Below are positions 1 to 32,821 of a stretch of DNA of 32,821 nt, one piece after another. The notes beneath the pieces were generated by a model. It worked only from the letters and a program-made list of their open reading frames with translations, was not told where the DNA came from and searched no databases. Within the stretch, counting starts at the first letter, position 1, and each line of letters opens with the position of its first letter. Made by a program: the position numbers and the translations under genes. This DNA is from a virus, in the IMG/VR virus record IMGVR_UViG_3300042326_000879, positions 1-32,821 of that record. One strand, written 5' to 3'.

Positions 1-74
1 TCAGTAGATAACTTATACTGAACATCTTGATTTGATGCACCAGCACCTGGAGTCCATGTTAATGTAATATTCAT
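1..74 (-). CDS. Partial fibronectin-III-like tail protein (N-terminus only)
   Basis: The 24 visible residues begin at an ATG one base from the stop of the upstream 408-aa gene and run off the left edge. The segment TWTPGAGASNQDVQYK resembles the first strands of a fibronectin type III domain, which is common in phage tail and fibre proteins. No catalytic motif is visible. It is probably cotranscribed with the 408-aa gene. The function call is inference from a very short fragment. Confidence 0.5.
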   Translation of the reverse strand, partial: MNITLTWTPGAGASNQDVQYKLST

Positions 75-75
75 A

Positions 76-1302
76 TTATATTAAGGTTGCACTTACACTA
101 GTCACAATTGGACAAGGTACAGTGATGTTTTTAGTTACAGATTTATTACATACATTATTACTCTTAGATATGAATGCATTAACAACAACAGTGTATGGCA
201 TTGAGCTATTAAGAGGAGTTCCCACTACACTTCCACCAGCTACAATAAATGTATAAGGACTGACATTAGCAGCTTCTGTTACAATGTTAATTACAAAAGA
301 CTTACTATTAGTTCCATCAGAAATAACAACTGTAGTGTTTTGAACAGCCTGAATAAAGCCTGAAGGAATAATAGTGGTTGGGTTAAAGTCAAGATATACT
401 TCCTGACGGGCACCATTAGCTGTAGCACTGTATTCAAGAATAAATCCAGAACAATCTGTTTGACCACAGCAGTTTTTAAGATCAGCTATAACAGCTCTCA
501 TATCACATACAGTGATCCAAAGATTCTGCATAGCTTGTGACATGTTAGCAACAGTTGAATTCCAACCAGTTATAGATGACATTGCACCAGCTTGGCTAAG
601 TGCTGATGCAGCACTTAATGCGGTACACTGCTGAGAAGCAGCTGCTGTAATTTGAGTGTTAGATCCTAAAGCTGTTCTAAGAAGACAATATTCTTCTTCT
701 AACTTATCTAATACAACGTTCATTTGTGTAGGAACACTAGGAAGAATGCAATTAGGTGTAACAGTAGGAAGAGTTATTGCAGGAGCATTTTCTAATGCTG
801 TAATTCGTGCGTTGTGACTAGTAAGTGTAGTTGTTTGAGAATCAACAGTGGCTTTTAAAGAGCAATACTGATTAGCTATTCGCAGAGTGTATTGATTATG
901 AACAAGTTGTGTTACTGTAAGTCCTGTACCACCATCTACATATTGTAAACATGTAGGAAGAGTGAGAGTGGGTTCTGTATAAGTAGATCCTGGACTTCCA
1001 GGAATAGTAGCTTGTAAACAGCAAACCTTATCTATAATAAAATCTAATACTGCTGACAGGGTTTTTGTAGTGGGTGCCGGATTTACAGAAGAGCAAAAAG
1101 AGACCAAACAAGTGAGGTCTAAGCTTGTCAAATCCAGAGTGGACTTAATAGTGCATAAGTCTGTAGCTACCTTGTAAACTACATCAGAAACAGTGTCACC
1201 GTTGCAGAGGTTAAGACAGGAAAGATCAGGTCCCTGCCATACGACACAATTTGAAGAAACAGGAATACAACCCTGACTAGCAGCATTAGATTTAGGTAAC
1301 AT
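76..1302 (-). CDS. Cysteine-rich repetitive virion (tail) protein
   Basis: A 408-aa protein of unknown function in the tail module, with 20 cysteines. Residues 1-280 contain about five loosely repeated units, each with a predicted helix ending in a Cys and then a short polar or beta stretch: KVATDLCTIK, IIDKVCCLQA, RIANQYCSLK, KLEEEYCLLR and LWITVCDMRA. The C-terminal 120 residues are Thr/Val/Asn-rich and look like a beta sandwich. There is no signal peptide or membrane segment. It recalls a family I associate with structural regions of Bacteroidota phages, but I cannot name its role. The start follows an A/T-rich leader. The neighbours suggest a tail or baseplate component. Confidence 0.7.
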   Translation of the reverse strand: MLPKSNAASQGCIPVSSNCVVWQGPDLSCLNLCNGDTVSDVVYKVATDLCTIKSTLDLTSLDLTCLVSFCSSVNPAPTTKTLSAVLDFIIDKVCCLQATIPGSPGSTYTEPTLTLPTCLQYVDGGTGLTVTQLVHNQYTLRIANQYCSLKATVDSQTTTLTSHNARITALENAPAITLPTVTPNCILPSVPTQMNVVLDKLEEEYCLLRTALGSNTQITAAASQQCTALSAASALSQAGAMSSITGWNSTVANMSQAMQNLWITVCDMRAVIADLKNCCGQTDCSGFILEYSATANGARQEVYLDFNPTTIIPSGFIQAVQNTTVVISDGTNSKSFVINIVTEAANVSPYTFIVAGGSVVGTPLNSSMPYTVVVNAFISKSNNVCNKSVTKNITVPCPIVTSVSATLI

Positions 1303-1322
1303 ATTATATCAGATATATTAAA

Positions 1323-1625
1323 TTAAACAGATGTACCACCCACTTCATCTAAAAACAGTTCTTCTGCTTTAGTAAATGCTTCATCAAATTCATCACACAA
1401 ATAGTTTTTAGAAATAGATTCTATAGGTTGTCCACCTTGATTTTTTGAATTAAGGCTAGCATATATATTAAAATTTGCATATAAATTCACTTGACCTTCA
1501 ATAGGTTGCTGAGAGCCAGGAGGCACTGCCATTACATATTTTGATTTTGTAACAGAAACAACCTCAGCAATAGCTTGAGGAAATGTATATTTATACCTGT
1601 CTGAAATAAATGAAAATAAAATCAT
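1323..1625 (-). CDS. Small conserved-type phage protein, unknown function
   Basis: A 100-aa soluble protein with a mixed beta and helix look and an acidic C-terminal helix (DEFDEAFTKAEELFLDE). It is the first gene after a terminator (1693-1724) and a phage promoter motif (1651-1680), so it probably heads a unit with the 408-aa gene 20 bases downstream. No domain is recognised. Confidence 0.65.
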   Translation of the reverse strand: MILFSFISDRYKYTFPQAIAEVVSVTKSKYVMAVPPGSQQPIEGQVNLYANFNIYASLNSKNQGGQPIESISKNYLCDEFDEAFTKAEELFLDEVGGTSV

Positions 1626-1650
1626 ATATTATAGTTTAAATTAGAATCAC

Positions 1651-1680
1651 TCTACACTATAATATACAAAATTTTACAGA
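1651..1680 (-). promoter_or_regulatory. Phage-type promoter motif (copy a)
   Basis: On the minus strand the site reads TAAAATTTTGTATATTATAG. The GTATATT core is at 1661-1667, 36 bases before the ATG at 1625. It lies just past the terminator at 1693-1724. The same core and flanks recur at 9942, 15437, 17031, 22310, 31512 and 31968. Confidence 0.6.
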
Positions 1681-1692
1681 TAGTACCAAAAT

Positions 1693-1724
1693 AAAAAAGC
1701 ACCCTCATTTTAAGAGAGTGCTTT
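1693..1724 (-). terminator. Intrinsic terminator after the 164-aa gene
   Basis: The arms 1696-1706 and 1714-1724 form an 11-bp stem with one mismatch and a 7-base loop. On the minus strand the stem is followed by six T. It ends the transcript that includes the gene at 1747-2241. A shorter T-tract on the other side is too weak to call it bidirectional with confidence. Confidence 0.8.
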
Positions 1725-1746
1725 AATAAATACTAAAACCCACACA

Positions 1747-2241
1747 TTATCTAGGCGTCATTGGTACAACATTATCAGGATTTTCTGAGATTCCTTCATT
1801 TAAGAGTTTGAAAAATGTAGCATAGTTTTCTGATGTTTCAACCTTTTCTAATTCAGAAAGCTTAATTGGTTTATATTCAACTTCTTTTTCTGTTTGTAAA
1901 AGCTCATTAAATTCTTTTTCAAACTGTTGAAAATCAGGATTTAATTTTTTACTTGCTGTTTCTTCATCATTAGAATCATCATCTATTAACATGGGGATTG
2001 TAATATTCCCATTTTCTTCTTTACCATATTTTTTAATAAGTTCGTTTCTAAGTTCTTCTATTGCAACTTTTTCAGCAGCTACTTTTTTAGCAAGATCAGT
2101 AAGCCAATACTTAGTAACAAGAGAAAGCTTCTCTCCTAGAAGACCAAAAGACTTTTTAGCACCTGTTGTTTGATCAACTATACCATTCAGCTCTGCGTCA
2201 AGATTGTAGAACTCAACTAGTTTTAATGTAATTTTTTTCAT
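1747..2241 (-). CDS. Charged coiled-coil phage protein, unknown function
   Basis: A 164-aa protein from the ATG at 2241 (MKKITLKLVEFYNLDAELNG). An upstream in-frame ATG at 2262 would add seven residues and is less likely, because the Lys-Ile-Thr start matches relatives as I remember them. It is mostly helical, with a Lys/Glu-rich segment around residues 55-80 and an acidic linker (DDDSNDEE). The conserved-looking tail ETSENYATFFKLL follows. It may be a virion-assembly or tail accessory protein. It ends in the terminator at 1693-1724. Confidence 0.7.
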   Translation of the reverse strand: MKKITLKLVEFYNLDAELNGIVDQTTGAKKSFGLLGEKLSLVTKYWLTDLAKKVAAEKVAIEELRNELIKKYGKEENGNITIPMLIDDDSNDEETASKKLNPDFQQFEKEFNELLQTEKEVEYKPIKLSELEKVETSENYATFFKLLNEGISENPDNVVPMTPR

Positions 2242-2308
2242 AAATGTGGTTTTGTAACTCAAAGATATTAATAGATGTAATGTAATGTTGTAAAAGTTAT
2301 TAACATAT

Positions 2309-2333
2309 GTTAAAAATAATACGAATTTAACAA
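2309..2333 (-). promoter_or_regulatory. Weak variant of the phage promoter motif
   Basis: The minus strand reads AAATTCGTATTATTTTTAAC, close to the copy at 22310 (AAATCGTATATTTTTAATG) but with an altered core. It lies 74 bases before the ATG at 2241 and overlaps the stop of the upstream gene. It is tentative. Confidence 0.3.
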
Positions 2334-2620
2334 TTGCTAATTAAACTTGTAACTCCTGATGAATTCACTTGTCCACGATAAGTAGTACCTGCTCCTACTC
2401 TTGTCCAAGCATAGAAAGTTGAAGATGTACCAGAAAATGTGGTAGTTAATCCAGAATTTGTATAAAATTGAGTGACAAGGTCACCTGTTGCCTCAGCAGC
2501 ATATACACTTGTTAATGCTGCATAATTAGTACATGCTTGAGAACCAGTGCTATAACCAGAATCATCAAAATCATATTCATAACTTGACGCACCTGGTGTA
2601 ACTTTTACCTGTATTGCCAT
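2327..2620 (-). CDS. Small tail-associated beta-rich protein
   Basis: A 97-aa protein from the ATG at 2620 (MAIQVKVTPGASSYEYDF). The longer frame from 2644 overlaps the upstream gene and adds an unconvincing hydrophobic stub. It is Ser/Thr/Tyr-rich, with a central stretch DLVTQFYTNSGLTTTFSGTS typical of short repeat domains seen in Bacteroidota phage and surface proteins. It follows the 193-aa gene by 14 bases, so cotranslation with the fibre cluster is likely. The exact role is unknown. Confidence 0.65.
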   Translation of the reverse strand: MAIQVKVTPGASSYEYDFDDSGYSTGSQACTNYAALTSVYAAEATGDLVTQFYTNSGLTTTFSGTSSTFYAWTRVGAGTTYRGQVNSSGVTSLISNC

Positions 2621-2634
2621 AAATAGTATTTTAA

Positions 2635-3216
2635 TTAAGTACAAGTTGTATAAACAACAACATATAAATATTGACCAACACTGCTATTATAAGTGTAATT
2701 ATAATTAATTGTTACAGTTAAACCTGAAGTAGAAGGATAAGTATAATCATAAACAAGACTACTACTACCTGCACCTACACCATTTGAAGACCATGGTTTT
2801 CCATAAAAAACTGCAATTTTATAAATATTTGCAAAATCAGTAGATGTACCATCAATTGTAATATCAAATGTTTTATTAGTTGTACCTAAATCAAATATAA
2901 TCATTGATCCTTGACAACATACACAACTTGCTAAATAGGATAGAAAAAGATTTCTAAATGTTCCATCACTAGCATAATTAAGACTATGATCATAATTATA
3001 CCAGTTTGACATTTGATAATTTGTACAAGATGTAGAATATTTTCCAGAATTAGAAGAATGTACATTTATAGGAGCATATCTTTGACCACTTGTTGTGTCA
3101 TTATCACAACCAGCACCTGATGCCCAACGTCTAAAAGAATAATCAGTCATTGCAGATTGACCCATTTCTGTCCTTGCATTATTGAATGATATTGTACCAC
3201 TAGCTGGAAATGCCAT
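2635..3216 (-). CDS. Fibre-associated tail protein, unknown function
   Basis: A 193-aa protein beginning MAFPASGTISFNNARTEMGQ, an N-terminal pattern common in phage tail-tip or adhesin subunits, where it probably docks the protein to the tail. The middle has a Cys-rich patch (SCVCCQ near residue 96) and the C-terminus is Tyr/Asn/Ser-rich beta structure. The start overlaps the end of the S74 fibre gene by 17 bases, so the two are translationally linked. It may be a secondary adhesin, cap or fibre accessory factor. Confidence 0.65.
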   Translation of the reverse strand: MAFPASGTISFNNARTEMGQSAMTDYSFRRWASGAGCDNDTTSGQRYAPINVHSSNSGKYSTSCTNYQMSNWYNYDHSLNYASDGTFRNLFLSYLASCVCCQGSMIIFDLGTTNKTFDITIDGTSTDFANIYKIAVFYGKPWSSNGVGAGSSSLVYDYTYPSTSGLTVTINYNYTYNSSVGQYLYVVVYTTCT

Positions 3217-6200
3217 CTAATTTAGTTTTAAGCTGTTCAATTTGCAATTGTTGTTCTTTAATAGCTTCAATAAGTACACCCACTACGTTTCCATAAGATA
3301 CACCATACTCATCTACATCTTTAGCATAAGTAACCACTTCAGGTAACACCTCATTTATTTCTTGAGCTATCACTCCTGTTTGTCTACCTTTTTTTATATC
3401 ATCAATCTTATCATAAAATACACCCCGCATTCTATTCACCTTATCTAATGCATTGTCAATAGTTGTAATGTTTGTCTTCTTTCTTCTATCAGAATAAGCC
3501 ACTATATCATCTGTAGAATATATTGCACCACTTACATACAATCTGTATGAAGATGATGTAGTAGAAGCAGCAACTCCTAAACAGTTATTACCTACATTAT
3601 GATATAAATACCAACGACCATTAGTTTCTCTATATATACCACCATTACCACCACTATCGTACATCATTCCGTTAACACTACTATATTCATCAAAAAAACC
3701 CGCATAACTGTTTTTAGATCCTTTAATTCTCCACTGAGTATAACTGCTACCAGTATTATTTCCTGTTATTTGGTTAGCGTTACTTACTACATTATCACTT
3801 ATAGTATTAATATATAAAAAAGATGCAACTAAAGCATTACCATTTACATGTAAAAGTTGAGATGGACTTGTAGTACCTATTCCAAAATTACCGGCATTTA
3901 TATAACTATTAGAAGTATTATTGGCATTTAATTGTATATTACTTGTACCTCCTTTGTATAGATCCAAAATACCATGTGCTGATACACCTGTACTAGTAGC
4001 TGAAACTGTACAAACATTTAATGTATTATTATAGTTAACATATAAATATATAGAATCACTATATCCAACAATAGTTGTAGCACCAGCTATGAATTTTTCA
4101 TAGCTTGTTCCTGGGTTATCTCTTACAGAAACTCTACCTGATGACTCCAATAAAATACTTGAAGCTACTACACCTCCCCAGTGGAATGCTAATTGTGGTG
4201 CATAAATCACATTTGTATTGCCACTACCTCCTGACTTTTCTCTTATTTGCCAGTTTTGTGTGTAAGCAACTCCTGTTGATGTGGATTGTATATATGAACC
4301 TCCACTTCCTTGTATAATAGGAGTAGAAATAGCACCTACAGTAGCTGTTCCACTTAGGTTTAAAGTGACTGCTCCTAATGTAGTGATATTTGTAATATTC
4401 CATGCACCCATGTTTATATGACCTCCCATAGTGCCACCAGTCAATGGTAAATAAGCAGTGGAAGTGTATGCATTAGAACCAAGTCCTAAGAATGTTGGAC
4501 CTAAAGATGATGCTGTATATGCTTCCCATCTTGAGTTAGTACCATTATATATCATGAAATAAGACACTGTTCCAGAACTATACCCACCACCATAACCTAT
4601 TCCTGCAAATTGTGTACTGTTAGCAGCTGTTCCTGATATGCTTATTCCCCAAGTACCACTTGCACCAGTTCCTGTTAATGTTGGAGAGTATGAGTTATAG
4701 TTAGCTGCGTGAAGAACTTGGTTTCCATTAACATTAATATTTACAGCATTAAAAAGTCCTGAACTACTAAAAGTTCCAAGAGTTGTATAACTTAAAGTAC
4801 GACCTGCTGCTCCTGATGGTGCACCATAAAAATTAATTCCTCCAGCTGAAAATAAAATGTAAGAAGAAGTATCTGTTCCTGGAGCTATATAAGACCCACC
4901 TGTAGTTGTATGCCGAACATTATAACCTATACCACCATAACTACCTCCGGAATATCCTACTACTAGTGCTCTGCCTTCAGTACCTCCTGAACCTAAATTC
5001 ACATTATAAGATCCTATAGCATCATAAAAGTTAGGAGCACTAATAGCAATTGTTGTAGTAGCACCTCTTCCTGTTACAGAAGCTAGTGTATCAGTTTCCG
5101 TATATCCTGTTATATAACCTGCACCATTAACAAGTTGATTAGTATTAGTGGGTATTGTAAATACACCTGTAGAAGAGTTGTATGCACCAGTACCTGCTAC
5201 AAAACTCACTGCAGCACGAACACGTACATCCGTATAATAAAGATTTGTACCCTCACTTACATTTGTTGTAGATAGAGAAGGAAGATCTGCTAAAAGTAAA
5301 GCTCTAAATGTAGGAGCACCTGCTGATCCATTAGGAGCAATAAACACTGTATTAGCAGTTTGGCTAGCTAAGGTGACAGATAGAGTGCCTGATGTAGTGA
5401 TGGGAGAACCTGTTAAACCAAATATTCCAGGTAGAGTAATGGCTACAGATGTAACTGTGCCTGTATTATTTGTATAACCTGATGGATTGGAAGCTAAATA
5501 GTAAGTGGCAGTGTCAAGAGAAAATGTTCCAGCTGCTGTCATCTTAACAAACGGTGTACCTGAAGTCCAAGAAAGAGCAGCCAATCCAGATAGCACTGAA
5601 CTAGCTTGTTGTGCCCCAACAGTGTTATAACTTATAGTGACAGCAGCACTACCATTAAAAGTGATACCTGATGAATTACCACTTCCTGAATTGTTAATAG
5701 TGAGTGAGTTAGTAGTGGTTCCAGCACTACCTCCCCCACCTCCAGGAGGAGCAGCCCATACACCATCAGATCTCAAGAAGTTAGTACTACCTCCACCTGA
5801 AGCTGGAACTAGTCCTTTTAAAAGATCAGTGAAAACATTTAAAACAGTTGTAGCTTGTGCACTAGTTAGTGCTTCTACATTACCAGTGCCACCTGTCACT
5901 CTACCTAATATAGTGGACGTAGATACTTGAGCAAGCTTTGCTAATGTTACAACATTATTAGAAATAAGGGTAGATATGGCTGTATTACCAGAGCCAGTGA
6001 TATCACCTGAGAGTGTAATAGTCTGATTAGCAGTGAGATAGACATTTGTGTCTAATGTAAATAGATTAGCACCAGTCATTTTTACAAATGCTGTAGTGCC
6101 TGAATAAACTAAATTAGTAAGAGAGGTAAGACTTGGGGATTCTCCTTGTGCACCAATGCTGTTATAACTAATTGTAATAGATTGAGATCCATTATAACTA

Positions 6201-6451
6201 GAACCAGAACTATTACCTGACCCTGTATTATTAAATAAAACTACATTTGGATTAGGACTTGAAGAAGATGGAACATAACTTATTGTAACATCACCTGTAC
6301 CAGGATCTATTCCAGTGTATGTTAATTCTATATTGGAACCAGCAATGATTTTTCTAATAACAGCATGACCAGGACTAATTACATTTAAGTCTTGTCTAAG
6401 TATTCCTTGTTCTGGTTGTACGGGCTGTCTTGTTGTAGAATATATTGGCAC
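3200..6451 (-). CDS. Tail fibre with C-terminal intramolecular chaperone (Peptidase_S74)
   Basis: A 1083-aa trimeric-fibre-type protein. Residues 1-60 probably attach to the virion. The body is Gly/Ser/Thr/Asn-rich, with repeated modules such as YLTANQTITLSGDITGSG and NFLRSDGVWAAP. The last 96 residues form a Peptidase_S74 chaperone, starting at S987-D988-R-R-K-K and including GRQTGVIAQEINEVLPEVV and a terminal coiled coil. In this family the chaperone trimerises the fibre and cuts itself off at the Ser-Asp junction; S987 is the expected nucleophile. The start is GTG at 6449-6451, because no ATG in frame is near and the frame opens right after the 55-aa gene. It is likely a receptor-binding protein. 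Confidence 0.92.
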   Translation of the reverse strand: MPIYSTTRQPVQPEQGILRQDLNVISPGHAVIRKIIAGSNIELTYTGIDPGTGDVTISYVPSSSSPNPNVVLFNNTGSGNSSGSSYNGSQSITISYNSIGAQGESPSLTSLTNLVYSGTTAFVKMTGANLFTLDTNVYLTANQTITLSGDITGSGNTAISTLISNNVVTLAKLAQVSTSTILGRVTGGTGNVEALTSAQATTVLNVFTDLLKGLVPASGGGSTNFLRSDGVWAAPPGGGGGSAGTTTNSLTINNSGSGNSSGITFNGSAAVTISYNTVGAQQASSVLSGLAALSWTSGTPFVKMTAAGTFSLDTATYYLASNPSGYTNNTGTVTSVAITLPGIFGLTGSPITTSGTLSVTLASQTANTVFIAPNGSAGAPTFRALLLADLPSLSTTNVSEGTNLYYTDVRVRAAVSFVAGTGAYNSSTGVFTIPTNTNQLVNGAGYITGYTETDTLASVTGRGATTTIAISAPNFYDAIGSYNVNLGSGGTEGRALVVGYSGGSYGGIGYNVRHTTTGGSYIAPGTDTSSYILFSAGGINFYGAPSGAAGRTLSYTTLGTFSSSGLFNAVNINVNGNQVLHAANYNSYSPTLTGTGASGTWGISISGTAANSTQFAGIGYGGGYSSGTVSYFMIYNGTNSRWEAYTASSLGPTFLGLGSNAYTSTAYLPLTGGTMGGHINMGAWNITNITTLGAVTLNLSGTATVGAISTPIIQGSGGSYIQSTSTGVAYTQNWQIREKSGGSGNTNVIYAPQLAFHWGGVVASSILLESSGRVSVRDNPGTSYEKFIAGATTIVGYSDSIYLYVNYNNTLNVCTVSATSTGVSAHGILDLYKGGTSNIQLNANNTSNSYINAGNFGIGTTSPSQLLHVNGNALVASFLYINTISDNVVSNANQITGNNTGSSYTQWRIKGSKNSYAGFFDEYSSVNGMMYDSGGNGGIYRETNGRWYLYHNVGNNCLGVAASTTSSSYRLYVSGAIYSTDDIVAYSDRRKKTNITTIDNALDKVNRMRGVFYDKIDDIKKGRQTGVIAQEINEVLPEVVTYAKDVDEYGVSYGNVVGVLIEAIKEQQLQIEQLKTKLDGISS

Positions 6452-6457
6452 ATCTTA

Positions 6458-6625
6458 TTATTTCCAAGTTCCTGATATTTTTGTAAAAGTAGTGGCAGTC
6501 TTCCATGTACCAGCCACCTTAATATACATAGTAGCTTGTTTCCAAACACTTCCCACTTTCAACCACACAGTAACACCACTTGGTGATGGTGGAGCACCCT
6601 GTGACTGTAATAACGTAAGAAGCAT
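6458..6625 (-). CDS. 55-aa Trp/Lys repeat tail protein
   Basis: A short frame from ATG 6625 to TAA 6458. It starts two bases after the 53-aa gene and ends six bases before the fibre start. It has three short repeats built on a V-x-G-x-W-K pattern (KVGSVWKQA, KVAGTWKTA, KISGTWK). Repeats of this type occur in phage tail and adhesin proteins. The tight packing between neighbours in the same direction supports a real gene. The function is unknown. Confidence 0.7.
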   Translation of the reverse strand: MLLTLLQSQGAPPSPSGVTVWLKVGSVWKQATMYIKVAGTWKTATTFTKISGTWK

Positions 6626-6627
6626 TG

Positions 6628-6789
6628 TTAACTATTTTTTAGCATGGCTATTGTTTGCTCTGTTTCAGCTATCTCCGTTTCAAGCTTTAATATCATTTCA
6701 ATATTACCCAATTGAGTGTAAGTCAACAATTGAATTCTAAGATAATCCAAGCGTATCTCGCATTGATTTATTAATTTAGCTATATTCAT
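6628..6789 (-). CDS. 53-aa helical small protein, unknown function
   Basis: The ATG at 6789 overlaps the stop of the 880-aa gene as TAATG, which fixes the start; a longer frame to 6843 lies inside that gene. The protein (MNIAKLINQCEIRLDYLRIQ) is almost entirely amphipathic helix with Glu/Leu heptads and probably forms a coiled coil. Such small coiled-coil genes sit next to fibre genes in many phages and may aid fibre assembly, but that is inference. Confidence 0.65.
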   Translation of the reverse strand: MNIAKLINQCEIRLDYLRIQLLTYTQLGNIEMILKLETEIAETEQTIAMLKNS

Positions 6790-9431
6790 TACCAAAAGAT
6801 TAAGCATTTGAAACATTCTGCAAAAGAAGCCCGGTTTAACCAAATGTATTTTAGTCCATCTTTGGTTGTAAAGATTTCCATCCTATTGCCAATAATTGCT
6901 GTTGGTGCTGCGTAAGGATACATAGAACCACCATTCACCTTCCCCGTTACCACGTTCAAGGACATCACTCTTTGTGTAGCATCCTTCTGAAAGAATATAT
7001 TGTCCATACCATCATACGCAGTCATTGTACCTGTGGTTAGGGTTTCTGTTAATGGAGTTGTAAATATAAGATTACACCTATCGGTAGTTAAATCAAATCT
7101 ATCAAATCCAATAGCAGCACCACCACGTGTTGAAAACATATACCTACCTCTTGTCAGCAAATCACTTGTTCCAAATGTCCAGTTCATACTAACACCAAGC
7201 CCTTTTACTGTTTGCTCCAATATTACATATCCTGTAACGAGAGTAGTTGCAGCACTAGTTGTTGGTAAAGTAAGTGTATTTGCTGTATTAGAGGTAATTG
7301 TAACCTCTATTGGTCCCCCCGTTGTGGTTATATATCTTACTCTTTTACCTGCCCAAATATTAACTGCCCAAGATTTTGTAGTGTCTTGAAGTGTGGTGGT
7401 AGATTGAGTACCTGTAGCTACACCAAAATCAGCAGCACCAATAGCAGATGATGTTGATATGCTATATCTACTCACACCATTAGTTGGAGCAGTGGCAGTA
7501 GCTACAAGTGTTAACGTGGTTGCTGTATTACTTGCAATTCTAAAAGATTGTCCTGTTACAGCTCCCGTAGCCCCTGTAACTGCTGTTGTGTACATATACA
7601 CTGTTTGTCCTGCCCATTGGTTTACTGTCCATGACTTTGAAGCATCAACAAGTACAGTTGTTGATTGGTTGCTTGCAATAGTAGTAGCAGCAGGTGTTCC
7701 TGCCATTGTGTAGGTAAAAGTTGTAGCTGATGGTACAGTGGCAATAGCCACATTCGTCACATTAAAATTTGCGTCTGTAGCACCCCTAACAGTTACCAAC
7801 TGACCCACCTTAAATTGATGGTTATGTGCAGTTGTAACAGTTGCAGTTGTTGTAGCATTTGCAAATGTAGTGATTGCTACAGGTCTGTTACCTGCAACTG
7901 TTGCAGAACCACTTCTTGCTATACCAAAATCTTGCTGTCTACCAAAAGTAGGAGTTTGTGAATCAATATTATGAATAGGCAATCCTGCAACACTTCCTAA
8001 TTGAAGATATACTTTATTAGGGTCAGCTTGTATAACAAACACAGATGTGTTATCAGGTGTAGTTGCCCAAGTGCCCACAATAGTTAGTGCAGTGGCTGTA
8101 TTAGATGCAATTGGTTTTACTTGTCCTGCTCCCGTACCTGCCATGATTCTAACTGCATAGTTTTTCCAACGGTCTACTACCCAAGATTTAGTTGAATCAG
8201 TGATGCTAGAAGCAGCTCCTGCTGTTGCTATTCCTGCATCAAATCCAAGAATAAAATATCTACTTGTTGCATTAGGATGTGGACTAATATGAGTAGTCCA
8301 TGTTAACGTGTTAGCAGTATTACTATCAATCTTACGAATTTGTCCTGCTCCTGCACCTGAATAAATATACACCCAATAATCTTTCCACTGGTTAACTTCC
8401 CATGCTTTTCTATCAACTCCAAGTGAAGAATCTACCAATGTAGTTACAGTGCTTGTTGATGCAGCAATACCACGATACCATAAGGATGAGTTTTCAGTAG
8501 TACTTTCAATACTGCAATCTGTACCTACTGCTGCAAAAATACCAGACATAGATGGTATAATATACCATGTGTCTGAAATCATGTCATAGGCTTGCATAGT
8601 GAAAAACGGAGCAGCAGCAGCACTAGAAACTAAAATAACAATTCCTGTTTTAACCTTAAACACAGAAGTGGCATCAGGTTGAACAGTCCACGCAGAATCA
8701 ACAGTTACAACTTGTGATTCAATAGAATATGCAGCTTGTGAACCTGCTGTTGCATTAATTGCAGGGTTGAATACAGCAGGGTTGTTCCAAATTTCATTTG
8801 CTTGGGTTACATCACCCAAAACTATTTGAGTGGCAGTGTTTGATAATATTCTTCTAATCTGACTAACCCCAGCATTACCTGTTATACGAAGTGTATATCC
8901 TGTATATTGATTAATTGCAAAAGCCTTTAATGTATCTGTAATGTTTAAAGCACCTACTACGTTATTTACAGCAGTTACTATCCCACTATCAGCAATAATA
9001 GGTTCTGCTACACCCGTAATAGTTCGTATTTGTCCTGCACCTGTTCCTGATATAATTTCTACATCATACCCAAGTAATGATTGCATTGTAACAGATGGTA
9101 TAGTTAGTGTGCTTGCTCCTGCTGCAATAACACTACCCTCTATACCAAAAGCTGCACTATATTTCATTGAGGAAAATGTAACAGGTGCAATAGGTGGGGC
9201 TGATAAAGGTTGATACATATCAGTCCAAGTATCATATTTTACAAAAGATGTTGCAGAAATTAAATAAGGTATATATCTTCCATGTTCTTCTGGCAAAAAG
9301 TTACCATTATCTGCGGCACAAGAACTTGATATTGCAGAACTAACTGCTGGGGCAAAACGTGTCCATTGCCATACAGGTTTATCCACTCCTCTCATTAATG
9401 TATTTGATACTAAAGCTGGCATATTATTCAA
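6789..9431 (-). CDS. 880-aa repetitive beta-domain virion protein
   Basis: A large structural protein in the tail module. The first 100 residues (WQWTRFAPAVS, PEEHGRYIPYL) are unique. The rest carries about six tandem units of 70-100 residues with the pattern D-x-(T/S)-K-(S/A)-W-x-V-(N/D)-x-W, then a T/A-G-Q segment, then (I/D)-x-S-N-T-A-x-x-L-T. Clear examples are TKSWVVDRWKN...IASNTATALTI and SKSWTVNQWAG...IASNTATTLTL. The C-terminal third (RGRYMFSTRGGAAIGFDRFD) looks like a separate beta domain. Its start overlaps the 149-aa gene by 8 bases. The repeats suggest an extended decoration or fibre protein; no enzyme motif is seen. Confidence 0.75.
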   Translation of the reverse strand: MNNMPALVSNTLMRGVDKPVWQWTRFAPAVSSAISSSCAADNGNFLPEEHGRYIPYLISATSFVKYDTWTDMYQPLSAPPIAPVTFSSMKYSAAFGIEGSVIAAGASTLTIPSVTMQSLLGYDVEIISGTGAGQIRTITGVAEPIIADSGIVTAVNNVVGALNITDTLKAFAINQYTGYTLRITGNAGVSQIRRILSNTATQIVLGDVTQANEIWNNPAVFNPAINATAGSQAAYSIESQVVTVDSAWTVQPDATSVFKVKTGIVILVSSAAAAPFFTMQAYDMISDTWYIIPSMSGIFAAVGTDCSIESTTENSSLWYRGIAASTSTVTTLVDSSLGVDRKAWEVNQWKDYWVYIYSGAGAGQIRKIDSNTANTLTWTTHISPHPNATSRYFILGFDAGIATAGAASSITDSTKSWVVDRWKNYAVRIMAGTGAGQVKPIASNTATALTIVGTWATTPDNTSVFVIQADPNKVYLQLGSVAGLPIHNIDSQTPTFGRQQDFGIARSGSATVAGNRPVAITTFANATTTATVTTAHNHQFKVGQLVTVRGATDANFNVTNVAIATVPSATTFTYTMAGTPAATTIASNQSTTVLVDASKSWTVNQWAGQTVYMYTTAVTGATGAVTGQSFRIASNTATTLTLVATATAPTNGVSRYSISTSSAIGAADFGVATGTQSTTTLQDTTKSWAVNIWAGKRVRYITTTGGPIEVTITSNTANTLTLPTTSAATTLVTGYVILEQTVKGLGVSMNWTFGTSDLLTRGRYMFSTRGGAAIGFDRFDLTTDRCNLIFTTPLTETLTTGTMTAYDGMDNIFFQKDATQRVMSLNVVTGKVNGGSMYPYAAPTAIIGNRMEIFTTKDGLKYIWLNRASFAECFKCLIFW

Positions 9432-9873
9432 ATTTTAAGTGTTGACGAATGCACAATGCATACGTTTGGTCTGCTATATTAATATACATTTCTCTATCCA
9501 TACCTGCCATTGAAGTTTGGGCAGCTACGTTTGTTACAGTAGATACAGTAGATACAGTGCCTACAGTAGTTACAGTGGCAAGTGTTAATCCTGCTGCAAT
9601 AGCATCAATAGCAATACGTTGTCTTTGTGCTGCATCTACCACTTGAAGGCTTTCGCACATACCTACAAGGATTCCCATAAGCATCTGTATGGTTGACAGC
9701 AATTCATCTGTTTTTTGGGCTTGTGTTGGCATAGGATTTGAAGAACTTACATCTCCATCATTTACACCATCTGCACCAAGAGTCAGCTTTATTCTTTGGA
9801 ATAAAATACCAAGTATTTCCTCTGCTGCTACTGTTGCCCCTATACCTGGGGTATATCCTACATTATCTGGCAT
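9424..9873 (-). CDS. Small structural protein with TV-repeat, unknown function
   Basis: A 149-aa protein beginning MPDNVGYTPGIGATVAAEEI. It has a central helix pair (residues 55-95), a short Thr-Val repeat (TVTTVGTVSTVSTVTN) encoded by near-repeated 9-12 base units, and the tail MAGMDREMYINIADQTYALC. Proteins with this layout are familiar next to large tail proteins in environmental and Bacteroidota phage contigs. It follows promoter copy b by a 60-base leader and overlaps the 880-aa gene, so both form one unit. The role is probably structural, exact part unknown. Confidence 0.7.
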   Translation of the reverse strand: MPDNVGYTPGIGATVAAEEILGILFQRIKLTLGADGVNDGDVSSSNPMPTQAQKTDELLSTIQMLMGILVGMCESLQVVDAAQRQRIAIDAIAAGLTLATVTTVGTVSTVSTVTNVAAQTSMAGMDREMYINIADQTYALCIRQHLKFE

Positions 9874-9916
9874 TATTGAATAGTTATATTATTATTTATA
9901 AATATATGAAAAACAT

Positions 9917-9930
9917 ACACACACACACAC
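9917..9930. repeat. (AC)7 dinucleotide repeat in a leader
   Basis: Seven AC units (GT on the transcribed minus strand) lie just downstream of promoter copy b, inside the leader of the 149-aa gene. Such tracts can vary in length by slippage. Whether this one affects expression is unknown. Confidence 0.8.
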
Positions 9931-9960
9931 TCCTCACTAATAATATACTGAATTTTTTGC
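9931..9960 (-). promoter_or_regulatory. Phage-type promoter motif (copy b)
   Basis: The minus strand reads AAAAAATTCAGTATATTATT, with the core at 9942-9948. It is followed by AGTGAGGAG and then the (AC)7 repeat. It lies 69 bases before the ATG at 9873. The AAATTCAGT part is shared with copy c (15437) and with the plus-strand site at 32353. Confidence 0.65.
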
Positions 9961-9979
9961 AGTGTAAAAAATCAACATA

Positions 9980-10258
9980 TTAAACTAACACTGTTATACC
10001 AAGTTGTCCTGTAGCCCAGGTCCATGCTTGAGGATTTGTCTCCCAGTTAGTATATGGTGTTCCTGTCATTGTAATGTTTCCTTCTGTTAAAATATTTCCA
10101 GAAATTTCTTCACCATCTTTGTTTAAAGTTGCTTCGTGTAGTGAATAGTAAAACATTGCTGAATCTTCTAGGTTATCTGTTCCACAACGAAGAAACATAT
10201 ACTTTGCTGATTTATTTTGTCCGTTTACCCAAATGTTAAATGGTTGTATCTTTTTCAT
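9980..10258 (-). CDS. 92-aa conserved-type tail module protein
   Basis: It begins MKKIQPFNIWVNGQNKSAKY and ends in a motif with two Trp (NWETNPQAWTWATGQLGI). It looks like an all-beta subunit of 90-100 residues. I recall similar short proteins (Ile-Gln-Pro start, a W-rich end) in tail regions of Bacteroidota phages, with no assigned function. It is the last gene before promoter copy b, so it ends its transcription unit. Confidence 0.65.
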   Translation of the reverse strand: MKKIQPFNIWVNGQNKSAKYMFLRCGTDNLEDSAMFYYSLHEATLNKDGEEISGNILTEGNITMTGTPYTNWETNPQAWTWATGQLGITVLV

Positions 10259-10385
10259 TTTTTATAGTTTTAAACATATTGTAAATAAATATCTCCAAGC
10301 ACGGAGTCTCCAACTGCATAGGTGGTTTAATATTCATCACACCACTACTAACTCTGAATCCTCCACTATTAATTCTAAATCCCAT
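10236..10385 (-). CDS. 49-aa small ORF, possibly frameshifted
   Basis: The open frame from ATG 10385 reads MGFRINSGGFRVSSGVMNIK and then a less convincing tail, running 23 bases into the next gene. In the -1 frame, from about base 10330, the same DNA reads TTYAVGDSVLGDIYLQYV and stops at 10270, 11 bases before the next ATG. That is the spacing expected for a real end, and V-G-D-S-x-L-G endings are familiar in tail-linked small proteins. The intended product may therefore be a 38-aa protein made by a frameshift, or a gene broken by a one-base change. Neither is proven. Confidence 0.45.
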   Translation of the reverse strand: MGFRINSGGFRVSSGVMNIKPPMQLETPCLEIFIYNMFKTIKNEKDTTI

Positions 10386-10395
10386 ATTTTAAAAT

Positions 10396-10668
10396 TTAGT
10401 TAAGAGAACCAGTTATAGGAGCAGTCCATGCAGAACCGGTTAAAACATTTAATATCTGAGGATATGTATAGGGACCCTCTTTAGTAGTCAAACTACCTAA
10501 AAATGATGGATTTGACCCACTTTCATATTTAATAAAAGTTTTTGTACCGTCTATTGATTTTCTAATAGTGGTAGCATCAGTTTCTTCAACTTGGTTGAAG
10601 TCTATTTTTGATACTTCACTTACGTTTAGAATCATAAAGATTCTGTTTAATGGTGGTTGTGTTAACAT
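10396..10668 (-). CDS. 90-aa small tail module protein
   Basis: The start is either ATG 10668 (12 bases after the LamG gene) or ATG 10635 (MILNVSEVSKIDFNQVEETD). The second resembles relatives as I remember them, so the start is uncertain. Residues 65-88 (GPYTYPQILNVLTGSAWTAP) have the G-P-Y, helix, W-T-x-P pattern of a short conserved phage domain. It is soluble and of unknown function, and probably translated with the neighbouring fibre genes. Confidence 0.65.
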   Translation of the reverse strand: MLTQPPLNRIFMILNVSEVSKIDFNQVEETDATTIRKSIDGTKTFIKYESGSNPSFLGSLTTKEGPYTYPQILNVLTGSAWTAPITGSLN

Positions 10669-10680
10669 ATTATTTTGTTT

Positions 10681-11427
10681 TTATAATCCATATCTTGATT
10701 TTAGTGCGTTAAAGTTTTGCAAGACTTCTGCATCAGATAATGCACGATTGTAATTATACGCAGTAGCTATATATCCATTATAATATTCACCCCCATTTAC
10801 TTGTCTTGCTAGCTGAGCATTACCAGATAATGCATTCCAGTCTACTCTATATGTTAAATAAAGTATCCCGTTGTAATATACTCTAGCGTATTGTCCATCA
10901 TAAGTTCCTGTTAAATTAAACCAAGTTAACTCTGGCACTTTTATAAGTTCATAACTAGCATCACATCCTATAGACCCTGGTGGACAAGGTCCTCCTGCAT
11001 ATCCTCCTGCAATTAATGAACCAAGAGTAGGTAGGGGATAAAAGTTATCTTGATAATCAATAGCACCTATAAATCTAGCTCTTCCTGGAGAACCTGTTCC
11101 ATAAGTTATAAACCATTGGTACATATTCTCATTAGAAGGTCCTCCTTGTCTTTTAGTCCAAGCAGACAATGTCCCAGGACTAGCTCCAAATGGAAATCCA
11201 TTAGTTCCTATTGGTGCATAATCATCAGAGCCATCGAAGTATATACTTCCACCTCCGTCTGTTGAATATGTTGGCCCATTTGTTAACGTGGCATTATTTC
11301 CATATCCACTTAAATCAGTCCATACTGTTCCTGTTCCAGGATACGATAGTGGGTTTCCTGCATCTAGGTTTAATACAAGTCCACTTGTAACTATTCTTTG
11401 AACATTATCTACTATCCCTGCTTTCAT
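10681..11427 (-). CDS. LamG/concanavalin A-like domain tail protein
   Basis: A 248-aa protein that is almost entirely one LamG-like jelly roll. It shows the family pattern: SGLVLNLDAGNPLSYPGTGT near residue 15, W-x-D-L-S-G-Y-G-N-N-A, SIYFDGSDDYA near residue 65, then LSAWTKRQ, the strand WFNLTGTYDG near residue 170, and YNRALSDAEVLQNFNALKSRY at the end. Such domains bind glycans. It starts two bases after the 886-aa fibre-like gene, so it probably acts with it at the tail tip in surface recognition. It lacks a signal peptide, as expected for a virion part. Confidence 0.85.
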   Translation of the reverse strand: MKAGIVDNVQRIVTSGLVLNLDAGNPLSYPGTGTVWTDLSGYGNNATLTNGPTYSTDGGGSIYFDGSDDYAPIGTNGFPFGASPGTLSAWTKRQGGPSNENMYQWFITYGTGSPGRARFIGAIDYQDNFYPLPTLGSLIAGGYAGGPCPPGSIGCDASYELIKVPELTWFNLTGTYDGQYARVYYNGILYLTYRVDWNALSGNAQLARQVNGGEYYNGYIATAYNYNRALSDAEVLQNFNALKSRYGL

Positions 11428-11429
11428 TT

Positions 11430-14090
11430 TTAAGCTACTAGATTACCAATACAATACCATTCGTTTGTTCCTATTTTAATAAGAGTTACTGCTGAATATC
11501 TCACCCCTATTTTTAAATAACCACTTTGACTATTTATTGTTACACCACTTGTTGCTACTATTGTTGTTTGCCCTGCACCATATTGAATTACATCTATTTG
11601 TGTTCCTATTGGAAAAGCTACACTTGAATTTAAAGGAACGGTTAAGTTATTAGCAGAACCTACATTCATTTCAATTAACTTACCATTGTCTCCTAGTACA
11701 AGTGTATATGATGCAGTTTGTCTATTAGCTGTTACAGTTCCTCTAAATAATCCATTAACTGTAAGTATTTTATTTGTATTATCCCATTGATAGTCGTTAC
11801 TTCCTACTACTGCTGTAGCACTTGAAAAGTATGCTATTTGATTTGCAGCACCACTTCCTGTTAAAAAAGAAATATCTGTTTGTAAATAAATATCTCCATC
11901 TACACCACCTGTTGGAGCAGAAGCACCTGATGTAATAACCTTATTGGCACCTATAGTGTTGTATGATATTGTTCTTGCTGCCGACCCATCAAAAGTAGTA
12001 CTAGAAGCTGCACCTGTTCCACTATTATTAAATGTTACTGCGAATGTAGTAGTTCCTCCACCACCACCACCCGTAGAGCTAATAGTTCCACCTGATATGG
12101 TTATACCCGTTCCTGCTGTTATAACAGAGCCATCTGCTGCAAGTATTTGTGCTGCTGTTCCACCTGTTATTTTTAATGAAGTTGCTATTGCAGAACCGTT
12201 AACTTGTAGTTTATCTACTCCGTTGTCTGATGTATTTGCTATAACTACATTACCTGATGTTCTAAATACTGTTAACAAATCAGCACTTCCGCTGTAATTT
12301 CTAATGCTCATTTTAGTTGTAGAAGCATCTGTTCTAAAAGAAAAATAAGCTACAGTCCCATCTCCAAATACTATATCGTGCTGACCTCCTAATTTTGTAA
12401 ACAACACACTTGCTCCTTGCGTTTCCAATACCGCTCCTGCGCCGGGAGCTATCAACCTAAGAAGTGTGGTATTAAAAGAAGTGGAAGCGTCAACAACAAG
12501 TGCTTCTTTGTACGCAGAACCATTGCTTGAGTAGTCCAACACAAACCTACCTGATGCTTGTCCAAACGATTCACTTGTGAGGTACATTCTCATGTCAATA
12601 GGAACAGAAGATGAACCGGGATTAGGCCATCCTGTACCCTTAAAGTGTATAGCAGGAGAAAAACCAACATTAGGGAAAACACCTGTTGCTGCTGTTGTAT
12701 TTTCTAGTAAAATAGCATCAGATACGGTGTTAACAGGAATTGCAGCTACTCTCTTGTATAATGGTGCTGTTATAGCTGTTCCATCCCAAGTTAAACTTGC
12801 ACTTGCTCCAAATGCTCCACTATTGTTGTATTGTATTTGTGTATTAGAACCTGCTGGGCTTCCTCCACCTCCACCACCTGCTGGTGCTGCCCAAACTCCA
12901 TCTGCACGAAGGAAATTAGTTGTACCACCTACACTAACAGGAACTAAACCTTTTACACTTCCTGCAAATGAATCTAATAGCGTGGTTGCTTGTGTGCCTG
13001 TTAAGTCCTCAACATTACCTGTGCCTGCGGTTACCCTACCTCTTATTCTTGCAGTTGCTATTTGGGCAAGCATAGCGTTTGTAACTACGTTAGTTCCTAT
13101 TGTAGTTGTTATAGCAGTGGTTCCTGAACCTGTTACGTTTCCTGTTAATGTTATAGTTTGGTTGGCAGTGATGTATACACTGGTATCAAACACCCATGTA
13201 TTAGTACCTGTTCCTGTATATCTCAAAAATCCTGCAGATGCTCCTAATGCAGGTAGAGCCACACCTCTTAATGCTACAACAGTTAATGTTGTTGCACCTG
13301 TAGCATCACCCGTGTGTGTAGCATTAGATACCAATCCTGAATATAAAGAGTTTACAGCATTGTCTCCACTATTGGTACCACTTAAGTTAGCTACAGCTCC
13401 ATTAGCTAACATAGCATTTGTAATGGCTCCGTTAGCAATAGCTGTTGTAATAGATGTTGTTCCTGATCCTGTCACCACTCCTGTAAGAGTGATTGTTTGG
13501 TTAGCTGTGAGGAATGTTGACGTAAAATATTCTAAAGCTGTACCACCTGCATTAACTCTTATGAGTTGATTTGCTGTACCTAGAGTTCCAAGACCTGTAC
13601 CTCCTCTTGCCACGGCAAGTGTACCTGTCCATCCTAATGTCAAAGAAGCTGCTCTAAGTAAAGAAGTAGCTGGAGTTCCACCAAGTGTAATAGTTACGTT
13701 AGTGTCATTACTACTAGTAAGTGCAGCTCCTGTTATATCAGATCCTGCTAATGTTGCCCAAGTTGGAGCAGCAGAAGCAGATCCTGTACCAGTTTGTGAT
13801 AGAAACTGTTTAGTTGTAGTGATGTTACCAGCTAGTCTTGTAACAGCACCAGAAGCTCCACCATATATAATGTCACCTAATGCAGTCATTGGGTTTGTTA
13901 GTCCAGCCCCAGCTATTGCTTGCCATAAAGTGGTTGTTCCATTATAATAAAAAAACTGCTTTGATGCATTATTATAATAAATCTGCCCATCCACTCCAGA
14001 AGCAGGAGCAGATGATCTACTATCTAAAACAGCATTTAATAGCTGATTTTGAACTAAGTCAATATCATGTAGATATTTTTTAGATGGCAT
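11430..14090 (-). CDS. Second long tail-fibre-like protein
   Basis: An 886-aa, Gly/Ser/Thr/Asn/Ala-rich fibre protein. It shares modules with the S74 fibre at 3200-6451: (Y/F)(L/I)TANQTITL-TG-x-VTGSG (two copies here), RGRVTAGTGNVEDLTGTQAT, and GTTNFLRADGVWAAP followed by a poly-Gly stretch. Instead of a Peptidase_S74 domain it ends in a beta domain (about residues 780-886) with ASYTLVLGDNGKLIEMN, FPIGTQIDVIQYGAGQTTIV and IGTNEWYCIG. I recognise this end as a common phage fibre tip domain. The start overlaps no neighbour; the 196-aa gene stops one base upstream. It is likely a fibre or adhesin. Confidence 0.85.
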   Translation of the reverse strand: MPSKKYLHDIDLVQNQLLNAVLDSRSSAPASGVDGQIYYNNASKQFFYYNGTTTLWQAIAGAGLTNPMTALGDIIYGGASGAVTRLAGNITTTKQFLSQTGTGSASAAPTWATLAGSDITGAALTSSNDTNVTITLGGTPATSLLRAASLTLGWTGTLAVARGGTGLGTLGTANQLIRVNAGGTALEYFTSTFLTANQTITLTGVVTGSGTTSITTAIANGAITNAMLANGAVANLSGTNSGDNAVNSLYSGLVSNATHTGDATGATTLTVVALRGVALPALGASAGFLRYTGTGTNTWVFDTSVYITANQTITLTGNVTGSGTTAITTTIGTNVVTNAMLAQIATARIRGRVTAGTGNVEDLTGTQATTLLDSFAGSVKGLVPVSVGGTTNFLRADGVWAAPAGGGGGGSPAGSNTQIQYNNSGAFGASASLTWDGTAITAPLYKRVAAIPVNTVSDAILLENTTAATGVFPNVGFSPAIHFKGTGWPNPGSSSVPIDMRMYLTSESFGQASGRFVLDYSSNGSAYKEALVVDASTSFNTTLLRLIAPGAGAVLETQGASVLFTKLGGQHDIVFGDGTVAYFSFRTDASTTKMSIRNYSGSADLLTVFRTSGNVVIANTSDNGVDKLQVNGSAIATSLKITGGTAAQILAADGSVITAGTGITISGGTISSTGGGGGGTTTFAVTFNNSGTGAASSTTFDGSAARTISYNTIGANKVITSGASAPTGGVDGDIYLQTDISFLTGSGAANQIAYFSSATAVVGSNDYQWDNTNKILTVNGLFRGTVTANRQTASYTLVLGDNGKLIEMNVGSANNLTVPLNSSVAFPIGTQIDVIQYGAGQTTIVATSGVTINSQSGYLKIGVRYSAVTLIKIGTNEWYCIGNLVA

Positions 14091-14091
14091 C

Positions 14092-14682
14092 TTAAGTTAA
14101 ATATGCTGTTCCAGAAACAGATTGAGAAAAAGTTAATACCAATGTTGTTGTTGTAGCAGAGGTTACAGAACCAATAATTTCTACACCAGACCCGTCTAAT
14201 ACAAATACATTTGGAATAAAACCTAAATTGTGAGTTATATTCCAAGTGGTTGCAGCAACAGATTGTGTATGAATATAATCAGCAGTTCCTCCACCAATAT
14301 TTACAGTGGGGTTTAGATTAATTCTAGTTATACAACCACCACTATTAACATCAATAATATTCTGTGTTCCACCTGGATAGGTATATCCTAAAGATAGTGC
14401 TGCAGGAGAACATTGAGAAGAACCTCCAGACTCAATAGCTCCGGAAGTATTCACTTCATAAGTAACTGGAAGCCAAGTGTTATATTGTATAGAAGCAGTT
14501 GTTAAAGCATCATTATCTTCATTAAGTTGCCAACTAACAATTTGCTTTCTTATAACAGCTTGATCATAAGAAGACTTTGTTTTACAACTATTAATTCCAT
14601 ATCTTATGGACTTAAATAATTGTTCCACAGCATTAGCATATGTCTTATTATGCCCTATTACATTAGGAAGTAAATTTCTCAT
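14092..14682 (-). CDS. Tail protein with TW-H-N-L beta domain
   Basis: A 196-aa protein. Residues 1-70 are helical (MRNLLPNVIGHNKTYANAVE) and may dock to the virion. A Gly/Ser/Cys-rich middle follows. The last 65 residues match a widespread phage domain: YIHTQSVAATTWNITHNLGF, IPNVFVLDGSGVEIIG and VLTFSQSVSGTAYL, which in other fibres forms a compact beta unit near the tip. The role is inferred as a tail or fibre connector protein. It begins 5 bases after the 45-aa zinc protein. Confidence 0.75.
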   Translation of the reverse strand: MRNLLPNVIGHNKTYANAVEQLFKSIRYGINSCKTKSSYDQAVIRKQIVSWQLNEDNDALTTASIQYNTWLPVTYEVNTSGAIESGGSSQCSPAALSLGYTYPGGTQNIIDVNSGGCITRINLNPTVNIGGGTADYIHTQSVAATTWNITHNLGFIPNVFVLDGSGVEIIGSVTSATTTTLVLTFSQSVSGTAYLT

Positions 14683-14687
14683 TATTA

Positions 14688-14825
14688 TTATTGAGTATTT
14701 ATATTATTTTGTAATAATTGTTCATAAATAGGAACGCAACTAGCACAAAGTTTTGTACCATCTGAGGCAACTCTTATTTGACATGAACAAGTGAAAGGAG
14801 ATTTGCAATATGAACACTGTCCCAT
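14688..14825 (-). CDS. 45-aa zinc-ribbon-like protein
   Basis: A short frame from ATG 14825 to TAA 14688. It has six Cys as C4-x2-C7, C13-x-C15 and C27-x2-C30 (MGQCSYCK, CSCQ, LCASC), the layout of a small zinc-binding ribbon, followed by a short helix (YEQLLQNN). It fits exactly between the 180-aa and 196-aa genes in the same direction. Small Cys-pair proteins like this recur in Bacteroidota phage structural clusters. Function and partner are unknown. Confidence 0.75.
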   Translation of the reverse strand: MGQCSYCKSPFTCSCQIRVASDGTKLCASCVPIYEQLLQNNINTQ

Positions 14826-14841
14826 AAAATTGGTTTTTTTA

Positions 14842-15384
14842 TTAATTACAAGAATCAACTAATTTAAGAAGTCTTTTTTGAGCATATATTAACATATCCA
14901 TTCCTGTTTCTAAATCAGCACAATATTCCACCTTTGCTTTGGCACCATCAATAAAATTCTTAATTAAAGAAAGTTCTTTTAATTGTTCTTTTACATCAGC
15001 ATCTGGTTCACAAGCAGACATTTCAAGTTTACACAATTCTTTATAATAAAGATTGTTAGTTTGAGTTATTCTCAAATGATCATACTCAACATAAACTACA
15101 GAATTAGGAGAAACAGAAAAACGAATTGTATACACACCATCTGGTAAAACTTGAGCATTCTCACAACCAGAACTTTGTATACCTAATGTACATGCATTTA
15201 ATATTAAATTAAAGCCACTTTGCACATCTATATTTACAGGTTGACTAAACCCGGGAGAAGTAATTTGTAAAAGACCACAATCTACAGGAATATTATCACT
15301 GTAGGTGCTAGTATCAGCCACTCTAAACACCTTTGTATTATTAGTCTCTAGTATTTCTAAACTTAACTGATGTTTACTAGCCAT
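14842..15384 (-). CDS. Conserved-type tail/neck protein, unknown function
   Basis: A 180-aa protein. The N-terminal 110 residues are beta-rich (SLEILETNNTKVFRVADTS, ITSPGFSQPVNIDVQ, FNLILNACTLGI, then LPDGVYTIRFSVSP). The last 70 are helical with Cys (ELCKLEMSACEPDADVKEQL). I associate this layout with a structural protein family of crAss-like and related phages, but cannot give its place in the particle. It is the first gene after terminator 15464-15502 and promoter copy c, so it starts a new unit that includes the fibre genes. Confidence 0.7.
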   Translation of the reverse strand: MASKHQLSLEILETNNTKVFRVADTSTYSDNIPVDCGLLQITSPGFSQPVNIDVQSGFNLILNACTLGIQSSGCENAQVLPDGVYTIRFSVSPNSVVYVEYDHLRITQTNNLYYKELCKLEMSACEPDADVKEQLKELSLIKNFIDGAKAKVEYCADLETGMDMLIYAQKRLLKLVDSCN

Positions 15385-15424
15385 TGATATAAACTTTTAT
15401 AATTTATTATAATTTTAAATACAA

Positions 15425-15455
15425 CTCCTCAATATTAATTTACTGAATTTTTACC
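15425..15455 (-). promoter_or_regulatory. Phage-type promoter motif (copy c)
   Basis: The minus strand reads AAAAATTCAGTAAATTAATA, then TTGAGGAG. The core is GTAAATT at 15437-15443, a one-base variant of GTATATT. It lies 53 bases before the ATG at 15384 and just after the terminator at 15464-15502. The AAAAATTCAGTA and TGAGGAG parts match copy b. Confidence 0.65.
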
Positions 15456-15463
15456 ACTTTTCC

Positions 15464-15502
15464 AAAAACAAAAAGGGAGGTGCACAACTGTACACTCTCC
15501 CT
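15464..15502 (-). terminator. Intrinsic terminator after the 493-aa virion protein gene
   Basis: The 6-bp arms AGGGAG (15474-15479) and CTCCCT (15497-15502) are extended inward by about four more pairs with one mismatch and a bulge. On the minus strand the stem is followed by TTTTGTTTTT. It ends the unit of the abundant-looking 493-aa gene. Confidence 0.8.
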
Positions 15503-15524
15503 GATTGTTATAGGATTAAATTGC

Positions 15525-17006
15525 TTAATAAGTTTCTAAAGCAATGGTGTTAGCACCCTGAGCAGCGTTTGCGGCAGTAACGAAATAGTTAGTAATAGCA
15601 GTGGTAGCTGTACCGGCCGTTACATTAAATACTAAAGCATATTGATCATTATCATAAGTTCCGTTAGGATTGTTCCAACGAGGAACGTTATGAAGAACAA
15701 TTACTTTATCATATAAAGCACTACGTGTAACTTGAGCTAACATAGGATCTGCTTCAATCTCACGCATACGCAGATGTTCCACTCTAGAACTATCAGGATA
15801 GGCATTCTGAAGATAACGTCCGTCCAAAATCAATTCACGTAATAAGGTTTCACCCAGTCCAGAAACTTGCTGAACAGCTTGAATCTCAATACCATGGCTA
15901 GATAAATAAGGATTGGCAGCAGTGATAGCAGCAGTATTTGCTACAAAAGGAGCAGAAATACATACGTCACCACTCTCGTCAATTACAGAAAGATATGCTA
16001 CCAAAGGTTCCAGTTCATACTTATCAGTAGGAGTGAAAGTACATGCACCAAAAGTAGTTTCTACAAAACCAAGTGTTAATTCAATATGAGGCTGCTGAGT
16101 GTAGGTGAAACTAGCTGCATCAGCATCTGCTGAGTAAGCAGTAGAAGTTAAACCAGTTGCTACACTTGTACCAGGAATAAGAGCTACTGTACCAGCTTCA
16201 GTGTATACATCACTAAAAAACTGCATAGATACAGCCGCACCAATAGTAGGAGCTACAGCTTGTGCAGGAAATTTAACAACAATACTTGTATTAGCAGTTA
16301 CAGTGGTTACAAAGCTATTAGCAGGAATACCAGTACCGATAACTTTTTGACCCACTACAACACCAGTGGTACTAGTCATAGGAATAGTAGCCTGAAGAGT
16401 AGTTACACCAGTAGCAGCACCTGTAGCAGAAAGTACAGTTACATACTTATACACACGAGCCTTAACCATTTGATCAAACAAAGGATAGGTGTTAATTTGA
16501 TCTTTCCATGCTAACAAAGCCATCACTGGATCTTTTTTATGTGTAGCAGTAGTTGTATTTACACAACCAGACCAATAATCAACAACTCTATACAATTGAT
16601 GACTTAAATACCGTAATGCAGGAGAACCTTTAAGATCTATACGAAGTCTGTAAGTTTCATCAGCTGTAAGACCTACACCATTTGCACTTACACGTACAAC
16701 TTGGTTAATAGCACTTTTTGATGGAATTCTAATTACACGACTAATAAACTTAGGGTTTACCAGCTTAGATTTAACGGATTCTTTATATCCGCCATGAACA
16801 CCAATTTTGTCATTCGTGAAATAAGATCCTTGAATAACAAAAAAAGGAGTTACACCAGCAGCAACAGTTGCAAGTGTAGAGTTAGTAGCACTAGTGGGAG
16901 CATACATACCAAGTTGTCCTGCAGTGAGGGCATTAGTAGCTACGCCTGATGCTAGAGTACCAGAGGAAACCAAGAAAGATTTCCTAAACGCGTGTGGAAA
17001 ATACAT
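15525..17006 (-). CDS. Large virion structural protein (possible tail tube or neck protein)
   Basis: A 493-aa protein in its own transcription unit, with a promoter motif upstream and a strong terminator downstream, as expected for an abundant structural protein. It begins MYFPHAFRKSF. Residues 20-330 are Ala/Thr/Val/Ser-rich beta structure, with GYKESVKSKLVNPKFISRVI near 73-92 and a DLKGSPALRYLSHQLYR segment near 125. The C-terminal part (LGETLLRELILDGRYLQNAY and YDKVIVLHNVPRWNN) looks like an alpha/beta domain. I recall such proteins as unnamed structural proteins of environmental phages. It lacks clear sheath or HK97 marks, and the capsid candidate at 19343 is better placed, so tail tube, neck or a second major virion protein is the best guess. 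Confidence 0.65.
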   Translation of the reverse strand: MYFPHAFRKSFLVSSGTLASGVATNALTAGQLGMYAPTSATNSTLATVAAGVTPFFVIQGSYFTNDKIGVHGGYKESVKSKLVNPKFISRVIRIPSKSAINQVVRVSANGVGLTADETYRLRIDLKGSPALRYLSHQLYRVVDYWSGCVNTTTATHKKDPVMALLAWKDQINTYPLFDQMVKARVYKYVTVLSATGAATGVTTLQATIPMTSTTGVVVGQKVIGTGIPANSFVTTVTANTSIVVKFPAQAVAPTIGAAVSMQFFSDVYTEAGTVALIPGTSVATGLTSTAYSADADAASFTYTQQPHIELTLGFVETTFGACTFTPTDKYELEPLVAYLSVIDESGDVCISAPFVANTAAITAANPYLSSHGIEIQAVQQVSGLGETLLRELILDGRYLQNAYPDSSRVEHLRMREIEADPMLAQVTRSALYDKVIVLHNVPRWNNPNGTYDNDQYALVFNVTAGTATTAITNYFVTAANAAQGANTIALETY

Positions 17007-17025
17007 AGGATTTGAATTTTTGGGT

Positions 17026-17048
17026 TATAAAATATACAATAAAAAAAA
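17026..17048 (-). promoter_or_regulatory. Phage-type promoter motif (copy f)
   Basis: The minus strand reads TTTTTTTTATTGTATATTTT, with the core at 17031-17037. It lies 25 bases before the ATG at 17006 and directly after the stop of the Dps-like gene. The T-tract before the core could also help end the upstream transcript, though no stable hairpin precedes it. Confidence 0.55.
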
Positions 17049-17477
17049 TTATTTAAGAAAAAGTAGTTTATATTTAATACTGTTAATTGTGCTTTTTACA
17101 TTATCAAGATCATTACTTATTTCACTGTAAGGCATAATAGACTGTAAAGAGTTTATCATACTTGTCATAGTTCTTAAATAAGCTAATGCTTCTTGAACTG
17201 AGTTTAAATTAGTAGGAGCTACATCACCGCTATATTCCAAAAGTTTTTCAGAAGCTCCTTGAAAACCCTCAGCAAGTGTATCAGCATGTCCTGGAAGAGC
17301 GTCATATAGTTCATTAAGAGCTTTATGACTAGAAAAAGAACCTACACCTGTCACTTTTAAATGAAGCTTATGAAAACTTGCAGAAGCATTCATAAGTTCA
17401 GTTACACAAGCTGCAGTTTTAGCTTCTACAGATGTTCCTGCTGCATTTGATGTACCAGGTCTTTGTAACTTTTGCAT
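17049..17477 (-). CDS. Dps/ferritin-like protein in the virion gene cluster
   Basis: A 142-aa helical protein. Residues 28-75 match the Dps core: KLHLKVTGVGSFSSHKALNE and then LYDALPGHADTLAEGF. H39, H51, D66 and E70 have exactly the H-12-H-15-D-4-E spacing of the Dps ferroxidase site (E. coli H51, H63, D78, E82). Dps proteins form 12-subunit shells that oxidise iron with peroxide and bind DNA. The rest is predicted as further helices of a four-helix bundle. At 142 residues it is slightly short for Dps. The ATG overlaps the connector gene stop as TAATG, so the two are coupled. It could be an iron- or DNA-protecting virion or infected-cell protein, or a ferritin-fold structural part that kept these residues. 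I see the motif; activity is inference. Confidence 0.65.
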   Translation of the reverse strand: MQKLQRPGTSNAAGTSVEAKTAACVTELMNASASFHKLHLKVTGVGSFSSHKALNELYDALPGHADTLAEGFQGASEKLLEYSGDVAPTNLNSVQEALAYLRTMTSMINSLQSIMPYSEISNDLDNVKSTINSIKYKLLFLK

Positions 17478-18178
17478 TAACTATTTTTTACACTATTTTG
17501 TAAGTTTCTTTGATATTGATTCATACTTTCTATGTCACCAGCAAGTATTGAAGCTGCTTCATCAACAAGTATTTCACAGATGTCCTCTTTAAGTTCACAA
17601 TCCACATTTGTAGTGTAAACAGATCCCGTACTAGGATTTACACAATTTATAAACTGAATATCTTTTGGTTTTCTATAGTAGACAAGACTTACATTTTCTA
17701 CATCAAATAAATTATTTGTATAGATTTTTATTTTATCTGCACCCACTGTACAAAAGGTTTCAGCCCATTCAAATGAAGGACCTTTAAAATCATCTGATAA
17801 AAGAATATCTACGTTAGCTTCTTCCACCTGATATATAGAAAGACTCACACTTGGACAACAACTTGTCTTTGCAAAACCACTCACTCTTACAAAATGCAAG
17901 TAGTTAGAAGGAATAACTTCTGTTTCGTAATAGTTATTATTCTCTGTTGATTTTAATGTAACAGTATTTAAAAGAACTTGTAAATCATCTATTGTGTTAA
18001 TACTCTGTTCAGCTGCTTCTTTTTTAGAATTTAACCCATGAAGTTGTCTGCGAGTCCATTCAATTTGTGCTTTATTAAAAGCTTCTTGAATTTGCCAACA
18101 TTCAATGTTATCATAATCAAGACTAGCAAGTTTATTTAAACGTTGTTTAATTTTAATTTGTAACAGGTTATTATTCAT
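17477..18178 (-). CDS. Head-tail connector (ring/adaptor) protein candidate
   Basis: A 233-aa protein starting with a helical N-terminus (KIKQRLNKLASLDYDNIECW, QIQEAFNKAQIEWTRRQL), a beta-rich middle (YLHFVRVSGF, KIKIYTNNLFDVENVSLVYY) and a C-terminal helix (EDICEILVDEAASILAGDIE). Helix, beta and helix order with this start is how I remember the ring or adaptor proteins below the portal in crAss-like phages. Position supports it: after the capsid gene, before tail genes. The specific ring is not determined. Confidence 0.65.
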   Translation of the reverse strand: MNNNLLQIKIKQRLNKLASLDYDNIECWQIQEAFNKAQIEWTRRQLHGLNSKKEAAEQSINTIDDLQVLLNTVTLKSTENNNYYETEVIPSNYLHFVRVSGFAKTSCCPSVSLSIYQVEEANVDILLSDDFKGPSFEWAETFCTVGADKIKIYTNNLFDVENVSLVYYRKPKDIQFINCVNPSTGSVYTTNVDCELKEDICEILVDEAASILAGDIESMNQYQRNLQNSVKNS

Positions 18179-18183
18179 AGGTC

Positions 18184-19200
18184 TTAAGCATTCCAGTATT
18201 TCTCAACCTTCTTAGTGAGATCTATTAAAATTTCTTCATTAAGAGGGTTTTTAAGATATTCAGCAACATCAGAAAGATTTCTTCCGAGCATTGTTGATGT
18301 TTGCATATGATAGATAAAACCATCTCCTTTTGTAGCAATAAACTTATAATAAGAACTATCTTTAACTATTGCTTTGATTTTTAAAGACTCCATATCTAAA
18401 CCTGCAGCGTCTAAAAATCTTTGAGCAGTTTTACGTTTATCCTTTTCTATAAGTTCACCATTGATATACTTATCCATATTATCATAGATGATATCATTTG
18501 GTGTAGACTTCTTATATTGAGCACTGTTAGGATCTAACAATTTTGCTACATATAAAAGTTTATTTTGATTTTTGTCAAACAACTTTTGAAGTTCAGATAA
18601 AGCTTTGTTACGCAATTTCTTCACTTCAGTTTGTATAGAAGCTGTTTGTTCAAGTTTATCAAGATAGAATTTAGGAGAAACAGCCATTTTTCTAGCTTCT
18701 TCTAAACTTTTTGATACTATTGAGAAACCACCTGCTTCTATAGCATATAATCTAATCAGATCATAAGGATCAGTATCAGGTTCTAAATACACAGGTTCAT
18801 TACCACATCTAATTTTAATCTTATCCCAAAACTCAAAATTATCTGGTTTAAGCAGTTTAACCTTATTCCAAAATTGTTCATCACTAGGATCAACTACATT
18901 AGAAGCAAGTTCTTTTTCAAGTTGAGACACAACAACTTTAATCTGTTTAATCTTTGCTTCTTGTTCATCTAAAGGAAGTTCTCTTATATCAGGAGAAAAC
19001 TCATTAAGACCTGTTACATAACGTTTAATACCGTTAATTTCTAAACAAGCTAATTGTTCCTCATGAAAAGCACCATCAAAAAGACTAAGTCCATATTTTT
19101 GTAATCCCATATTTTCAATAACAGGATTAAAATAAGGACGAATAGCAATACTAGATTTCTTGTTCTGTGGATACTTTTCCACAATAGTCACACTACTCAT
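18184..19200 (-). CDS. 338-aa protein encoded after the capsid gene, unknown function
   Basis: A Lys/Glu-rich, mainly helical protein that I do not recognise. The start MSSVTIVEKYPQNKKSSIAI follows an A-rich leader (AAATAAAAAAAACC) just downstream of the three-hairpin element. A coiled-coil segment lies around residues 75-110 (EQEAKIKQIKVVVSQLEKEL) and another near 190-215. Near the end, YYKFIATKGDGFIYHMQTST suggests a small beta domain. It lies between the capsid and connector genes, so it may be a head completion, decoration or packaged internal protein. Its separation from the capsid gene by an RNA structure suggests its level is set separately. Confidence 0.7.
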   Translation of the reverse strand: MSSVTIVEKYPQNKKSSIAIRPYFNPVIENMGLQKYGLSLFDGAFHEEQLACLEINGIKRYVTGLNEFSPDIRELPLDEQEAKIKQIKVVVSQLEKELASNVVDPSDEQFWNKVKLLKPDNFEFWDKIKIRCGNEPVYLEPDTDPYDLIRLYAIEAGGFSIVSKSLEEARKMAVSPKFYLDKLEQTASIQTEVKKLRNKALSELQKLFDKNQNKLLYVAKLLDPNSAQYKKSTPNDIIYDNMDKYINGELIEKDKRKTAQRFLDAAGLDMESLKIKAIVKDSSYYKFIATKGDGFIYHMQTSTMLGRNLSDVAEYLKNPLNEEILIDLTKKVEKYWNA

Positions 19201-19223
19201 GTTTGGTTTTTTTTATTTTAAAC

Positions 19224-19337
19224 TGTCCGTAATTTGCGGACAATTGACCTGGTGAAGAGTTACGAGCTCTTCGTGGACGTATCCACCAGGTTATAATTTT
19301 GTAAATTAGAAGAAGTTACGGCTTCTTATAATTTACA
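19224..19337 (-). ncRNA. Three-hairpin structured RNA element downstream of the capsid gene
   Basis: In 114 bases between the capsid and 338-aa genes the minus strand has three stable hairpins. H1 (19300-19337) has a 9-bp stem, one mismatch, 6 bp and loop CCGUAA. H2 (19247-19291) has outer ACCUGGU/ACCAGGU, a side hairpin GGA-UACG-UCC and inner GAAGAG/CUCUUC with loop CUCGUAA. H3 (19224-19242) has UGUCCG/CGGACA with loop CAAAUUA. H1 and H2 share a purine-rich arm, CGUAA loop and pyrimidine arm. The H1 loop CCGUAA is exactly complementary to UUACGG in the 3' half of H3. No T-tract follows any hairpin, so these are not ordinary terminators. A processing, stability or attenuation role is inference. 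Confidence 0.6.
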
Positions 19338-19342
19338 GGAGA

Positions 19343-20962
19343 TTAGAATGAACCACCAGTTACAGGATTTCTCATAACAATCTTTAACACCTTGGTTGGA
19401 TCTTTAACCCAAATAGCTGGCATTGTTTGTGTCATGAATACACGATATCCGTTGAAGTTTCCAGAAGACTGGAATCCTTGACTACGTCCCATGTAATCCA
19501 TAGTACCATTTTGATAGAACCATTTCAATTGATTATCCCAAGATAATTTCAACAAGAAGATGTTGTCATTAGTATTCTCAGTGATATCAAATATGATGAA
19601 GTTGTAGCTAGACAGAGGGAAACCATCTATAATAGGATTCTCAATATCATTAGTATGAATATTATCAAACGCTGGGTTCAATACAAACTTAACATTAGCC
19701 AAGAACGGAATAACGTATTGAGTGTAAGCAAAACCAAAGTTCAGATCCATACCTTTACCTGTGATGGCACCCACCTCAGAAGCATTAATAACAAGACCTG
19801 AGTTGATAGCTTCACGCTTAATGGCTTCATTTACAAGACGCATACCACCCATACCAGTTTGTACAACCAGTGAACGTTTAGGATCTGGTCCTTTAAATTC
19901 AACCTTACCATTAAAGAAGTTGAAGATTTCAGATTTGAAAAGATCTAAGTTAAAAGAAGCTTTGTTATAAACACGTTTGAAAGAGTTATCAAGTTGTTTC
20001 CAAAGACCTACAGATAATCTGATATCATCTGGACCATCTTGCTTCACCTTTCCACCCTGTCCCCACATTAAGTAGTTCTCAATGTCATTAGCAATCTTGG
20101 TCAGATGTGCAGACTCAAGAGCAGTGAGGAAAGAACGAGTGAGTTGTCCAGAAGCATAAGCTTTCTTAACATAGTCTTTACCCATTTTAGAAGCAATATC
20201 TTCTAAACTATTTAAAGAAGGATCAACATTTTTGTCAAAGTTTCTCCACAATTCAATAACAGGTACAGTACCATCAGCACGAAGACCACCTTTTAACATC
20301 AAGTCTGCACGAGAGCTAATAGAATAGTGTACGTGAGCTTCAGCACCACCAACGTAGTTATAAAATTCACGGAAACCACCATTCACACTACCAAGATCAG
20401 AAAAACGCTCACCATATTCACCACGAGCAGAACTCTTACGGAAGAATTTAGTTCCCACTTTTAAGTAACGGTTCTCTAAGAAACGAGTGCTATCACTATT
20501 TACAAGTTGTACAGTGTAAATGAAACCATCACCAGCAGGTATGATATCATCTGCAGTGACATACATTTCAACTCCATTATACTTGTCATAAGTGATAATG
20601 TCACCATTACCAAAAGAACGTTTGTTAATTTTAATCTTGAAAGATTGACCATCAAGACCTTTAGTGGTGTTTGCAGATTCAACATCTTCTAAAATATAAG
20701 GAAGATCTTGAGCAACAGGAACTTGCCACTTGTATTCACCACGGTTGTTATCAACCATAATGACGTTCTTTCCACCAAAACTGGACATTTGATATAAAGG
20801 CATTTCTACCTTCTGTGCCATAGCCCACAGATCAACAGGACCTAAGTCAGTTGGTTCTGCACTCTTAAGCAGATTTGAAAGGTGATAAGAATCTACGTGA
20901 GAGCTAGTTTGGTAGCTGGTATCCCGTAGGAAAATACCATTGTTTAAACTTGGGGTAGGCAT
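19343..20962 (-). CDS. Major capsid protein (probable)
   Basis: A 539-aa protein directly after the portal and scaffold-like genes, the usual place of the major capsid protein. The length fits large-phage HK97-fold capsid proteins. It starts MPTPSLNNGIFLRDTSYQTS, then has a helix with DLWAMAQKVEMPLYQM, beta strands (DIITYDKYNGVEMYVTADDI), a long helical region near 250-300 and a C-terminal part ending GYRVFMTQTMPAIWVKD. I cannot match a short signature motif, so the call rests on gene order, size and overall look. No standard promoter motif lies in the 32-base upstream gap, so it is probably expressed from the unit that starts before the scaffold gene. Confidence 0.75.
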   Translation of the reverse strand: MPTPSLNNGIFLRDTSYQTSSHVDSYHLSNLLKSAEPTDLGPVDLWAMAQKVEMPLYQMSSFGGKNVIMVDNNRGEYKWQVPVAQDLPYILEDVESANTTKGLDGQSFKIKINKRSFGNGDIITYDKYNGVEMYVTADDIIPAGDGFIYTVQLVNSDSTRFLENRYLKVGTKFFRKSSARGEYGERFSDLGSVNGGFREFYNYVGGAEAHVHYSISSRADLMLKGGLRADGTVPVIELWRNFDKNVDPSLNSLEDIASKMGKDYVKKAYASGQLTRSFLTALESAHLTKIANDIENYLMWGQGGKVKQDGPDDIRLSVGLWKQLDNSFKRVYNKASFNLDLFKSEIFNFFNGKVEFKGPDPKRSLVVQTGMGGMRLVNEAIKREAINSGLVINASEVGAITGKGMDLNFGFAYTQYVIPFLANVKFVLNPAFDNIHTNDIENPIIDGFPLSSYNFIIFDITENTNDNIFLLKLSWDNQLKWFYQNGTMDYMGRSQGFQSSGNFNGYRVFMTQTMPAIWVKDPTKVLKIVMRNPVTGGSF

Positions 20963-20994
20963 AGTAAATCGGATTTTAGATTAAATAAAATATT

Positions 20995-22269
20995 TTAACG
21001 TTTAAATATATTTGTAGGTCTAGCTATTTTTCGTGTTCTTGCTTCTGGTTCTTCTTCTTGGTAGGATGAAGCATTTTTACGACTTTGTTCTGTTTTTAGC
21101 TGACGCACTGTTTGTTCAACTTGTTGATTCTTACCCTGTTTTTTTAATTCAGAACGATAGTCATCAGGGCTAGATAGTAACCAAAGAGCTTCTGCAATCA
21201 ATGAGTAGTTTGGTTCTACAAACTGATATTTCTCTAAAAGATGTCCTAATAAGTTAGTAGGACGTCCACTTATAGAAGGATATTGAGGCTGAACAAGACC
21301 ACTGTATAATTGAGCTTGTGTCTTTTTGTCTAGCTTCAGTCCGTTGATTTCAGCTGGTCTCAAAGCTTCAAATACATTCTGCATGTAAGCTTGAGCAGCT
21401 TGCTCTTGTTGTTGTTTTTTACCTTCCTGTTCTGCAAGTTGAGATTGAACAATCTGTTCTTGCATTTGATCCAGTTTAGGTTTAAACTGTTTAGCTTTCT
21501 TTTCTAATACACCAAGATCTTTCCAAGTGGTAATTTCTTCTTCAATTTCTTCCTCATTACCAAAACCAGTGGCTTGTAAATATGATTTAACAATACCTTC
21601 TTGGTCATTCTCGTCAGTGGGATTTAAAGATCTCACTTGTTCAACTTGAGCTAGAGCTTGGAACAATCCTTTAAGATCTTGTCCTCCATCCATCACATAT
21701 TTAGCAGCATATTGAAGTTCATCTGGTAAAGACTCAAAAAACTCTTTTGGAGTTTTAGCAGCAACTTCTTGCTTAAGGTTTTCTACATTAGCTTGCCAGA
21801 GTTCTTCTACGTCTTTTTCTCCAAGACCAACTAAATAATCATCAAGACTTTGCTTACTTTCATCATAATCATCAAAGGCAAACATCTCTTTAGACTCTAT
21901 ACGTTTCTTTAGAAACTCAACAAGTCCTGATTTTTCAGTTTTAGGACGACCTGGTTTTGATTTCTTATCATCAAAATCTTCATCATCTTTATTTAACTCA
22001 TCAAAGATGTTTTCAGTGGATGTTCCACGTGGAACAGTGTCTTTAGATTTATCAGGAGTGTCACCACCTTCTAAATCATCAGCTGGTTCATCATCAATAA
22101 AACTAAGATCTACATCTTTTTTACTAAAAATACTTGGTTTTGCTTCTGGTTTTTTTGCATCGGTTGATGTAGCTGTCACAATGCTTTCTGCACCAGGAGC
22201 ACCTAACCAGCTATCAATATCAACATCTACTTGTTGCACATTAGTCTGTACATTTGATTGGGTATCCAT
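20995..22269 (-). CDS. Scaffold-like acidic protein
   Basis: A 424-aa, highly charged protein between portal and capsid genes, where scaffolding proteins are usually encoded. The first 130 residues are acidic and low in hydrophobic residues (DLSFIDDEPADDLEGGDTPD, DELNKDDEDFDDKK). The middle is helical. Residues 270-300 form a Gln-rich coiled coil (QEGKKQQQEQAAQAYMQNVF). The C-terminus is basic (ARTRKIARPTNIFKR), as expected for a scaffold tail that contacts capsid protein. A scaffold would guide head assembly and then leave or be digested. It heads a unit with promoter copy e and runs into the capsid gene. Confidence 0.7.
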   Translation of the reverse strand: MDTQSNVQTNVQQVDVDIDSWLGAPGAESIVTATSTDAKKPEAKPSIFSKKDVDLSFIDDEPADDLEGGDTPDKSKDTVPRGTSTENIFDELNKDDEDFDDKKSKPGRPKTEKSGLVEFLKKRIESKEMFAFDDYDESKQSLDDYLVGLGEKDVEELWQANVENLKQEVAAKTPKEFFESLPDELQYAAKYVMDGGQDLKGLFQALAQVEQVRSLNPTDENDQEGIVKSYLQATGFGNEEEIEEEITTWKDLGVLEKKAKQFKPKLDQMQEQIVQSQLAEQEGKKQQQEQAAQAYMQNVFEALRPAEINGLKLDKKTQAQLYSGLVQPQYPSISGRPTNLLGHLLEKYQFVEPNYSLIAEALWLLSSPDDYRSELKKQGKNQQVEQTVRQLKTEQSRKNASSYQEEEPEARTRKIARPTNIFKR

Positions 22270-22294
22270 AACTTATTTGGTTTTTTATGGGGAG

Positions 22295-22325
22295 TTCTTC
22301 TACATTAAAAATATACGATTTTAAA
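22295..22325 (-). promoter_or_regulatory. Phage-type promoter motif (copy e)
   Basis: The minus strand reads TTTAAAATCGTATATTTTTA and then ATGTAGAAG. The core is at 22310-22316, 41 bases before the scaffold ATG at 22269. It follows the terminator at 22349-22383 and would drive the scaffold and capsid genes. Confidence 0.6.
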
Positions 22326-22348
22326 CTCTTAAAATTTAAAATGTATTA

Positions 22349-22383
22349 TAAAAAAATAGCTGAAGTAAGGATAATAGAGCTAT
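22349..22383 (-). terminator. Possible intrinsic terminator after the portal gene
   Basis: The arms ATAGCT (22356-22361) and AGCTAT (22378-22383) give a 6-bp stem with a 16-base loop. On the minus strand it is followed by seven T. The stem is short, but its place just after the portal stop and before promoter copy e supports it. Confidence 0.5.
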
Positions 22384-22385
22384 AA

Positions 22386-25139
22386 TTATTTACCTGTCTT
22401 TTTACTAGATGATTTTACATCATATTTGTTCTTGTTTTCTCTAGCAATTTGTAATTGCTTGTCAGCTATTTCTTTTTGAGCCTGCAACTTTTCTCTATCT
22501 AATTGTAGTTTTTGTTGATTAGTGCTTGTTTTATTTACTTCTTGCTCACGTTTAAAGTTCATTTGCTCTTGATAATTCTCCTGCTTTCTAATCCCTTCTA
22601 AAGCATCTTGATAGTCAGACTGCTTATTTTCATTTATATCTACAGCTGAACCATATCCTGCAGCCCGTATTTCAGCCACTGTGATGTCTTTCTGTATCAT
22701 TTTGTCATCACGATCGGCCTGAGCTTGAAGATCCATTTGTTTTTGTTTTTCCTGACTAGCCATAAGTTCTTGCTGCATTTGCTGCTGAATTTGCTGCTCT
22801 TGTTGTTTTTGAGCAAGCATTTTTTCTTCAGCAGCTTTAAGAACACCTGTGAGTTCAGCTATAGATTCAGATTTAATAACATTTCCAAGATCGTATATAG
22901 AAGCTCCGGTGGTATTATTATTAATAGCTAGTTGTTTAAGCTGCTCCATTACAGCACGGGAATTAGTTTTAGTAGTGCAGAATATATTAAGATCTCTAAG
23001 AAGAAGGTCTGTACCGTTCATCTCAAAGTTCATTTTCTCATCCTTAGACGTGATGTATGTTAGTCTTACACTAGGTTTAGTGGAATGATAATACTGAGCC
23101 AGGTCAGTTCTCATCTGATGAACTCTAGGCATTAGATTATCACTATGCTGTATAAAGTATTGTTCTGTTTGAGCATAGCTAGCATTCATAGCTTGTTCTA
23201 CGGCCGTAGCTGTTTGTTGTTGAGCTATTTGAGCTCCCATACGTTGAGGATTCAAACCAATCACTTCAAATGCTTGATTTTTAAAATATGTAGCAAGTTG
23301 AATACGAGATAGTAAACGATTTGTTTGCTCAAGATTTAACACTTGATAATGCTGAAAATTTAATGCATTCTCAGTGTTAGTGATGGAAGTGTCTAAGGGC
23401 AACATCTGAAAATTCTTCATAGCTACATAAGCCTTAGCTAAATTGTTCTTTCCCCAATCTTCACCCATAGAATGACGTGGTAGAGAATTTTGATCCAATA
23501 GAATAACTGTTCCAAGCTCATCTACTAATATATCAGCTATTTGGTTGTTTACAATATTAAAGCTAATTTGGTAGGGTTTCATAAGATCTACCATAGATGT
23601 ACTACGGGAGTTTCTGTCTCCAAATACTGCTCCTTCTACAGGAAGCTTACAACCATATAATGTATTATCACCTTTAAACTGAAATGGAATACGTCCTGGT
23701 TTACCTCCATTAAGTCCTAAATAGATAGGATTTATACCTCCTGGATTATTTTGACCCCAGAAAGCTGGTCTATTGGGTCCAATCTTAATGCCTCCCCATG
23801 TTTCATTAATCCAAATCCAATCTATATGCTCACCAAATATTAAGTTATCTTTAGACTTTTGTTTATATAAAGCTGTGTTATACAATGGTTTATCTGTAAC
23901 CTTGTATTTTTCACTAATTATTTCTTGTATAATTTCACCTTCTTCTGTGATTTTAGTAAGATGACCTAGTTTACGTTGAGACTTCCAATAAATAGTGGAA
24001 ACTCTAAGCATATGAGATTTACCAAAATCCACTACATCTTCAGAATCTGAAAGAATCCATTCTACAATATCACCTGTACCAAATTGATTATCATGTATAG
24101 ACATATGTTGTCTATAAGCAAGAGATGGCATTTGTGTATTCCAGTCATGAGATTTTGTAGCGTCATAATAACTTCCATCATTTTGATAACCTGGTATCAT
24201 ATAACCTGAAGAACGGACAGGATAAACTGATTCTAAAGACTCTAATTGTTCTTGAGTCATCATCCAACCATACTTATCAATAACGTCTGGTAAAGATAGG
24301 AGATCCATCTTACCTACCCAGTTTCCCTGGGAAATGTAACGTACATCAGGAGATTTATGATAGAATGTTAATAACGGATTCCAAAGTTCTAGCTCATAGT
24401 CATCTTCCATCATTCTAAAATGCCAAAACTCACGATCTGTAATAAGCATGTCACGGAATGCACGTTCTTCAAGTTCTTGCATTTTAAACCTTTCTTCGTC
24501 TACACTCATTTGATGAGAAGCCCACTCCTCAATCATTGATCTATAGTCTTTACGAAAGAATGATTCTATCTCAGGAAGTTGTTTTAAATTATCAGGAGCT
24601 GTTGCTTTTTGCATTTCTTCACTATCTAACTCCACTCCCATATTGAGCATTTGCATCATCATCTTACGTTCAGCATCCTGTAAAAGGACGTTTTCAAGCA
24701 TAGCTCTTTTTTCTTCTAACATCTCGTTATAAGAAATATCATCTACGGCTTTAAACATAATACGAGAAGAACGCTTAGAAAACTCGTTACATAGAACATT
24801 TACTACGTTGGGAATAATAGGATAGAATTTGAGTTCTAAAGCTGATTCATCCTCTTTAGTTAGAGTGTCTATTAGATCAGCCATCTCATTATCTTCTTCT
24901 ATAATATAGTCTGTTTTGTCAATTAGCCCTTTAGAAAGCTTGTAGTTTTTCATTAATCTACGAGCATTACGTCTAAGTTGCTTCATTCCTTGGAACTCTA
25001 GCCAGTCAAGATTGTGAGACCTCCATTCATCATCTTTCTCTTTTTCTGGCAAAAACTGAATTGGCTGGGTAAGTGTACCCATCTTCTTATGTTCAGCTTT
25101 TTTACCAGCTTTTAGATCTAGAGCATTATATAACTGCAT
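22386..25139 (-). CDS. Portal protein
   Basis: A 917-aa protein between the terminase and scaffold/capsid genes. The N-terminal two thirds look like a portal core: helical MQLYNALDLKAGKKAEHKKM, ALELKFYPIIPNVVNVLCNE and MSVDEERFKMQELEERAFRD, then beta and clip-like regions, and the crown-side region GLNPQRMGAQIAQQQTATAV. The last 150 residues are very rich in Gln, Lys and Glu (MLAQKQQEQQIQQQMQQELM, QQKLQLDREKLQAQKEIADK). I associate long Gln-rich tails with portals of crAss-like phages. It is larger than most portals (about 500-700 aa), partly because of this tail. A portal is the 12-subunit channel through which DNA is packed. Confidence 0.85.
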   Translation of the reverse strand: MQLYNALDLKAGKKAEHKKMGTLTQPIQFLPEKEKDDEWRSHNLDWLEFQGMKQLRRNARRLMKNYKLSKGLIDKTDYIIEEDNEMADLIDTLTKEDESALELKFYPIIPNVVNVLCNEFSKRSSRIMFKAVDDISYNEMLEEKRAMLENVLLQDAERKMMMQMLNMGVELDSEEMQKATAPDNLKQLPEIESFFRKDYRSMIEEWASHQMSVDEERFKMQELEERAFRDMLITDREFWHFRMMEDDYELELWNPLLTFYHKSPDVRYISQGNWVGKMDLLSLPDVIDKYGWMMTQEQLESLESVYPVRSSGYMIPGYQNDGSYYDATKSHDWNTQMPSLAYRQHMSIHDNQFGTGDIVEWILSDSEDVVDFGKSHMLRVSTIYWKSQRKLGHLTKITEEGEIIQEIISEKYKVTDKPLYNTALYKQKSKDNLIFGEHIDWIWINETWGGIKIGPNRPAFWGQNNPGGINPIYLGLNGGKPGRIPFQFKGDNTLYGCKLPVEGAVFGDRNSRSTSMVDLMKPYQISFNIVNNQIADILVDELGTVILLDQNSLPRHSMGEDWGKNNLAKAYVAMKNFQMLPLDTSITNTENALNFQHYQVLNLEQTNRLLSRIQLATYFKNQAFEVIGLNPQRMGAQIAQQQTATAVEQAMNASYAQTEQYFIQHSDNLMPRVHQMRTDLAQYYHSTKPSVRLTYITSKDEKMNFEMNGTDLLLRDLNIFCTTKTNSRAVMEQLKQLAINNNTTGASIYDLGNVIKSESIAELTGVLKAAEEKMLAQKQQEQQIQQQMQQELMASQEKQKQMDLQAQADRDDKMIQKDITVAEIRAAGYGSAVDINENKQSDYQDALEGIRKQENYQEQMNFKREQEVNKTSTNQQKLQLDREKLQAQKEIADKQLQIARENKNKYDVKSSSKKTGK

Positions 25140-25144
25140 GATTA

Positions 25145-25480
25145 TTAATTATTTAGATCAACTGTAAGAAACGTATTAGTGACAGAAGTTCCTAGATTTG
25201 GATTACTAACAGTAGTGCAAGTTCCTGTACTATCATAAGTATAAATAACTGGTGTTGTACCACTACCAATATTAGTATATGGATTAGGAGTGTTAATTAT
25301 TGGATTGTTCCAACCAGGATAGTATTTAACCGGAGATTCTGCAACAGCTTCTTCTTCTTCTTTCTCTTCTTCTAGATCTTCTTCTTTTAAAAGCAAAAGT
25401 GCCTCTTCTAACGTGAGAGAACTATCTTTTATTAATCTACTTAGAATAGCAACTTTATCTTGATACAGTGAGTTTTCCAT
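25145..25480 (-). CDS. 111-aa protein between terminase and portal, unknown function
   Basis: The start overlaps the terminase stop as TAATG, so translation is coupled. The N-terminal half is helical and very acidic (LTLEEALLLLKEEDLEEEKE). The second half is Asn/Thr/Pro-rich and without clear structure (PGWNNPIINTPNPYTNIGSG). It may be a packaging or portal accessory protein. The function is not recognised. Confidence 0.65.
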   Translation of the reverse strand: MENSLYQDKVAILSRLIKDSSLTLEEALLLLKEEDLEEEKEEEEAVAESPVKYYPGWNNPIINTPNPYTNIGSGTTPVIYTYDSTGTCTTVSNPNLGTSVTNTFLTVDLNN

Positions 25481-27681
25481 TATTTTAAGTTTTTAAAGGG
25501 TGAACGAGCTATTTTCATACCATTAGAAGCTCTTCCAGAAGAACCCATGTGTCTGAAAGGTCCCCAATTTAATTTACTAAATTTTTGTGAGTTATCCAAT
25601 TTTTTATTCCCATACTCTAAACGCTTAGCAAGACCTCTGTTAGATTGTTGCACCTTTGCAAATGCTATAAGTGCACAAAAAGAAACAAGTCTATCCACGT
25701 TTACACCATCTCTGTATGCTTGCATTTCTTTTAACAACATGATGTCTGGAATACGTTCAACACCATATATTGTTTTAACTATTTCTCCATCAGGCTTAGT
25801 TTCATGATCTAGTTCCTCTCTTAAAAATTCAATTCCATAAGATAGAATTGTGCCCTTAAAAAGTGTACCTACGTTTTTCCAACCATACTCTTGAAAGACA
25901 TTTCTGTTGGCACCTATATCTTTTAAGAACAAAATCATGTCTTTAGGAACTAAATAACGCTGTTTCTTTTTAGAAATCATGTATTGTATGAACAGAGCTA
26001 CGTTATTTTCCACTATAGTCCATGCATTATACCATTCTATAAGAAGTTCTAAACGTTCATGTGTTTTATTAATATCATCAAATCTTCCACACCAAGAAGC
26101 AACTATACCATCTCTTTCTATACTGTTCTTCACCTTACCATCTCCGTCATCTCTAATTATTTCTACAGGGTTTTTATAAATATATATAGCACAAAGAGAA
26201 TCTGAGGTTGTTGTCTTACCCTCTCCCACTGGATCTACAGAAGCATAATATGTTCCAAACTGGGGATCTTTCATAGGACGCTCATATACACATATCACTC
26301 CCTCTTTGTTTTCTAGTTTTTTAGAAATTGGAAATTCCATAATAGGAATCTTTCTAGAGGGTTTATCTACAATCTTTCCTTCAGCATCACGAGAAAGTTC
26401 CAGATATTCCACTGAATACTCTCTATCTTGAATACGTTGCATTTGTTTTGAAACCAAATGTGGGGGAAATACACTTATTTTTCTTGTAGCAAAAGCCTCT
26501 TCTATATTACGAGGACTTTGAGAAAGTTCCAGCTGATATGCTTCAGGCTTTAGTTCACTCTTAGCTTTTTCAAATCTTTTCTCTAAAGCTTCTAAAGCTT
26601 CTTTCACCATAGAGTTACCAAACTCATCTATGTACGGAGGCATGCTCCACTGTTCAGGAATAAAAAGACCAGTGATACCTATTGTACCATCTTTATCTAT
26701 TAGATTGGATTTTACACCATAAAAACCATTCTCTTCAGGATGAAGAACATATTCTTTTAAAGGTTCACATTGATCAAGATCACCCACAGATCCTGCAGCA
26801 ATAAATTGACCAGTGATTATTTCACCAGATTTTAAAGCTGGTTTAATAAATCCATATGTATCATCCATTTTAGGAGCAATACCTGCTTCTTCATGAAAGA
26901 AATAAGTTACGGGACCACCTACACCATTTGTTGGATCTTTCTCAAAAGAATAACCATTTATAGTTGATTTAAGACCTTTATAAGTATCTCGGCCGTTAAC
27001 CCTCACTTTAATTTTTTGCTCCCAAGCAAATACCTTGTCAGGTTCTGCTGGTCTATACCAAGCAGTGTGTTCATTAATAAAGTTTCTATATTCATTTAGA
27101 AACTTCCAAGAACCTTTTTCATTAATATAATCTTTTAGAGAAGATCCTATTTTACAAATGGAACCTGATTCAAAAACCCATTGATTAATCAGCTTAGCCA
27201 TGTGAAAATAAGAAGAAGCAATTTGACGTTTTTTAAGAATAATAGCATGCTTGTAATTAAGCTCTCCTAATAATTCATAAAGAGCCATGTGATATTGAGC
27301 ATCTCTCACCTTTGCAAAATCAAACTTTTTTTCTTCCTTATCATATATGGGAAGAAAGTTAAGCCACATATAGTAGTCACGACTGATATACCATTCACTA
27401 TTATCATTTTTGACAATAATGCCTGATTTACACTTTATTTTCTGGTCATCCCAGTAAATTCTAAAGTCTTTGGATTTAAATGGAGCAGCACAATAAAAAC
27501 CTTGTTTTCTAAACTTACGTCCTTCTGAATTAAATACTAAAGAACTTTCATCAAAATTATACTCACCAGGTTCTTTAAATATAGAAAATATATAATCTGC
27601 AAAGTCTTTTCTTGTAAAAAAAGATGTTGTAGTCCATTGATTATTTTCATATGTAGGAACTTCTATAAACATTTTATTCAT
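25480..27681 (-). CDS. terL: Terminase large subunit
   Basis: A 733-aa DNA-packaging motor and nuclease. The ATPase part (about residues 90-400) has a variant Walker A region at 150-157 (KKRQIASS) and a Walker B-like strand ending in acidic residues (VTYFFHEEAG, E264-E265). QSPRNIEEAF near 388-397 is typical just before the nuclease part. The C-terminal RNase H-like nuclease has YYASVDPVGEG with D483, SDSLCAIYIY, IVENN, and a late VDRLVSFCALIAFAKV segment. The extended N-terminal 90 residues are common in large Bacteroidota phage terminases. The tRNA gene at 27705-27797 lies just upstream, and a 5-bp hairpin (27684-27697) lies right before the ATG. Confidence 0.92.
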   Translation of the reverse strand: MNKMFIEVPTYENNQWTTTSFFTRKDFADYIFSIFKEPGEYNFDESSLVFNSEGRKFRKQGFYCAAPFKSKDFRIYWDDQKIKCKSGIIVKNDNSEWYISRDYYMWLNFLPIYDKEEKKFDFAKVRDAQYHMALYELLGELNYKHAIILKKRQIASSYFHMAKLINQWVFESGSICKIGSSLKDYINEKGSWKFLNEYRNFINEHTAWYRPAEPDKVFAWEQKIKVRVNGRDTYKGLKSTINGYSFEKDPTNGVGGPVTYFFHEEAGIAPKMDDTYGFIKPALKSGEIITGQFIAAGSVGDLDQCEPLKEYVLHPEENGFYGVKSNLIDKDGTIGITGLFIPEQWSMPPYIDEFGNSMVKEALEALEKRFEKAKSELKPEAYQLELSQSPRNIEEAFATRKISVFPPHLVSKQMQRIQDREYSVEYLELSRDAEGKIVDKPSRKIPIMEFPISKKLENKEGVICVYERPMKDPQFGTYYASVDPVGEGKTTTSDSLCAIYIYKNPVEIIRDDGDGKVKNSIERDGIVASWCGRFDDINKTHERLELLIEWYNAWTIVENNVALFIQYMISKKKQRYLVPKDMILFLKDIGANRNVFQEYGWKNVGTLFKGTILSYGIEFLREELDHETKPDGEIVKTIYGVERIPDIMLLKEMQAYRDGVNVDRLVSFCALIAFAKVQQSNRGLAKRLEYGNKKLDNSQKFSKLNWGPFRHMGSSGRASNGMKIARSPFKNLK

Positions 27682-27704
27682 CCAACCCTATTGGGTTTTT
27701 TAAG

Positions 27705-27797
27705 CTGTAAGGGGACGATTTGAACGTCCAAGCTTTTATTATTAGTAAAAGCACCACCGAGACAAGGTGGCGTGTCTACCAGTTTCACCACCTTACA
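27705..27797 (-). tRNA. Atypical class II tRNA, anticodon GUC
   Basis: A 93-base cloverleaf. The acceptor is TGTAAGG/CCTTACA, the D-arm is Leu-like (TGGTGAAACTGGTAGACACG), the anticodon stem is CCACC/GGTGG, and the variable arm is long with a 7-bp stem GCTTTTA/TAAAAGC. The T-arm is canonical GGACG-TTCAAAT-CGTCC, with discriminator G and no encoded CCA. The anticodon loop is TTGTCTC, so 34-36 would be GUC (Asp). Asp tRNAs have short variable arms; long arms belong to Leu, Ser and Tyr. Residue 37 is U instead of the usual purine. It fills the gap between terL and the upstream gene, 3 bases from that gene's stop. It may be non-canonical, decaying, or serve a non-decoding role. Confidence 0.8.
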
Positions 27798-27800
27798 TTG

Positions 27801-28316
27801 TTATTCTTGATCATAACTTAAACGTTGCCCACCTCTCACTTGGCTTTGTTGTTCCTCTTCCAGATCGCGTAGTGTGCCTTTAAAGCTCTGACGTATTGCT
27901 TCAAACTTTGCTGCGGCATTAACAAGTGCTGTAATGTTACCGTCTCTACCATGTTCAATTTCTGTGGTCTCCATGTATTTAGCAAACCTATCAAGCATGC
28001 TTTTAATACCAGCATATGCTCTGTACGTTGGTGTTTCGTAGAGCTTTTTACACATTTCAAAAGCATTAAGAATAAGATCTTCTTCAGGCGAAAAGTCAGC
28101 TTCAACTTGTTGTAAAATGAGTTCTTCTTTTTCTGATTCTGGTACATCAAAAAATGGATTTACGTCCGGACTAGGACATGTCATGTAAAATAAATAGGAA
28201 TAAATTTTTAAATAATCATCTGGATATTCATCCATTATATTTTTTAAAAACTTTAATGTGTAACAGTGTTCTGTTGGAATCACCCTACTATTCTGTATGT
28301 CAAATAATTTAACCAT
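27801..28316 (-). CDS. Conserved-type protein encoded upstream of terL (small terminase candidate)
   Basis: A 171-aa protein from the ATG at 28316 (MVKLFDIQNSRVIPTEHCYT). The longer frame to 28403 overlaps the previous gene, so this start is preferred. It is almost all helical, with CPSPDVNPFFDVPESEKEEL, CKKLYETPTYRAYAGIKSML and IEHGRDGNITALVNAAAKFE, then a charged C-terminus. I remember this protein as conserved next to terminase genes in Bacteroidota phages. Position suggests a small terminase or another packaging factor, but no helix-turn-helix is evident, so the role is inference. Confidence 0.7.
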   Translation of the reverse strand: MVKLFDIQNSRVIPTEHCYTLKFLKNIMDEYPDDYLKIYSYLFYMTCPSPDVNPFFDVPESEKEELILQQVEADFSPEEDLILNAFEMCKKLYETPTYRAYAGIKSMLDRFAKYMETTEIEHGRDGNITALVNAAAKFEAIRQSFKGTLRDLEEEQQSQVRGGQRLSYDQE

Positions 28317-28326
28317 TTGTTTTTCT

Positions 28327-28581
28327 TTAGAGACACTCCACGTCTTGTTTTGTAACCTGAATACCTTCGGGGTTAAGCTTCTCTCCGGCCGTAGGATTAC
28401 CATAAACTACTAAATCATTTTGGTCCACTGTACGAAGTATGCCTGTTTTATAAAACTTCACTATAAACTGTGGATTAGAATGTATGCTTCCAGCAATCAT
28501 AAATAATGCCACACCATATCCGTGCTTTTTTTCATATACATCAAATGGATTGACTATTTCGTGTATTGTCTGAACTATCAT
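28327..28581 (-). CDS. 84-aa small protein, unknown function
   Basis: It starts at a TAATG overlap with the nuclease gene stop. The sequence (MIVQTIHEIVNPFDVYEKKH, then GYGVALFMIAGSIHSNPQFI) suggests a compact beta-rich fold with a Gly-Tyr-Gly strand. It is probably translated together with the nuclease and the putative packaging gene. No domain is recognised. Confidence 0.65.
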   Translation of the reverse strand: MIVQTIHEIVNPFDVYEKKHGYGVALFMIAGSIHSNPQFIVKFYKTGILRTVDQNDLVVYGNPTAGEKLNPEGIQVTKQDVECL

Positions 28582-29411
28582 TAGACTTTTTTTAGTTTAT
28601 GTCTATTATCTTGTAACCAGTGAATAAGAGAAATCACTTCTTTTTTTAAATAGGGAATATCATATTGCACTATATCTTTTACAATAGGATCTCCATTAGA
28701 ATCTAAAGCTGTAATAGGATTTCCGTATTTATCTTTACCCACTTCTTCAAATAAAACGTGGTGTATTGTCATACCACCAAATACAAGACGGGGGTTGTGT
28801 TTTAAAATCATAAACATGTACATACTAAGCTGTAATGCATAATGATTTAAATGACAGTCATCTAAATGTGAAACAGGAGCAAACATCTTTTGAGAAACTC
28901 CTTCCCAATTAGTATAACCTTCTAGCTTAATTTCTTTGTTTGTTTTATAATCAGTTACATACACCTCATTATTAATCACTTCAACCTTATCTGACTGACC
29001 ACATATTCCAGCTGATTTTAAATAGACAAAATGTTCTGGATAAATACCGTTGGCAAGCTTTTGGTTAGGAGAATACTTGACACCTTCTTTTTCAATAGGG
29101 TTTATAACAGGTAGTTCTACACCGTGAACTTCTATTGTTTTTAATTCAGAAAGATCTTTCTCTCTACAATTATGATACCATGTACCTAGTGATGTAGCTC
29201 TGTTAGCTTCGTTTTTCCAAGCTTCTTTAATTTGATCTGGTGTAAGTCCATACCATTTGGATTTTTTACTCCTTGAAGATTTTAAAGCAATAGCATCTGC
29301 ATCAAAAGGTTGCTTAAAATTAGAAATAAAAGAAGTGACACTTAACCAAGAAATATCATCAGGTTCTAAACTATAATATTTGTGGTTTTCAGGAATAAAT
29401 TTTACTACCAT
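28581..29411 (-). CDS. PD-(D/E)XK nuclease (RecB/Cas4-like)
   Basis: A 276-aa nuclease. Visible motifs, in order, are GTWYH (H80), PEH (E126), GQSD (D141), the core TDYKTNK with D154 and K156, and QLSMY (Q194, Y198). This His, acidic, D-x-K, Q-x-x-x-Y order is the RecB-family signature. It lacks the four Cys of Cas4 iron-sulfur enzymes. Possible roles are processing of replication intermediates or packaging ends, or recombination. It overlaps the next gene and lies 5 bases after the Cys-rich gene, in a packaging and DNA-handling cluster. Confidence 0.85.
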   Translation of the reverse strand: MVVKFIPENHKYYSLEPDDISWLSVTSFISNFKQPFDADAIALKSSRSKKSKWYGLTPDQIKEAWKNEANRATSLGTWYHNCREKDLSELKTIEVHGVELPVINPIEKEGVKYSPNQKLANGIYPEHFVYLKSAGICGQSDKVEVINNEVYVTDYKTNKEIKLEGYTNWEGVSQKMFAPVSHLDDCHLNHYALQLSMYMFMILKHNPRLVFGGMTIHHVLFEEVGKDKYGNPITALDSNGDPIVKDIVQYDIPYLKKEVISLIHWLQDNRHKLKKV

Positions 29412-29416
29412 AATAT

Positions 29417-29749
29417 TTAATTAAGACCTAGCTTTTGATTTAATAAATCCTCTTCTTCTTGTGTCATCTCAGATTTCCAATGTCCCATTGGACATTCAGA
29501 ACTAAGAGATCTTATTTTAAACTTTAGTGAACATCCACATCCTCCCATTTTTTCATTGCAGCAAGGAGTGGTTCCAGGAACTAAACAACCATCATCATTT
29601 TCTGTATAAAGATCACAAAAAAGACAAATCTTCATTCTTTCTTCAGCAATATGTTCAACATCTTCACGTTTAAATATGCTATTTGTCACTCCCTCAAGTA
29701 TCTGCCCTTTAGCTTTCCAAATTCTGATTATGTTTTCTCGTAGACTCAT
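29417..29749 (-). CDS. Cys-rich zinc-binding protein, unknown function
   Basis: A 110-aa protein. The N-terminal 35 residues are basic and helical (RENIIRIWKAKGQILEGVTN). The centre has eight Cys and a His in zinc-site spacing: C42-x2-C45, C55, C63-C64, C71-x-C73, then C86 and H90 (KICLFCDLY, GTTPCCNEKMGGCGC, SECPMGHW). This would hold one or two zinc ions. It may bind nucleic acid or a polymerase. The start lies 41 bases inside the HU-like gene, an unusually long overlap. Confidence 0.75.
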   Translation of the reverse strand: MSLRENIIRIWKAKGQILEGVTNSIFKREDVEHIAEERMKICLFCDLYTENDDGCLVPGTTPCCNEKMGGCGCSLKFKIRSLSSECPMGHWKSEMTQEEEDLLNQKLGLN

Positions 29750-30113
29750 ATGTTGTACGTTTATGCATTTTTACAAAATCTGCTCTTTGTTGTTCCACAT
29801 CTAACATTGTTTTCATGTTCTTAAGATCGTATAAATTTTCTGCTGTTTTATAACGAGCTGTTATTTGTTGCATACCTTTTAATCTATTCTTTTCTTCAAA
29901 TCTCTCAAGCATTTGAATCTTATCATCTAGCTTCCAATGCTTAATAACAAAATCTCCTAAATTAGTTAGGTGCACTCTTGTATGTGTAAGTGCACTTAAG
30001 TTTTTTCTAACTTCTACCCAGTGGTAGGAAATAACATCTTCTACAGTTTTTACAGGTAGATTTAGTTCATTTGCTACATCTGGTATAAACTCTTTAGCCT
30101 TCTTTGGTCGCAA
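29709..30113 (-). CDS. HU/IHF-like DNA-binding protein
   Basis: A 134-aa protein. Residues 1-60 resemble the HU/IHF N-terminus: two helices (FIPDVANELNLPVKTVEDVI, SYHWVEVRKNLSAL) followed by strands RVHLTNLGDFVIKHW, which match the L-x-x-x-G-x-F element. The C-terminal half is not the usual beta arm but a long charged helix (KMHKRTTYESTRKHNQNLES), so it may be a divergent or helix-extended form. HU-like proteins bend and condense DNA and occur in many Bacteroidota phages. Its ends overlap both neighbouring genes. Confidence 0.7.
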   Translation of the reverse strand: MRPKKAKEFIPDVANELNLPVKTVEDVISYHWVEVRKNLSALTHTRVHLTNLGDFVIKHWKLDDKIQMLERFEEKNRLKGMQQITARYKTAENLYDLKNMKTMLDVEQQRADFVKMHKRTTYESTRKHNQNLES

Positions 30114-30465
30114 CAGACAAGAATTTAAAATCTAATAATATATTACCCTGGGCCATCATTTTTAGATCGGGATGAATGTATATTTTCTTTTTATTCTTTC
30201 CTTCTTTCTTAATAAGGTTTTTCTTTTCTGCTTTTGTAAGACAGTTTCTTACACTTTGTGTACTAGAAAAAATCTTTTTTTCGTAAGCTTTAAAGCAAAA
30301 ACTTGTCAGCTCCTGTTCTCCTTCAAGAGCCAGAAATGTTAAACAATCTAAATCAGCATCACTCACTTGTATATTATACAAATAGCAATAAGTGATTAGT
30401 TGGTATTTTACAGATTGCCAAGTGGTGAGTTTCATTCTCTTTTCCACTTGATTAAATAGTGCCAT
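30094..30465 (-). CDS. Winged-helix-like DNA-binding protein
   Basis: A 123-aa protein whose ATG overlaps the GNAT gene stop as TAATG. An inner start at 30435 (MKLTTWQSVKYQLITYCYLY) is possible. Residues 40-100 form a helix-turn-helix pattern (LTSFCFKAYEKKIFSSTQSV, RNCLTKAEKKNLIKKEGKN) followed by a basic hairpin KKKIYIHP, as in winged-helix regulators where S-T-Q-S-V-R-N-C-L would be the recognition helix. It may be a transcription or replication regulator. The end overlaps the HU-like gene by 20 bases. Confidence 0.65.
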   Translation of the reverse strand: MALFNQVEKRMKLTTWQSVKYQLITYCYLYNIQVSDADLDCLTFLALEGEQELTSFCFKAYEKKIFSSTQSVRNCLTKAEKKNLIKKEGKNKKKIYIHPDLKMMAQGNILLDFKFLSVATKEG

Positions 30466-30902
30466 TATACAGACAATTTAAAACTCATATAATCTTCTCC
30501 TGTGCCGTTCCAGTTTTTATGCAGAACAACTGGGGAAGCTCCCAGGTTTTCAAAAATGTGCCAAGAAGCACCTTTTCTAGCTTCCCCTATTAAATGTTCA
30601 AACTTCATTTCTTTACACCAATCTAAAACGGTGGTGATCATTTCATAACCAAGTCCTTTTCCTCTATGAGCTGGTAGAACAGTGAAACTGTCTATATTAA
30701 CAACATTATCACTTTGCCAGGTTAATACACTTTCAGCTACTAATTCCTTACCTAGTTTTAACCACACTCCCTGACATTTGTCATTTTGTGTTAACATATA
30801 AAACTTGTATTTAAAATCCCACCTAAGCTCCAAAGGATGTTCTTTTTCAAAAACCATCGCTTCCTTATAATCACGTAGTTTATAAAGAACAGTTGTTTTC
30901 AT
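30465..30902 (-). CDS. GNAT family N-acetyltransferase
   Basis: A 145-aa protein with a GNAT core. Strands include VVNIDSFTVLPAHRGKGLGY; R80-G-K-G83-L-G85 is the R-x-x-G-x-G acetyl-CoA phosphate-binding motif at the start of the next helix (YEMITTVLDWCKEM). The last strands are HLIGEARKGASWHIFENLGA and SPVVLHKNWNGTGEDYMSFK. It transfers an acetyl group from acetyl-CoA to an unknown acceptor, possibly a host or phage protein or a small toxic molecule. It is in one tight cluster with the coiled-coil and winged-helix genes. Confidence 0.85.
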   Translation of the reverse strand: MKTTVLYKLRDYKEAMVFEKEHPLELRWDFKYKFYMLTQNDKCQGVWLKLGKELVAESVLTWQSDNVVNIDSFTVLPAHRGKGLGYEMITTVLDWCKEMKFEHLIGEARKGASWHIFENLGASPVVLHKNWNGTGEDYMSFKLSV

Positions 30903-30905
30903 ACG

Positions 30906-31166
30906 CTATTTAACTTTTTTTAAAGAACGTGGAGCAGATGGCTCTTGGTTTTCATTCTCTTCTTTTTCATCACCTTCTTCCTCCGGGGAATTAGTCATTT
31001 GTCCAATAAAGGCAATAGCTCTAAATTCTTCAGCTCTAGAAACAGCCAGTTCTGTATTAAGCTTCTGAAGTTCTAATTGTACCTTCTTCACCTCAATTTG
31101 TTCTTGTAGAAATGTAATCACTTCTTCCTTGCTAGGAATGTTTTGTTTTTCTTGTTCTGTGCTCAT
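30906..31166 (-). CDS. 86-aa coiled-coil protein, unknown function
   Basis: The start is taken at ATG 31166 (MSTEQEKQNIPSKEEVITFL); the longer frame to 31208 overlaps the previous gene. Residues 15-55 form a helix with regular Leu/Val spacing (EQIEVKKVQLELQKLNTELA). The tail is acidic and then basic (EEEGDEKEENENQEP, SLKKVK). It is likely a small oligomeric accessory protein. Function unknown. Confidence 0.65.
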   Translation of the reverse strand: MSTEQEKQNIPSKEEVITFLQEQIEVKKVQLELQKLNTELAVSRAEEFRAIAFIGQMTNSPEEEGDEKEENENQEPSAPRSLKKVK

Positions 31167-31182
31167 AAAATAAATGTTTGGT

Positions 31183-31488
31183 TTATAATTCAAAATCATT
31201 ACTTCCACAATCTGAAGAATCAGATGATGGGGAAGCTTGATAATATTCTTTAAAAATTTTAGAAAATTCTACAAAGGGAGTGTCAATAATATAACTATCT
31301 CCTCCTTCTATAAAAATAGTGGTGCAGTTGTAAGTGAAGCTTTCTTCATCATCTGAAGCCAGCTTACATGCTAAGACTATTTCTAATAAAAACATATAGG
31401 GCATCCATTTACCTCCGTCTTCTTGTTCTAGCAGTCTAGCACTATCTGCATCTATACTACGGCAATGAATGTTACAATGATGTACCAT
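31183..31488 (-). CDS. 101-aa conserved-type phage protein, unknown function
   Basis: A protein with strands NIHCRSIDADSARLLEQEDG and KWMPYMFLLEIVLACKLASD, a DEESFTYNCTTIFIEGGDSY segment and an IDTPFVEF strand, ending in an acidic Ser-rich tail. I remember close relatives across Bacteroidota phages. It is the first gene of the accessory unit, 24 bases after the core of promoter copy d. No catalytic motif is seen. Confidence 0.65.
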   Translation of the reverse strand: MVHHCNIHCRSIDADSARLLEQEDGGKWMPYMFLLEIVLACKLASDDEESFTYNCTTIFIEGGDSYIIDTPFVEFSKIFKEYYQASPSSDSSDCGSNDFEL

Positions 31489-31499
31489 AATTAGTGTTT

Positions 31500-31530
31500 G
31501 TTTACATTAATAATATACTAAATAAGTTTA
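31500..31530 (-). promoter_or_regulatory. Phage-type promoter motif (copy d)
   Basis: The minus strand reads AACTTATTTAGTATATTATT and then AATGTAAAC. The core is at 31512-31518, 24 bases before the ATG at 31488. It would start the accessory and packaging unit. A separate 10-bp palindrome ACACATGTGT lies at 31581-31590 in the spacer to the tRNA-Gln gene. Confidence 0.6.
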
Positions 31531-31599
31531 AACCCTCCAAATTTAGTTTTAACTTCTGTAAGTATATATGTAAATTATTAACACATGTGTATAAGCTAG

Positions 31600-31670
31600 T
31601 TTCTCCTTTTGGAATTGAACCAAAACTAACAGAGCCAAAATCTGTTGTACTACCGTTATACTAAGAAGAA
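31600..31670 (-). tRNA. tRNA-Gln (anticodon UUG)
   Basis: A 71-base cloverleaf. The acceptor is TTCTTCT/AGGAGAA with one wobble and discriminator A. The D-loop AACGGTA contains GG. The anticodon stem is ACAGA/TCTGT, with loop TTTTGGC giving UUG for codon CAA. The T-arm is TTTGG-TTCAATT-CCAAA. CCA is not encoded. Gln codons are frequent in the portal and scaffold genes. Confidence 0.88.
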
Positions 31671-31676
31671 CTATAG

Positions 31677-31747
31677 AGACACCAGACAGAATCAAACTGT
31701 CCTTAACTGTTTTGCAAACAGCCACCTAATCACTCGGCCATGGTGTC
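31677..31747 (-). tRNA. tRNA-Cys (anticodon GCA)
   Basis: A 71-base cloverleaf. The acceptor is GACACCA/TGGTGTC with discriminator U, as in bacterial tRNA-Cys. The anticodon loop TTGCAAA gives GCA, and the T-stem is GACAG/CTGTC. The D-loop has GTGATTA and the T-loop TTTGATT: the normally fixed G19-C56 contact appears replaced by A19-U56. CCA is not encoded. Confidence 0.9.
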
Positions 31748-31754
31748 TTATATG

Positions 31755-31827
31755 CATGGGTGCCAGGCTACGATCCTGGGACTTCTAGTTTTGGAGACTA
31801 GCACTCTACCAACTGAGTTACACCCAC
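31755..31827 (-). tRNA. tRNA-Trp (anticodon CCA)
   Basis: A 73-base cloverleaf. The acceptor is GTGGGTG/CACCCAT with one G-U at the end and discriminator G, as in bacterial tRNA-Trp. The D-stem is ACTC/GAGT with loop AGTTGGTA. The anticodon loop CTCCAAA gives CCA. The T-arm is CCAGG-ATCGTAG-CCTGG, whose loop has A54 and U58 in place of the usual U54-A58. It starts 4 bases after the upstream terminator element. Confidence 0.9.
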
Positions 31828-31830
31828 ATA

Positions 31831-31865
31831 AAACAAAAAACCCGGTTAGAGCTATTCTAACCGGG
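31831..31865 (-). terminator. Strong intrinsic terminator upstream of the tRNA genes
   Basis: The arms CCCGGTTAGA (31841-31850) and TCTAACCGGG (31856-31865) form a perfect 10-bp stem with a 5-base loop. On the minus strand it is followed by TTTTTTGTTTT. It would end transcripts from promoter copy g and limit read-through into the tRNAs. Confidence 0.9.
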
Positions 31866-31955
31866 CTACACTAATTATAATTATTAACTAGACATAATAT
31901 TCCCGGCTGACAGACTGCTGCCAGAAACAGAAAACATTACATATAGAAATCATCA
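31841..31955 (-). ncRNA. Candidate small RNA between a phage promoter and terminator
   Basis: Promoter copy g (31968-31974) and the strong terminator (31831-31865) bracket about 110 bases with no convincing gene. The RNA would contain a hairpin at 31900-31927 (8-bp stem TTTCTGGC/GCCGGGAA with two G-U pairs) and end with the 10-bp terminator stem. A 24-codon frame (31888-31962) begins too close to the promoter core to be translated from it. It could be a regulatory small RNA or a leader that controls tRNA expression. The 5' end is estimated. Confidence 0.4.
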
Positions 31956-31959
31956 CCTT

Positions 31960-31984
31960 CATAATACAATATACATATTTTTTA
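31960..31984 (-). promoter_or_regulatory. Phage-type promoter motif (copy g)
   Basis: The minus strand reads AAAAAATATGTATATTGTAT, with the core at 31968-31974. It lies just after the 67-aa gene and before the candidate small RNA and the tRNA genes. Confidence 0.5.
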
Positions 31985-32188
31985 TCACTTTTTACCTTTT
32001 TTATTACTAGCCTGTGGATAGACACTCCCAAGCTTCACTTGATTCTTTAATTCATCAATATGTATCCAAGCTTCTCTTCCAGGCTGAACAGTGTATTTAA
32101 ATACAATCTGTTCTAAAGGAAGATCTCCATTTACATAGAGAGAAACAAGAGATTCTAAATCCGTATATACAATAATATCTTTTTCCAT
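31985..32188 (-). CDS. 67-aa small protein, unknown function
   Basis: The start is taken at ATG 32188 (MEKDIIVYTDLESLVSLYVN); an ATG three codons upstream (32197) is possible. The protein is compact alpha/beta (PLEQIVFKYTVQPGREAWIH, IDELKNQVKLGS) with a basic end (SNKKGKK). It has a TGA stop followed directly by an in-frame TAA. It is the first minus-strand gene after the divergent region. Function unknown. Confidence 0.6.
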   Translation of the reverse strand: MEKDIIVYTDLESLVSLYVNGDLPLEQIVFKYTVQPGREAWIHIDELKNQVKLGSVYPQASNKKGKK

Positions 32189-32197
32189 AGAAAACAA

Positions 32198-32384
32198 AAT
32201 TATATAAAAAATTTTACAAATACTTCTATATGTGTATAACTAACCCCGGGGTTGTATTTACATCCCCCCTATGAAAATAGTGTAGTAGAGGATGTAGTTA
32301 CCTCTCCATTTAAAGTCCCCCTCCTGACTTCTTTGAGCTCCGCACCCCCCTTAAATTCAGTGTTAACTTAAAACTTAAATCAAA
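32198..32384. promoter_or_regulatory. Divergent control region between the minus and plus gene blocks
   Basis: This 187-base spacer has an AACCCCGGGGTT palindrome (32242-32253) and three C-tracts of 5-6 bases (32264-32269, 32317-32321, 32345-32350) that stand out in AT-rich DNA. On the plus strand AAATTCAGTGTTAACTTAAA (from 32353) shares AAATTCAGT with minus-strand promoter copies b and c and lies 32 bases before the plus-strand ATG. Direction change, palindrome and C-tracts suggest a promoter and operator region and possibly an origin, but no origin protein site is recognised. Confidence 0.5.
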
Positions 32385-32621
32385 ATGAGCACAACTCAAT
32401 CTACACTCGACAGTATCAGTTTGCAAGCATTTAAAGACCTAAATGGCATTGCAAACATTAAAGTAAACCAAGGCACAGGTAGAATGTTTGCAGACACAGT
32501 TGCAGGCAGACTATACTTTGCAGAAAAGGTTAATCTTCAAAAGCCATTATTCGTGGCTAAAGGTACTTATGACAGTTACTGGGTATTCAACCAGAACGTG
32601 AAAGAAGTAGCTACCCTTTAA
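32385..32621 (+). CDS. 78-aa probable early protein, unknown function
   Basis: The only sizeable plus-strand gene. It begins MSTTQSTLDSISLQAFKDLN after an A-rich leader (AAAACTTAAATCAAA) and has beta-rich segments (IANIKVNQGTGRMFADTVAG, RLYFAEKVN, PLFVAKGTYDSYWVFN). I remember short proteins of this pattern near the divergent region of crAss-like phages, with no known role. A terminator overlaps its stop codon. It is probably transcribed early, by analogy with phages that split early and late genes by strand. Confidence 0.7.
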   Translation: MSTTQSTLDSISLQAFKDLNGIANIKVNQGTGRMFADTVAGRLYFAEKVNLQKPLFVAKGTYDSYWVFNQNVKEVATL

Positions 32622-32633
32622 GGGTGGCTTTTC
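32609..32633 (+). terminator. Intrinsic terminator overlapping the stop of the 78-aa gene
   Basis: The arms AGCTACCC (32609-32616) and GGGTGGCT (32622-32629) form an 8-bp stem with one G-U pair and a 5-base loop that contains the TAA. It is followed by TTTTCTTT on the plus strand. Confidence 0.8.
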
Positions 32634-32647
32634 TTTAGGACGTTACT

Positions 32648-32685
32648 AAGGAGGATCGTGAGCACAAAGCCACGGTTCTCCTTTT
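32648..32685 (+). terminator. Second strong hairpin downstream of the 78-aa gene
   Basis: The arms 32648-32660 (AAGGAGGATCGTG) and 32671-32683 (CACGGTTCTCCTT) pair over 13 bases with two G-U pairs and a 10-base loop. Only four T follow, so it is a weaker terminator than the first and could be a stable RNA element. The GAGGATCGTGAG arm also contains a Shine-Dalgarno-like GGAGG that the hairpin would hide. Confidence 0.55.
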
Positions 32686-32731
32686 ACATCTACACGTTAC
32701 ATGATTTGTTTATTTATTCATTCACACATAC

Positions 32732-32821
32732 ATGTTTGCTATTACAGCAAGCGGAACTGTGATTCTGGTAGGTAGTATGATGGCTGCCATCAGATTAGCA
32801 GAAGAGCTACGTAGTGCGTAG
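32732..32821 (+). CDS. 29-aa hydrophobic small peptide (tentative)
   Basis: The frame from ATG 32732 to a TAG that ends at the last base of the window reads MFAITASGTVILVGSMMAAI and then RLAEELRSA. This is a short hydrophobic segment followed by a charged helix, as in single-pass phage micropeptides. The leader is AT-rich. The small size makes chance possible. Confidence 0.4.
   Translation: MFAITASGTVILVGSMMAAIRLAEELRSA

Follow-up and report, generated by a model that had tools for sequence, protein, structure and literature searches.

To our knowledge, the carriage of iron by phage particles is an open proposal, and the Ferrojan Horse proposal is cited by the study of Vi01-like phages. The described system closest to our locus is the phage protein family DUF5856/phrog_858 (T4 MobD.6, rI.-1 of RB49-type phages, LIMEstone1 ORF78, Sajous1 gp217), whose members share the HxxH, H, D and E residues of the protein analyzed here and resemble it at the C-terminus. 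In the "ferritin" operon of Vi01-like phages (gp214-217), gp217 belongs to this family and was found in purified virions; it comes from another phage group, and the part of the text available describes no exchange with ferritin and reports that dependence on tonB or feoB was not found (PMC10892097). Bacterial Dps (PF00210) has the same fold (Z approximately 15-17) and the same ligand spacing. Bacterial non-heme ferritins (3qz3 and others) occupy this slot in related phages and mostly bear its tag too (see below), but belong to a different branch of the superfamily. In the virion of PhicrAss001, ring proteins have the same fold as the gene upstream of ours, and the word "ferritin" occurs 0 times in the text (PMC10172136).

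An earlier note on this DNA expected a phage Dps-like protein to be unusual. It is not rare, since tblastn with the LIMEstone1 member finds matches in 1,435 of 50,697 phage records and Dps-type proteins in phages have already been published (PMC8008677, available in part). DUF5856/phrog_858 is thus a known and widespread phage family. No relatives were found in bacterial genomes at the search sensitivity used, and DUF5856 is named in no paper that our literature search found. Many phrog_858 records are labelled "starvation-inducible transcriptional regulator" though the fold is Dps-like, which suggests that this label is misleading for a large phage family; we met with no functional evidence in favor of the name. 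A BFVD protein of a gut crAss-like phage is named DpsA; none is so annotated in positions 60000-101662 of cr106_1 (L325), its capsid-gene stretch. What is new here is the slot: its ring gene, its tag and its exchange between Dps and ferritin, although for the exchange we do not claim absence from print.

The window, i.e., the whole stretch of DNA analyzed, is a virus record of 32,821 bases. Its crAss capsid, portal, terminase and ring genes were all matched, and the gene order is similar in cr106_1; the source is an aquatic crAss-like phage. The best named relative of the capsid protein is from Leptolyngbya phage Lbo-JY46 (28.5% identity), with weaker matches in 18 more records, including gut crAss-like and Cellulophaga phages. 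The Dps-like ORF, which has an ATG start, lies at the coordinates and among the virion genes (Table 1) where it had been placed before, on the minus strand. Elsewhere in the window there are four tRNA genes (Asp, Gln, Cys, Trp; 27704-31827) and a tail-fibre-like protein with a C-terminal Peptidase_S74 chaperone domain (3200-6451).

Table 1. Features of the window around the Dps-like gene, with the basis of each assignment.
Feature	Position	Strand	Basis
Dps-like protein, 142 aa (DUF5856 / phrog_858)	17049..17477	-	profiles, fold model
N-terminal tail, residues 1-16	17430..17477	-	pLDDT under 50 for residues 1-14
Slot tag L4-Q5-R6	17460-17468	-	tag pattern search
H36, first His of the family's HxxH, invariant	17370..17372	-	alignment
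H39, predicted iron ligand	17361..17363	-	sequence, alignment
H51, predicted iron ligand	17325..17327	-	sequence, alignment
D66, predicted iron ligand	17280..17282	-	sequence, alignment
E70, predicted iron ligand	17268..17270	-	sequence, alignment
Upstream gene, 233 aa, tail-barrel ring protein by fold	17477..18178	-	7qoj_D match; relative of phi4:1 gp062 (MS-annotated)
Downstream gene, 493 aa, putative virion protein	15525..17006	-	positional counterpart of phi4:1 gp061
338 aa gene, between capsid and ring genes	18184..19200	-	position of cr106_1 "dsDNA binding domain" gene, position only
Major capsid protein, Crass_capsid	19343..20962	-	profile match 3.6e-31
Virion protein, 180 aa	14842..15384	-	relative of phi4:1 gp056 (MS-annotated)
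Portal protein	22386..25139	-	phrog_6547, 5.7e-88
Large terminase	25480..27681	-	phrog_6681, 1.9e-62

The protein matches DUF5856 (PF19174) with 54.5 bits (cut-off 34.6) and phrog_858 with an E-value of 1.1e-19. The score against the general Ferritin model, PF00210, is 17.6 bits, below the cut-off of 24.5, in which the protein differs from bacterial Dps, and the NCBIfam DpsA model gives 12.4 (threshold 300). Family profiles reach several Dps entries in PDB (best E-values 7.3e-5 and 2.2e-4). An AlphaFold2 model (49 rows, pLDDT 84.7) is a ferritin-like four-helix bundle, as one would expect had the earlier reading been right, with helices at residues 17-41, 47-76, 94-114 and 118-139. The top ranks of a Foldseek search with this model are a Dps (7.0e-4) and a ferritin, and the best VIA-align match is Mycobacterium smegmatis Dps2 (Z 16.9 over 127 residues). 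Since other ferritin-like proteins (YciE, mini-bacterioferritin) also score Z 15-16, the fold identifies the protein more firmly as ferritin-like than as Dps. Dps proteins have a short helix in the BC loop; our model has no helix of at least four residues between positions 77 and 93, a stretch of lower model confidence. Taken together, the profiles and the predicted fold support homology to Dps. A weak Dps profile match in L093/L094 (13.9 bits) was rejected, the aligned protein being without the ligand His residues. Three predicted viral proteins in BFVD named "Prohead protease" (A0A6J7WIS1, A0A6J7WPK9 and A0A6J7XDU5) contain a stretch matching the Dps-like model (E 6e-4 to 6e-3); if this is a Dps domain fused to a capsid protease, it would be a further link to the particle.

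The earlier note pointed to a complete Dps iron site, and the sequence agrees: H39, H51, D66 and E70 stand at 12-15-4 spacing (H-12-H-15-D-4-E). The four residues align with those of Bacillus brevis Dps (phmmer against PDB, E 0.00095). In canonical Dps, as we take it to be, the first ligand is flanked by Trp and the second is followed four positions on by Asp; here these are L40 and N55. The pattern arose in 46 of 200,000 shuffles of the 142 amino acid protein. Among 3,515 ORFs of at least 50 amino acids in L001-L081 (L081 is the window's own piece and L001 has the identical protein sequence), 81 have the motif, which is also the number of Dps homologues there, all with the motif. A chance motif was rejected on these shuffles and ORF counts.

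Conservation among relatives was the other check on this site. None of H36, H39, H51, D66 and E70 varies across the 98 clade rows aligned (the window protein is one row; the identical L001 and the cut ORF of L139 are excluded), and the HxxH, H, D and E residues are all invariant in 13 representatives across DUF5856/phrog_858. Over five queries the spacing is kept in 80/80, 43/44, 14/16, 80/80 and 79/80 loci among the matches listed, where the first set is the best 80 of 280 relatives and the other two sets of 80 are the best 80 of at least 599 and the best 80 of 102. The single misses in the 44-locus and 80-locus sets are ORFs cut at contig ends; in the two exceptions of the 16-locus set a step is shorter by one residue. 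The loop between the ligand His residues is three residues longer in the present protein than in the T4, Ackermannviridae and P19250A members; in representatives of the last two query groups (P0002, P0007, P0008), where it is three residues shorter, the pattern takes the first His of HxxH.

The start of the Dps-like gene overlaps the stop of the upstream gene by one nucleotide (TAATG). The upstream product was modelled (pLDDT 83.6), and its fold corresponds to that of three PhicrAss001 tail-barrel chains, among them 7qoj_D (Foldseek E 2e-12, TM 0.75). Because of this fold match and the description of ring proteins in the available part of the PhicrAss001 paper (PMC10172136), we read the gene as a putative crAss tail-barrel ring protein; this agrees with the connector-like gene of the earlier note and sharpens it. 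The same note placed the Dps-like gene before a large virion protein. The positional counterpart of the 493 amino acid gene in Cellulophaga phage phi4:1 (gp061) is indeed MS-annotated, but sequence homology between the two proteins was undetected, and the gene is likely to encode a virion protein. Profiles of the ring, 493-type and 180 amino acid proteins gave insignificant matches against PDB (best E 0.34, 0.83 and 0.17, respectively).

How general is this arrangement? A first Dps query has the ring gene directly upstream in 77 of 80 loci (the best 80 of 280); one of the other three has no room upstream, and L021 and L022 have an extra 208 amino acid gene there. With a second query the ring gene is directly upstream in 41 of 44 loci, and a crAss portal gene in the other three. 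Six of the 44 (L097, L100, L101, L104, L120, L124) are contigs also among the 80, and several loci are near-copies; merged, the two queries give 112 of 118 contigs among the matches listed. In two other phage groups the family gene lies directly behind a portal or head-tail connector gene, in 16/16 and 72/80 loci among the matches listed (in the latter group three of the remainder have no room and five differ; PHROG families were checked on representatives). The ring-linked and portal-linked groups fall in three parts of the family tree, the rows of which were hand-chosen and include several long branches that leave the deep order unfixed. The slot itself is kept across the clade, and a lone, recently acquired gene was rejected as the whole story, though the sister phages L089-L096, Lbo-JY46 and phi4:1 gave neither a match to Dps in the slot nor one to ferritin in the loci examined, and seven whole sister-phage records gave no Dps match in a search run without a positive control. 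The Dps and ferritin loci were found via those proteins, a route by which clade members with neither would be missed. In one sister phage a 270 amino acid ORF, homing-endonuclease-like by eye, lies in the same slot between the ring and 493-type genes (L091:13307-14119).

The position among virion genes could reflect timing and dose alone, if the cage acts only in the dying host as a late cytoplasmic sink for iron and peroxide during DNA replication and packaging. Such a role agrees with other phages in which the family gene is placed away from the virion genes, next to rI or beside a holin gene, and with the P19250A query, in which none of the 80 upstream genes among the matches listed was recognised by four probes (three portals and one ring protein; other kinds of portal would escape them). 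Gut phages with both Dps and catalase have been interpreted in this way (PMC8008677, available in part). Left unexplained is why, in three parts of the family tree, the gene recurs right behind a ring or portal gene, and we regard a purely cytoplasmic role as rather unlikely.

The extra gene of L021 and L022 encodes a bacterial-type non-heme ferritin that is extended at its front by approximately 48 residues (PF00210, 6.2e-23; PDB 3qz3, 2.6e-22). A scan with the L021 ferritin gave 66 loci, in 39 of which the ring gene is upstream: the order is ring - ferritin - 493-type gene in 33, ring - ferritin - Dps in three and also in L328 with a cut Dps, and ring - ferritin at the contig end in two. Thus, four ring-slot loci, all of one lineage, carry both genes. 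The other orders are portal - ferritin - Dps (4/66), Dps - ferritin (1/66) and portal - ferritin (1/66), and 21 ferritins have other contexts. In L374-L391, except L378 and L383, tagless ferritins of other phages adjoin long ORFs, and many of these ORFs continue past the end of the locus.

A tree of the ring protein was built from 68 hand-chosen rows (38 Dps, 21 ferritin, 2 both, 7 none). Each of the two labels has to change 15 times on it, and at least 12 of the Dps changes and at least 11 of the ferritin changes are forced by well-supported branches. The ferritin label clusters weakly (24 of 500 shuffles are as low). Two pairs of loci show the boundaries of the exchange. L332 (ferritin) and L077 (Dps) share approximately 96% DNA identity over approximately 5 kb with one gap: the identity ends 27 nt into the gene, just past the tag, and resumes after the stop, over the 93 nt present in the L077 locus. 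In L357 (ferritin) and L125 (Dps), where identity is 95% across the ring gene and 88% across the following 5 kb, homology breaks off at the start codon and returns at the stop. Record-wide, the Dps profile was found in 0 of 8 ferritin-slot records (a search likewise run without a positive control, in records that may be incomplete), and a slot-type ferritin in 1 of 13 Dps-slot records, again perhaps incomplete, the one being L021, which was included as a known double.

The Dps-like protein and the ferritin are thus exchanged repeatedly in one slot. The two differ in surface and in oligomer, bacterial non-heme ferritin being a 24-mer. The ferritins retain what we take to be the FtnA iron-site pattern, in that the conservation of E65, E98, H101, E142 and E178 among 45 distinct proteins is 95% or higher. 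Because Dps and ferritin share iron oxidation and storage yet replace one another repeatedly, iron handling appears to be the selected property, and this suggests that the slot wants an iron cage and is indifferent to which kind. The bundle might instead have been reused as a part of the particle or its assembly, with the iron site a relic, a reading that suits a gene adjoining ring and portal genes. It is highly improbable in our judgment: the iron-site residues are invariant in the 98 clade rows and the 13 family representatives, and the replacing ferritin keeps an iron site of its own.

Both proteins of the ring slot tend to share a short N-terminal tag. Counting distinct ring-slot proteins, the pattern [LIV][KQR][RK], three residues long and degenerate, occurs within the first 24 residues in 83 of 94 Dps and in 21 of 25 ferritins (11 and 4, respectively, are without it). 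It is found in none of 20 ferritins elsewhere, in none of 66 Dps of other contexts (0/3 in the crAss portal slot, 0/63 in the two portal groups) and in 42 of 649 control ORFs, i.e., other ORFs of L001-L080 with spurious ones included. These counts exclude L139 (cut) and the P19250A-type, T4-like and Ackermannviridae loci; L135-L137 were counted apart. Compared with the representatives examined of the other DUF5856 phages, ring slot, tag and ferritin exchange are seen only in the present group. The tag shows slight codon mixing (TTA, AAA and AGA dominate), and in at least one pair, L332/L077, the tag is common by shared DNA ancestry of the first codons; for these two reasons, selection on the peptide is likely but falls short of proof. 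A tag linked to the slot on two different folds is also left unexplained by an iron store confined to the host cytoplasm.

In E. coli Dps, a Lys-rich tail binds DNA. It is tempting to ask whether the tail here, modelled with low confidence and slightly basic (median net charge +2 over 122 proteins), likewise holds packaged or replicating DNA and so shields it against Fenton damage. The slot ferritins have a similar tail. The median protein pI, however, is approximately 6, and in the portal-slot crAss-like phages L360 and L367 the Dps and the ferritin share a non-basic front end, MALDIN or MIDIN (two phages only). DNA binding as the purpose of the tail therefore seems very unlikely to us. The Dps-like and ferritin genes of these two phages lie side by side (L360:4959-5917, L367:4297-5241).

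Relatives of the protein have been detected in purified virions. LIMEstone1 ORF78 is listed among structural proteins confirmed by MS, with three unique peptides and 28.21% coverage, on a virion list that also has rIIB and ligase (PMC3296691, available in part). Sajous1 gp217 gave 10 spectra in CsCl-purified virions; its authors modelled it as a ferritin and proposed a "ferrojan horse" role, and infection by Vi01-like phages was independent of tonB and feoB (PMC10892097, likewise in part). In CsCl-purified T4-like virions, gp108 of ValerieMcCarty03 and gp100 of ValerieMcCarty04 gave 26 and 27 PSMs, from preparations that are contaminated: the ValerieMcCarty03 list has 153 proteins with two or more PSMs (PMC13119998, in the part available). 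Our family check was positive for LIMEstone1 ORF78, Sajous1 gp217 and ValerieMcCarty03 gp108, the last being the only one of the T4-like pair that was checked. Detection in virions stands against a protein that acts in the host cytoplasm only. The MS-positive relatives (two Ackermannviridae and two T4-like phages) are distant and have other gene contexts, the T4-like gene adjoining rI. By analogy with them, we infer presence in the virion for the aquatic crAss-like group, where an association of the Dps-like protein with the particle is likely.

From the computed fold, residue conservation, slot, exchange and tag, we infer the following scheme, which we consider probable. The protein of the slot would be an interchangeable iron cage, probably docked by its tag to the particle or the assembly machinery, that guards DNA from iron and peroxide. 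It would probably be made late, alongside the tail-ring and capsid genes. The Dps-like subunit would bind and oxidize iron at a two-subunit site formed by H39, H51, D66 and E70, as the sequence predicts, and the slot would select for an iron cage over any particular fold, Dps-like or bacterial-type non-heme ferritin. The [LIV][KQR][RK] tag probably docks the cage to a partner from the same operon, a ring or capsid protein, or to packaged DNA. Docking at the particle or assembly site is suggested because the gene lies among ring and capsid genes and the tag is tied to the slot. Once docked, the cage would come to lie inside the particle, on its surface or where it is assembled, and would keep free iron and peroxide off the DNA. 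The earlier note offered two functions, iron or peroxide chemistry and a virion part with a Dps fold; repeated replacement by ferritin favors iron chemistry as the selected property, with association with the virion likely.

The barrel of PhicrAss001 has constrictions under 50 A, and the capsid has an internal low-density zone of approximately 1.1 x 10^7 cubic A (PMC10172136, in the part available). With such dimensions a cage could fit in the capsid but not be ejected intact, so protection of the packaged DNA is more likely than delivery of the cage to the host. In its strongest form, which we put forward tentatively and with somewhat less than even confidence, the claim would be that virions of aquatic crAss-like phages bear an iron-loaded cage, internally or on the surface, which is docked by an N-terminal address peptide specific to the slot, with Dps and ferritin swapped as an allelic cassette.

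Two iron-storage proteins that replace one another in a single slot amount to a natural swap experiment, which points to iron handling as the selected trait. The exchange also supplies a tag, a partner gene and defined pairs of phages for testing. If the proposal is true, single virions would carry mineral iron, and the tag would be a transferable signal for loading the virion, with a role comparable to that of encapsulin cargo peptides.
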